Source of the DNA: Hemileia vastatrix
Taxonomy: Eukaryota; Basidiomycota; Pucciniomycetes; Pucciniales; Zaghouaniaceae
DNA: 64,000 nucleotides
Direction: 5' to 3'
Assembly: GCA_030280995.1 (NCBI GenBank)
Contig: JASXTE010000005.1
Coordinates: 24,779,001 to 24,843,000 of the forward strand
The notes beneath the pieces are model-generated. The model had not been told where the DNA came from. It saw nothing but the letters and a program-made list of their open reading frames with translations, and did not search any database. The position numbers were made by a program, and so were the translations under genes. Numbering within the stretch: position 1 is the first letter of the stretch; every line of letters begins with the position of its first letter. This document shows, in pieces, positions 1 through 64,000 of this stretch.

Positions 1-2
1 TA

Positions 3-902
3 GTTTCTGACAGAGATCCTAAATTTACTTCTGAGTTCTGGACGTCACTTATGGATGTTTCAGGGTGTCAATTAAAACTTTCTACAGCACACCATCCACA
101 AACTGATGGGCTAGCAGAAAGAATGATACAAACCTTAGAAGATATGATAAGAAGATACTGTGCTTTTGGTCTTAATTTTAAAGACAATGACAAATTCACG
201 CATGATTGGGTAACCCTTATCCCAGGTTTAGAATTTGCATATAATAGTACAGTACATTCTGTCACTGGCAAAAAGCCATTTGAGTTATGTTTGGGTTATG
301 TACCTAATACCCCTGCTAAAACTCTTAATAAGTTACCTAGATTGGATATTCATCCAGGTACTAAATCTTTTCTTCAGATGCAGGAATTATGCAGAAAACA
401 TGCTCAAGAATGTATAAATAAGGCTTTTGAGTATGAAAAGAAAAGATGGGATAAAGCCCATAAAGAACAAATGTTCAAAGAGGGTGATGAAGTCCTTATT
501 TCAACGCTACATTTCAATTTAAATGGTAATGTTAAATTGAAGGATCCATTCATTGGACCATTTGTAGTTAAAAAGATGGTTGGTAATAATGCTGTTGAGG
601 TTATTCTATATGCACCTTATGATAGAAAACATCCAGTATTTCCTATTTCTCTTATAAAACCATACCATTCTAATGATACTGCTCTCTTTCCAAGAAGATC
701 AGGAAAGCATAAACAGCAACCTGAAGAAATAGTGGAAAAAGCAGAAATTGAAAAGATACTTAAAAAGAGACACCTTACTAAAGAAAAGGGAGTTGAGTAT
801 CTATTAAGATTTAAAAATAAATCAAGTGAATATGACCAGTGGATTCCAGAAAATGAAATCTCTGATCTTAAAAATCTCTTGAAAAAATTTAAATCTAAAT
901 AA
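3..902 (+). CDS. Ty3/gypsy chromovirus integrase C-terminal part with chromodomain (partial, off left edge)
   Basis: The reading frame is open from base 3 to the TAA at 900-902, so the protein enters from the left. The start of the visible part has a VSDRDPKF motif, which supplies the second catalytic Asp of the DDE integrase. It is followed by HPQTDGLAERMIQTLE, which supplies the catalytic Glu. After the basic integrase C-terminal domain comes a chromodomain at about 745-895, with key residues EKILKKR, YLLRFK and WIPENE, typical of chromoviruses that target chromatin when integrating. The polypurine tract and 3' LTR follow within 120 bp, so this is the 3' end of a pol gene. No stop or frameshift is visible, so this part could be functional. 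The Met at 51 is internal, not the start. Confidence 0.93.
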   Translation, partial: VSDRDPKFTSEFWTSLMDVSGCQLKLSTAHHPQTDGLAERMIQTLEDMIRRYCAFGLNFKDNDKFTHDWVTLIPGLEFAYNSTVHSVTGKKPFELCLGYVPNTPAKTLNKLPRLDIHPGTKSFLQMQELCRKHAQECINKAFEYEKKRWDKAHKEQMFKEGDEVLISTLHFNLNGNVKLKDPFIGPFVVKKMVGNNAVEVILYAPYDRKHPVFPISLIKPYHSNDTALFPRRSGKHKQQPEEIVEKAEIEKILKKRHLTKEKGVEYLLRFKNKSSEYDQWIPENEISDLKNLLKKFKSK

Positions 903-1008
903 TACTGTTCATTCAGTATATGTATTATAAAAATTATTTTTTTTATTTTATTATTTCATTCCTTAAGATTAATTAAAATGTCTTAACATTTTTTTTATTG
1001 TTTTTTTT

Positions 1009-1020
1009 GGGGTAAGGGAG
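1009..1020 (+). other. Polypurine tract of the left gypsy element
   Basis: GGGGTAAGGGAG lies directly against the first base of the LTR. This is the expected place for the plus-strand primer of reverse transcription and fixes the LTR start at 1021. Confidence 0.8.
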
Positions 1021-2196
1021 TGTCAGCCTAAATATCCTTAGGACTGAGTATCTCTTATGCTTAAAATAAGATAACCTTAACTAGATTAAGCTTATATCTT
1101 AAAAATAAGGTTAAAATAATAATATATATTATTTTATTATATATATATATAATTATTATTCTATTATATAATTTATAATAGTTTAAATAGCTTATCCATG
1201 GCCTAATAATACTTATTAAGGTGTTAATGGAGTCATTATATACTTATCTTAAGTGATATGAAGTAATTATTGACATACATAAGCTTATATGTATACATAA
1301 ATCTCATATTCAGTGAAATATGCAGTATATTATGTATATTTAGGTATATAAGTGGGTTTTAGCCCCTTAATAGCCTATAACCTTTGTTTTTCTGCTTATT
1401 TTAGGTCATATGGACGAAATCAGTGGACTCACAACGCCTACAGAAGCATAGACACCTATATCAGGGGCATACACCCAGTTTGGACAACTAAAATTACTTC
1501 CTTGGATGGTTATTCACGGATTTATGGGTTGGAAAGATGTTTTTGGGTTAATATGGATGCTTGGGGATGTTATTGGGGGCTTGGACATTTTATTTGTTTC
1601 TTTATATGCTTTTAGTTTCATTAAATCTCTTTTTGATCATTTATTTTACCTGTTTCTTTATGGTATCCGCTTTTATCTGGGTTTTCTATTTATGGTATGA
1701 CTCTGTGTTATTATTAATAGTGATGGAGGGTCCTTATTGGAGGTCTGGGTGTTGAAACTTCTTGAAGTGGACGCCATGGGGAGGTGATGGGCCCTCACAG
1801 TGCTGTAATTGCCGGGGATATCAGTGACATCATCTGGATTGAAGGTCTGTGCACTCCAGTGGATTTAGGTATAAGTAAGAAGGGATTTTGACGGTTTATT
1901 ATCATCATTCAATTACTACACTTCAAACAAACACTACAATACAATTATTAGTATTCAGAAATATATTATAAAGCCCTTATAAATTGATATTATCTTTATA
2001 ATAGCTATAACTATATTTTATTCTTCTATTTTCCACCACTAGCACGCATTTAAATCCAAGTATTGTGAGTTTTATTTGAGTATAACTATTCTATTAGTCT
2101 TCCCCTGAGGTTTAATCACTAAATCATTTATTAATAAGTAGTAGGACCATAAAATAACACTATTATATCATACTTATATACTAGACTATACTGACA
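1021..2196 (+). repeat. 3' LTR of gypsy family G (copy 1)
   Basis: This segment begins TGTCAGCCTAAATA and ends ATACTGACA, so it has the TG...CA ends plus extended inverted termini TGTCAG/CTGACA. It is about 1.18 kb long and closely matches 60492-61667 over its whole length, with scattered substitutions. It follows the integrase gene and polypurine tract, so it is the 3' LTR of the element leaving the left edge. Open frames inside it, such as 1352-1615, recur in the other copy only because the LTR recurs. The 5 bp after it (GATTA) would be its target duplication, but the partner is outside the window. Confidence 0.93.
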
Positions 2197-2235
2197 GATT
2201 AGGTCTTGGTATATTATAGGTTTTTGGAGAGATAG

Positions 2236-2406
2236 TGGGGAAGAATGTTTGATGATTGGTGGAATGGACCATACAGAGTGAGAGATCAAGTATCTGGTGT
2301 TTTTTATGTTTTAGAAGAGCTGGATGAAGTGGAATTAAAAAAGAGGCTAGTTTCTGGCCAGGTCCAGCTGTTTTATCCTAGGGGAACTAGGTGTTCAAAT
2401 TTCTGA
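2236..2406 (+). pseudogene. Integrase C-terminal tail of a different gypsy family (fragment)
   Basis: The frame reads WNGPYRVRDQVSG, YVLEELD and LFYPRG before the TGA at 2404-2406. This is the usual end of a Ty3/gypsy integrase, where the strand-transfer domain is followed by a short LEELDG-type tail. It starts about 40 bp after the LTR at 1021-2196, so the left element probably inserted into, or recombined with, this older copy. The part upstream of the LTR is outside the window. Confidence 0.7.
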
Positions 2407-3289
2407 CTCCAAAATGAGGATAAACTACCTACTATCATTTACAATGTAAAACTTAAAAATTAGGGTAAACTATTAATTAAAGTAACAAAAATTTCCTGAG
2501 AAATGAGGATAAAATACTTTACTATGGCTTAAAGAAGATTTACTCTGCAAAAGAGTATAAATTAAAAACTATAATTTAAATTAAAATCATTAAAATTTTG
2601 AATTTTGAAAGATTTTATGGAGAAAAATTATGTTAAAGTTAAATTATTTTTGTAGAAGTGTTCACTGGGAAACCTTCTAAATTTAAATATTGGCAATTTT
2701 GGGGGTAATTGATGGGCTAGCTGCTCTATAAAAAATTACCCCACCATGTTTGTTACTTATGTTTTCCTGTTTCTAGTTTAATTCTGGCTTTGTTTTTATT
2801 ATATAGTCAGTCCTCTAAGACTATAAACTGGATCAACACAACATCAACCAATTACACTAATTTGAAGTCATATTCAAGGATTTTTTTTATGTTTTATTTT
2901 TAATTTTTAGAATTTTAAGTTTGAATTTTTGTGTTAAAAATTTATTTTGTTTTCATTTTAAATTTTATTAAATTAACTTATTCAGGAGTAATGATCACTG
3001 GTGGTCTCAAATCATTTTTACACATTGGAGGGAGCCCACCCAGTGATGATTTCTACTTTTGTTTATTATGTTTTTTCAAAATTTCTCAAAAATTTGCTAT
3101 TTTTATTATCAATTTCTTTTTTGTGTATCCCACATCAAAATACACTTGGATTTGGATATGATATCAGGGGTAAAGCTCATCAAATGGATGGGGGAAATCT
3201 TTTAAAATAATGATATTTAATTTTAATTTATAAATTTACAACTATATATTTTCTATTTCAAATTTCTTTTACTTTACAAATTTAGTTTA
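2407..3289. other. AT-rich stretch without recognisable gene
   Basis: Likely the 3' non-coding part and possibly a degenerate LTR of the element whose integrase tail ends at 2406. A TATA-like CTCTATAAAAAAT sits at about 2724. The short open frames at 2931-3210 have no family features. Confidence 0.4.
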
Positions 3290-3470
3290 TTTTTAATAAT
3301 AAATAATAATTAATAATAATAAAATAATAATAAAAAATAGTAAAAAAATAAAAAAATAAAAATAAAAATAAAAAATAGAAATAATAAATAAAAATATAAA
3401 ATATAAAATATAAAAAAAAACATAAAATAAAAAAATAAAATAAAAAAATAAAATAAAAAATAGTAGTATG
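3290..3470. repeat. A-rich low-complexity tract (AAAAT/AATAAT repeats)
   Basis: About 180 bp made almost only of A and T, with runs of AATAATAA, AAAAATAAAA and AAATATAAAA on the plus strand. Confidence 0.8.
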
Positions 3471-3472
3471 TT

Positions 3473-3784
3473 TTAGTATTTTTCATATTTTTTTTTTAGT
3501 TTATTTAAGATTTCTAGCAGGAGCCTGAAAAGAAAAGGAAGTTTTTCTTTTGATGAAGGCAGAACAGTAAAGGTTTGAGGAGAGGCTCTAGTGAATCTCT
3601 TTATTTCTTCAAATTGATGAGAATGTTTATGGTTAAGCAAAGTGGCCATTTTTAAGTTATATTTTAAAACATTCTTTCTTGAAAACACTTGTGCATGATC
3701 ATTTGGCAGATAATCTTTGTAATGGGAAAATTTAAGATTGAAGATAGAATATAGTTGATGAGCAACCATATTACATTTAACCAT
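3473..3784 (-). CDS. Unrecognised 103-codon open frame
   Basis: It has a real ATG at 3784 and no stop until 3473. The N-terminal half has ordinary protein composition (His, Tyr, Lys, Phe, Asp). The C-terminal end runs into A-rich sequence as a lysine-rich tail, so the natural end of the protein is probably missing. It lies beside coding-like sequence (3950-4150) that belongs to a dispersed repeat, so it may be a remnant of a mobile element. I do not recognise the family. Confidence 0.25.
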   Translation of the reverse strand: MVKCNMVAHQLYSIFNLKFSHYKDYLPNDHAQVFSRKNVLKYNLKMATLLNHKHSHQFEEIKRFTRASPQTFTVLPSSKEKLPFLFRLLLEILNKLKKKYEKY

Positions 3785-3949
3785 AGCTGAAGTGGGTTCT
3801 GGATCATAAATATAACAAGCAGATGGAGAATAATGGGATCCAGAGTAATTTAGATCAGTTCATCAATAAAAGTCAAGAAATAAAATTAAAAGAAGAATGA
3901 AAATTTTAAATTACTTACTAGAGTCAACTTTGTCAAGTTCTAAAAAGGA

Positions 3950-4150
3950 TGAACAGGAGTTTTTATGTTGTGATAAGAGGGAGGTTTAAAAAAGTTTAGG
4001 AATTCAGAAAGTTGGGTAGGAATAGGTGGACCTTTGAAAATGTAGAAAAAATCTTTCAGTTGCCTTGCTGTAAGCAGAATCTAAGGGAGTTGGATAAACC
4101 TAAGAAAACTCTGTCCCTTTGAGTAAATAAAGAGTTTAAATTTAAATAAG
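3950..4150 (+). pseudogene. Decayed coding remnant shared, inverted, with 10690-10960
   Basis: The plus-strand translation includes RIxGSWINLRKLCPFE interrupted by stops. The minus strand at 10690-10960 gives the matching RIYGSWINQRKTCPFK in an open frame. Both copies are followed, at similar order, by a copy of the ~0.6-kb dispersed repeat (4546-5152 and 9056-9657). They are therefore two copies of one mobile element in opposite orientation. The protein family is not recognised. Confidence 0.45.
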
Positions 4151-4545
4151 ATATAACCTATAATTTTTATGAAATGAGAAATAAACTATATTTTATTAAC
4201 AGTGTTGATATTTAGAATCAGTGTTTCTAATAATGAGGGTGAGAAACATAACAGTGAAGCTGTATTCAGAAAATTTATTTAAATGATTGAATAATATATT
4301 TTTATGAAGATTTTATATTTATAAAATTTAGTTCTTATATTTAGATCCCTGGAGATGAGGCCTTTAAAATGGTTCCCTATAGGATATTATCTATTTTAAT
4401 GAGTAAAACTAATGAAATGTTTTGTAAAAGAGTTTTATTTATAAGGGTATTACTATTTTATAATTTTTTATGTAAAATAATAATGATTGTTATTAATATG
4501 TGTTGTTGTGGTTGATGATTAAGTTTTTCTCTGTTTGATTTATAT

Positions 4546-5152
4546 TTTCTAATTTTAATTTGACAGGATTTATATGGATAGTATTTTTAGTATTTTATGT
4601 GCCCTATTCTCCCTTACCAGAGCATCCCAGTGCTTGTCCAGAGATCATCAGAGTTTTTACGGAGCTCATACAGACATCCAGACTCAATTAGAACCTTAAA
4701 ATACTAATAAAAAATCTAGAGAAAATATGTATGATATAGCTACTTCTCTTTTATAATAAATTCCACTTTCTTTAGTCTGAACAGCCCTAATAACCTAATA
4801 AAGAATTATCAAAGTTAAGTAAGTTATAAAAAATCAAAAAAACCAAAAATACTATATAAAATTATTAAAAATAGTAGAAAAATAGAAAATATTCCGTAAA
4901 AATTCCCAAAGGTTCTTGTGACCCCTATAATTTATTTCTGTGCACTTTTAAACCTATACTTGCATTTCTTGGCTGTTTAATTAATTTTTAAATTTTGAGC
5001 TGTAAAATAACCCCCTTTTACACACTTTTATATACTCATTTTCTTAAATATAACCATTTTAAAACTAGATTAGATTTTCCAATCTCAATTATAATCTCCA
5101 AAGATCCTTTAATAACAAACTTTTGTACTATACTAAACTTTAGACTGCCACA
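4546..5152 (-). repeat. Dispersed ~0.6-kb repeat Y, copy 1
   Basis: On the minus strand it starts TGTGGCAGTCTAAAGTTTAG and contains GGTTCTAATTGAGTC. It matches 9056-9657 and 58279-58893 (both plus) along its length. A TATA-like element near its far end (ATATAAA) and TG start suggest it may be an LTR. No paired copy or target duplication fixes the ends. Confidence 0.7.
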
Positions 5153-7211
5153 ACGATTGGGATTTTTCTTTTCTTGCAGCTTAAAACAGAAGTACTAGGA
5201 GATCTGGGTCTCATTAAAGGAGAAAAATAAGAATCATGATGGGGGCTGCTAATTTAGGTTGTAGAGGAATAGGCTCTGTTATAGGAGGTGGAGAGAAATT
5301 AGAAGGAGTAGGAGAAACATCCAGAAGTGATTCAGGAGGATATAAAATTGCTTTTGGAGCAGTAGGAGCTCTAGGGATGACAGAATGGAGTTTTTATTGG
5401 AGAGATGGAGCAGCATGAAGAAAAGATGGAGGGGGCCTAGATACTCTGAGTCAGAAGGAATATATAAAAAGGCTGATAGTTTGAAAGGAGTAGGAATTTT
5501 AGAGGTGGAAGATTTTGGATATGGAGTAGAAGGTCTGAAATGTGAGGCAAAGCTGGTGCTAGAAAGAGGGAGTGAGCCATATTTTAGGCCAGAGAAATTC
5601 CATTTATTTCAAAGCCAGTAAGAACAGGCCCTGTTTTAGGTGAGTCTTTTTTGGTTATAAGTGTAGATGCACTCTTTATGGATAAAGAAGCAGTAATAAA
5701 AGGCTTGTTTTCTAGAGGAAGTGAAATTGAAAGGAGTAATCTTGAAAAGTTGATAATTAGGATGGAAAGATAACTTGGATAGGAAAATAGAGGATGTGGG
5801 AAAACAATAGTGGCAAAAATGGGCTCAAAAACATCAGTAGGAAGTTTTATTCAAAGGAATTTTGGGTCCAAGATGACCTAAAACAGGAATAAACTAAAGG
5901 CTTGGTTACAACATGACCATAAACTGAAAATAAACAGTAAAAAATATGTCAAGAATTGGTTCCCCATGACCTTAAACTAGAAAATTTCTTTCTCTTTTAC
6001 CCACCAAGACTATAAACTGGAAACCAATTAAAATTTTGGTTTTTCAAGGATATTAAGAGTAAAATTCAATTTAGTTGGATATTTAATTAAATAAATTTAA
6101 TTTATCACTGCTTCATCAGTACTCAAACTGGTACTCACTCATTTGGAAAACAAAGTCATAAATGAAAATGATGCAACTAAATTTGGGGAAGGAAGATGTC
6201 ATTAAATAGATTTATTTTAGGATTTAAGAAGATGGGGATGTTAAATGCTATTAATGGAGATTATTAAAAAAGTTTAAAATTTTTGTGCCATGAAATTCTG
6301 GTAAAATTATGAATTCTGATAAAATTAAGGAGTAATTTAAAGGTTTGGGAATTTATTTGAATGCTGTGATGCTGAATCATATAAGATGGATAAAATTTGG
6401 ATTTACTGGGTCTCTTTGGTAGACTATTTTAGGTGAAGCTTGGATTACCTTACGGAGAGAATGGAATCAGAGTATTTGGCTCAGGGTAAAGCCCAATTGG
6501 AATGGAATCAAAAGTTTTGGGCTCACTAAGGAGGCCCGCTCTCTCATGCTGTGAAAAAGATAGAGACTAAAAGAGAAGAGTCTGAATAAATTTAAGCCTT
6601 GCTCTCAGTAGTGGAATCATTACAAGGAAAATTCAGTTTATTAAAAGTTTATTTAAATATGATGATTAGAAAGACAATTAAAAAGGTTAAATCAACCAGA
6701 CAATAACATTTATCAGCACAAAAATAAGTATATTATCAAATTTTAAAAGAAGAGAAGAAAATAAAAATAAAAAATATCTTTGAAATCTTTCAACATCATT
6801 ATAAAAGCTTTGAATCAACATTCTTCTCTTCAATTGATCTTCAGTATTATTAGCAGGGGTTTCCTGAAAATAAGTTATAAATTTACACTTCATATCATCA
6901 CAAAAATCAAGAAAGGGATATCTATGAAACTTAGGATACTGATTAATGTAATAATTCTCCACATGGAAAATGTCAACTGTATTGGTGATTTCAATAGCTT
7001 AGGAGTTGAGAGATAGTAGTTGGATTTGGAATTAGTAGGAGGATTGTTAAAATTTAAGTAAAGGACTAAATTTTAAAGCCAGGAAATAATGTTTCAGAAA
7101 AGCCAAAGGGTGATACTGGAAAATTAGGATTGGGATCTTGAGATAGTGGAGGAAGCTCAGGATTAGAATATTTAGAAGAAAAAGCTGTTTTGGCCTTTTT
7201 GTTTCTAAAAT
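5153..7211 (-). pseudogene. Degenerate coding-like region, unidentified
   Basis: No continuous gene survives, but several minus-strand pieces have protein-like composition. A Pro/Ser/Thr-rich stretch lies at about 5600-5230, a 91-codon frame with Phe/Tyr/Asn-rich sequence at 6962-6687, and a Ser/Pro-rich piece (SNPELPPLSQDPNPNFPVS) at about 7200-7070. The LTR at 7212-8705 interrupts the last piece. The pattern recalls a retrotransposon gag, but no zinc knuckle or conserved gag core is visible. At 5860-6020 there are a few degenerate copies of a ~55-bp motif (GACC/GACTATAAACTG). Confidence 0.3.
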
Positions 7212-8705
7212 TGTCAGGCTGAGGTTAAGTACAAAGACATGTAATAGCTTGAATGATCAGTTGTCTAAAAGATTTTAATGGTCCTATATGAATACTTTAT
7301 TACAAATACAATAAGTATTAAAATATAACTCAATATAAGGGTCTCAGTAATTCTAATCTCACTAATTATATATGGCTTATAATCTTCATAGTTGGTAGAA
7401 AAATAGATTTAATAAATTCAGATACTATTCAAAGACTTTATAAGTACTATTGATATGTATTTTAATTGTATTGGTTATATGTTTAAATTTTTAATGATAA
7501 AGAATGAAGAAAATAAGACCAAAAACCTTCTCCTTTTATACACAATTACTTCCCCAATGACCCCTATGATTTACCAGCTCAATAAACAGTTAGTGACTCC
7601 TCATTCTAGCCAATAGACATACTCAGCACCAAAAAGAGTGACTAGTAACATAATTAGAGTGATATAACCCCCCAAAATCCTGTAGTAATAGGGATAATCC
7701 ATCAAAAATAAAGAATAAGCAAAAAAGAGAGTATATGCCTACAATACATTAATATAAAAGGCCAAAAAGGGATAATTAAGACTTATTAATACTTAATAAT
7801 AAGGGGGATTAAATGTAGAAATTTTGGGGCTAATAATGACATTTTACTATGTGAAACCCCCCTTAAAAATAACCAAAATTGACTGAGAAACCACCAAAAA
7901 ACCCAAAAAAGGCATGAGATGTGAAGTAACTACATGCAGTCCTTCGCAGGCGCTTTAATGGGTAAATCCTTGACTAATTTAGGCAAATTTAAGTTTGGTA
8001 GTTAATTAAAGCACCAAGATTGAGGTTATTAATGAAATTAGTGCATATAAAGAGGGTCAATGCATCTATAATTAAGCTAGGACACTAAATAAGTGCCTGT
8101 CGCCTATTTTAGTGTGTTTCCCCACAGTGGGCGTACAATGTGGGGTAATTATAGTGTGAAAAATCCAACTTTTCCAAAAATGAAGCTATTCACATGGGAA
8201 AAATGCAGGCAGTATGTGGCCAGTACATAGAAGCCATTTCTGGCATAAAAAACACCAAATTTGAAAAGTGTTATTCTTATGCATTTGAGTAGCCAAATTA
8301 ATAGTCCTTATTAAGAAAAATTGATCTGTCAAAGCGTATTTTTAATATTATTAAATTAATAGCGCATATAATCAACTTTTAAGTGATTTAAAATGCATTT
8401 CTTGTTTTTTGCATAAAACAATGAAAATAACAGCTTTAAGTGTACTTAAAATTTATGTAGCCTTATATTTAAGAATCTTAAGATTAACCTAAAAAATTCC
8501 AGCTTATTATTAAGTAAATAAGACTTATAAAAGGTGGATATATGCGTGTTTATAAGGTGTTATAATGGCATATTTTGTATATTTTCATAATTTTACTTAT
8601 GTATACTTTTTGTGTACTCTAATTTATTGCTCCCATGTATAGTCCATGTGTTTAAAATTACTTATAAGTACTTTTTACTAAGTCCTGGGAATATCCAGGC
8701 TGACA
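7212..8705 (+). repeat. LTR of family L (copy 1), probably solo
   Basis: It starts TGTCAGGCT and ends AGGCTGACA, giving perfect inverted ends of 9 bp. It is about 1.49 kb and matches 58907-60410 along its length. No polypurine tract precedes it and no primer site is evident after it, which suggests a solo LTR. The flanking pentamers AAAAT and GGAAT differ by two G/A changes and could be a decayed target duplication. Confidence 0.75.
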
Positions 8706-9055
8706 GGAATTATGAAAATAATCTTTTTAGGAATTGTGGGATTAGAAAAGGCAGCTGGTACAGTATAGAAATTAGTTCTGGAAGGAATAATTGGATAACT
8801 ACACTTGATTTTGTTAAGCCTGAAAAGATCACAGGCATTTATTCAACAAAGACTAGAAATAGAAGTCTGACAAGGTACCTGTTATTTGGTGCAAGGTTCA
8901 CATGTGACAGCAAGTGATATTGATTGTAAAATGAGAGAAAGTGTTTCAAGAGTAGTTGAAGTAGTTTGTTGAAGAGGATTAAGAGAGGATGAATTTCTGT
9001 TTGATTAATTATGCAAATCTAAAGAATGGGGACATTCTTAATTGGAGGGAGTTTG
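8706..9055 (-). other. Probable continuation of the split coding-like region, no gene called
   Basis: On the minus strand the last 230 bp before the LTR read as protein-like pieces with stops (TNFYTVPAAFSNPTIPKK). They may join the pieces left of the LTR. A plus-strand frame at 8612-8917 starts inside the LTR and is not credible. Confidence 0.25.
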
Positions 9056-9657
9056 GGCCAGTCTAAAGTTTAGTATAGCTCTAAGGTATATTAAAAGAAG
9101 TTTTATTTGAGTTGTTTATTTAGATTTGAAAATGAAATATGACTTTTATAATGGTTTATATTTGAGAGAATAAATATTTAAAAAGGTTAAAAGGGTAATC
9201 TTATTAGGAAAGATTAAAAAATTGATTAATGCGCAGAAAATGAAAGAATAGGTCTAAAAGTGTTTTTAAATTAAATTCTGGAGTCTCAAAAACCTTTGGG
9301 AATATTTGGCAAATTTTCACTATTTTTATTCTATTTAAAATAGTTTTTGATTATTTTTGATTTTTCACAATTAATTAACCTTGATAATTCTTTACTATAT
9401 GAATAGGGCAACACAGACAAAAAAATCAGATGGGATTATAAAGGAGAATTAGCTCTATCATCTATAACTTTTATAGATTTTTTATTTGTATTTTAGGGTT
9501 CTAATTGAGTCCGGAAGTCTGTAAAAGCTCCAGAATTCTCCAAGAAAGATCTTTAAAAACTCCAGCAATCTCCTGAAAAGCTCCCAGATGCTCTGGCTTG
9601 AAAAGAGGAGGCATGTGACATATTATGCATATAGAGCCTGCAGACTTAAAATTAGAG
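9056..9657 (+). repeat. Dispersed repeat Y, copy 2
   Basis: It matches 58279-58893 in the same orientation and 4546-5152 inverted. The block GGTTCTAATTGAGTC at about 9498 is conserved in all three. It is flanked on the right by sequence colinear with that next to copy 1. Confidence 0.7.
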
Positions 9658-9973
9658 GAGGGGAAAAACATGAATCTTGCATCTTATTTATTAAAAATAA
9701 AATCATACATCCTAAAAATACATAAGGAATAATAACATTTAAAAATTTTTTTAACCTTATAATATAACACTTTACTTAACATATTATAAATTTCACTCAA
9801 ATACTTATTTAGATATATTTATTGGGTACCATTGTAAAGCTTTCATAATCAGAAAATTGAATTTAAAAACTGAATCTCTTAGAAATAAAATCTTAATAAA
9901 AACATATTATTTAATAATTTAAATAACTTTTCTGAACACAGATTTACTGTTGTATTTCTACTGAGGAGGAAAA
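9658..9973. other. AT-rich spacer of the Y-bearing element
   Basis: No gene. Parts (about 9880-9960) align with the inverted copy near 4230-4300, which shows the two mobile-element copies are colinear beyond repeat Y. Confidence 0.4.
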
Positions 9974-10375
9974 GCTGAATAAAAATAAATAATATCTTTA
10001 GTAATGATATAGAGAAGCAAAGAGAGCAGAGAGAACAGGGAACAATATGAGCAAGGTAGAAAAATAAGAGAAGAGAACAATGCCTGAATAAAAATAAATA
10101 ATATCTTTATTAATAATATAGAGAAGCAAAAAGAGTTGAGAGAACACACAGCAATATGAGCAAGGAGGGAAATAAAGAGAATCTGAAGACAAAAAATTAA
10201 ACTTAGTAAATGGTAGATTTGATTACTTTAGGCAATAGAAAGTATACATACAGAAAACTACCTGAATAAAAATAAATAATATCTTTAGTAATAGTATAGA
10301 GAATAAAAGAGAATGGAGAGAACACAGAAAATATGAGCAAGGAGGAAAAAGAAGAGAAGATGAAGGTAAATGATC
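9974..10375 (+). repeat. Three-copy tandem repeat, ~110 bp units
   Basis: Units begin at 9974, 10083 and 10262, each with CTGAATAAAAATAAATAATA, then a purine-rich stretch (AGAGAACA..AATATGAGCAAGG). The second and third units are separated by about 60 bp of extra sequence. Minus-strand open frames here are shadows of the repeat. Confidence 0.85.
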
Positions 10376-10689
10376 AAACTATGTAAATGGTGAGTTTGAT
10401 GTGGAAAGCAGGATGGAGAAACAATCTACTTATAGTCTAATCAGAGAGACAGTGTATGAGAATAAAGAATAATGAAATGAAATTAACAGTATTAATATGC
10501 AGTACATCATGCTCAAATTTAATAATGTTAGTCTGAACTGGAGATTAGCGTGCTAATTAATTAATAATGGAAGAATAAAAGAATGACTAAATAATGTATA
10601 GTTCTAACATTTCTTTCCCTCATTATAAAGAACACAAATTCTACATCTCAACACCTTTTTTAAAAAAGGTTTAATGGTAATTTTATATC
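10376..10689. other. AT-rich spacer, no gene seen
   Basis: No coding or repeat signal beyond weak colinearity with the inverted element copy at about 4150-4230. Confidence 0.4.
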
Positions 10690-10960
10690 AAGTGGAGGTT
10701 TTAGATTAGCTAATTGTGAGCTCTTTATTAACTTAAAGGGACAGGTTTTTCTTTGGTTTATCCAACTACCATAGATTCTTCTTACAGAGAGGAAACTGTA
10801 GGACTCTTTCTTAAATTTAACATAATGAAAATATAAACCATATCCTTTAATTTTAGCAGGTGAAGGATTAGGTTGTCCAGTATAAGGAATGATATAAGAG
10901 AAGATCCTAAAAGTTAGATAATTTGCATCATTTGAATCATTATTAATTGAGTTATGAAAT
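10690..10960 (-). pseudogene. Coding remnant of the Y-bearing element, open frame
   Basis: The minus strand reads openly for about 80 codons with PYTGQPNPSPAKIKGYG and RIYGSWINQRKTCPFK. The inverted copy at 3950-4150 keeps the same block with stops. The protein family is not recognised. No start codon is evident, so it is an internal piece. Confidence 0.4.
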
Positions 10961-11029
10961 TCTTAATGAGTAATTATAACATTCAATAATAATTTCTATT
11001 CATTGCTAATTTCTTCTTATTCAGTGTCA

Positions 11030-12120
11030 GTCCAACTTGGAATCCCAATTCATTTTAGAAGCTCATGACTTTATTTAAAAGCTTTATTTTGGAGTTTTTT
11101 AAGTTGAAGATCAATAAAAGAATTAAATGAAGCTAAGGTATTCCATTTTTTAAAATGTTTATATTTTTCAGGTTTAGATAAATATTTCAGTTAAGGATAG
11201 ATTCCTATAGAATTAAAGTGAGTAATTTTTTAAATCTTAATAAAAATTAATACACTTACAAAGAAAATAACCTTTAAAAAATCCTGGTTTCCATCATAAC
11301 CAATCATAATACCACCCATCAGCTTCTTATTCCTTATTGCTAAGTAGGCCAGAGCCATTTGATATAAGGTCCTAAGGAGATTAGATAGTTGAATAAAGGA
11401 TTCATCTTTAACTCCATCATGTGAGTGGTTTTTTTAAATAAATTGGAGTTTAAAAGTATTACTGATTACAGCATCACCAGAATCATACCCAAAACAAAGG
11501 TTTTTTCCAAGTATTTTAAGGTAGATCCATTACAACTGGAACCCAAACAACATAGTGAGATGGAAAATTGAATTAAAGGATCATATTTTTGTTTTTCAGA
11601 GTTAATGTAAAACACCGGGTGATACTGAATGAGCTCCAACAATTTAATGAAAAATTTCTTATAATTTCTGAATATCTGTCTAAAAATGGCTTCAAATAAG
11701 TGTAGGAGTATTTGAATGGTGTAATTAAGGCTTTCTAGGAAGAAGCTAACGTGTCCTGGCCAATTTTGATAAAAAAAAATCTTTTTTAAAATCAGAATCA
11801 GAATTGCAATCAGAATCCAAGAGGAGATAAAGAGCTTTTAAAGTCATTTCTTGATGTAGCTTATCACAATTTGAGAGTAAAGAAGGAATGAATCTCATAT
11901 GGTATAAAAATGTAAATTATGCACAATTTTTTTAGATATGAAGTGTTATGCTGTGGAGTGCTGCATATGAATGGTTTGATACTAACAAATTAGTGAAATG
12001 AGACATTATGATGAAATCAGCACTTTTGGTTGAGAAGGTGTGAATTTGAGTGAAATAAGTGTCTTATTTAATTTTAAAATTCACAAGTGTTGGGGCTATT
12101 GTGTTTCACAAATCTGAACT
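11030..12120 (-). pseudogene. DDE transposase remnant, PIF/Harbinger-like (tentative), minus copy
   Basis: Broken minus-strand frames give the series LLELIQYHPVFYINSEKQK, then ISLCCLGSSCNGSTLKYLEK. This is the order seen in fungal 'DDE superfamily endonuclease' transposases: a helix with LI.DHPVF, then a small-residue region, then NG..LK.LG. Nucleotide similarity to 46310-46690 (same strand) and to 12180-12560 (opposite strand) covers the N-terminal acidic Asp/Ser region. Many stops and frameshifts make it non-functional. Family assignment rests on motif spacing only; the catalytic acids were not located. Confidence 0.45.
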
Positions 12121-12179
12121 TAATTAATTGCAGATTTGGTCAAAGTTAAGTGCAGATTTGTCAGAAATGAATTATCCAA

Positions 12180-12900
12180 TTGTACATCATTTACATTTTT
12201 ATACAATATAAGAGTCATTACTTACTTGCTTTCAAATTGTCATAAACTGCATCAAGCAATGAATATAATAGCTCTTTATATGCTCTGAGAATCTAATTTT
12301 GATTCTGATTCTTATCCTAAAGAAGGATTTCTTTTTCTATCAAAAATGACCATAGAAAATTGCCTTCTTCCAAGAATGCATCAAGTACTTCATACCCCCA
12401 ACTACACTATCCAAACACTTCTTAACTTACCTGTTGCTACTTTTAGACAGTCTTTAGGACCTCTCAGAAATTCTTCCTTAAATTTGTTGATCTTATTCAG
12501 GATCACCTGTGTTTCACAATAATTTCCAAAAACAAAAACAGGTTGCTTCAGTCTTATTAGCCAGAACAGCATGAAGTTTGGGTTCCAAAGTTAATGGATC
12601 TAGCTTAAAATTTTTGAATAATATCTTCTATTTAGGGTATATTTATTTAACCACTTATAAAAAATGATGCATAACTGCTATTATTTCCTTAAATTCCCAA
12701 CATTTCTAATTACCTCATCAACTAAACTTTCTACCAACAATAATAAAGCACCTCTCTACTAGGAAGCAAATTGTGTCAACTATAAATTCTATTGCTTTAG
12801 CTTTGATTTCTGACTCTTACTTAGAAAAAACTTTAGCTTATATGTTGATTATTTCAAAAAAGTTGCAAATCAACAAAAGGGGGCGAAATCTTGTTAATTA
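12180..12900 (+). pseudogene. DDE transposase remnant, PIF/Harbinger-like (tentative), plus copy
   Basis: The plus strand reads LLPRMHQVLHTPNYTIQTLL, then LRNSSLNLLILF, then a frameshifted LIQDH block and INGSSLK-like sequence. It is homologous to the minus-strand copy immediately to the left, and the two stand head to head around about 12150. Several stops and shifts are present. The segment 12900-13350 continues the homology to the other copy at 45720-46190 and so belongs to the same element. Confidence 0.45.
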
Positions 12901-13350
12901 TCCTATATAAAATCTTCAATCAATCACTTGGAAAGGAATTTTTTACATATTCAATTTGACTTTAAATTTGCTCTTAAAGTTTATTTTTTTTTAAATATTA
13001 TTGTTTTCCTTCATCAACTTAACATGAAATGTACATTTTCTACAATTTAATACTTTCCACTCATTAAATTTTACTTTAATCCCTCATATCTTTTTCCTCA
13101 TCTCCTCTTGCATCCCTCATTTAACTTGATGTAAATTTTTCTTTAAACTCATCTCTCCAGGTGAATATTTTTTTCCCTTTTTATTTTTATATTTAATAAT
13201 TATTCTTATTCTTATTTTTTTGTATCTCATGCTGTTTTGTAAGTGGTTTTGATTTTGATTTTCAAGGTAAAATTACCTTTTTTCTCTCTCCACCATCATA
13301 CTCTTTAACCCTGCTTGTCATGGAAAGTATCCCACCTTACCCCAATTTGA
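12901..13350 (+). repeat. Non-coding continuation of the Harbinger-like element
   Basis: Pyrimidine-rich sequence that matches the reverse complement of 45720-46190, including CATCAACTTAACATGAAAT, CTCATCTCTCCAGGTGAAT and GATTTTCAAGGTAAAATTAC. A weaker relative lies inside element E2 at about 36460-36970. The CAGGT(G/A)A block resembles a splice donor context, so this may include an untranslated exon. Confidence 0.5.
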
Positions 13351-13716
13351 TTTTTTCTGTGTCCATCTCATTGAAACACATTTATTACACATTCTTATGA
13401 ATATCACTTTTCCACATTCAATTTCCCCCAAATTTCAACTTTATCCTTTCTCTCTCTATTTTTTCTTACCATTCCATCAAGATGGGTTTCATCTCCTTTC
13501 TTTTTTACCTATCTGATATATATTTTTTTCTATGAGTTTTTCACACTTAAATATATGTATCACTTGTATCTTGATAATGGTGGATGTATTCAACTCCACT
13601 TGTTGTCATTTTAATATCACGTTTCATGTTTCTGTGAGAATTTGAAAATCAGAGTCAGAATTAAAGATAGTATTATTCCAATATATTTCCATTTCAGATG
13701 AAGACTCTTTAAAGCT

Positions 13717-14300
13717 TATCTTTTATTTCCCACAAACAGTTTTGAATTTGGTTCCTTGATTGCAGAGATATATATTTTGAGAGTTGAGCTTCTTTTCCTA
13801 ATTTCATTTTATGTATTTCATGGTTTTATGCTCAAAAAAGTGTTAGATTTATTTGAATCTAATTTGTTTTTACTAAAACTTGTCCTGAAACCTATTTTTC
13901 ATTTCCCATAAAAATGTTTGAATTTGGTTCAGTGGTTTCTGAGATATTGGCCTTTAAAATTGAGCATTTTTTTCCCAATTTCACTTTTACATATTTCATG
14001 TTTTTATATTAAAAAATTAGAGAATAAAGCTTTCAAAACTTTTATCTGATAATTATCTAGGACTTTAATTCTATATTGTTAAAATGTTCATCAAAACCTT
14101 TCAAATTTTTGAAAAAATTTGAAAGAAAGAGTTGGAATTAAAGTTTGGTTTAATTGAATCTTAAATACTTTTAATTCAAGATTCTCCTGAAGCCTATTTT
14201 TTGTTTCCCACAAACTGGTTTTAAATTGGCACAGTGGCTGCTGAGATATTGAACTTTAAGGTTGTGCCTTTGTTGTGCTAACTTCACTTTTATTTATTGA
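13717..14300 (+). repeat. Three diverged direct copies of a ~115-bp motif
   Basis: Copies at about 13717-13830, 13883-14010 and 14188-14300 share TTCCCACAAAC.GTTTTGAATTTGG..C..TG.TT..GAGATAT and a TGAGC(T/A)TTTTT...TTTCA(C)TTTTA tail. The spacing is irregular (166 and 305 bp). No coding content. Confidence 0.7.
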
Positions 14301-14310
14301 ATAATGCATT

Positions 14311-14854
14311 TTGTAATGCATATCATAAAACTTTCATCATGAATTTAACCTTCCAGATATCCAACTACCTTTCTCTTTAGTAAGTGTTCTTCCCTTTCTT
14401 CAAAGTATTTTTTTCTTTTTAATACCATTTTCATATGTCTAAACCTTCACTCATTTTGGCTGCTTGTTTCAGATAAATCAAAAGTTAATTCAAAAAATTA
14501 ACAAGGCAAAGAAAGAAGATAAAAGCAAAAGATTTAAAAAATGTTATGAAGATTAGAAAATTATGGGAATTTTTAAAGTCACCAAATATTTATTATTCTT
14601 TCATGAATTTCTAATAAATAAATCTTATATTTCATTTCACTCAACTAAATTAGTGGGCTAATGAGCTTGTGTTGTATAAATGGTAATTATGATAAATTTA
14701 TATTTCTCATGGGTCTCCTCTAGCTTGTACTTGTGGAAAGTCCCAAGCTTATGTTTCTATCTTTTTCCCCATTCTGGGTTGAGGAATTTTCATTACTTTA
14801 AAGTTTAAAAAAATTTCATATATTAGTTATTTTTTATTCATTTATGTAATTATA
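14311..14854. other. No gene or repeat recognised
   Basis: AT-rich sequence with no frame above background and no motif I can assign. Confidence 0.4.
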
Positions 14855-14856
14855 TT

Positions 14857-15016
14857 TATTTTTGGTGACATTCACCCCTTACTTTGATAAAATGCAGGGG
14901 AAGTATTTCCAAATTTTCAAATTTGACATGAAAAATTGATCACTTGGAAAAATTTTGGTGATACCCACCCCTTACTTAAATAAAACTCAGGGGAGGGTTT
15001 TTCCAAATTTTCAAAA
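14857..15016 (+). repeat. Two-copy tandem repeat, ~92 bp period
   Basis: Copies at 14857-14925 and 14949-15016 share TTTTGGTGA, CACCCCTTACTT, CAGGGGA and TTTCCAAATTTTCAAA. Confidence 0.8.
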
Positions 15017-15708
15017 CAGATATATAGTTTTTTTGACTTGGCTCTATTTAGAAATGCAAATTGGTGATGAAGAGATAGAATTTAAGATGGTTGTGAGTAG
15101 GTAATAGAATTTTTTGCACATGTTTCAGTATTATTTCACCATATTAACTTCAATAGTGTGATATTTTAGAGTCCAGTATGTTCAAATGGTGTTAAAAGAA
15201 GATGATGATATAAATGTTTTTGACAAGATCAAAAGTAACTACTAATTTATGCCCAAACCATTACCCAAAAAAAAACAATTAATCAATTTAAATAGTCAAG
15301 TAAATTTTTAATGTCCTTATAAGTTTGGCCTTTTTTTATACATTCATTAATTAATCCTTTATTTTTTAAATTTCATGCTTTTCTGATTCATGACTTTCCA
15401 TATCTCTTTGAAATTGATGGTCTTTTTTTTTCTATGGGAAAAAATGAACTCTCCCCAGCTCCTCTGCATCAAATCTAGCCTTCAAAAAGTTTGATTTACA
15501 CAAAAAAAAATTCTTCAAATCTAAGGCACATTGATCTTTCAATAGAATATGATCAAACTTCATATTTTAAAAGTTGAGGGCATTTTTTAAAATAGAGAAC
15601 CTTTTTGAGAAAATTGAATAGAAAAAATAATTATTGAATAGGATAAACAAAGGGAAAGAACCATGAACTAGATTTCTAGTTTGGTTTTTAATTGTGGGGT
15701 ATGACTCT
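15017..15708. other. No gene recognised; flank of element E0
   Basis: AT-rich, no coding signal. The triplet TCT at 15706-15708 abuts the E0 terminus. Confidence 0.4.
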
Positions 15709-18170
15709 CACTACACAATATAGGGGGTGAACTAACTAGAAAGTCCCCAAGATGAACTCATATAGAGCTCAGAATGAACTCATAATAAGCCCATAGTGAA
15801 ATATACTTGAAAACCCACCTTAAATTTTTCTACTGAGTGTTGTTCATCTCTGATTTTATGGTTGCTTTTTCAATAGCTCAATGTGTGTTTGATCTGTGGT
15901 GAGTTTGAGTCCAAGGTTGTGGACTTGCTAGTAAGTCTACCCCATATTGTGTTGTGTCTGTGTCAGATTTACAAAGTAACCTTGCTTGAGCTCACCTTAG
16001 AATTTTTCATTTCTGAATTTAACATCTTCTTGGGTCACATCATCTCATCATTAAAACGTAATACCCCAATTATACTTATATTTTGTGTGTTTCTTTTTCC
16101 CTTTTTTTAAATTTCTATTCTCCTCTTTTTAACTACTATTCATTACCTTGATTTCATTTATGGTAAGTTTCTCTCCTCCAGTTCATCATATTCTCATCTC
16201 CTCTCCCCTACCTCATTATTATTTACACAATTTTACCTCTCTGTAACCTCTTACTACACTTTCTGCTGCTAATCTCCCCTTCTCCTTTAAACCTTCACTA
16301 CTTTCTCCATTTGTAAAACATTCCATTACCTTCCTTGACTTGCCAACCCAGGCACACAACTACACACCACCCTCTACCGATTCCAAATTGACTTGTGCCA
16401 CCTGTTCTTTCTCCTCTTACAAGTCACCCCATTTCATCATAGGTTTTTATTCCAATTTTTCTCACCTCTCCCACTCCTCATCCTCACAATAAAACAGAAA
16501 AAAAACCTGAAAAACTATGAGGCTCACCAATCCCTGTCATCTTTCACCTCATCTTGTCACTGAAAATCATTCTAACCCCAATCCTCTCTACCTCACTGCA
16601 ATTGGCTCTCCTCCCTTTTGGTTTCAAATTCCTTGAATTTTTTTTTCTCTTTCACCTTCTTGCACATCTCCTCAACTTTCTCCTCTTTCTTATGCCACCC
16701 ATTACCTATCCCCATCTCTCATCATCACATTTCAAAACTCCCCTTCTTTTCACCATTCCCCTCTACTAAAAAAAACTAAAAAAATAATCAGCAACAAAGT
16801 AACAAACTAACTAAAAATTTAAAGAAGAAATCAACTAAATATTTAACAATAAAGATAAATAGTACTCAACTGATTAAAAAATAAAAAAAGCAAAGCAGTA
16901 TTAAAGTAACTAACTAACTTTAAAATCAAACAGCAATCAATCATAAGCTAAAAAATAAAAGAAATAATAAACTAACTAGAAAACTAAAATTGAAAAAGAT
17001 TAATAGTCTAACTAACAAACTACTATTGCAAAGCAGCAATAAAATAATCAGCTAACTAAAAAAGAGAAGTAGTGATCAACTAATAAACTAACTAAAAAAT
17101 AGAAGCAGTATTAGAATAATTAATTAACTTAAAAAGCAAAACAGCAATAAATAATAAGCTTAAAAATGGAAGTAATAATAAACTAACTAGTAAACTAAAA
17201 TTGAAAAATGTAATAAACTAACTAGCTAACTAGAAATTTAAAGCAGAAATAAATTAACCGTCTAACTAAAAAAGCAATGTAATAATCAACTAATTAGCTT
17301 ACCAAAAAATGAAAATAGCATTCAACTAATTATATAACTTAAAAATCAAATAAACAACCAACAAACAACCTAATTAAAACTTTAAATCAAAAATAAACTA
17401 ACTAATTAACTAAAAAAGTAATTTAGTAATTAACTAATGAATGAACCAAAAAAGAAAAACAGTATTTAAATAATTATATAATTAAAAAAGAAAAACAAAA
17501 ATAAAAAAAACTAACTTGAAAATTGAAGTAGGAAATAACTAACTTAAAAAGAAAAGTATTAATTAACTAAATAAAAAAGCAAAGTAGTAATAAATTAACC
17601 AAATAACTAGATCTGTGAAGTAGTAATAAACAACAAAATAAAAAAATGATATAAGTTTTAATTAACCAATAAAAAAAATTAGGCTTTCTGCCACCATTGA
17701 AGTAAAATTTAAGTAGATAGTTGAATGTTACTTTGATTATTTCATACTTAATTGGCTTATTCAAACACCCTAAATTGTATCTCTTACTAATCACTGTATA
17801 AAATTAAATTTCAAACATCACATTTTGGAATCTTTTCATTAATAATCAATTCAATTTTATCCACATGAATTTCAATGTGCAGCTTTTAGTAGGAAAACAC
17901 TACAAAACATACACATAATTTCTGTTGGTTACTTCTGGAAAAAAATTTCTGCTGATGAAGTGACTAGACAAGTTTACTGGCTAATTTTCACTTTGGTATA
18001 TATACCAAATTGAAAATGCTTCAACCATGTTCCAGTAGTCCATTCATATTACTTATGTATGTTTCAAATATTTTATATAAATTTTATTTTGTTCCTCCAC
18101 TTGTTTTTTTGTAATCATGAATCATAAATATCACCATAATAATGGATTTCAAACCAGTCTCCTGAAAAAA
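15709..18170 (+). repeat. Left inverted arm of E0
   Basis: The reverse complement matches 28685-30503 in order: the terminus, a CTTCTTGGGTCACATCATCT block at 16028, a pyrimidine-rich block (16120-16760), the AACTAACTAAAAA minisatellite, and the TTCAAACCAGTCTCCTG block at about 18150. The left arm has about 150 bp extra near the terminus (15740-15960). Open frames at 15883, 16554 and 17567 have no conserved product in the other arm. Confidence 0.85.
16780..17640 (+). repeat. AACTAACTAAAAA-type degenerate minisatellite in E0 left arm
   Basis: Irregular units of roughly 40-60 bp containing AACTAACTAAAAA, GCAAAGCAGTAATA and variants. The mirror stretch in the right arm (29220-29590) is less than half as long, so the two arms have changed length independently. 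Confidence 0.8.
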
Positions 18171-18449
18171 ATGAAATTATTTTAGAGTGTTTTAGATTTC
18201 CAAAAGAAAGTTCAAAATTATATAGTGATTTTGATTGAAAGTTGAAAAAAAAGAAAAGCAGGAGCAAGAAAAGTGGGATGCAAAATTAAAAAAATTGAAC
18301 AGAGTGGTGTTACTTAATGACGCAAATTAAGTATCAGTAGGTATAAAAACTTACACTACCAGCATATAGGACATGTTTTACATGTAATTTTACACAAAAA
18401 TTACAAAAGTCAATGCATTTGACATGCATCAGTTTGTGTAGCAGCAACT
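18171..18449. other. E0 spacer left of nested E1
   Basis: Not inverted-repeated in the right half. The last three bases, ACT (18447-18449), are the target duplication of E1. Confidence 0.6.
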
Positions 18450-18839
18450 CACCACAGGAAATCTGGGGGTGAACTGCTAGCAGTTCCCTCTTTTTGAAAC
18501 TATCAGGAATTTGTCAGGAAACTGTTGGGAAACCATCCTGAAACTTTCAGAAAGATGTTTTTAAATCTGATGAAAATACATTGAAAAAATAAACTGTCAC
18601 AGATTGAATCCAGAACAATCCCTCCTTGAGCAGAGCTTAAGAACCACATTGAACATCAGTTAATCTCAGGTTTGGCAAAAGGTTGAACAACATCACTTAG
18701 CATACCTTAATATTCAAATATTAAACTTGAATATATGTTGCATGTATGATATAGATGCATATGCATTTGACTTTGTATGGTGGATACTTATTGCATGCTA
18801 AAAAGTGATGTGAAATGCCTATCCAAAGTGTATGCATAA

Positions 18840-19085
18840 TGACTATGAAGAATAAATATGCATAAAAAATATGCATAAAAATATGCATAAAAAATATGCA
18901 TAGTGATTATGCATAAAAAATATACATATTGAATATGCATAAAATATGCATATTGAATATGCATAAAAAATATGTATATTGAATATGCAAAAAAGGTGCA
19001 TATATGTATATGAATAAAATATATTAATATGCATATAAATCTGTATAATGAATATGCATATGAATATGCATAAATATGCATAATG
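18840..19085 (+). repeat. TATGCATAAAAAA microsatellite-like tract
   Basis: Roughly 15-20 degenerate units of (A)TATGCATAAAA, period 13-20 bp, inside E1. The minus-strand frames rich in His, Ile, Tyr and Phe here are artefacts of the repeat. Confidence 0.85.
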
Positions 19086-19739
19086 ATTGAAAAATGAAAA
19101 AAATGATGCTTAACGAGTATATTTTATGCATAAATAGAAATATGCAATATGAATTCATATTGCATACAGATAACACTGACAAACCATTTTGACCAAAACT
19201 CATACTAAATTTTCATTCTGGACTAAAGGTGTGAGGGAAGGAAGAAAAACAGTCCAACGTTAGAAAAATGCTACATGCACTCATTTTGTAGCAGAGCAAA
19301 TGAGAAGTGCTGAATTATGGTTGATGCCCATAATTTAGTATGATATCATAATTTTATTTAATTGTTTTCAATATTGAAAAGACTTTAGGTCGGTTGGTAT
19401 GGATCTAGCTGTGCCAGGGTCTAATCTAATTATTTTAATAATATCTTAATAATTAACGGGCTTTAATACAAAAACAGGTTGTATTTTTTATGGGATATTG
19501 GATATGATAAGGTCTTTTGTAAAAAAAACTTATGTTGTTTAAAAATATTCCTGAATCAGATGTGGGATAATCACTACAAAAAATTGTAGTACTGTGGGCA
19601 ATAAAATATATGCACAAGCAGTAAAGAAAGGACCAAGTGAACCCTTTTTGTGCAGTGGGAATCATTAGAGTGGAATTGTGGATGAAAAATATAATTCATT
19701 ATTACCATTTTAGTTAATCAAAAAATTTATAATATTAAA
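19086..19739. other. E1 internal sequence before the satellite, no gene
   Basis: AT-rich. A short inverted motif (CACTACAAAAAATTGTAGTA) lies at 19572-19591. The 70-codon minus frame at 19453-19665 has no recognisable features. Confidence 0.4.
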
Positions 19740-22700
19740 AAGAACTATTGATTAATTGGTATTTGACCTTTGTGCCTCACTCATATTTATCATTTGATTA
19801 ATTTTTGTCACCATTATGTTATTAATATTATAAGTATAGCAAAAACTCGTGTGCCAGATGCATACCGGGTGATGTTACACCTTTTATAATATTATTAAAT
19901 AAAGGTAAAAAAATATGAAAATGATTTGTTTTACAAAAAATAAATTGATATCCAAAAGCAATATGAGGGATAAAAAGGTAAAATTAAAGGGATCAAATAT
20001 GAAATAAAAAATTAAAGTGAAATTCCTCCCATCAAGAGCAAGTAGACATGATGGGGTGAACGCCCACCAGTGGCACTAAACTTGGACTATAATTTCTTTT
20101 TTTTAAAAATAAAAAAAATCCACTGGAGCTTTACCAAAACTTCAGGATGACAATTTTGCCATATCAAACAACTTCTAGTGCAATTATTGAAGAAAAATTC
20201 ATTTTCATTACAATAGAGAGAATTGATCACATCAGATTGCATGTGACCAAAAGTGTCCAGCACAAGTTCGGCCGAACTTGTGCTGGACACTTTTATGATG
20301 GAGGTTAGCTAGGGTGGAATTTTTCTTCAGTTCATCTGGTATTTCTTATAAACATGTCCACTGGTATTTGATATTTGTGCCTCACTCATATTTATCCTTT
20401 GATTGATTTTTTGTCACCATTATGTTTTAATATTATAAGTATAGCAAAAACTCGTGTGCCCAACGCGTACCGGGTGGTGTTACACCTTTTATAATATTAT
20501 TAAATAAAGGTAAAAAAATATGAAAATGATTTGTTTTACAAAAAATAAATTGATTTACAAAAGCAATATGAGGGATAAAAAGGTAAAATTAAAGGAATCA
20601 AATATGAAATAAAAAATTAAAATGAAATTACTGCCATCAAGAGCAAGTAGACATGTTGGGGAAAATTTCCACCAGTGAGGCTAAACTTGGACTATAATTG
20701 CTTTTTTGAAAAACAAAAAAGTGCCAATCTGAGGTTTAAAAAAACTTCAGCAGAACCATTTAGCCATATCAAAAAACTTCTAGTTCAATGATTGAGAGAG
20801 AATTGATCACACCAGACTGCATGTGACAAAAAGTGTCCAGCACAAGTTTGGCCGAACTTGTGCTGGACACATTTATGACGGAGAGTAGCTAGGGTAGAAT
20901 TTTTCTTCAGTTAATCTGGTATTTCTTATAAACATGTCCATTGGTACTTAATCTTTGTACCTCACTCATATATATCATTTGATTAATTCATTGTCACCAT
21001 TATATTATTAATATTATAAGTATAGCAAAAACTCGTGTGCCCAATGCATACTGGGTGATGTTACACCTTTTATAATATTATTAAATAAAGGTAAAAAAAT
21101 ATGAAAATGATTTGTTTTACAAAAAATAAATTGATATACAAAAGCAATATGAGGGATAAAAAGGTAAAATTAATCTCAAAGAGATCAATTATAAAAAACA
21201 AAATACTAGTAAAATTCTTGCTCTCAAGAGCCAGTAGAAGAGTTGAAAAAAATGGGAGCCATCAGGGCTAAATTGTAATAAGTGACCTTTTTTTTAAAGA
21301 TAAAAAATTATACACCTGAGGTTGTGAAGAACAACAGGTGGATGATTCAGCTAAACAAAACTACTTGCAGTGAAGTTTAATAAAAAAATGTTTTTTTGTT
21401 GCCATATAGAGAATTGATCCCATATGACTGCACGTGACTAAAAGTGTCCAGCACAAGTTTGGCCGAACTTGTGCTGGACACTTTTATGATGGAGAGCGGC
21501 TGGGGTAGAATTTTTCTTCAGTTCATCTGGTAGTTCTTAAAAACATGTCTACTGTTATTTTATCTTTGTGCCTCACTCATACATATTGTTGAATTAAATT
21601 TTTGTCTTAATTATATTATTAATTATATAAGTATAGCAAAAAATCGTGTGCCAAATGCATACTGAGTGATGTTACACCTTTTATAATATTATTAAAAAAA
21701 TGTATAAAAATATTAAAATAATTTATTTTAAAAATTATTAATTGATATCCAAAAGCAATATGAGGAATAAAAAATTAAGTTAAAGTGATCAAATATGAAA
21801 AACAAACTCCAAGTATTATTGCTAATATCAAGGCCAGTAGAGATGTTGAAGCAAATGAGAGCCATCAGGGATAAATTGTACTAAATTGATTGTTTTTTAA
21901 AGATAAAAAATTGTGTACCTGTGGTTTGGATGAAATCTAGGTGGATAATTCAGCTATATCAAACTACATCTAGTGAAGTTTCTTATCAAATAATTTTTTT
22001 CATTGCCATAGAGAGAATTGATCCCATCTGACTGCACCTGACCAAAAGTGTCCAGCACAAGTTCGGCCGAACTTGTGCTGGACACTTTTATGATGGAGAG
22101 TAGCTAGGGTGCAGGTCTTCTTTAGTGCAACTGTTATATTTTTAAAACATGTCAAATGGTATTTGATCTTTCTGTGTTATTCATATTTTATTATCTGATT
22201 AATTTTTTTTCATTAGAATTTTATTAATTTTATTAGTATAGAAAAAACTTGTGCGCCAAATTCATGCCATGTTATGTTACACCTTTTATAATATTATTAA
22301 AAAATGTTAAAAAAATATGAAAATGTTTTCTTTTCCAAAATTATAAATTAATATCCAAATGTAACATGAGTGATAAAAAAGTAAAGTAAAAGAGATCAAA
22401 TATGAAAAAGAAAAATTCAAGAAAAATTCATGCCTTCAAGAGCCAGTGGAGGTGTTGAAACAAATGGGTGCCATCAGGGCTAAATTTGATAAAATTTAAT
22501 TTTTTTTAAAGATAAAAACTTTTTCACCTGAGGTTTGGAAAAACTCAAGGTGGATAATTCAGCCATACCAAACTACTTCTAATGTAATTATTTAGCATTT
22601 TTTTTACTTTAATTTCCACAGAGAGAATTATCCCATCTGACTGCACCTGAACAAAAGTGTCCAGCACAAGTTCTGCCGAACTTGTGCTGGACACTTATAT

Positions 22701-25700
22701 GATGGAGAGTAGCTAGGGTGGAAGTGTTTCTCAGTACATCAGTTTTTTGCTTTTCACATTTCTATTGGGTTTTTAACTTTTTTTTATCATTCATATTTAT
22801 CTTATAATTAATTTTTTTCACCATATATATTATTAATGTTTCTAGTATAGCAAAAACCTGCATGCCAAATGCAAAATTGGTGATGTTACAACTTTAATAA
22901 TATTATTATATAAAGTTAAAAAAATATGAATATGTTTAGTTTTTAAAAAATTAAATTTATATTTAAAATTAAAAAGAGTACTAGAAAAGTAAAATGAAAA
23001 TAAATGGGATCAAATACAAAATAAAAAATACAAGTAAAATTCTTACTATCAAGAGCCAGAAGTGGTGTTGGGACAGTTGGGGACCCCTAGGTCAAGACTT
23101 GGTCTAAACTTACTTTTATGTATAGCTAACAAATTTTGACCTGAGGTTTGGACAGACTTCCAGGGGACAAATTTACAATATTGAACATTCTTTACTTCAA
23201 TAATTGAGTGAAATATCATTTTTATTGCCATAGAGAGAATTTATCTCATATGACTTCATGCAACCAAAAGTGTCCAGCACAAGTTCGGCCGAACTTGTGC
23301 TGGACACTTTTATAATTGAGAGTAGGCATACAGCAAATCTTCTTAAACTCAAAAGGGATTTCTTATAAACATTTCCACTGGAATTTGATCTTTCTGTGTC
23401 ATTTAAATTTACCATTTGATTAATTTTTTGTCATCATTATATTATTAACGTTATTACTATAGTAATAACTTGTGTGAAAAATGCATACCAGGTGGTGTTC
23501 CACCTTTAATCATATATTATTAAATAAAGGTATAAGAGTATGAAAATTATTTATTTTAAAAATTAAAAATTGATATACAAAGCAATATGAGCAATAAAAA
23601 AGTAAAATAAAAGGGATAAAATAAGAAAAAAAAATCTAAGGAAAATTCCCACTATCAATAACAAGTAGAGGTGTTATATCAAATGTGCAACACCAGGGCT
23701 AAACTTGCACTATATTTTCTTTTTTGTTAAACCAAAGAAAGTGTCCTGATGAGTTTTGAAAAATCATCAGGAGGACATTTTGGCAATATCAAACTACTTA
23801 TTGTGCAATGATTGAGCAAAATGTCATTTTCATTTCCATAGAGTAAATTTATCCCATCTGACTGCATGCAACCAAAAGTGTCCAGCACAAGTTTGGCCGA
23901 ACTTATGCTGGACACTTTTATGATGGTGAGTATCTAGGGTGCAGGTATTCTTCAGTTCATCAGGTATTCCTTATAAACAAATCCTCTTGTATATGATCTT
24001 TCTGTGTCATTCATATTTATCATTTGATTAATTGTTTTTCACCATTATAATATTAATGTTATTAGTATTGAAAAAATTTGTAAGCCAAATGCATAATGGG
24101 GGATGCTACATCTTTCATAATCTTATTAAATAAAAGTAAAAAAAATATGAAAATTATTAGTTTTACAATAAATAAATTGATATTTGAAAGCAAAAACAGG
24201 AATAAAAAAGTAAAAAAAATGTGATTAAATATGAAATTAAACATTCAAGTAAAATTTCTGCCATCAAAGATAATTTGAGTTTTCAGACCAAATTTGCACC
24301 ACCAGTTCTAGATTCGGAATATGTTTTCTTTTTTTAAAAATTAATAAAAGTGTCCACCTGAGGTTTTTCAAAAGATCAGGAGGATAGTATAGCAGTATAA
24401 AGCTACTTCTTGTTCAATGATTGAGCAAAAATTCATTTTAACATCCATTGAGTAAATTTATCCCATCTGACTGCATGCAACCAAAAGTGTCCAGCACAAG
24501 CTCAGCTGAAATTGTGCTGGACACTTTTATGATGGAGAGTAGCTAGGGTGCAAGTCTTCTTCAGTTAATCTTATATTCATTTTAAAAATGTCTATGGGTA
24601 TTTGATCTTTCTCTGTCATCCATATTTATTATTTGATTATTTTGTAGTCACCATTATATTATTAATGTTTTTAGTATAGCAAAAACATGTGTAATGAATG
24701 TACACTGGATGATTTTACAACTTTAATAATATAATATAATAAATGTAAAAAAATGTGAAAGTTATCAGTTTTACCAAAATAAAATTGATATTTAAAAGCT
24801 AAAGGATAAATAAAATGGTAAGATTAAAATTAAAGAGATCAAACATGAATAAAGATATTAAGTATAATTTCTGCTATCATGAGCCAATAGAGGCTTCATA
24901 AAGAATGGGAACCATCATAGATTAACATGGATCAAATTTACTTTTTACCAAAGGAAAAAATTGTCTACCTTAGGTTTGGACAAACTTCCAGGGAACAATT
25001 TGTCTATATAAAATTACTTTCAGTGCAATGATGGAGTGATAATTCAGTCTCTTTTCCATAAAAAGAATTGATTGGGTCTGACGGCATGAAACCAAAAGTG
25101 TCCAGCACAAGTTTGGCCAAACTTGTGCTGAACACTTTTATCATGAAGAGTAGCCAGGGTGCAAGTCATTTTTAATCATCTGAAATTTCTTATAAACATT
25201 TCCACTGTTATTAAATCTTTGTGCCTCACTCATATTTATCAATTGATTAATTTTTTGTCAACATTATATTATTAATATTATCAGTATAGCAAAATATTGT
25301 GTGCCAAATGAATACTGGGTGATGTTACACCTTTTATAATATTATTAAATAAAGGTAAAAAAATATGAAAATGATTTATTTTACAAAAAATAAACTTCTA
25401 TCCAAAAGCAATATGAGAGGAATAAAGTAAAACAAAAGAAATCAAAGATGAAAATTAAAATCCAAGTTAAATTCCTGCCATAAACAGAAAAAAGAGATGT
25501 TGAATAAAATTAGCACAATCAGGGCTAAACTTGCACTAAATTTTCTTTTTTGTAAAAATAAAAAAAAAATCCACTTGAGCTTTACCGAAACTTCAGCATG
25601 AAAATTTTGCCATATCAAACTACTTCTAGTGTAATTTTATATTAAAAATTTATCTTCATTTCCATAGATAGAATTGCTCCCATCTGACTGCACCTGACCA

Positions 25701-26980
25701 TAAGTGTCCAGCACAAGTTCAGCCAAACTTGTGCTGGACACTTTTATGATGGAGAGTAGCTAGGGTAGAGTTTTTCTTCAGTTCATCTAGTATTTCTTAC
25801 AAACATGTCTGCTGGTATTTTATATTTGTTCCTCACTCATTAATATCATTTGATTAAATTTTGGTCGTCATTATATTATTAATTTTATAAGTATAGAAAA
25901 AACTCATGTGCCAAATGCATACCAGGTGATGTTATGCCATTTATAATATTATTAAATAAATGTATAAAAATATGAAAATAGTTTATTTTAAAAATTATTA
26001 ATTGGTATTCAAAAGAAATATTATGAATAAAAAATTAAGTTAAAGGGATCAAATATGAAAAAAGAAATCCAAGTATTATTCCTACTATCAAAGGCCAGTA
26101 GAGGTGTTGAAGCGAATGAGAGCCATCAGGGATAAATTGTACCAAATTGACTTTTTTTCAAAGATAAAAAATTGTGCACCTGTGGTTTGGATGAAATCTA
26201 GGTAGAAAATTTGGCTATGTAAAACTACTTCTAGTGAAGTTTTTTATCCAAAAAAAATTTTTCATTGCCATAGCGAGAATTGATCTCATATGACTGCAAC
26301 TGACCAGAAGTGTCCAGAACAAGTTCGGCAGAACTTGTGCTGGACACTTTTTTGATGGTGAGTATCTAGGGTGCAGCTCTTCTTCAGTGCAACTGGTATT
26401 TTTTTAAAATATATCCACTGGTATTTGATCTTTCTGTTTTATTAATATTTTATCATTTGATCAATTTTTTGTTACCAGTATATTATTATTTTTATTAGTA
26501 TAGCAAAAAAACATGTGCCAAATGCTTACAGGGTGATGTTAAACCTTTAATAATTTTATTAAATACAGGTAAAAAATTATGAAAATGATTTGTTTTACAT
26601 AAAATTAATTGATATCTAAAAGAAAAAAAAGGGATAAAAAAATAGGTTGAATAACAGGGATTTTATATGAAATTCAAAATTCAAGCTAAATGCCTACTTT
26701 CAAGGCTCAGAAGAGGTGTTGGATAAAATAGGCATCATCAGGAATAAAATTTTACTTAATTTGATTTTTTGAAAAACTAAATAAAGTTTTCAACTGATTT
26801 TTTTCCAATATTTAGTTGCACACTTTATCTATATCAAATTACTTCTAGTACCATGATTGACCAAATTAAATCCTCATTTCCATATGCAGAATTGATCCCA
26901 TATGGCTGGACCAGGCCAAAGGTGTCAACCACAAGTTTGAGAATTCTTCTGGTGGACACTTTTATGATGGACAGTAGTAG
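19740..26980 (+). repeat. Tandem satellite of ~608-bp units, each with a 46-bp palindrome
   Basis: Twelve units are recognisable. The palindromes start at 20249, 20829, 21440, 22044, 22653, 23266, 23874, 24483, 25094, 25700 and 26306, with a decayed twelfth near 26918. The intervals are 580, 611, 604, 609, 613, 608, 609, 611, 606 and 606 bp. Each unit also has a second, weaker hairpin of related sequence (GTCCACCTGAGGTTT..AACTTCAGG) about 120-150 bp before the main one. Other conserved blocks are TGATGTTACACCTTTTATAA and ATGATGGAGAGTAGCTAGGG. The left units are most alike and the right units are most diverged. I see no gene. Confidence 0.95.
20249..20294. repeat. Perfect 46-bp palindrome, reference copy
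   Basis: The half-site is AAAAGTGTCCAGCACAAGTT followed by CGG, and the second half is its exact reverse complement, so the dyad centre is CGGCCG. The copies starting at 22044 and 23266 are also perfect across the 46 bp. Others differ at one or a few positions (TTTGGCCG centre in the copies at 20829, 21440 and 23874; CTCAGCTGAA at 24483). As RNA or single-stranded DNA it would make a 23-bp stem without a loop spacer. Confidence 0.95.
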
Positions 26981-27803
26981 GGTGCAAGTCTTCTTTAGTT
27001 AATCTAGTATTCCTCATAAACATTTCCAACTTATTTTTGGACAAAAATCAGGTGGAAAGTTTTTCAATATAAAATTACTTCTAATGCCATGATTGACTAA
27101 AAATTGATTCTCATTGCCATATAGAGAGTTGATCCCATATGACTGGATCTGGCAAACGTGTCACCACAATTTTTGATAAACTTAAGTTTGAAAATTTTAT
27201 GATGGAAAGTAATTGCAAGTCTTCTTCATTTCATCAAGTAATCCTCATAAAAATTTCCACCTGTATTTTGGCTAAACTTCAGGTGGACACTTTGGTCATA
27301 TTAAATTAATTCTAGTTCCATGTTGATGAAAAAAAGATACTTATTGCCATATATAGATATTAATCCCATCAGACTGTGCCTTTCCAAAAGTGTCTACCTG
27401 AATTATGGCTAAACCTCAGTTGGACACTTTTATGATGCAGAGTAGCTAGGGCAAAAGTATTCTTCAGTTAATTTGGTATTCATAATAAATTTATCCTCCT
27501 GAAGTTTATCCTAACTTGAGGTGGACAATTTCGGAAAGCACCAGTTAGTCACTATCCATCAAAAAAGTGTTCACCAAAATTTTGGCTAAACTTGTGGTGG
27601 ACCCCTTTGATCAGCCACAGTCAGATGAGATCAACTCTTTAGATGGGAATGAGGATGATTTTTTGGTCAATCATGGAAATAGAAGTAGTGTGATGTGGCC
27701 AAATTACCCCCCTGAAGGTCAGACAAACCTCAGAAGGCCACTTTTTAGCAGGGAGTTACTGAGAAAAATCCATTTATCAGAAGGAAAATCTTTTATTGGA
27801 TAG
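26981..27803. repeat. Degenerate half-units and one inverted unit at the end of the satellite
   Basis: Spacing falls to about 190-200 bp. Weak hairpins lie at about 27150-27200, 27258-27292 (CCACCTGTATTTTGGC..CTTCAGGTGG) and 27385-27431 (AAGTGTCTACCTGAA..CTCAGTTGGACACTTTT). The segment 27555-27760 matches the reverse complement of a normal unit, so one unit is flipped here. Its plus-strand frame translates as (A)KLVVDPF..QSDEINSL, the counterpart of a minus-strand frame in units 1, 6 and 7. Confidence 0.75.
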
Positions 27804-28340
27804 ATGCCAAGGTTTCATACTTGTGTATTATGGTCAGTATTAATTTTGAAAGTGTCTGTCCAAGCAATTTCATTGCCCATCATGACTCATTTTGTTTTAA
27901 ATGTTTCAAACTGCGTGATACAGTATTAAGGTGTCACATAGTATAATTAAGTTCTATTAAGTGCCCTCCTATGATACCTAAATTTATAATTTAATATCTT
28001 ACATAATAATTTTTTTTATATAAATTCATCAATATTTTATTTTATTATCAAATTTAATAGAGCAAGTATCCTGAATTATTATATATGCATAAGCTTAGGT
28101 TAGATCAATTTGTGCTCAATTTGTGCTCATCAGAGGACCAAAATCAAGTTCTGGAGGATCAACTTGTGCATAATTTGGAATCAGTTGATATTCTGTCTAT
28201 AATCAATCTGAGAATAAATTTAAATCTAACTCTAATTTACTTATGTTTATAAAGTATTCATAAACCTGGCATATTTAAGGGACACTCTAAATTTCAAGAG
28301 AGGGGATTGCTAGCAATTCACCCCTAGATTTCCCATGGTG
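27804..28340. other. E1 right subterminal region and terminus
   Basis: No gene. TGTGCTCAATTTGTGCTCAT near 28112 gives short GCTCA repeats of the kind often bound by CACTA transposases. From about 28190 to the end the sequence aligns with the left end of E2 in reverse orientation. Confidence 0.6.
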
Positions 28341-28684
28341 ACTGTGCCTTTTGTGCACTGTGTAATTTCCATCCTGAACCACCAACATCTCACTTGCACC
28401 ACCTCTACCACCACTTCTACATCACAATTATCACCTCCACCACGAATGCCACCTCACTTGCACCATAACCACCACCTACATCTCTACAATAAAAGGAAGG
28501 TGGTGGTTTGAGTAAGGTGAAGGTTAATAAAATTGTTCTTATAAAGTTCCTGCTGAATAGCTCCTGTACTTGAATTATAAAAAATGACTAATAATTTTAC
28601 TTTTCATAAGTGGTTTGAGCCAATAGAAGTAGACGACAAGTTTTCCTGTTACCCATTTATTATATAAGAAGACTGTATCATTTT
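28341..28684. other. E0 spacer right of nested E1
   Basis: ACT at 28341-28343 is the second copy of the E1 target duplication. A run of CACC-containing short repeats (CACTTGCACCAC, CACCTCCACCACGAATGCC) lies at 28380-28480. No gene. Confidence 0.6.
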
Positions 28685-30503
28685 TTTCAGGAAACTGGTT
28701 TGAAATCCATCATGATGGTGATTTTTAAGATTCATGATTACAAAAAAATAAGTGAAGGAACAAGATAAAATTTATATTAAATATTTGAAATATACATAAG
28801 TAATCTGAATGGAATGATAGAACATGGTTGAAGCATTTTGAATTTGAGATATATATCAAAATAAAAAGTAGCCAGAAAACTCCTCTAGTCACTTCACAGT
28901 TGGCAATGAATAATTTCCAGATGTAAACAACAGAAATTATGTGTAAATTTTGTGGATTTTTCCTACTAAAAACTGCACATTCAAATTAATTTGGATTAAA
29001 TTCAATGGAGTATTAATGAAAAGATTCCAAAATGTTATGTTTGAAAACTAATTTTATTGAGTGATTAGTTAAAGATACTTCATAGGGTGATTGATAAGCC
29101 AATTAAATATGAAATGACCCAAGTAACATGCAATTATATACTTATATTTTACTTCAATGGTGGTAGAAACCCCAATTTAGTTTTTAATTGGTTTATTACA
29201 ACTTAGCATATTTTTTATTTAGTTTGTTTATTACTACTTCACAGATTTAGTTATTTAGTTAATTTATTACTAATTTGCTTTTTTAATTATTTTAACTACT
29301 TCTCTTTTTTAGTTATCCAGTTAGTTTATTTCTGATTTACATTAATAGTTAGTTAGTTTTTTATTATTTTTTTCAATTTTAGTTTACAGTTAGTTCATTA
29401 TTGCTTTTCTTTTTTAGTTTATGATCAATTTCTGTTTTTCTTTTTTAAGTTAGTTAGTTATTTTAATACTGCTTTGCTTTTTTTAATTATTTAGTTAGTT
29501 GAGTACTATTTTTCTTTATTGTTAAATAGTTAGTTGATTTCTGCTTAGAATTTTTAGTTATTTGGTTACTTTGTTACTGATTTATTTTTTAGTTATTATT
29601 AGTAGAGGGGAATGGTGGAAAGAAGGGGATTGATTCATGGTGATAATGAGAGATGGGGATAGGTGATGGGTGGCTTAAGAAAGGTGAGAAAGTTGATGAG
29701 AAGTGCAAGAAGGTAAGGACCAATTTGATGAAGGTGAAAGGTGGAAAAAATTTCAAGGAATTTGAAACCAAAAGGGAGGGGAGACAATTGCAGTGAAGTA
29801 GAGAGGATGGGGGTGAGAATGATTTTCAGTGAAAAGATGAGGTGAAAGATGACAGGGATTGGTAAGACTCATAGTTTTGCAGGTTCTGTTTCTGTCTTAT
29901 TGTGAGGATGAGGAGTGGGAGAGAGGAGCAGAAAATGGAATGAAAACTTATGATGAAGTGGGGTAACTTGTAAGAGGAGGAAGAACAGGTAGCAACAGCT
30001 GATTTGAAAATGGTAGAGGGTGGTTTGTGGTGGTGTGGCTCAGTTTTTGAGTAAAGGAAGGTGATGGGGTCTTTCATAAATGGAGTAAGGTAAGAAGTTT
30101 TGTAAGAGAAGGGGATATGAGCTGAAAAAAGTGTAGTGGGAGGTTACAGAGAGGTAAAATTGTGTAAATAAGATGATGTAGGGGAGAGGAGAAGAGAATA
30201 TGATGAACTGGAGGAAAGAAACTTACCATAAATAAAAGCAAGGCAATGAATAGAAGGTGAAAAGAGGAAAATAGTAATTTAAAAAAAGAGAACTAGGCAC
30301 ACACAAAAAATAAGTTAATTTGGGGGAATACGTTATGATGATGAGATGATGTGACCCAAGAAGATGCTAACTTCAGAAAGGCAAAAATATAAGGTGGGCT
30401 CAAAAAGAAACATTTTATGTGTTGTCATGGAAATGTGGCCATTAATGGATAACGGTCACAGAACTGAACTTGATGTCTAGTTCACACTTATTTTCTCCTG
30501 GGA
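28685..30503 (-). repeat. Right inverted arm of E0
   Basis: Read on the minus strand it follows the left arm (15709-18170) block by block, with a shorter TTAGTTAGTTTATT minisatellite at 29220-29590. Divergence between the arms is clearly visible, so they are old or have evolved separately. The minus frames at 29589 and 29826 lie in the pyrimidine-rich block and are not credible genes. Confidence 0.85.
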
Positions 30504-31967
30504 TATATAATGAAAAATTCTTACTTATATCTTCTTTCTAAAAATATTTGTCAAGGGAGCCCAAAGTGCTGGTTGAAGTATTACCACATATTTAGGGTTG
30601 GTTCAATTTCATTGTAGTTGTGGCTTAACACTTTAGTTTTGAGCTTGAGTTAGAGGGTTCAGGAAGCTGATCAAAAGCAGCTTCCAAAGCATGATTAACA
30701 TTTCATGAATTTTTAATATTTCTTGAAATTTGAGTTTGAGTAGGAGGATACTAGAAAATAAAGAAAAGAAATTTATTGAATTATTTATGAAAAAAATTAA
30801 AATTAAACAAACATTAACATATTAAAGCTATGTGGACTCAGAACTTCTCTGAAACAATCATTATGATTGATAGTTGGGATCATCTTCAGCTTGTCACATG
30901 TTATGGAATACTTGAAGTAAAAGTCAATCTTTTCATCAATAAATAACTACACAAATCCATATTCAAAGAACAGAATTAACATCTACATATAAACTTCCTT
31001 TTCTGTTTGTGTGTCTCAATTCAAAATCAATAGAAACCATGCTAACTAAACCTCAAATCTAGATAAGTCAATCATATGCTTATACTTTTCAATATTAAGC
31101 AGATGTGCAGTGTATTAGTGCTATAGTCAATTGTATATTCTAAATGTGGATTTATGTGTATTTGAGGGTAATTAAAGGGCTGTGAGTTAGAATCGGATTA
31201 TGGTTAAAGGTTAAGTGATAGAGTAAGGAAAGTTTTTTTAAGAGCTCAATGTGAATAGGTGTTATCTAAACAATGGGGTGGATTTGGTTCTAAATTTCTT
31301 ATAATTAAATTATAATATTGTTGTGCTAGTAGTTGAATTTATATAAAGCTATTATTATTTCCTACCTTTCTTAATAATTAATTTTATTCAACATTAAAAT
31401 CCTGAATTATTATTTGATTTTTAAGTTCCAACACTTTGTTAGACTAACCTGAATATTTAGTCTCACATAATATTACATTACTATTCAGCTTGAACGTATC
31501 TCAAAGAAGAAGTAATTTCTCTTTGACATATCTTTGATACACTTCCTCAAAGTATACCTCTGCAATTCATAGTATTCCTCAATCATCTTTTCCAGACTCG
31601 CTTACTCAGGAACACTCTCAATCTTGTGTGTAGGCTGTCCAGTGACACAGCTGAACTGAGGTTAGAATATGCAGGGGATTGATTTCTTTGAAGTAGATGT
31701 GTGCCAGGAGGATTATTGGATGGTTGTAATCCAGACAGTATATCCTTAGTATTATCATGTAGAAACCTAGGGTTGAAATCAACTTGGGATCTAAAAATAC
31801 TATTCACTTCTTCTTAGTAAGGACACAAAATATTCAGCTTTTCAGAAACACTTGTAATTCAAATCTCCAAATCATCATCATCAATACCAAAGCGGGTAGT
31901 ACTGGCAGTGTGATAACATTTTTATATTTTGACTGATAACTTTTAAATCTCTCTTTCATTTTCTTAG
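30504..31967. other. Unassigned stretch between E0 and the minus-strand copia element
   Basis: AT-rich with scattered short frames. The 74-codon minus frame at 31807-31583 has ordinary composition (Ser, Leu, Asn, Pro) but no motif I recognise and no clear ATG context. It could be a gene or gag fragment. Confidence 0.3.
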
Positions 31968-32435
31968 GGTTGATAAAAATAATGATGAAAGATTAGTTGA
32001 ATTAGTGGACAGAGGGAGGATGGACACAATAAGAGGTCGGAAAAAGACAGAGTGAAATCTACCTGATAAAAATAATAATTAAGGCTAATGGACTTAGTGG
32101 ACAGATGGAGGATGGAAACAATAAGAGGTTGGATAAGGGCAGAGAGACTAGGGATAAAAATTAAGATAATTAAAGTGGAAAGTAATAATGATAAATAAGG
32201 GAGAAAGAAATGGATGCATTTCTGAGGAAGAGAACACATACAATCTACCTGATAAAAATAATAATAAAAGATTAGTGGACTTAGTGGAAAGAGGGAGGAT
32301 GGACACAATAAGAGGCTGGACGAGGACAGAGAGACTAGGGACAAAAAAAAAGATTAGTAAAGTGGACAATAATAATATAATATTAGGGAGAAAGAAATGG
32401 ATGCGGAAAGAGAAACAACACCACATCCATTTATA
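31968..32435 (-). repeat. Tandem repeat (one partial and two full ~187-bp units) in or beside the copia-2 3' LTR
   Basis: Units begin at 31968 (about 93 bp), 32061 and 32248, each starting GATAAAAATAATRATDA and containing TTAGTGGACAGAGGGAGGAT and CAATAAGAGG. Open frames on both strands (31964-32436) are products of the repetition. Confidence 0.8.
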
Positions 32436-32439
32436 GAAT

Positions 32440-32537
32440 TCTCATAATATTGATATGTATTTAGACTAGAGTAGAATTACAAACTAACATATAACATAGA
32501 CATTAAGTATTATTTTAATAAGTAAAGATATTTAACA
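32440..32537 (-). repeat. Start of the 3' LTR of the minus-strand copia element (copia-2)
   Basis: Reading on the minus strand, a purine tract GCACGGGAGGG (32538-32548) is followed directly by TGTTAAATATC at 32537, the expected LTR start. The LTR probably continues through the tandem repeat to near 31968. Its other end and the 5' LTR were not located. Confidence 0.55.
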
Positions 32538-32691
32538 CCCTCCCGTGCTAAATAAAGCAATAAATTAAGATTAAGTTATTTACAAATTCATAATTTTTAA
32601 TAGGGGGAAGTGATTTAGTTAAGATATCAGCAAACATGTCATTGTTTGAAACATAATTTATATCTTATTCTTTATTATTAACAAGTTCATG

Positions 32692-35290
32692 TTAAAAACA
32701 CACATGTGTATTGATATGCCTAGTTTGATGTTGATAGAGTGGATTGAGAGCAAGTTTGATGGAAACTTGACTGTCACCTATCAAATTGACTTCAGTCAAT
32801 GAAATTGAGAAGTTGTTAAGGAGTTCTTTCATCCAAAGTAGGTCTTTGCCACATTCAGTCATTGAGTTATATTTGGATTCAGAAACAGATAATGAAGCAG
32901 ATTGTTGGTTTCTAATACTCCAACTGAGTAATTCTAAGTAAAAATCTAAGGTTCCAGATGTAGATTTTGAGTCTTCTGACTTATTGTAATAAAATTTGGA
33001 ATAGCCTTTAAGAACACGCAATTGAGAGTTAGAAGAATTACCCAAAGTAAGGCCATAATCTTTGGTTAGCAGAAGATATTTTAAGATGTGAAAAAAGGAT
33101 GTTACTTGTTGATTGGTAGGCTCATTAAGATATTGAGCAAGAGCACTAGCTGAAAATTCTAGGTCGGTCCCAGTACAAATAACTAGATAGTTAAGTAGTC
33201 CTATAGCTCTTCTGTAACTGAAAAGGCTAGTTAGTTTAGTTGTCAAGAATTTTGTGAAATGAAGATTTGGGATGAGAGGAGTAGTAACAGTTAAAAAGAT
33301 TCATTATTAGATTCTTTTAAGATTTTTTTGACGTATAATTATTGAGAAAGTGTGATTGTTCAATTTGATCTGTTTCTGTTGACCTTCATTCCAAGAACCC
33401 AAATGAGTTCTCCTTGATCATCCATGTTGAATACTTGAGATATTTAATTTTTGAAATTGTTGACTGCTTTACCTCCAATAGTAAGATCATAAACATGTAT
33501 GAAAACATAACAGAGATTTACAAGATTATGATTGAGGAAAAAGAAAGGATTGGCTTTACTGGCCTTAAAACCAATTTCAATGAAGAATTTAGATAATTTA
33601 TTGTACCAGCAATGTGGACTTGTTTTACTCAATATAAGGCTTTTTTGAAGTGACGACAATAATCTTTATTTTTTGGTGAATAGACATTTGGAAATTGTAG
33701 ATAGAGATCCTTGTCCACTTCCCCATGTAGAAATGCTGATTCAATGTCCATTTTATTGATTTCCCAGTCCTTGTAAGTAGCGACACTGAGTAAGAATTGG
33801 AGTTTAATGATTCTACCAGTAGGGGCATAAGTTTCATTATACTCAATACCCTCAATCTGAGAAAAGCCTTGTACGCAGAGTCTTACTTTATATTTGACAA
33901 TATTCCCATCAGAATTGGTCTTTTTCTTGAATTTCCAAGTAGTACCTAAAAGATGATTGTTAGCCAGAAGTGGAAACTCTTCCCATACCTTATGTTTGGA
34001 TATACTCAAATTTGGGTGTTAATGGCTTTAAACCATTCATCGCTTTTGGATGAGCTTAGAGCTTTATAATAATTTTGAGGAGGATAAAATTGAGTGATGG
34101 CTAGTCATGTAATATTGGATATTCTTTTATTTTTCAATATGTTGGAGGTATCAATATCAGAGAAAAACACTTTACGTGGTCTATGGTGGTCTAAGATTTT
34201 TGTCAATGTAATTGTAGTTTTTGAATGCTAGAAGTTCAGGTGTTGAAGTTTCAGATAGTGGTGTATTAGATTCAGGTTCATTAGAAGTATTTTGATCACT
34301 GGATTTTTAAATGAAACTTATTTGGAAGCACTAGAAGGAATAAAGTTGTGACAGATGTCTTCTAAATCAGGAATCTGAAGAGTCTCTGCTGATTTTCCAT
34401 TGGAGATTTTGTGTGAAAGGTTAAAAGTATTGAGAAATTTGATTTCATGAGTTATAATAATTTTATCTTCAGGAATGGAGTATATTTGATAAATAATATA
34501 CCCATCACAACAGCCAAGAAATATTTCTTCTTCTCCACTCTCAAATTTTCCATTTTATTTTGATTTTTGTAAGTAATAAACAACATCTGAGCCAAAAGGG
34601 TGAAGATTAGTAGGTACTTTGGAATTTTTATACCAGAGAGCCCATGGATATTTATTCAATTCAAGTGACAAAGAAGGAAGAATATTAAGCAGATATGTAG
34701 CCATGTTAACAGCTTTGGCCCACCAGGTGGAACCAAGAACAAATTCAATCAATAAGCACTTGGCTTTCTCTACAACATAGTGGTTACCCCTTTCAACTAT
34801 TGGTTTCTGCTGAGGAGAATAGGGAGCAGTGTGTATATGAAGAATACCTTTATTTTTAAGATGATCTTGCATGGAATAATTTGTAAATTCACCACCATTT
34901 TCATAGACAATATTCTTGATTTTTTGGTCAAGTTGATTTTTGACTAATACTTTGTATTACTTATACTGATGGAAATTTTCAGATTTGAGTTAAAAGAGTT
35001 AAACATGTTGATAATGTAAATTTCCATCCACAATTCAAAGAGAGTATAATTTACCACCCCTAGTTTCTGGAGTAATTTTTACACAAAGATCCATGTGAAT
35101 AACATTGAGGAGTGATTCAGGTGTTGGTAAAGTTCCAGAATAAGGTAATATATGTGCTTTAGCTAATGCACATGCTTTATAAGTAAATTTAGAGAAATTC
35201 AAACATGGGAATATTTTCTCCATGGTTTGATTACTGAGTTTCCCATAGTTATGATGTAGAAACATTAACTTTTGTTTGTGATCATTAACT
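32692..35290 (-). pseudogene. Copia-2 pol, downstream part (GAG-pre-integrase to RNase H)
   Basis: Minus-strand pieces follow Ty1/copia order. The GAG-pre-integrase region is at 35265-35035. Integrase with APYSPQQKPIVERG (catalytic Glu) is at 34872-34555. Reverse transcriptase with NKMDIESAFLHGEVD is at 34009-33629, continuing with CWYNKLSKFF and HVYDL at 33659-33444, where one Asp of the usual VDD pair is Tyr. RNase H with NPLYQHQTRHI is at 33246-32692. Frameshifts and stops separate the pieces, so it is dead. The region 34010-34554 is diverged linker. Upstream coding is cut at 35290 by the insertion of E2 and resumes at 45125. Confidence 0.88.
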
Positions 35291-36959
35291 CACCACAAAA
35301 AATCTAGGGATGAACTGCTACCAATCCCCTCCCCTGAACTTTAGAGTGTCCCTTCATTATTCCAGGTTTATGAATTATTTATTAATTTAAGTAAATAAGA
35401 GTTATATTTACATTTATTCTCAGATTGTTCCAAAAAGTAACCTTAATTGATCTCAAGTTATTCATAAGTTGATCAACTATAACCATGATATTATTCTTCA
35501 TTGAGCACGCATTGAGTGCATATTTATCCAACATAAGATTTTAAATATCCAATATGATTATCAATTTAGAGGATGAAAATTATTCCTTAAAATACCTAAG
35601 CATTTCCTTGCATCCAAAAGATAAACCATAAAATTATGAAAGTAAATTTAATTTACTATAATGATATCTTTTACTACACAATTGCAACACTAGATAAATA
35701 TAGCAAATATTTCAATCACAAATATTAATAACTATAGGGATTTAAATAAATAATGCCATTCCTATTTTTAAATTTCAAAAAGAATATAGTCACTTCTCAC
35801 TTCAAATCTATTAAATCTTTGTAAAACTAAATTTTGTGTAATTTTTTTTATTTTACCTGAAATATAAGACCTTCAGGATATTGAAAATAAAATCTTCAGT
35901 TACTCAATTAAAAGAAATGTTTATATTTAAATAAAAATAGAAATAGTTCTTAAAGTGTATGACTTGAAAGTTTGTTATGGAAATTAATATGCAAGTTTTC
36001 CTATTTAAATATTTAATGCTTATATAAATCACTTTCACAACTTTTGGTATGATTACAAGTGAAATAGTGACTGCATATAAAAGTGGAAACCAATATAATG
36101 ACAAAAATATTTACAAACTTTATTTCAATTTAAAATTTATCTGTAAAAAATTTTGAAAGTAATATTTTATTCATCTTTTTAAGGATCTCTTCCTCTTCCT
36201 CTACCCATCTATTTTTTGATAGGGGGTATCAAACTTGAACAAATATTCCTGGAAGATTTCATTTGAAAACCACCTCATAAAAATACCATGAAATATGGCT
36301 GATTTGGTACCCAAAATTTCAAACATGAGGTCAAATACATCCTACTTTAGTGCAAATTTTCAAACCACAGCTCAGCCCGCCAGTATAAAGATCCTGCCAA
36401 TTAACCACACATCACAACTTTCCCCTCCCACTTTTTTGATACAAATTTTTACACACCATGCCCCAGAAAGTTTTGCACTTTTCATTCCTTTCTTTATCAA
36501 AAATTCTTGAACAAGTTTCTATCCTCAAAACTCAGTCATCATGCTAATCACACTACAAAATTTTCAACACAATCCTTTTAAATCCTTTTTTCATGCTCTC
36601 AAAATGATAAAGTTTCATGTACTTTCCACTTATGTTTTTTATTTAATTTTTCCACATTGACTTTGATTTTGAATTTTCACTGAAAGCATATTTTTTCCTT
36701 TAATTATTTATTTTGGTTCATCATATCAACATGAAGTTGCATATTTTCAAAAATTGCATAATTTTTCATTATTTCTGTTTTCCAATTATCCCTGATATCC
36801 TTTCATTCATCTTCTCTTACTTCCTTAACTATTTTTCTATTTCTTTTATCCATCACTTCCTGAACTTCTATCTGGTCTTTTTACATCTTTGATGGCATCT
36901 CATCAAGTAAGTCATTCTCCAACCATCTTTTTTTCAATTTTTGTTTCTTTTTCTACTGT
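35291..36959. other. E2 left subterminal and non-coding region
   Basis: The first ~250 bp match the right end of E1 (GTTTATGAAT, TTATTCTCAGATTG). A pyrimidine-rich block at about 36460-36959 resembles the non-coding part of the Harbinger-like element (12901-13350). No credible gene. Confidence 0.5.
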
Positions 36960-39900
36960 TACTTAACAGAAATGCACTTGTGGAAACCCCTCATAGGGAT
37001 CCTTTTTTGTATCTTCTGGTATAAGCTCTTTAAATGGACTTACAATTAGATAGACTTTTTCATTATTGTCCTTTGACCTAAAGATCTGATCAATATGCAC
37101 AAACTAACTATCTTCTCTAAAGTAGAATTCAATTGTGGAATTCCCAGGAATCATATCATGATTTTTATAACTCTTTCCATAGACCAATATGATTGCTAAA
37201 TTTTCAACTACCCAGTCTCATACCTTCTCTGATGGCAAAAAAGCCTGTTTAGATGTCTCTTTACTCAAGAGTGACCTTACCCATTTTGTAAATAATGCCT
37301 CAGTTAAATTTATATTTCTTTTTTTTATATCATGTTCAATTTTTTTAATATTAGATCCATACTGAGAATCATCTTCAGCTACACTTAGTTCCAATACCCT
37401 AGACTTCCAATTCGAGTGCTTGAGCATGGTCTGTGGTATTTCTTCTATGTTCAATAAAAATAAATTAGCTAATTTGTATTTTAATCATTTAATTACCAAA
37501 CTAAATACCTGGATGATTATTGCTTGGAATTTCCAATAATATACCATTAACTTTTTCAGCAGCCTAAGTAGCCATACATACAGGTGGACCAAAATGTTTA
37601 ATCATTTCTGAAAAAAAAAATGTTGAGTGAAATACAGATTTGGGTTAAAGCTGATATTTTTCCAACCTTCTTCCAAGAAGTTAAGACACTCTAATTGAAG
37701 TTATTTTAATTCATCAACTTCATTGGTGGATAAATTTTTAAAAGTCAAAAAGTTGCTAATTGAACATAAAGTGGTGAGTAATTTGAGAAGATAATATTCT
37801 CTAGGTTTGTGGTCTGACATCACTGATGTCTCAGCTTAATTTAATTTTTCTACCCAAAGGGGGATAAGTTAAAAAGGAAATTAAACAGTATAAAGTATAT
37901 TCCACTCTGCAGCTTTGGAGGAACCTGACTTTTTAGATCCTACTTGTTTTGGAAGTTGTTAAATCCAGGAGGGTTTTTTTGTTTGCTCAATCACATTCCA
38001 CACTGCCCCTAGCTCAGTGGCTGACAATTGTGGATTTATAGTTCTCTCTTTTTCTTTTCCCTTCTTTTTATCTTCCTTACTTCTTATAGTCTCATATGAT
38101 GAATTAGATCTTTCAATTTCAGATATGCTAATACTGGTTTTCCTTAAGTTATAGGTCAAATTTCCACTTCTACTTCCAGAAGCATGCTCTGAGACAAACT
38201 CTAAGGTTTGAAAGTGATGTTCAGAACTTGATGACTTTTTCCTGATGTTTGATCCTTCTTATTCAGCTCCTCCACTATCCATTTTAAGATATTTTTGTGA
38301 CAGTCTTGTTGTACTTCTATATTTTAGTCATTTATGCCATCCCACTGGCTCAATATTATCAACATCACTGCTGATAAATCTGCTTCTAAGTTTTTTATAT
38401 TGCTTATTTAGAAATATATCAGAACGTGAATCATCATTGTCTCTTCTTACATGCCAATTTTTTTCTTTTGTCAGCTTTTTTCTAGTTCTATTGCAGCATT
38501 TTGTATTAGATAAAGATTTAGACTGTGACCTTTAAAATTTCCAAGCATATGTGAATGAATCAAGTCAGTTGAGAAATATTCCATAGGTTGCCAATATAAA
38601 ATGTTATTTAGCTTGCTACATCCAACCTCATGACTCCTAACAAGATACCCACTCCCAATGTGACCAACACTTTTTCCACTTCTCTACCCAGTGCATATGA
38701 TCCTCATGAGTATGTAAGGAAAAAATTTCAACTTTATTCTCACCATTTTGTCTTTTGAAATATGAAAGACAGAGCAGAACTTAGTGGCTTGGTGACTTGA
38801 AAAACCAGAAATTTTTTATATTGCAGGAATGTCTCCTATTAAAGAGAATAATGCAGCCCTTATTTTTTGGCCTCGTGGATAGTGAGGTGTTTTTTCAATA
38901 AATATTCCATCCCATAGAGTCTTTAGTTCATCTAAAAGAGGCTTCAGAATATGATTTATTTTTTCACTCATTAGCTCAGTTAGACCAGGAATAATAGCAT
39001 AAAAAATATTTTTTTGGTTTGGTATTGATCTTCTGGAGGCAAGTGCATACACACCAACAAGATATTACCCATAGATTTCTGATGACTTCCAATACAATTT
39101 CCACCCAGCCTAAACCAGTCAAAATATAAACTAAAAATTTAATTAAATCTATTTTTTTTATACCCATCAACACTTCTATTTTGATTCATAGAAATATCTG
39201 GAAAATTTTTCCATAAAAACCATCATATACATCTTTCATCACATTCCTTTTCATGTTTTCTAGAAAATCATTTTTCTTCTAAATCAGCATCTCAAATTTG
39301 ATTAGTTGAAGCTTTCCTGAAACCCATTCAACCAAACTGTTGTGATGAAATGTTTTACAAGGATTGTAGATTGCTTCTTCTTCTTTGTACTTAGCCAAAT
39401 ACAAACTTTCATCACAATTGACAGTTTTTTCTCTCTGTTCTAAATCTTTCAAATAGTAGTTTGAGGATGAATAAAAAGTTTGAGTGCAAGATAAGATTGA
39501 TCATTGGTGTTTTGTGTTATACTCAAAGAGCAAAGCACTTATCACATAATTTCTTGGTGAAAAAAAATGTATTGAGTTGCAATTGATTAAAAACTGTCTC
39601 TATAGAAAGGGGAATCAGGCTTATAATTCTACTAGTATCTAGTTTCCCTACATCACTAAGAAGTTTTAGTTTGTTAATTTTGTCACTCAAATATTGAACA
39701 CATCCTTCTTTTATTAAATGATGGATAAGAGAATTTTTCGCTGCTTGCCAAATTATCTTTTGGCTATACAGCTCTTCAAAATTCAATTGATTTGACTGCG
39801 GTAGAAAGACAATTGTATCTGAAACAGGCTTCCCCTAAGAAAAGAAAAAATATAAAGATTAATTGAAACATAATTAATCTTTATTTACCAAATGTTTATG

Positions 39901-40113
39901 TCTTACAAGATCTTGGATGTTGGATCCTAATTTATGTGAAGCGCTGGATGTACTAACCATCTGTGATTTGCATTTTCCTTCCTCTTCATGTTTGGAGTAT
40001 GAATGAGATGTTTTAAAAGCTACACCAACTTCAAAGATTCCCAATGAGGTCTGATGCTTTCTAGATGAACATCCAAGCTCTTCAAATTTACCAATGCAAA
40101 AAAATGGTGGCAT
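36960..40113 (-). pseudogene. TNP2-type (CACTA/Plavaka-like) transposase, decayed
   Basis: The minus strand reads from an ATG-region frame at 40113 (MPPFFCIGKFEELGCSSRKH, a Cys-containing N terminus) through 39786-39523 to the transposase core. In the core I see a DWF..GGNCIGSHQKSMGN-like block (about 39150-39080), then MHLPPE and YAIIPGLTE, then ILKPLLDELKTLWDG and GQKIRAALFSLIGDIPA (39052-38816). These are the hallmark blocks of TNP2 transposases. Further on are GFSSHQATKFCS, WSxLNNILYWQP..D..H (about 38600), GAVWNVIEQTKKPSWI (near 37970), HFGPPV and FKELIPEDTKKDPYEGFP (about 37000). Several frameshifts and stops break the frame, so it is inactive. It would mobilise E2 and, by shared ends, E1. 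Confidence 0.9.
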
Positions 40114-41094
40114 TTTATGACTTCTGGATAAAAGAAATATGTTACTGGATGGTTGTTATTGAACAAACTATTAATTTATTGTGAAACCCTTGCTAAAATA
40201 AGCTAATTTTTGCGTCTCAAGAAGTTTATCGACAAGTTGGTTACCATGGATTTTCTTAATTCTTTGTTTCATGCATATCAACCATGCATTAAGTAGGTAT
40301 TCATACTCTGCATCAGCAAAATGTTTCAGACTTGCTACATTTTACAATTTTGCATACATGTTTGTCAAGCAGTTTTTTTTTAAAAAGCATAATACTATAA
40401 GAGAATACAAATTTATTGCATTTTTAAATATTGGAGAAACTATGATATAACTTAAATTAAAATAATACCATTTAATTTATAATAATAAATTTATTTATGT
40501 GTTGCAATTTTTTTTTCTAAAATCACCTGCATTAATAAAATTGTTCCAATTAACAGAAAGGTTTTCACTAATAATCACTATAAGATATAAAAAAATTTAT
40601 AATATTTATTTTTCACAATATAAAATTACAGTCTGAAAAATAAATATTTTTTCAACAAAATATATAATTTTAAATTTTTAAATCTAAGAGGTCATCAAAG
40701 TAAAGCTTCCAGAATCCACAAAAGAGAGTTTTTACATTAAGTTTCTTATTCCAAAATCTGAAAAATTAGTATGGTTTCCAAGTAATCTTTGTTGATAAAC
40801 ATTAAACCTACTAATAATTTGTTAATATAAATTTTTAAAATAAGTTTTTCAATAAAATCAACAAGTTCAAATTATTTCATTATTTGCATTAAAATATTAT
40901 CAAAATAACTTGAAAATCAAAATAATTCTGCATTATATTTTCACCCATTTATCATGCAATAATTTTCTATTACAGCTGAGTTATTTTCTTTTGAAATAAT
41001 TGGGAAGATACATAGATATCCACATTTTATAGAGAAAGATATTTATGAGAAAGCTCATCATTCTTTCCACTCAACTCTTCATTATTAATTCCTT
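40114..41094. other. AT-rich spacer between E2 genes
   Basis: No coding signal. It would contain the promoter of the transposase and the 3' end of the upstream gene. Confidence 0.5.
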
Positions 41095-41289
41095 TCAAAA
41101 TAAAAAGTTTATTATAGTAGTGTTTTTGTTGCCATATCCTTTCAAAATTTTATATTTCCCTTCATTTTTCTTTTCATGATGTATATGGTGAGCTCTAGTT
41201 GCTCTTATTTTCTTCCATGAAAAATACCTACTACTACCTGTGTGCTTAATAAAAGATTCAATGAGATACTCTCTCAATCCGGTTCTCAT
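41095..41289 (-). CDS. Unrecognised 64-codon open frame in E2
   Basis: It starts at a real ATG (41289) and encodes a basic, Lys/Arg/His-rich peptide (SFIKHTGSSRYFSWKKIRAT). It lies downstream of the SNF2-like remnant on the same strand and could be an exon of that gene or an independent small E2 gene. The family is not recognised. Confidence 0.3.
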   Translation of the reverse strand: MRTGLREYLIESFIKHTGSSRYFSWKKIRATRAHHIHHEKKNEGKYKILKGYGNKNTTIINFLF

Positions 41290-41979
41290 TTTTGAAGGTC
41301 TATTTACAATTTCTGTTGTGTTCTTTAAAATATTTCACCTCAGTCTAATGAATGGAGGCTGAACCCAACCAAAGAACGACTACACAGGCTTTCATTTTTC
41401 AATATAAGCTCTCTCAACATTGATATTATGAGAATCTTTTCAAAAATGACAAATATTGCTCAGACACCAAAATTGATGATGAAGGTTCTTTTAATCAGAT
41501 TTTATTACCATGGAGATCTGAAGAATTATCAAGACTTGCACAAAAACTCAACCATAAACACATTCAAATCTGTAAAAATTCCCCTTATTCAGGAGAAGTA
41601 CTTAAGAACTTGGCATTATATGATAGATTGAATTTGGTATCCTCAATTGAGACTCACTTTAATTTTTTTCCAGTCTCCAGAGGCTTCCCAAGTGACTGCT
41701 ATTCTTTATTATATCTTGCTTCTCTTAATCCTCAAAAATTAAGACTTCTTAATTTTCAAGCCCCAATAAAAATTTCCTACATACTTGAAAAAATTTCAAA
41801 TTCTAATATGAGTTATTGATGAATTCCCTAATAAATAATCTAATAGACTTGCATTCCTCATTTCCAATGTTTGGGACACTTAGCCTTAAAAAATTAGAAC
41901 AGATAAAATTTCTTAGCTATGACACAACTGTATTTAATGAAAATTTCACCTACATTGATAGCTCAATCTTTTTTCTTTG
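41290..41979. other. E2 internal sequence, possibly 3' part of the SNF2-like gene
   Basis: Plus-strand frames at 41428 and 41610 are likely shadows. The minus strand shows only short coding-like pieces. Confidence 0.3.
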
Positions 41980-44210
41980 TAACTTATAAGTTCTGAATTC
42001 AATACTTCTGCTTAAAAAATATATGAGTAAATGAAATTCGTTTTGTTGACCCATTCTATACAGACAATCAACTGCTTGCTTTTCAACTGCTGGATTCCAA
42101 TTAGGCTCCTTTTTCAATATATTAAACAAGTTCTCTTTCCAACCTTTTTTATTTCAATATAAGACTCTTTGAATTACCCTTATATATACATTTTGTGCAC
42201 ATCTCAAGTCTATTCCAACTCCTGAAGCCTTGATTGTACCAAGAAAAACTTAAATCTTTCATCATTTTGGAATTTGTCCAGATTTTCATCCCTTTTTTTC
42301 ATGCTCAACTTTCATGCAAGCTCTGTGTATCTAATTCCATGGTCATCTAAAGCCTTTTTTATATTTTTTCAATGGATAGAATATTGAAATGTTGATTAAG
42401 CTAAAAATAACTTATTGAGACAATTAATAGAATTACTTATATTTCCAAAAAGTCTGCATATTCTGAAAATATAACAGATTTGGGACAAATTATCATCCTT
42501 TATCCCTTTAAGAAATTTTCTAAATGACTGATTAGATGTATAATCTTTGCTGAATATTTCAACATGAAAGGAAATGTTGGAGGTTGATCTGGGTTTTTTT
42601 AGACAGGGTGGTTACAAAGTTTCCACAAAATTGACAGCTCTCCGAGAAACTCGGCTGAGTCCCAAGGGAGGTTGGTGTTTTGAGAAGGCCCATAGTACTC
42701 AGAAAAACTTTCTTGAAGCTTGGTATTTTATGAGTGCCAAGGATCTGATAATTCTATACATATTCCTTGCTCAATTTTTTGAGGAAGTGATAAGATTGCT
42801 TCTTTAGTCCTCCGCAGGCATATGACATTCATGAAAGTATGAATTGATTTTATTTAGCTAGATATTCCTCTGTTTAAGCCATTCATAAGAATATTAATCC
42901 ACAACCATTTTTCTTGTCATCTTTCAATTATAAGGAATGATATAAGGCTTTTCAGATCAGTGGTCTAGCTCTTAAGTGGTGTCCCTTCCAAGCATAGTCA
43001 ATACTCAGCCTCCGGGTCTGATATATTCTGATTCTTCTTCAACTTGGGATTCTTGATTAAACTTTTAAATTATATTAAAAATTTCATTAGCTTTTATATT
43101 ATTATGTTTAAAAACTTTAATAATTCAAATGAATGCTTACAGAGCCTCATCTAAAACTATTATGTACCAAATGAGTTCATGAGTTACCAGAAGAATAGGT
43201 TGTGGAGATTTCTTTGAAGAAGTTGGACTTGCTGTTTCATAGGTATTCAAAACAACTAGTTGGTTCTGAAGCTCCTAAAAATCAATTTTCTTTGAATCCT
43301 TCACATAAAGAACCTTGAAAGGTAGTTAATTATCTTCAAAGTGAGCTCTTATTTCATTGACCCAGTTTGATAGTGTTGCAAGGGGAAATGATGAGAGTTT
43401 CTAATTTCCTAACTTTCTCTTCTCCACCACCTAAGAGTTGGAATCATCTGGCTTCACTTTGAGTTTCAGTAACTAGGCCAAGAGTTGAGAGGGTCTTTCC
43501 CAAGCCCATATCATTAGCTGGAATTGAACCGATTCCTGCAGAGGATAACTCTTCTTCAGGAAATTTTTCATGATATTTATTAGAACCTAATCTAATACAG
43601 CTGTTGTCTGCATACCTCCACATGTTTTCCAACTTTTCTGATAAGTTATTTTCATTTTCTATTATAAAATTGATAACTTGAATCTGATGCGTTTTCAGAG
43701 TTGTTTTGATACCACATATAGATAGATTTTCCATTTGATTATCCCTTTTCCAAGAAATTTCAGAAGTTTTGTTAATACAAGAATGAGGTATATTGAAGAA
43801 GATGGTTGGATTGTAGTGTGTAATCAGTGTCAAATCAATTTGTGTGTTTCTTAATATTTCTTTAGCCTGAATAATAAAATCTGTCAAACAAAAAAGGAGG
43901 CCACAAATTCTATAGTGCCTGTTTAAAAGTAGAACCAAGTAAGAGAGAAATTAATAAGGTATTTGGGGATTTAAAGACCTTTCCTTAATTAAATTTTAGA
44001 TCTAGATCTAATTTCTCCTAGTTGTCCAATTTGGCAGCTCTGTTCGTTAGAAAGATCACCAATATTTGTTGCTTCTCCTTCTTTGAATAATCCAAAACAT
44101 GAAATAAAGATCTTTCTTGTTGCATAATAACTGGAGTGGAGACTTCATCAAATACTGATCTTTCCTTTGGAAAAATATGTTTAAAATCTAAATAATATTG
44201 TCCAATGCAT
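41980..44210 (-). pseudogene. SWI2/SNF2 DNA-dependent ATPase (HLTF/Rad16-like), decayed copy inside E2
   Basis: Minus-strand pieces follow SNF2 order. LKTHQIQVINFIIENE (motif Q region) and NDMGLGKTLSTLGLV (Walker A, motif I, Lys-Thr intact) occur in the open frame 43938-43444. TLII..PLATLSNWVNEIRAHF (motif Ia) is at about 43390-43330. LPQKIEQGICIELSDPWH and ILWKLCNHPV lie between about 42770 and 42600. KKRDENLDKFQNDE plus LVQ..LQ (helicase C) is at about 42290-42220. EPNWNPAVEKQAVD and YRMGQQNEFHLL (motifs V-VI) are at about 42130-42050. Weaker pieces upstream (to 44210) may be the N-terminal substrate-recognition part. The DEAH region was not found intact. Stops and shifts make it a pseudogene. 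Confidence 0.85.
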
Positions 44211-45121
44211 CTTAAATTTTAAATTTTAATTTAATGAATTTTAGGGTGATGGCGGTGGTTTAAAGAAAGAGAGGATGAGAGCAAATTTTTGAAAGAGAAT
44301 AAAGTAGAGAATATATATAATATTGGATGACTATTCAAAATTAAATTTTTCATGTATTTTAATAATTAATGTTGACTCAAAATTTAATAATAACTAAATA
44401 CAGATAGATATGTGAAGGAAGTGCATTATTTTAGAGCCTTATTTTTGTGCCAATATTGAAATTATTTTCTTCAATAGCATCAATGGAAAGAAAAATCATT
44501 ACTATTTTTTCCCCTTATAAAATATATATATATATTTCTTTATACATTAAATTTCCTGAACATTGTCTTATATTTTTTTATTCTAAGGAACAATAAGAAA
44601 TTTCTATTAATAAGGGCTCAATATCAACTTTTGTCTGGAAAATTTAAAATTATGTTCTAATATTTTTACAGAGTTATATTTTTATTAATAAAATTCTTAA
44701 AAAGGACTTAAATACTATTCTTTTTTATATATTTGCAGAAATAAAAATGATTATTTAAATAATATTCCAGACCTAGTATACTATGTGTAATTTAAGATAT
44801 TTCTACTAATATAAAACCTGACCTCCCAAAATTGAATTGATCTAGATGTAAAATTTAATATTATGGTATGTTAAGTGCTGTGGCTCAACCATTTCTCAAA
44901 TTTGGTCCAACTAATGCTCAACTTGAATATGAAGCTCTGCTCAAGAAGTGATATATTGAGGCTCAATTTAGGGCCAACTTTTTTTTCAAACTTTTTTCAT
45001 CTAATTTAAAAAAAAGGTTTATTAAGCTTTCACAACATTTCCTCAATTTTTTCCCACCCTCTTCCTGAAGGTTTCAAAGAGAGGGAGCTTCTAGCACTTC
45101 ACCCCCTGATTTCCCCTGGTG
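44211..45121. other. E2 right non-coding and subterminal region
   Basis: Contains an (AT)n tract near 44525. The last 250 bp have repeated GCTCAA/TTGAGC hexamers (44884-44966) and match the left end of E1 inverted. Confidence 0.6.
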
Positions 45122-45718
45122 ACTGGAGTTGATAGATTATAAATAAGATTTATTGATATGGGAAAAATTAAGATCCGTCTATTTGAATTACAATTAATAT
45201 ACAAGGAGTCATTTAGTTTTTTTTTGAATTTTCTAGATTCATTAATAAGACTCCATTCATCTGATAGAATATAAATGGCTGAGATAAGTTTAGAATTACC
45301 TGAGGAAATATAAAGAGAGTCTTCAATAAAAAAATTATGACTTGCAGAGAGAAATGAAACTGCCTTGTCCAAGGGCAATAATTTCATCTTCATTGGCCAT
45401 AGATTATGTGATGGTAGAGGATTTATAAGATTTTTAATATTAAAAATTGTTAAAAATAGTAAACAAAGTGCCACTGTCCAGAATGGCATGGCCGTTAGGT
45501 AATTGAATATAACTGATAAAACTTTATGGGTGGTGTCCTTGTCTTTATTTTCCCTATCTTTTTTTCTTTTTAAGAATTTGTCTCATTTTTCTGGATTTAA
45601 CTGGAACCAAAAGATTCAGAATTAGGAGCTAGAGGATTATGTTCTCCTTTTTAGCAAACATAAATGCTTATAGAATGTGCAATGTATGTGTTTCAATGAC
45701 ATGGAATCAAAAAAAAAG
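45122..45718 (-). pseudogene. Copia-2 gag C terminus and protease, upstream part
   Basis: On the minus strand a KGEHNPLAPNSES block (about 45640-45600) aligns with the CSNGKHNPLSPHTEASC region of the intact copia element at 49670-49720. It is followed by AILDSG-type protease sequence with the active-site region altered (AMPFWTVALCLLF frame), then AVSFLSASHNFFIEDSLYI and ILIFPISI. The frame runs without a break across the E2 insertion point into 35290. At about 45718 the Harbinger-like element begins and the rest of gag is not seen. Confidence 0.75.
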
Positions 45719-46690
45719 TTAAATAGGGAAAAGGTGGAGAATGATCATGCCAAGGAGGGATGAAGAGAAGGATGGTGGAGCCAAAAAAAGAAAGAAAAGA
45801 TGGAGAGAATAAAAAAGGTTAATTTTACCTTTAAAATCAAAAAATATACACTTATTAAAAAATTTAAATACAAAAAACAAAAAAAACAAAAAAAAATTTA
45901 ATTATCAAATATATAAGTAATAATGAAGAAATAACTTACCTGGAGGGATGAGTTGAGAAAAAATATTAATTCAAATTATTTGAAGGATGAAAGAGGAGAG
46001 GAGGAAGTGGATATGAGTGATGAAAGAAAAAAATAATGACTGAAAATTTATGCAATTGCCAAAATTATGTGATTTCATGTTGAGTTGATTAAGAAAAAAA
46101 ATGAGACTTGAAAAAATGAGACTTGAAAAAAAGAGACTATAACAGAAAATTCAAAATTAAAGTCAATATGAAAATAAGAATATCTATTCTCAGGTAAAAT
46201 TCCTGAGAAGTCCTGAAAAACTATCTAAAACTGGGTACAGATTGGTTAAGGGGTGTTTTGATAGTGTACTTGGGGGTATAAGGTACTTGAGCCTTTCATG
46301 GAAGAAGGTAACCTTTCTGGTAAACTTCCCAGGACACTTTTGATAAAAAAAGAAAATCTTCTTCAATATCAGAATAAGAATCACAATCAGAGTCCAAGAG
46401 GAGATCAAGTGCTGTGAAAGTTATTTCTTGATGTAGCTTATCATCATTTGAGAGCAAGGAAGGTATCATTACTATATGATATAAAAATTTAAATTATGTA
46501 CAATGTTTTGAGTTATAAAGTGTAATGCTGTGAAGTGCTGTGTATGAATGAGATGATGCTGAAAATCATTGAAATGATATGTTATGGTGAAATAAGCACT
46601 TTTGGTTGAGAAAATTCAGATTTGAGTGAAATAAGTGACTTATTTTATTTTGAAATCCACCAGTGTCGGGGGTAGTGTGTTTTGGAAATC
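45719..46690 (-). pseudogene. Second copy of the Harbinger-like element (N-terminal part)
   Basis: The minus strand gives DSDCDSYSDIEEDFLFLSKV, then YTPKYTIKTPLN and FRTSQEFYL, matching the plus-strand copy at 12250-12480. The non-coding part at 45719-46190 matches 12901-13350 inverted. The sequence upstream of the gene (46440-46690) matches 11880-12110. It interrupts copia-2 gag. The rest of the transposase is missing. Confidence 0.5.
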
Positions 46691-46919
46691 CACACTTAAA
46701 TAAGTATAGATTTGACAGAACTGACACCTGCTATTGAGTAATTCTTAAGTTGTACTGTAAAAATGAAGTAAGTATTTTGTATTTACACTGAACACCTGGC
46801 TGGAAATTTTAGTGTCTGTATATGGGGAGATTTTTCAATGCAATTAATTCCAGCTTAAGAGAAGGTAATTTACCATTTACATCATAGCTTCCTCCTCTAA
46901 TTTTTGAAAGCCAATTTTC
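46691..46919. other. Unassigned AT-rich sequence
   Basis: No coding or repeat signal that I can assign. Confidence 0.4.
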
Positions 46920-47200
46920 AAAACAACAGAATGATCCTGATGAATGACAACACTCAATTTAATAAATCCCATGAAATAGTTGAAGTAAAGAGGATTTAGT
47001 GGTTAGCTCAATCTCCTAATGTGAGCCCAATCAAAAACCTGCAGAATATTATGAAAAACAATGTTCAACAAATATGCAAGCCAAAAAATAAAAAAGGGAT
47101 GTATCAAGCCTTTATTTTTTTTCTGTAGAAATATTATCAATTCTCATTTCATCTATGTCTCAAAGTACGCAAGCCATTATTCCAGATATTTAATCACATG
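46920..47200 (+). pseudogene. Tc1/mariner-like transposase C-terminal remnant
   Basis: The plus strand reads WLAQSPNVSPIKNLQNIMKN, then NVQQICKPKNKKGMYQA, interrupted by a stop just before. This matches the conserved WPAQSPDLNPIENLW block that carries the last catalytic acid of Tc1/mariner transposases (here the DLNPIEN block reads NVSPIKN). After a frameshift, SMSQSTQAII matches the usual SMPKR(V)QAVI tail. It is truncated and dead. E3 lies 40 bp downstream. Confidence 0.65.
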
Positions 47201-47274
47201 AACCTGAAATTTTCAAAAATAAACAGAAGATGAGCTCACCAGGAAAAAAAAATCTGGCACCTGCTAGCAAGTTC

Positions 47275-47570
47275 CACTATTACACATTTTTGTTTTGCCA
47301 TTGGGCAAAGCAATTGCGCAAAAGTTATGAAATAATGCCATGATCTTTCCCAAATTTGCTCCTCTTATTCTTGTATATACCTTATATTAGCCCTTTTTCT
47401 TTCATGCCCTTTTTTGAGCGATATTGTATGAATTTAAAAAAAAAGCAGTTGTGAAACAATTAATTTTTGAACTTGATATTTGCTCAAGACTTTTAAGGTC
47501 TCAAAACAATTGTTACATAACTGGTGCATAATTGTTGCGCCCCAAGACGCAACAAACATTTTTTGCAGTG
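47275..47570. mobile_element. CACTA-type MITE nested in E3 (first)
   Basis: Starts CACTATTACACATTTTTGTT and ends with the inverse of CACTGCAAAAAATGTTTGTT. TTC is duplicated (47272-47274, 47571-47573). The arms share GCAACAATT..GCA.CAGTTATG-type sequence. No coding capacity. Confidence 0.85.
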
Positions 47571-47587
47571 TTCCTATCTCTGACTGA

Positions 47588-47781
47588 CACAACAATAAAT
47601 GTCCGTTTTGTCTTGGGGCAAAACAACAGCGCAACAATTACGCAAAAGTTAAGTAACAATTATTTTTGGCACTTAAAGGCCTTAAATGGGTCTTAATTTC
47701 AAAAAAAAATTATTTTATAACTGTTGCACAACTGTTGTGTAATTGTTGCGCCCCATGGGGAAACAAACATGTGCTGTAGTG
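47588..47781. mobile_element. CACTA-type MITE nested in E3 (second)
   Basis: Starts CACAACAATAAATGTCCGTT and ends with the inverse of CACTACAGCACATGTTTGTT. TGA is duplicated (47585-47587, 47782-47784). It is nearly all inverted repeat (GGGGC..AACAATTACGCA) and related to the first MITE. Confidence 0.85.
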
Positions 47782-47848
47782 TGAACTATAATAGTTCAAT
47801 TGGGGAGAGGCACCTGCTAGCTGGTGCCAACATTTTTTTCTGGTGGCT

Positions 47849-48434
47849 TGAATACCAGAATCTCTTAGCAAAATGCATCAAGAAAACTCTTTATCAAGGG
47901 GAATTTTTTTGTTTTAGGTTTATCCATTAATCAGTAGTTAATTTATTGCAATGTAATCAAGAGAGCCTGAAATCAAGTTTGGTACCTTTTTTCTCACAAT
48001 TTACTTCGGAACCAAGGATAACACTTTTTGAAGGTTATATTCATCTTTCTAAAACAACAACTTATACTATGCTGAAATGTCTCATATGTTACCATTTTTT
48101 ACCTCACGCAATCAAACATTCCCTTCTACCACAATTTCAGGGAATTATATTCCCACAATGTAAGTCTTGAAAAATAATTTAATGTTTTTCCTCCACTGAA
48201 TCAATTGACATATCAGAAAATTAAGTCCGATCTATCAATTCTACAATAAAGTCTAAGTAAAGGTTGGATTATGCCAATGATAGGAGAAGGTAAGATAATA
48301 ACCGATTAATTCCTTTCAAAATTAAATGAATGGTTGTATATTGATTCATGCCTATAAGCACTTGACAAAAAAATTCAACAATAATTGAGTGGAGAAATTT
48401 AGTTTCAATTGTGCATCAGCTTAACAATCTCCAT
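47849..48434. other. Unassigned stretch before the copia-1 element
   Basis: No motif recognised. The short frames at 47724-47930 and 47946-48170 have no features. Confidence 0.35.
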
Positions 48435-48439
48435 CATGT

Positions 48440-48861
48440 TATTAGATTAAAAATGGCTCCGTTCATTAATTACTAAGCATTATTTAGTATTCTATGTATC
48501 TATATTTTCTTTTGTTTGATTCCGTACCTGATTCATATATTGTATGTTGCCCTATTCACTATAAAAGGGAGAGACATTTGTTACTTTTTAACCATCTTTT
48601 TTCTCTCTTTTACTCTTTTCTGTCGATTCAGACAGTTGACTTCTTTTACTTACTTTTTACCTATTCTTTCCTTTATTTACTCATTAACAGTTGTGGCGGC
48701 ATATCTTTTATAACTTTTGATTGATCTAACTCTTGACTTATATTCATTTGACTCAGGTAGTTTTTCATATATTTGTGGCGGCATATCTTTTATAACTTTT
48801 GATTGATGTAACTTTCGACTTATATTCATTTGACTCAGGCAATCTATAATCTAGCGTAAAA
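48440..48861 (+). repeat. 5' LTR of copia-1
   Basis: Starts TATTAGATTAAAAATGG and ends CTAGCGTAAAA, so it lacks the usual TG...CA ends. The start is fixed by the TSD and by comparison with the 3' LTR. It contains a duplicated ~67-bp block (48693-48759 and 48775-48841, period 82 bp) beginning GTGGCGGCATATCTTTTATA. Confidence 0.93.
48560..48567 (+). promoter_or_regulatory. TATA box of the copia-1 LTR promoter
   Basis: TATAAAAG about 120 bp into the LTR, the only canonical TATA box in it. The same site lies at 53028-53035 in the 3' LTR. Confidence 0.6.
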
Positions 48862-48880
48862 GGTTATGGGCCCAGCGCTC
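48862..48880 (+). other. Primer-binding site complementary to the anticodon arm of initiator tRNA-Met
   Basis: GGTTATGGGCCCAGCGCTC follows the LTR directly. It is complementary to the anticodon stem-loop of eukaryotic initiator tRNA-Met (GCGCTGGGCCCATAACC type), not to the tRNA 3' end. Some copia elements, including Drosophila copia and yeast Ty5, are known to prime from a cut half of this tRNA. Confidence 0.8.
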
Positions 48881-48901
48881 TACTAATCTTCTAGACTCAA
48901 A

Positions 48902-51900
48902 GTGGCATCATCCCCTACAAATTCAGAATCTGATCAGTCTGAATCATCAGCTGACACAGTCTCTCGACTTCTCATCTCTACTGCCCCATCCACTCCTGTA
49001 ATTTGGAACAACATGGAGTCGAATTCATATTCAGAGATCAAAGGAGTCAAAATCTTAAATAACAAGAATTTTACAACATGGAAAAACAAAATGTTCTATG
49101 CCTTAGGAATTTGAAACCTTGATAAATTCTTTATCAAATCTCTTATCACACCCACTGAACCTACTGCCCTCAAAAACTTTAATTTTTGAAAAAAACAAAC
49201 TGCCATGATATTAAGAATGTTTTTAGATTCCGAAAATCACACCCGTTTTGTCCATGACAAACACATCTTTGACCCTGCTGAACTGTGGGAACAAATCAGT
49301 GAACACTATGCTTTGACATCTGCTGAAAACTGTGCTAGTTTTATAGCGGACCTCTTCAACATTAATTTTGACAATTCAGATATCTCTGTGGCCATCAGGG
49401 ATTTTCAGTCAACTCTCAAACTATTGAATGACGTATCTCCTTCATTATTTACCGGTGATGTACTCTCTACAATCATTTCCTTCTACATACTTCACCTACT
49501 TCCAGAATCCTATCGGAATGTCTCTCATCTCATTTTCACAAATATAAAGGTCACTAAGAAAATGCCTTCCATCAAAGAAGTCTTATCTTAACTCAAAAAA
49601 GACTACCGACAACAAAAATCTGAACCCTCCAAATCTAGTGTAGCCTTCAATGTTAAAGTAAAGCCATTTTGCTCAAATGGAAAGCATAACCCACTTTCTC
49701 CTCACACCGAGGCATCATGCTTTCAAATGCATCCTGAAAAAAGGGAAGAGTTTTACAAGAGGAAAAGGGAACGTGAACAACAAGAAGGAAAAGCTTTTGC
49801 CGTTCTCTCTCCTATCAACCACACTGCTATTCTTGACAGTGGTGCTTCCTACACCCTTTTTAATGACAGTAGATTCTTCTCATCACTCCAACCCTCCTCA
49901 AAATCTTTGATTACAGCTAATGGTCAGGTCATCCTTGCTCAGGGTTCAGGAACTGTCAATCTTCTACTCAATCAACAACATTTTCCCATCACTGATGCCT
50001 TATTTGTCCCTGAAGTTCAAACAAATCTTATTTGGGCTGCATTGTTTCTTTGTCAAAATTTCTCCATTAAGGGTTGTGGCAACAGTGCCAAAATTTTTGA
50101 CAACAACAACAAGTTTTTCATTGAATGCTCCCTTACCGATAATTTTCTATCAATTCCTCTCACCTTCTCTGGGAATGCCAACTCAATTATTTTGACAAAA
50201 TCTCTACTCAAACTACATAACACTTGCGGTCATCCAAACCATGCAACTGCTAAACTTATGTATCCCAGCCACAATTTCTCAAATCTAGAATGTATTCCTT
50301 GTCTCACCTCAAAGTCTCATCAATTATTATTTTCAGGAAAATTTCAAAATGCTGATTTAGTTCTTGGTGTAATCCACATGGACCTATGTGGACCAATAAC
50401 ACCCATCTCTCGAGGAGGCAGAAAATACTTCCTGCAAATAGTTGATGGTTTTTCCAGGTATTGTTTCATATACTTTCTTTCTTTAAAATCCGAAACTTTC
50501 AATCTCTTCAAGTCTTTCATTAACTTGGCTGAAAACGAAACCGAGAAGAAAGTAAAAATTGTGGTAACTGACAATGAGGGTGAATTTATTAACAGTTATT
50601 TTGACAACTTATTCAATGGAAAGGGGGTAGAATTGTTGACAACTACTCCATACACACCTCAGCGAAATCCATTTGCTGAAAGGGGTAGCAGGACATTTGT
50701 CAAAAAAGCACGAGAACTTTTATTTACCTGCGGTCTTGATGGTTAATGGTGGGGTGAAGCCATAAACACTGCCAACTATTTACTAAATTGCACGCCTTTG
50801 TCTTCCATTAACAACAAAACCCCTTTGGAGTTGTGGGACCCAAAAGTCAAAATTACCTATGGTAAGCTTCATCCATTTGGTTGTGATGTTGTTTACAACA
50901 TACCTAAGCAAAGGCAAACATCAAAATTTAATCCAGTTGGTGAACGTGGCATTTTTATAGGGTATGCTGATGGACACCACAATTATAAAATTTACTCACC
51001 TAGACTGGTTCGATTCATTGTCACCCATGATGTCAGGTTCTTGGATGAATCATTCTCTATGGCAAATAATCTAACCACTTCAAAAGCAACCATTGTTCCA
51101 TTTCCGGAATTTCCTTTAATCCCAGATGTGATTACCAGCCAGCCATCTCCTAACCCAGTCCTTCCAGAAGAAGTTTCTTCCTCAATATCAAACCTCAACA
51201 CTATTGACACTTCTATTCCTCCTTCTGGAAAAACTTACACCTGGATTAATAAAGATACACCTGCACCAAGAAACATCAGTGGTGATGTAAATCCCAAAAA
51301 CATCCTAACTCACTCTAGAAGGAACAAGAATTTGTGAAATTTGGTAGTTCAAGAAGATGATGTACCGCAAGGCTTTTCTCAAGGAATGGAAAGTGATGAC
51401 TCGTCACAATGGATAAATGCCATACAGTCAGAACTTACAAGCATCGACATCATAAAGTCTGGAAAATTGTGCCTATTCCAAAAGGGAGAAATCTGCTAGG
51501 AACTGTGTGGGTATTCAAAAAGAAACTCAACAGTGACGGAAATCTCTCACAAAATAAGGCAAGGCTCTGCGTGCAAGGATATGCTCAAACTGAAGGAATC
51601 GACTATAATGACACGTTTGCGCCCACTGGTCACCTTGCCTCACTTTGTACTCTCTTAAGTCTTTTGGCATGTAATAATTTTGAGGTTCATCAAATGGATT
51701 TTAAAACAGCTTTCCTATATGGGGTTCCGGAAGAAGATGTCTATATTCGCTTTCCTGAGGGCTTTGTTGGCCCAAAATTTCCCGACTCATGCTTAAAACT
51801 TGAAAAATCACTTTATGACCTGAAGCAAAGTCCTAGGTGTTGGTACAAGAAACTCAAAGACTTCTTCATTTCCATTGATTTCTATCCAAATCGTGCTGAC

Positions 51901-52896
51901 CCTTGCTTATTCTCCAACAAATCCACTGATAATCCATGTCATATCTTTTGCCATGTTGATGACTTAGTCATCTGTGGAAAGAATATCAACTCTGTCAAGC
52001 AGGCTCTCAAAGACCAATTTGAAATGAACGACCAAGGAGAAATCTCCTGGATTTTGGGGATGAAAATCTCACGTAATCAAGAAAAGAAGGAGTTTTACCT
52101 ATCTCAACCTCTGTATATCAACAATATGTTAAAAGAATATAACATGCTCGATTGTCGACCAGCCTCTACACCTTTAGTTCCCAATGCTAAATTAATTTCG
52201 AAATCACCTAATGACCCAACCCCAGAATTTAATTATAGACGGGCAATTGGTCTTCTCAATTACTTAGTCTCTTGTACTAGACCTGACTTGGCCTATGCCG
52301 CAAGTACTCTATCTCAATTCCTTAACTCACCCTCAAATGATCATATTCATCATTTTAAAAATGTCCTACGATATCTTCGTAAAACAATCAATTATGGTCT
52401 TACCCTAGGTAAATCTGAACAACAATCTAACATCTGTGGCTATGCAGATGCGGATTGGGGTTCTTCTTTAGGATGTAAGTCAACCTCTGGTTCTTTGATG
52501 ATAAGCAACGGTCTGCTAGGCTGGCGTTCAAGTAAGCAACAAGTAGTTGCTTTATCCACAAATGAAGCTGAATACCGTGCAATGTCAGAAGTTGGCCAAG
52601 ATGCCGCGTGGGTCACCCAGTTATTTACTGACTTAAATGTTCCTCATCAACCTCCCATCATCTTCAACGATAATCAAGGAGCAATTGCCCTCGTTAAAAA
52701 TCCATTGTATCAACACAGAACTAGACACATCAGCATGCGACTGCATTGGCTAAGGGAACTTATAGACTCAAATAAAATCAGTGTAAACTATATTTCAACC
52801 TCAGATAAGGTAGCAGATCTTTTGAAAAAATCTCTTTCATGTCAAAAGCATGAGGATTTTTGTAAAATTATTGGTTTAACTGACTTGCAGCATTGA
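48902..52896 (+). pseudogene. Copia-1 gag-pol polyprotein, five stops and one frameshift
   Basis: One frame runs from about 48902 to 51450, then shifts by one base and runs to the TGA at 52894-52896. Gag lies at 48902-49720. Its apparent start is GTG in a context where ATG is expected. It ends with a Cys/His region (CSNGKHNPLSPHTEASC). Protease shows AILDSGASYTLF (about 49830). A pre-integrase HHCC zinc region follows at about 50217-50310. Integrase shows MDLCGP, VVTDNEGEF and PFAERG (50377-50690). Reverse transcriptase shows QMDFKTAFLYG and HVDDL (His for the usual Tyr) at about 51690-51965. RNase H shows YADADWG, STSGSL and RTRHI at 52440-52730. Stops lie at 49112, about 49186, 49589, 50744 and 51335. 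Confidence 0.95.
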
Positions 52897-52900
52897 GCAT

Positions 52901-52907
52901 GTGGGGG
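52901..52907 (+). other. Polypurine tract of copia-1
   Basis: GTGGGGG directly before the 3' LTR; short but correctly placed. Confidence 0.6.
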
Positions 52908-53329
52908 TATTAGATTAAAAATGGTTCTGTTCATTAATTACTAAGCATTATTTAGTATTCTATGTACCTTTATTTTCTTTTGTTTGATTCCGTACCTGAT
53001 TCATATATTGTATGTTGCCCTATTCACTATAAAAGGGAGAGACATTTGTTACTTTTTAACCATCTTGTTTCTCTCTTTTACTCTTTTCTGTCGATTCAGA
53101 CAGTTGACTTCTTTTACTTACTTTTTACCTATTCTTTCCTTTATTTACTCATTAACAGTTGTGGCGGCATATCTTTTATAACTTTTGATTGATCTAACTC
53201 TTGACTTATATTCATTTGACTCAGGTAGTTTTTCATATATTTGTGGCGGCATATCTTTTATAACTTTTGATTGATGTAACTTTCGACTTATATTCATTTG
53301 ACTCAGGCAATCTATAATCTAGCGTAAAA
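52908..53329 (+). repeat. 3' LTR of copia-1
   Basis: 422 bp, same length as the 5' LTR. The differences are GCTCCG/GTTCTG (two), TATCTAT/TACCTTT (two) and CTTTTTTC/CTTGTTTC (one). It is followed by CATGT, the target duplication. The identical open frames in both LTRs are not genes. Confidence 0.95.
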
Positions 53330-53334
53330 CATGT

Positions 53335-53659
53335 TATCCACAATACCTGTGCATCCAGCTTATCATAATATCCCTTTTTCATGCTAAATTTTTTCAGATG
53401 GATTTAAATGAATAAACAATTAAAGATCGTGAAAAAGTATAACATAAATTCAAATCAAAAAATTGAAGGTGTCAGATATACGGTATGATGAAGTTTACTA
53501 ATCTAGAATTTTCAATAACAAGAAGAAACTACAGCTTTTTTCTAATCTAACTGTGAGTTAACAAAATTTATTCATTTATTCATTCTTCTTCCAACCGGAA
53601 GGATTCTTTCCCTGGCTCGGAGATAGATGAGGGTGATGGTAAGAATGCTATCACAACAT
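53335..53659. other. Host intergenic sequence, 3' flank of the membrane-protein gene
   Basis: No gene or repeat seen. It should contain the 3' UTR and polyadenylation region of the minus-strand gene. Confidence 0.5.
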
Positions 53660-55840
53660 CAATCTTCAAAAAGAGGCTTCAATCCTTCGGAGAATATCTT
53701 TCCAAGATCCTCGTTAGAGAAGAACTTACTATTGCTACAACTAATCCAACACTTCCCACCCAGCTCCTGAAAAAGAGGAGAATGTTGACTTCAATGATAT
53801 GTCCAGAAAGTAGTTTCTTTCTTAGTAAGACCTCTCTCATGAAGATTTGCTTACCAGTTTGACTAGCATTATATTTCCAGGAAGTAAAATTTCAATTGCA
53901 TGAAAAATTTCATCAGTTTTTTTTGAAAAAAAACTCACCCATTGAATAAGAATCAAAACTTCTTGTGTTAGTGTCGATTTCTGCGGAACTTGAAATACGT
54001 TGAAAGCTAAGAAAAGTTTGCCAATCATTATTTTATTCTGAAGAATTGAATTTAATTCAGATAGAAAAAAACAAACTTGCCTACGCATAAAACCATAGCA
54101 ATATATGAAAAAATATGTACAGTTATTCCAAGCGTCTTGACTCGCACGTAAATGGCATACTTTTTCAAATCTGAATAATGTTTGCGCAATAAACTCAAAT
54201 TCCCCACACAAGAATCTTCCCAATCCAATTCATTGACTCTGTTTCTTTCGAAGCTGCTTGGCATATCATTACCATTTTTCAAAAAAGGGATAATTTCCGA
54301 GAAAATTCTTGAGCATGATGTTTTGAGACTGTGCATCGAGTTGATATCCATTTTTTCAACTGATTCTCTATCTTGTTTTTTAAAATTTTCTCTAGCATGG
54401 CGCGATATCGTGTCATGAAGAACATCGATTTGGAACCCAAGTAGCCTTATAATACGACTAGAAGCCCAACACAGCATTCCAAATTGAGAAAGGATCAGAG
54501 CCGCAAAAATTGCTGCAAGAATACGAACATGAGTGCACAGTTTCTTTTGAAGAGAAAGTAATTCAATAATAGTCAAGAGTAAATCATGTGTTGCTTGAGC
54601 TTGATCACCCGCTGACGGGTCAATTGACTGAAAGTTTGTTTGTTGAAAATTTGATCTCATCTGACGAAAAAGATTAATAGATTTACTAATATCATCTGTC
54701 AACATCTTAAGAAGGAAGGTGGGTATGATAATGATGGCGACAAAGCTGAGCCCTGCCGTTAAGTTAAAAAGCTGAGGTGGTATTGGGGTGATAAGTTTCA
54801 TATTTGTTTTGCGAGCAAGAAGAACTGGGGTGTACGGCATGGAGGTAGCTAAGCCCCATACTTGAGTAAAAATCAGTCCAAAGTCTGAATTCAGCGGGTA
54901 TTTTATATCCAAAGATGATAAAGTATGCTGACTTACTCCAGAAATTTCTCATCAAAAGCAATGTAATGAGAAAGAGCCCGTAAAGCCATATTACATGTTC
55001 CACATAGTGGACAAATTTATCGATACAAAGTAGTAAATTGCATATCACAATCACTAAAGCATTGTTATAAGTTGGCTTACAGCAGAAAGGGAAAGATATG
55101 AAGAAGAATAGTTTAAAATAATTTCTTACAGAGACTACTAACGGCAGCTAAAAGATTGGTGGTAATTGACGCCTGAAATCGAAAATACCCCACTGAATCA
55201 AAGGTTATTAACTTAGAGGAACGGGTTTTCTGGATGTTCCTACCAACGCTGACTAAGAATAGAATTGCGCTAATCAAGCCAAGACTGCTACTAATCCACA
55301 AGGAGACCATAGTTGCTCGGTGAATTGGAAAAGATATAAAATGATCCAAAATACTTGTTTTCCCCTGTGATTTCAGTAGCCTTGAGGCCTCCATAAGTGT
55401 TTTTCTTTTTGGAAAAGTAATCAATAATATTTATTCCGAGTTTTCTAACCTCTGGTGATTTCTGAATATGACACCCTAGAACTGTTATCTGGTAATTTTC
55501 TTAAGTGTCGTCCAGATAGCTTGGACTTCCTGTGTCGTTCAGATCGTAAAAAGTTTTGTAGAGAGCGAAGAAATAATCCCTGTACACCAACTGGTTTTGT
55601 AGACTTTGCTTCCACGCTTGTTTTTCTTGTTGCTCGAAAATCACAATATTCATAATAGACATTGTCTATATGGTTAAAAATTACATCGGAAACAAACATT
55701 TTACAGGCTTTTTTGATCTTAGAACAGAGTTTCGGAATCAGAACTTGAAGGTCAATATTTCTCAAAATAGTTTCTAGTGAAGATGGATAATCACGGACTA
55801 CACCTACTTGCTGGATCTTGTCCTTTGACTCAGAGTCCAT
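53660..55840 (-). CDS. Predicted seven-helix membrane protein, six exons, function unknown
   Basis: Exons by splice-site reading: 55840-55450, 55404-55128, 55053-54937, 54884-54085, 54037-53855 and 53766-53660. They sum to 1,875 bases, exactly 625 codons with the TGA, about 624 residues. Introns are 45-88 bp with GT-AG ends (GTAAGA, GTAAGT, GTAGGC, GTAAGC donors). A hydrophilic N terminus of about 155 residues (MDSESKDKIQQVGV...) is followed by seven hydrophobic segments near residues 160-182, 210-236, 243-262, 265-285, 300-323, 375-396 and 515-545. A long polar loop of about 115 residues lies between the last two. No signal peptide or enzyme motif is seen. It could be a receptor-like or scaffold membrane protein, but I do not recognise the family. 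The start could lie further upstream. It is the only intact host gene in the window. Confidence 0.8.
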
Positions 55841-56551
55841 GGAGTCAGTTCCCGCAATTAGACCCCGGAAAGACAGCACTTAATTTAGCACTGTTTGCTT
55901 TTCTACTTCTTTACTTTTCTTGCTTGTTATCCACGCATAGTATCCTATTCATGTGGTTACGGTTCTATTACGTTCTCAATTTAACAGGAAAAATTACCAG
56001 TACTGACTGAAAGGCTGTAAATATCAAAGTTTATCCGCACCGATCAAAATATGAATTTTTAATACAAATCGTGAAGCCCCAAAATTGCAAAAAACTGGGA
56101 GAGCTCGGAGTTAGGAAGGATATAACGGTACCGATAACCGTAGCTCAAAGCCTGAGATAAGACAAAAAGGACCTGGTTGACCGGAAAAGTCTGTTGGTGT
56201 AACATGTTAATTTGTAGCACCATTCACATATAACAAAAGTTAGTCCTAGAAAGAATAAGAATCAAAATAGTAAGTTAAATATATCATTTTTCTGAAAGAT
56301 ATTAAGATATAAATTTTTTGATAAAAAATAAAGCTTATCTGGTCCTACACAAGAGATTCTGATAGCAAGTAAGAGCATGTACAATCATGCATTAAGATTA
56401 CATTAGCAAAAGTCGCGCGACTTAAAAAAATTAGGCTAATTGGCCTTTTTCCAGTCACGCAAATTAGTATTCATTTTGCCTTTGCTAATTGGCACTAAAT
56501 GTGAAGTTCTGCAGCCGTGCAACATTAACTCCTTATGTCTCATGCTCTTTT
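55841..56551. other. 5' flank of the membrane-protein gene
   Basis: Less AT-rich than the repeats around it, especially 56040-56220. Likely the promoter and 5' UTR. Around 56413 there is an inverted GTCGCGCGAC motif. No gene seen. Confidence 0.4.
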
Positions 56552-57010
56552 CACTACGAACCAAGTAAGATATCCCTGATGAGGATATCCAGTGCGAGTT
56601 AGGGATATTTTAGGGAGAGACATAAGGTCAGAAAAATAAATATAAGAAAAGTAAGTGCAAGAAAAAAATAAGTGCGAGAAAAGTAAGTGTAAGAAAAATC
56701 ATTTGCGACCATGAGAATTTTTTTTTTTTTCAAAAAAAAAAAAAAAATTGTGAAAAAACAGAAAATTTTTTAAAATAATGAAATAAAAAATCTTTTTTTT
56801 TTTTTGGAGAAAATACAAAAAATTAAAAAACAAAGTTTCCCATGGTTGCAAGATTTTTTTCTTACACTTATTTTTCTCACAAATTTTTCTCGCACACATT
56901 TTCCTTATACATATTTGTCTCACACATGTTTTTCTATTCTTATGTCCCTCCCTACAATATCCCCAACTTGCGCTGATCCCCATCAGGGATATCTTACTTG
57001 GTGCGTAGTG
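56552..57010. mobile_element. CACTA-type MITE, copy A
   Basis: Starts CACTACGAACCAAGTAAGAT and ends with the inverse of CACTACGCACCAAGTAAGAT. TTT is duplicated on both sides. The inverted arms are over 100 bp (TATCCCTGATG, GGGATAT, GGGA(G)GGACATAAG) and the centre holds poly-A/poly-T runs. Frames on both strands here are not genes. Confidence 0.9.
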
Positions 57011-57612
57011 TTTGCCTACTGTCATGCAATATCTACTCTTCACGCGTATTGCATCTCATACAAAGTATCTGAAAATGGAGTTTGAATTAAAGCATATTGA
57101 ATTATATATCAGTGCACACAATCATGGGAATCTTTTTCACAATTATGCAAAAGATATTGAATTAATCCTACCTCACATGCAATCAGTCAAATAGCTAATG
57201 GAAATTAGCTATTTTTCATACCAAATCACATCAATCCATCTAAATTTAACAGGATACAGGACCTCACATTATCTTTTATGCATTTGGCATCACATATCCA
57301 TTTTCATTGATTGAAGATGCTGTGCAAATTGAATGTTGAGCTAATCTGATTCAACATTGGCTCAATATTGACTGAGATATGGCTATATCAGTGCCACATG
57401 AGCTTTTCTGTCAATAATGACCATATATTACTCAATTTTCCTCCAATTTTGAATCTGACCAGCTCTATGGATTTGGAATAATGAAATGTGTACCCTTTTG
57501 AAAGTCTTGAGCCAACTTCAGTCAAATTTGAAGCAATCTGATGGCTTAAAAAATCTGAATGAGTCATGACACATGTTGAAACTTAATTTTGTGCCTGATA
57601 ATTATGTTGTAG
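57011..57612. other. No gene recognised between MITEs
   Basis: AT-rich with no credible frame or repeat. Confidence 0.4.
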
Positions 57613-58043
57613 CACTACGCATCAAGTGAGATTTCCCTGATGGGGATATTCAGCGCGAGGTGGGGATAGTGTAGAGAGGGACATAAGGATAGAAAAATAT
57701 GTGTAAGAAAAATACATGCAAAAAAGATACTTGTAAGAAAATTATGAGCAAAAAAAATATGTGAGAATAATAACTGTAAGAAAAATATCTTGCAACCATG
57801 GGAAATTTTGTTTTTTATTTTTTATTTTCTCTAGAAAATGATTTTTTATTTCACTTGATGTTTTTTTCTGTTTTTCTACAATTTTTTTTTGATTTTTTTT
57901 TCATGGTTGCAAATAATTTTTCTTACACTTACTTTTCTCAAACTTTCTTTTCATGCACTTACTTTTCTTACATTTATTTTCCTGACCTTATGTCCCCACC
58001 CCTAAAATATCCCCATCAGTGATATCTTACTTGGTGCATATTG
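57613..58043. mobile_element. CACTA-type MITE, copy B
   Basis: Same family as 56552-57010. It starts CACTACGCATCAAGTGAGAT and ends with the inverse of CAATATGCACCAAGTAAGAT, where the last bases have changed. TAG is duplicated at 57610-57612 and 58044-58046. Confidence 0.9.
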
Positions 58044-58278
58044 TAGGCATGACATTGAAATCAAAAGAAGTTGAGATTAATTTAAGTGAAAATAAGGGTG
58101 AGTTAGAGACATACAGAGAGTAAAATAATGGACATAAATGAAAACCAAAAAGAGATAAAAAAAACACAAGAACCTTATGTTCAGTTGTGTTATGATCATA
58201 TCATGCTCAATTAACCTCTGTTATTGTCAATTATGCAATTTGTATTTATAAAGATGACTTTTTGATGAAAATTAGTGC
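58044..58278. other. No gene recognised
   Basis: Short AT-rich spacer before repeat Y. Confidence 0.4.
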
Positions 58279-58893
58279 TGTGGCAGTCTAAACTTTAGTA
58301 TGGCACTAAATTTGATTAAAAAGAGGATTTATGGAGTGATTTTTGAGATTGGAAAATCCACTCTAGTTTTATAATAATGTATATTTAAAAGAATGAGTAT
58401 ATAAAAGGGTTAAAAAGGGTAATTTTACAAGTAAAGATTAAACAATTATATAATGATCTGAAAAAGAAAGTATAGGTATAAACATGTTTAAAAAATTGAA
58501 TACAGGTGTTCCAGAACCATTGAAAATTTTTATGAAATTTTTACTATTTTACTTCTATTTACAATAATTTTATAAAGTATTTTTGATTATTCTGATTTTT
58601 CATAATTTAATTAACTTTGATTTTTTATTAGATGAAAAAGGCCGCACAGACTACAAAAATTCAATGCAATTATAAAAGAGAAGTAGCTCTATCATCTGTA
58701 ATTTTTCTAGTTATTTTATTAGTACTTTAAGGTTCTAATTGAGTCCAGAAGTCTGTAAAAGTTTCAGAATGCTCTGGACAAGCTCCATACCAAGTCTGGT
58801 GATCTCCAGACAAGCTCCAGAATGCTCCAGCTAGGGAAAAGGAAGCACCTGAAATACTATGCATATAAAGCTTGTAGACTTGAAATTAGAAAA
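58279..58893 (+). repeat. Dispersed repeat Y, copy 3
   Basis: Begins TGTGGCAGTCTAAACTTTAG and matches the copies at 9056-9657 and 4546-5152 (inverted). It directly precedes the LTR at 58907, whereas at 7.2-9.7 kb the LTR comes first, so their order is swapped. Confidence 0.75.
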
Positions 58894-58906
58894 GTGGCTA
58901 ACAATC

Positions 58907-60410
58907 TGTCAGGCTACGATCAACTAAATGGACGTGAACTAGCTTGAAAAAGTCTTTGTGTAGAAGATTTAAATGGTCCTATATGAATACTGTAGTATGA
59001 ATCCAACAAATAGTAAAATATAATTCAGAATAAAGGTTTCAGTAATATAACTCTCACTATTTTTATATGTGGCTTACAATCTTTTTAGTTGGTAGAAAAA
59101 TAGATTCAATAATTTCAGATACTATTCAAAAGTCTTATAAAAGTACTAATTGATTTTTATTGTAATTTGTTTGGTTATATTGGATAAATTGAAGTGATAA
59201 AGAATGAAGAAAACAAGACCCAAAAACCTCCTCCTTTTATACACACTAAGTTCCCCAATAAATCCCTTGATGTACCATCCAATACAATGTTATTGACGCC
59301 TAAAACAACTAATATACCTCTCAATCAACACCCCTAGTGACCCATAACATAATTAGACAAGCAACAACCGCTAAAATCCTATTAATAATAAGGGAGATCC
59401 ATCAAAATTAAAGAAAAGACAAAAAGAGAGTATATGCCTGAAAAACAATGATATAAAAGACTAAAGGAGACTTTTTAAGGTTAATTATAGCTTACTAATA
59501 AGGGGAATCTACTGTAGAAATTGAGGGGCTAATCCTGACATTATACTACGTGAAATTCCCATCCAAAAATAACCAATATTGACTGAGAAATCACCCAAAA
59601 ACTTAAAAAAGAGCATGAGATGTGGGGTAACTACATGCAGTCCTTTGAAGGCGCTTGCACGGGTAAATCCATGACTAAATTTAGGCAAATTTAAGTGTGG
59701 TGATGAAATAAGGTGCCAAGAGTGAGGTTATTAATGAAATTAGTGCATATAAACAAGGTTAATGCACTATTAATTAAGCTAGGACACTAAATAAGCGCCT
59801 GTTGCCTATTTTAGTGTGTTTACCCACAGTGGGCGTAGAATGTGGGGTAATTATAGTTTAAAAAAGCTAACTTTTCTAAAAATGAAGCTATTCACACGGG
59901 AAAAAAAGCAGGCAGTATGTGGCCAGTACACAGAAGCCATTTCTGGCATAAAAAACACCAAATTTGAAAAGTGTTATTTTTATGCATTTAAATAGCCAAA
60001 TCAATAGTCCTCAATGAGCTCAATGGATCTGTCAAAGCGCATCTTTTGATATTCTCAATTTTATAGTGCATATAGTCAACTTTTAAGTGAAATAAAGTGC
60101 ATTTCTTGTTTTTTGCGTAAAACAATGAATATAACAGCTTTAAGTGTACTTAAAAATTATGTAGCCTAATAATTAAGGTTCTTAATATTACCCTAACATA
60201 TTCCAACTTAATATTAAGTACTTAAGACCTATAAAAGGTGGATATATGCGTGTATATAAGGTGTTATAATGGCATTTTTGGTGTATTTATCATAATTTTA
60301 CTTATGTATATTATTTGTGTACTCTTATTTATTGTTCCCATGTATAGTTCATGTGTTTAAAATAACTTACAAGCACTTTTTACTCAGTGCTGGATATATA
60401 CAGGCTGACA
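58907..60410 (+). repeat. LTR of family L (copy 2)
   Basis: Starts TGTCAGGCT and ends AGGCTGACA, about 1.50 kb, colinear with 7212-8705 (for example CAATGCACTATTAATTAAGC and CACAGTGGGCGTAGAATGTG at about 59759 and 59824). The flanking pentamers CAATC and CTTGC do not match, and no primer site or internal region is seen on either side. Confidence 0.75.
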
Positions 60411-60491
60411 CTTGCCCACTCAAAAAACAATAAAAAAATGATAAGTTATACATTTTATTTATTTATTTGTAATTTTCAGGTATTCAGATTT

Positions 60492-61667
60492 TGTCAGCCT
60501 AAATATTCTTAGGACTGAGTTTTTTTATGCTTAAAATAAGATAATCTTAAGTAAATTAAGCTTATATCTTAAAAATAAGGTTAAAATAATAATATATATT
60601 ATTTTATTATATATATATATAATTATTATTCTATTATATAACTTATAGTAGTTTAAATAGCTTATCCATGGCCTAATAATACTTATTAAGGTGTTAATGG
60701 AGTCATAATATACTTATCTTAAGTGATATGAAGTAATTATTGACATACATAAGCTTATATGTATACATTAAACTCATATTCAGTGAAATATGCAGTATAT
60801 TATGTATATTTAGGTATATAAGTGGGTTTTAGCCCCTTAATAGCCTATAACCTTTGTTTTTCTGCTTATTTTAGGTCATATAGACGAAATCAGTGGACTC
60901 AAAACGCCTACAGAAGCATAGACACCTATATCAGGCTCATACACCCAGTTTGGACAACTTAATTTACTTCCTTGGATGGTTATTCATGGATTTATGGGTT
61001 GGAAGGACATTTCTGGGTTAATGTGGATGCTTGGGGATGTTATTGGGGGCTTGGACATTTTATTTTTTTCCTTTATATGCTTTTGCTTTCATTAAATCTC
61101 TTTTTGATTATTTATTTTACCTGTTTCTTTATGGTATCCGCTTTTATCTGGATTTTCTATTTGTGGTATAGATCTGTGGTATCATTAATAGTGATGGAGG
61201 GTCCTTACTGGAGGTCTGGGTGTTGAAACTGCTTGAAGTGGACGCCATGGGGAGGTGATGGGCCCTCACAGTTCTGTAATTGGCGGGGATAGCAGTGACA
61301 TCATCTGGCTTGAAGGTCTGTGCACTCCAGTGTATTTGGGTATAAGTAAGGAGGGATTTTGACAGTTATTGATCATCATTCAATTAATACAACTCCAACA
61401 AACACTACTATACAATTATTAACATTTAGAAATATATTATAAAGCCAATATAAATTGATATTATCTTTATATAAGCTATAACTATATTTTATACATCTAT
61501 TTTCCAGCACTAGCATGCATTTAAATCCAAGTATTGTGAGTTTTATTTGAGTATAACTATTTTATTAGTCTTCCCCTGAGGTTTAATCACTAAATCATTT
61601 ATCAATAAGTAGTAGCACCATAAATAAACACTATTATATCATACTTCTATACTAGACTATAATGACA
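60492..61667 (+). repeat. 5' LTR of gypsy family G (copy 2)
   Basis: About 1.18 kb, starts TGTCAGCCTAAATA and ends ATAATGACA, nearly identical to 1021-2196. It stands upstream of a gag gene, so it is the 5' LTR of an element that leaves the right edge. It belongs to a different insertion from the one at the left edge. Confidence 0.93.
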
Positions 61668-62177
61668 ATTGGGGGTCTTTCCTTATATTTTACTTATTAT
61701 TTAGTATAAGCCTTGGGACATGTTTTTTACCTTAGTACAGCTCAAAATAACCAAATATTTGGGTCTGCTGCATATTAGTGGGTCATCATAGCTCAGTGAT
61801 TGCGGAAAAGAGCCCTTAAAATAATTGTACTAATTTTTTATCATAAAAATTAGATATTTACAGTAGTAACTGTATCCAATATAAACCCAATTTCACTTGG
61901 TATTTGGACACCAATATAACACCCAATTAAATTGGTATTTGGTTTAAGCTTGGTAAGCTACTTATTCACCCTTATAGAGGCCTAGTTAAACTTATTATTA
62001 TATTTTTAACAGATTTTTTTGAATTTTTCTTATAATTTATTTAAATAAATAAAGATATAAATTCAAGGTAAGCTCCATTGCTTTTTTATTAGTAATAACA
62101 TTGCTAATATCTTTTGTCTACTAATTCCATAGAGTTTTTTCCTTTTTTAGACGTAAAATATTGTCATTTTTAACAAT
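61668..62177 (+). other. Leader of the right gypsy element, including the primer-site region
   Basis: ATTGGGGGTCTTTCC follows the LTR and should hold the primer-binding site; I cannot assign the tRNA. The rest is an untranslated leader with no frame. Confidence 0.5.
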
Positions 62178-64000
62178 ATGAGTGCTCCCCAGGACAGTGT
62201 AAGTGAAAAGCCTGCTTATAACACCAGGTCTAAAGCTAACAAAAACTTTCCAGGACATCACCATGGAGGGTCAACAATACCCCAGGCAGAAAGCATGAGT
62301 ATAGAGGAAAAGGACGCCCTCTTAAAAAAGATAACTATAAAAAAGACATCTCCTCCTCTTCAGGATCAACTGTCCCACCTGGCCAAACAGGTTCTGAAGT
62401 TGGAAGAATTAAAATCACTCATGTTCAAAGAGGTAGAGCAATTGCAAAACAATTGCAAGGTAGGGTTTCAGCAGATGAATCAGGCATTGGCAGAGTTAAA
62501 GGGAGGCCAGCCCAGTCAGTCAAATCAGCAACCCCCTATCCAAGGCGGGTCAACTCACTCCCAGGAGAAAATCCTGGTAGACAAATGGAAATGGGACTGG
62601 TTTCATCAACAGTGGACAAGCCACAGTTGCAACAGGGATCCACCACCTCATCTGACTTCCTCAGCTCACCCTTACAAAGGAAAAAAGCGCCAAAAATCAG
62701 GACTGGCAACCATCCCATGGTAAGTAGATTACCCTCTCAGATTGAACATAATACTGATAATTGCAATATAGGTAATTCTATTGATGTTAAATCTGTGAAA
62801 AAAATAGAGGAGGATTTAAGAAATTTAGGTTTTAGAGTAGATACACCTGACTTGTCTTTTGTCCACAATAACAGTACTATTTATAATGATAATACAGTTA
62901 ACCCTCAGTTGCAACCACCTACTAGTGAGATGAGAAGCTCACAGGAGAGTGAGAGAATTGAAAAGGAAGACATGGAATATTTTAACAATAATCCAACTGT
63001 CCATAGAATTTTTTCAGCATTGTGGAATAGAATGACTGATTGTGAGGAACAGACAGTTAAGCTCACTAGTGATACAATTTCATCCTTGACATTAAACATT
63101 TCTCAATTAGCAACATGTAACAAAGAATTTGAGAAAGAACATTTGTCTCTAACTCTTAAATATGATTCATTAAGCAATAAATATAATGACCTTTCAAACA
63201 AATTATGTGAGTTAGAAAAATTATATGAAACACATTTATTAAAAACTGAATCAAGAACAAAGTTATCTTTTTCCCAGACAAATCAAAGTGTCTCTGAGTT
63301 TCTACAAAGATTAACTAAAGTTGAGATTGAAACTTCCAATCTACTAATGAACCAGGATAATCATAAGTATAATCAATATAATAATAATCCTTTCATTGGC
63401 AAAAGTGAATCCCATTCCTTCCCTATACCACCACAATTAAAACCATCTGGTGGTAGTGTCAAATCTGAAAATGTAAGTCACAAATCTGTGCATGAGGAAA
63501 TACAAGACCATTTATCAAAAGTGAATGAGTTGTTGAATTTACCTATGATTAGTGAGATAAAATCCAATCAGAAAAACTGGCCTAAGATAGATCAGTACCC
63601 AACTTATGATGGGGAAGCCAGCTCTGATTGGAAACATTTTATTCAAAGAATTGACAACTTGAAATTCTCATATAAGTTACCAGATGAAGAAATAACATCA
63701 AAATTAATTTCTTTATTTAAGGATGTTGCTTTATTATGGTTTGAAGCTGTCTTGAGTGAGGCTAAAGATTACTCTTGGGTTGAATGGAAACAACTTATTG
63801 AAAAACAATTTGGAGGTTCTAAATTCAGGCTTACTCAGCAGAGACTTTATGAGAAGACTAGGTATAATCTGTTGAATGGTGACAAACCTATGGTATTTTT
63901 AATGAATTTAAATAAAATATTAAAAGCCATTGAGCCTCATATGGATTTTAACTTATGGAAAGATAAGACAATATATAAATTACCTATATCTGTCAGAGAC
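62178..64000 (+). CDS. Ty3/gypsy gag (family G), open to the right edge with one frame change
   Basis: Translation starts at ATG 62178 (MSAPQDSVSEKPAYNTRSK) with a coiled-coil-like region (LLKKITIKK..KLEELKSLMFKEVEQLQ) and would stop at 62721. A second frame, shifted by -1 and open from before 62285, runs without a stop to base 64000. It contains the gag core, with key residues YPTYDGEASSDWKHFIQRI, ALLWFEAVL, WKQLIEKQFG and RLYEKTRY (about 63590-63870). The change of frame must fall between about 62520 and 62720. It may be a mutation or a programmed -1 shift. Gag forms the particle that packages element RNA. The rest of the gene, with pol, lies beyond the window. Confidence 0.88.

What the first reader, a model, noticed from the sequence alone, without database searches (positions are those of the whole stretch)
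19740..26980. A transposon whose body is a 12-unit satellite of exact 46-bp palindromes
Within E1, units of about 608 bp repeat in tandem. Each carries a palindrome that is perfect over 46 bp in at least three copies (20249, 22044, 23266), while much of the unit around it has drifted. The palindrome stays near-perfect even in units whose flanks are clearly diverged, which suggests selection or gene conversion on the hairpin itself. A dense set of regularly spaced dyads inside a CACTA-type element could be transposase or host-factor binding sites, a source of hairpin RNA for silencing, or a replication-linked amplifier. I know of no described satellite-in-transposon of this kind.
Basis: partly seen in the sequence, partly recalled or inferred. 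Interest (0 to 1): 0.85.

Follow-up and report, generated by a model that had tools for sequence, protein, structure and literature searches.

The report
Transposon stretched by palindromic binding sites
A mobile DNA element of a rust-like fungus carries a long row of nearly identical 46-letter mirror-image sites that selection seems to keep intact only in the copies that still jump, and transposase-carrying relatives carry the same site, so these are most likely docking sites for the jumping machinery.

Summary
Element E1 (18450-28340, flanked by ACT duplications) is a CACTA-type transposon without a transposase gene. Twelve tandem units of 580-613 bp fill about 73% of it; eleven carry the 46-bp palindrome near-intact, three perfectly. 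The host looks like a rust fungus (747.6-Mb assembly), not a plant.

Between unit positions the palindrome changed 13 times in 46 columns, against 756 in 553 columns elsewhere. But among 30 resident copies it gains private mutations at the background rate: 67 observed, 62.6 expected, nearly always in one arm at a time. So no repair or conversion protects it in resident copies; selection must act in the lineage that transposes.

TNP2-encoding CACTA elements in the same genome carry compact arrays of the same palindrome (majority sequence identical over 46 bp, adjacent DNA near chance). Of the 40 best array hits, 24 have a TNP2 match upstream on the same strand.

Best reading: palindromic subterminal binding sites of a CACTA family, spread over the body of a non-autonomous member. 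The binding protein is inferred. Palindromic subterminal repeats and satellite arrays in CACTAs are published, so this is a new variant.

The parts
18450..28340 (+). E1: non-autonomous CACTA-type element, 9891 bp, ends CACCAC...TGGTG
   Evidence: Termini and flanks read; longest stop-to-stop frame 111 aa.
18447..18449 (.). left copy of the target duplication ACT
28341..28343 (.). right copy of the target duplication ACT
19757..27027 (+). array of twelve tandem units of 580-613 bp
20249..20294 (.). palindrome, unit 1, perfect 46 bp
20829..20874 (.). palindrome, unit 2, 2 mismatches
21440..21485 (.). palindrome, unit 3, 1 mismatch
22044..22089 (.). palindrome, unit 4, perfect
22653..22698 (.). 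palindrome, unit 5, 2 mismatches
23266..23311 (.). palindrome, unit 6, perfect
23874..23919 (.). palindrome, unit 7, 2 mismatches
24483..24528 (.). palindrome, unit 8, 4 mismatches
25094..25139 (.). palindrome, unit 9, 3 mismatches
25700..25745 (.). palindrome, unit 10, 3 mismatches
26306..26351 (.). palindrome, unit 11, 3 mismatches
26918..26963 (.). degenerate palindrome, unit 12, 12 mismatches (degenerate in the 7 copies compared as well)
27014..27744 (+). older compact row of degenerate dyads, 76-137 bp apart, between the array and the right end
   Evidence: family D9
28107..28169 (+). three direct TCAAYTTGTGC repeats (core matches at 28107, 28118, 28161) resembling the inner palindrome arm, 180-233 bp from the right end
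   Evidence: the pre-set 9-mer test finds only one exact word
35291..45121 (-). E2: member of the TNP2-encoding family, flanked by ACT on both sides, its palindrome array missing
   Evidence: 88% identical to relative A1 over E2 positions 2-8187
38816..39064 (-). remnant of a TNP2 (Transposase_21) transposase in E2
   Evidence: PF02992 E 5e-4, below Pfam's cut-off

Best explanation
E1 is a non-autonomous CACTA/EnSpm-type transposon. Its 46-bp palindrome is the subterminal recognition site of a CACTA family of this genome: TNP2-encoding relatives carry a compact row of the same palindrome, about 102 and 137 bp apart, downstream of the transposase. In E1 the site lies in a 608-bp unit that also holds about 377 bp of unrelated sequence, and the unit was multiplied to twelve, so the sites are spread through the body. 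The spacer and a second dyad drift; the palindrome is kept because only copies with working sites go on transposing. Shown: element ends, target duplications, shared site, selection in the transposing lineage, neutral decay in resident copies. Inferred: that a DNA-binding protein of the element (in the role of TnpA of En/Spm) or a host factor binds the dyad and that E1 is moved by such relatives.
For: Ends CACCAC..GTGGTG with matching 3-bp duplications in all 4 fetched copies where both ends were found (TAT, CCT, ATT, ATA; of 10 fetched), plus E1 and E2. The palindrome changed 13 times in 46 columns against 756 in 553 (lowest of 463 outside windows: 38). Private changes in 30 resident copies: 67 of 5149 sites, 62.6 expected from base and CpG context. 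Arm changes one-sided 67, complementary double 1. TNP2 relative A1 carries 13 palindromes, two others 17 and 11; A1 has Transposase_21 and SNF2 domains over Pfam's cut-offs. The majority of 40 compact-array palindromes equals E1's over 46 bp; flanks 27% and 35% identical, chance 26%. 24 of 40 array hits have TNP2 3-20 kb upstream on the same strand, none downstream or on the other strand, shifts average 0.1. Sites tolerate inversion of spacers and spacings from 72 to about 610 bp.
Against: No binding protein was identified and no binding or transposition shown. Two of five TNP2 relatives had no palindrome in the 3.5 kb looked at, and E2 has none. A1's right end was not found within 3.2 kb after its array, and its left end begins AACCAC, so its own duplication is not shown. 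E1 and A1 share only 73% over the first 268 bp, so the exact helper of E1 is unknown. Within compact arrays the palindrome (86.5%) is not more conserved than the short spacer (91.1%). Some E1 units keep weak similarity to a compact array for about 33 bp beyond the palindrome. The 40 palindromes were picked by likeness to E1's, which leans towards agreement. The link to subterminal half-sites is weak (one exact 9-mer, 17 of 1000 shuffles).
Confidence: 0.7

Rival explanations
1. Gene conversion or template switching at the hairpin keeps the palindrome uniform, without selection for a binding site; it would have to act only in the mobile phase.
For: Spacers in compact arrays occur in both orientations, as expected if palindromes recombine or template switching occurs there.
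Against: Resident copies show no slowing of mutation and no arm-to-arm copying (67 one-sided against 1 complementary double). The homogenised block would have to stop at the palindrome in every unit, and also pass between families whose flanks are near chance similarity.
Confidence: 0.12
2. The palindrome acts as RNA: transcripts through the array give hairpins that feed or block small-RNA silencing.
For: The site folds as a perfect hairpin (DNA parameters -24.1 kcal/mol, shuffles -6.2, z -9.4).
Against: The letters, not only the pairing, are conserved: of 800 arm pairs in 40 compact-array palindromes 96 have one-sided and 2 complementary double changes. No Rfam family matches 15000-31000. Expression could not be tested.
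Confidence: 0.08
3. The palindrome is a host replication or chromatin factor site and the element profits from copy-number or silencing effects rather than from transposase binding.
For: Sequence-specific conservation and tolerance of spacing and orientation fit any dimeric DNA-binding protein.
Against: Arrays sit downstream of TNP2 in transposase-encoding elements, where CACTA subterminal repeats are expected; places listed fall in clusters typical of such arrays. A host site outside the elements was not looked for systematically.
Confidence: 0.1

Closest known systems
Tgmt*, CACTA element of soybean (PMC2613891; passages read)
   Same: CACTA element with 3-bp duplication; subterminal repeats form palindromes, 12 of them in one border and 2 in the other; repeats are thought to bind a TNPA-like protein.
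   Different: Tgmt* palindromes lie within 732 bp of one end of a coding element; in E1 the array fills the body of a non-coding one at 608-bp intervals, as 46-bp units, in a fungus.
CACTA elements (Jozin) of Chenopodium with an internal 171-bp satellite array (PMC8978399; passages and section 10 read)
   Same: Satellite array inside a CACTA element, towards the 3' end, shared by several copies.
   Different: That report section describes no palindrome, no selection on part of the unit and no link to binding sites.
EnSpm elements of rust fungi (PMC12730594; passages read)
   Same: 5'-CAC..GTG-3' ends, 3-bp target duplications, Pucciniales.
   Different: The passages read report no palindrome array; those elements were chosen for a TET/JBP gene.
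En/Spm of maize (TnpA/TnpD; described in PMC2613891)
   Same: Repeated cis sites near the ends bound by a second protein, needed for excision; non-coding members move in trans.
   Different: 12-bp motifs close to both ends, not 46-bp palindromes through the body.

Membership tests
CACTA/EnSpm superfamily | termini 5'-CAC..GTG-3' with inverted repeats | tested here: met
   E1 CACCAC.../...TGGTG; copies CACCACGGG.../...GTGGTG. The ends read CACCA rather than CACTA.
CACTA/EnSpm superfamily | 3-bp target duplication | tested here: met
   E1 ACT, E2 ACT, and TAT, CCT, ATT, ATA in the 4 of 10 fetched copies with both ends.
CACTA/EnSpm superfamily | TNP2-type transposase in the autonomous member | tested here: inconclusive
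   E1 encodes none (longest frame 111 aa). Relatives with the same palindrome and 73% similar left ends encode Transposase_21, but which element mobilises E1 is not shown.
CACTA/EnSpm superfamily | repeated subterminal motifs serving as binding sites | tested here: inconclusive
   Repeated palindromes found in E1 and in three of five TNP2 relatives examined; binding itself not testable.
CACTA/EnSpm superfamily | excision and reinsertion by the transposase | not testable with these tools
   Copies 98-100% alike over 171 bp at 40 scored places show recent spread, no more.
Satellite DNA | tandem array that also exists independently of a transposon | not tested
   Copies examined lie in E1-like or TNP2 elements; free arrays were not searched for systematically.

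The most novel reading that the evidence does not exclude
E1 is a parasite of a transposon by cis-site amplification: by multiplying the recognition palindrome twelvefold and spacing the copies out it captures more of the limiting transposition factor than the coding elements do, and selection on this competition maintains all twelve sites. The array would then be an evolved competition device, not a passive satellite.
Probability: 0.2. Interest if true: 0.75.

Novelty: new variant of a known kind. Interest (0 to 1): 0.52.

Why it matters
Satellites inside transposons are usually treated as passengers. Here the same sequence is seen at two time scales, which separates selection in the jumping lineage from repair in resident copies, and a transposase-encoding family supplies the matching site. 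The result gives a defined 46-bp site, present as an exact 30-bp core at 2734 places, with which binding, competition between coding and non-coding elements, and origin of satellites from cis sites can be tested.

Tried and rejected
Rejected: plant host (best named relatives of the window's Ty1-copia polymerase are rust fungi). Rejected: E2 as proof that the family lacks the palindrome (E2 is 88% identical to A1 but misses its 3' part). Rejected: E1-type ends without palindromes as coding partners; the two fetched (L051, L052) are E1 copies broken off after about 1570 and 680 bp by other sequence with retroelement-like frames, judged by eye; two cysteine-rich frames in L052 gave no Pfam family over its cut-off. 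Weak: exact palindrome words in the terminal 420 bp. Led nowhere: A1's right end, Rfam and tRNA scans, PDB search with E2's SNF2-like frame, outer ends of the long inverted repeat around E1. Nine paper searches showed no description of this element or palindrome; that covers the open library only. Limits of the mutation test: copies were chosen by likeness to a 171-bp stretch of unit 4 (those columns were excluded), and 60-column windows under 80% identity were masked. In one search, 113 of 132 cut-out units passed the assignment filter. The palindrome's raw private rate is slightly above the rest (1.30% against 1.00%, Fisher P 0.045) before base and CpG context is allowed for.

Full report
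1. What is there. The window holds twelve tandem units of 580-613 bp between 19757 and 27027. Eleven carry a 46-bp palindrome: three perfect (20249, 22044, 23266), eight with 1-4 mismatches; the twelfth (26918) has 12 mismatches. A dyad scan of the 64 kb gives 22 dyads of at least 16/20 pairs against 1-4 in five shuffles, and 11 of the 12 reaching 18/20 are these palindromes. For units 1-11 identity is 92.9% in the palindrome and 73.4% outside; the best of 487 other windows reaches 87.8%. A second dyad lies 137 bp upstream of nearly every palindrome (family D9); its columns average 63.8% identity, less than the rest of the unit, so it is not kept.

2. The element. The array lies in E1, 18450-28340, with inverted ends CACCAC.../...TGGTG and ACT on both sides. 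E1 has no frame longer than 111 aa. A second element, E2 (35291-45121, ACT on both sides, inverse orientation), has a TNP2 remnant and an SNF2-like frame (below cut-off). The best named relatives of the window's Ty1-copia polymerase are Austropuccinia and Puccinia proteins, 49-50% identical, so the host is taken to be a rust fungus or close kin. The window lies in a 747.6-Mb assembly of 791 contigs.

3. Copies. A 171-bp piece of unit 4 has 1010 first-look candidates; the 40 scored are 98-100% identical. Ten copies were fetched in 15-kb stretches. Four have both ends; they are 10.2-10.5 kb long with duplications TAT, CCT, ATT and ATA. Full copies have twelve good palindromes and a thirteenth, degenerate unit; E1 has lost one unit. 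The left-end 34-mer with up to two mismatches occurs 977 times on one strand and 1033 on the other, reversed control 0. The exact 30-bp palindrome core occurs at 2734 places, control 0; the exact 20-bp arm 12437 and 12442 times on the two strands, control 0.

4. Selection or repair? Between unit positions, using the majority of 7-11 copies for each of 12 positions, palindromes agree at 95.6% (arms 97.5%) and the rest at 76.0%; on a tree made from the flanks the palindrome needs 13 changes in 46 columns, the rest 756 in 553, and no other 46-column window of 463 needs fewer than 38. Among 30 copies at the same unit positions the result is the opposite: private changes hit 67 of 5149 palindrome sites and 786 of 78236 others; the expectation from base and CpG context is 62.6. 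In four palindromes of those copies 67 arm changes are one-sided, 1 is a complementary double and 1 a non-complementary double. Resident palindromes thus decay like neighbouring DNA. What keeps them alike must act in the line of copies that reproduces, that is, selection for spreading. C-to-T and G-to-A changes at CpG are about 14 times as frequent as elsewhere, which also explains the variable CGGCCG centre.

5. The partner. Searching with E2's TNP2 piece gave 2633 candidates, 150 scored. One hit, A1 (C531), has a left end 73% similar to E1's over 268 bp, SNF2 (E 4.8e-25) and Transposase_21 (E 9.9e-11) domains, and downstream 13 copies of the palindrome, alternately about 137 and 102 bp apart. 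Two further relatives have 17 and 11; two others have none in the 3.5 kb looked at. E2 is 88% identical to A1 over E2 positions 2-8187 but lacks the array. The majority of 40 palindromes from the three arrays equals E1's perfect palindrome at 46 of 46 positions, while the 40 bp on either side are 27% and 35% identical, chance 26%; these 40 were selected by at most 10 mismatches to it. A search with the compact array gave 2377 candidates; of the 40 best, A1 included, 24 have one of the listed TNP2 matches 3-20 kb upstream on the same strand, none downstream or on the opposite strand, and 40 shifted controls average 0.1, at most 2.

6. Against a simple story. In the compact arrays the palindrome (86.5%) is less alike than the short spacer (91.1%) and more than the long one (79.8%), and spacers occur in both orientations, so those arrays were recently rearranged and do not themselves show selection. 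Some E1 units stay weakly similar to a compact array for about 33 bp past the palindrome. A1's right end was not found. Three TCAAYTTGTGC repeats 180-233 bp from E1's right end resemble the inner arm, but the pre-set word test found one exact 9-mer, matched by 17 of 1000 shuffles, and none at the left end.

7. Mechanism. A dyad kept letter by letter, in either orientation and at spacings from 72 to about 610 bp, placed downstream of a transposase gene, behaves like a binding site for a dimeric protein. In CACTA elements such sites are the subterminal repeats bound by a TnpA-type protein, as described for En/Spm and, as palindromes, for Tgmt* (PMC2613891, passages). The protein is inferred. The 608-bp unit can be read as one pair of the older sites plus an insertion of about 377 bp, multiplied in tandem; one site of the pair was then allowed to decay. 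This history is inference.

8. Standing. A satellite array in a CACTA (PMC8978399), palindromic subterminal repeats and rust EnSpm elements with CAC..GTG ends and 3-bp duplications (PMC12730594, passages) are known. What I did not find in the nine searches of the open library is a CACTA element whose body is an array of its own recognition palindrome, with evidence that the sites are selected only in the transposing line.

Noticed in passing
15986-18174 and 28678-30403: E1 sits inside a long imperfect inverted repeat (arms of about 2.2 and 1.7 kb, 80-90% complementary); no matching target duplication was seen by eye at its outer ends.
   Followed up: partly
15709-15748: CACTACACAATATAGGGGGTGAACT..., resembling the end motif of E1 and E2, without a partner end found in the window.
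   Followed up: partly
18831-19086: A short-period ATATGCATA repeat with its own dyads just inside E1's left end; present in the fetched copies whose left end was aligned.
   Followed up: no
L053:3365-4441: The TNP2-encoding relative A1 also encodes an SNF2-type domain (E 4.8e-25); E2 has a similar frame. A helicase-like passenger or helper of a CACTA family.
   Followed up: partly
L053+L054, L056, L059 (compact arrays): Spacers between palindromes occur in both orientations, as if segments had inverted between palindromes.
   Followed up: partly
L001-L030: CpG transitions about 14 times as frequent as other C-to-T or G-to-A changes, as expected from cytosine methylation in this genome.
   Followed up: partly
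48440-53329: Ty1-copia element with LTRs 98.8% identical, a recent insertion.
   Followed up: no
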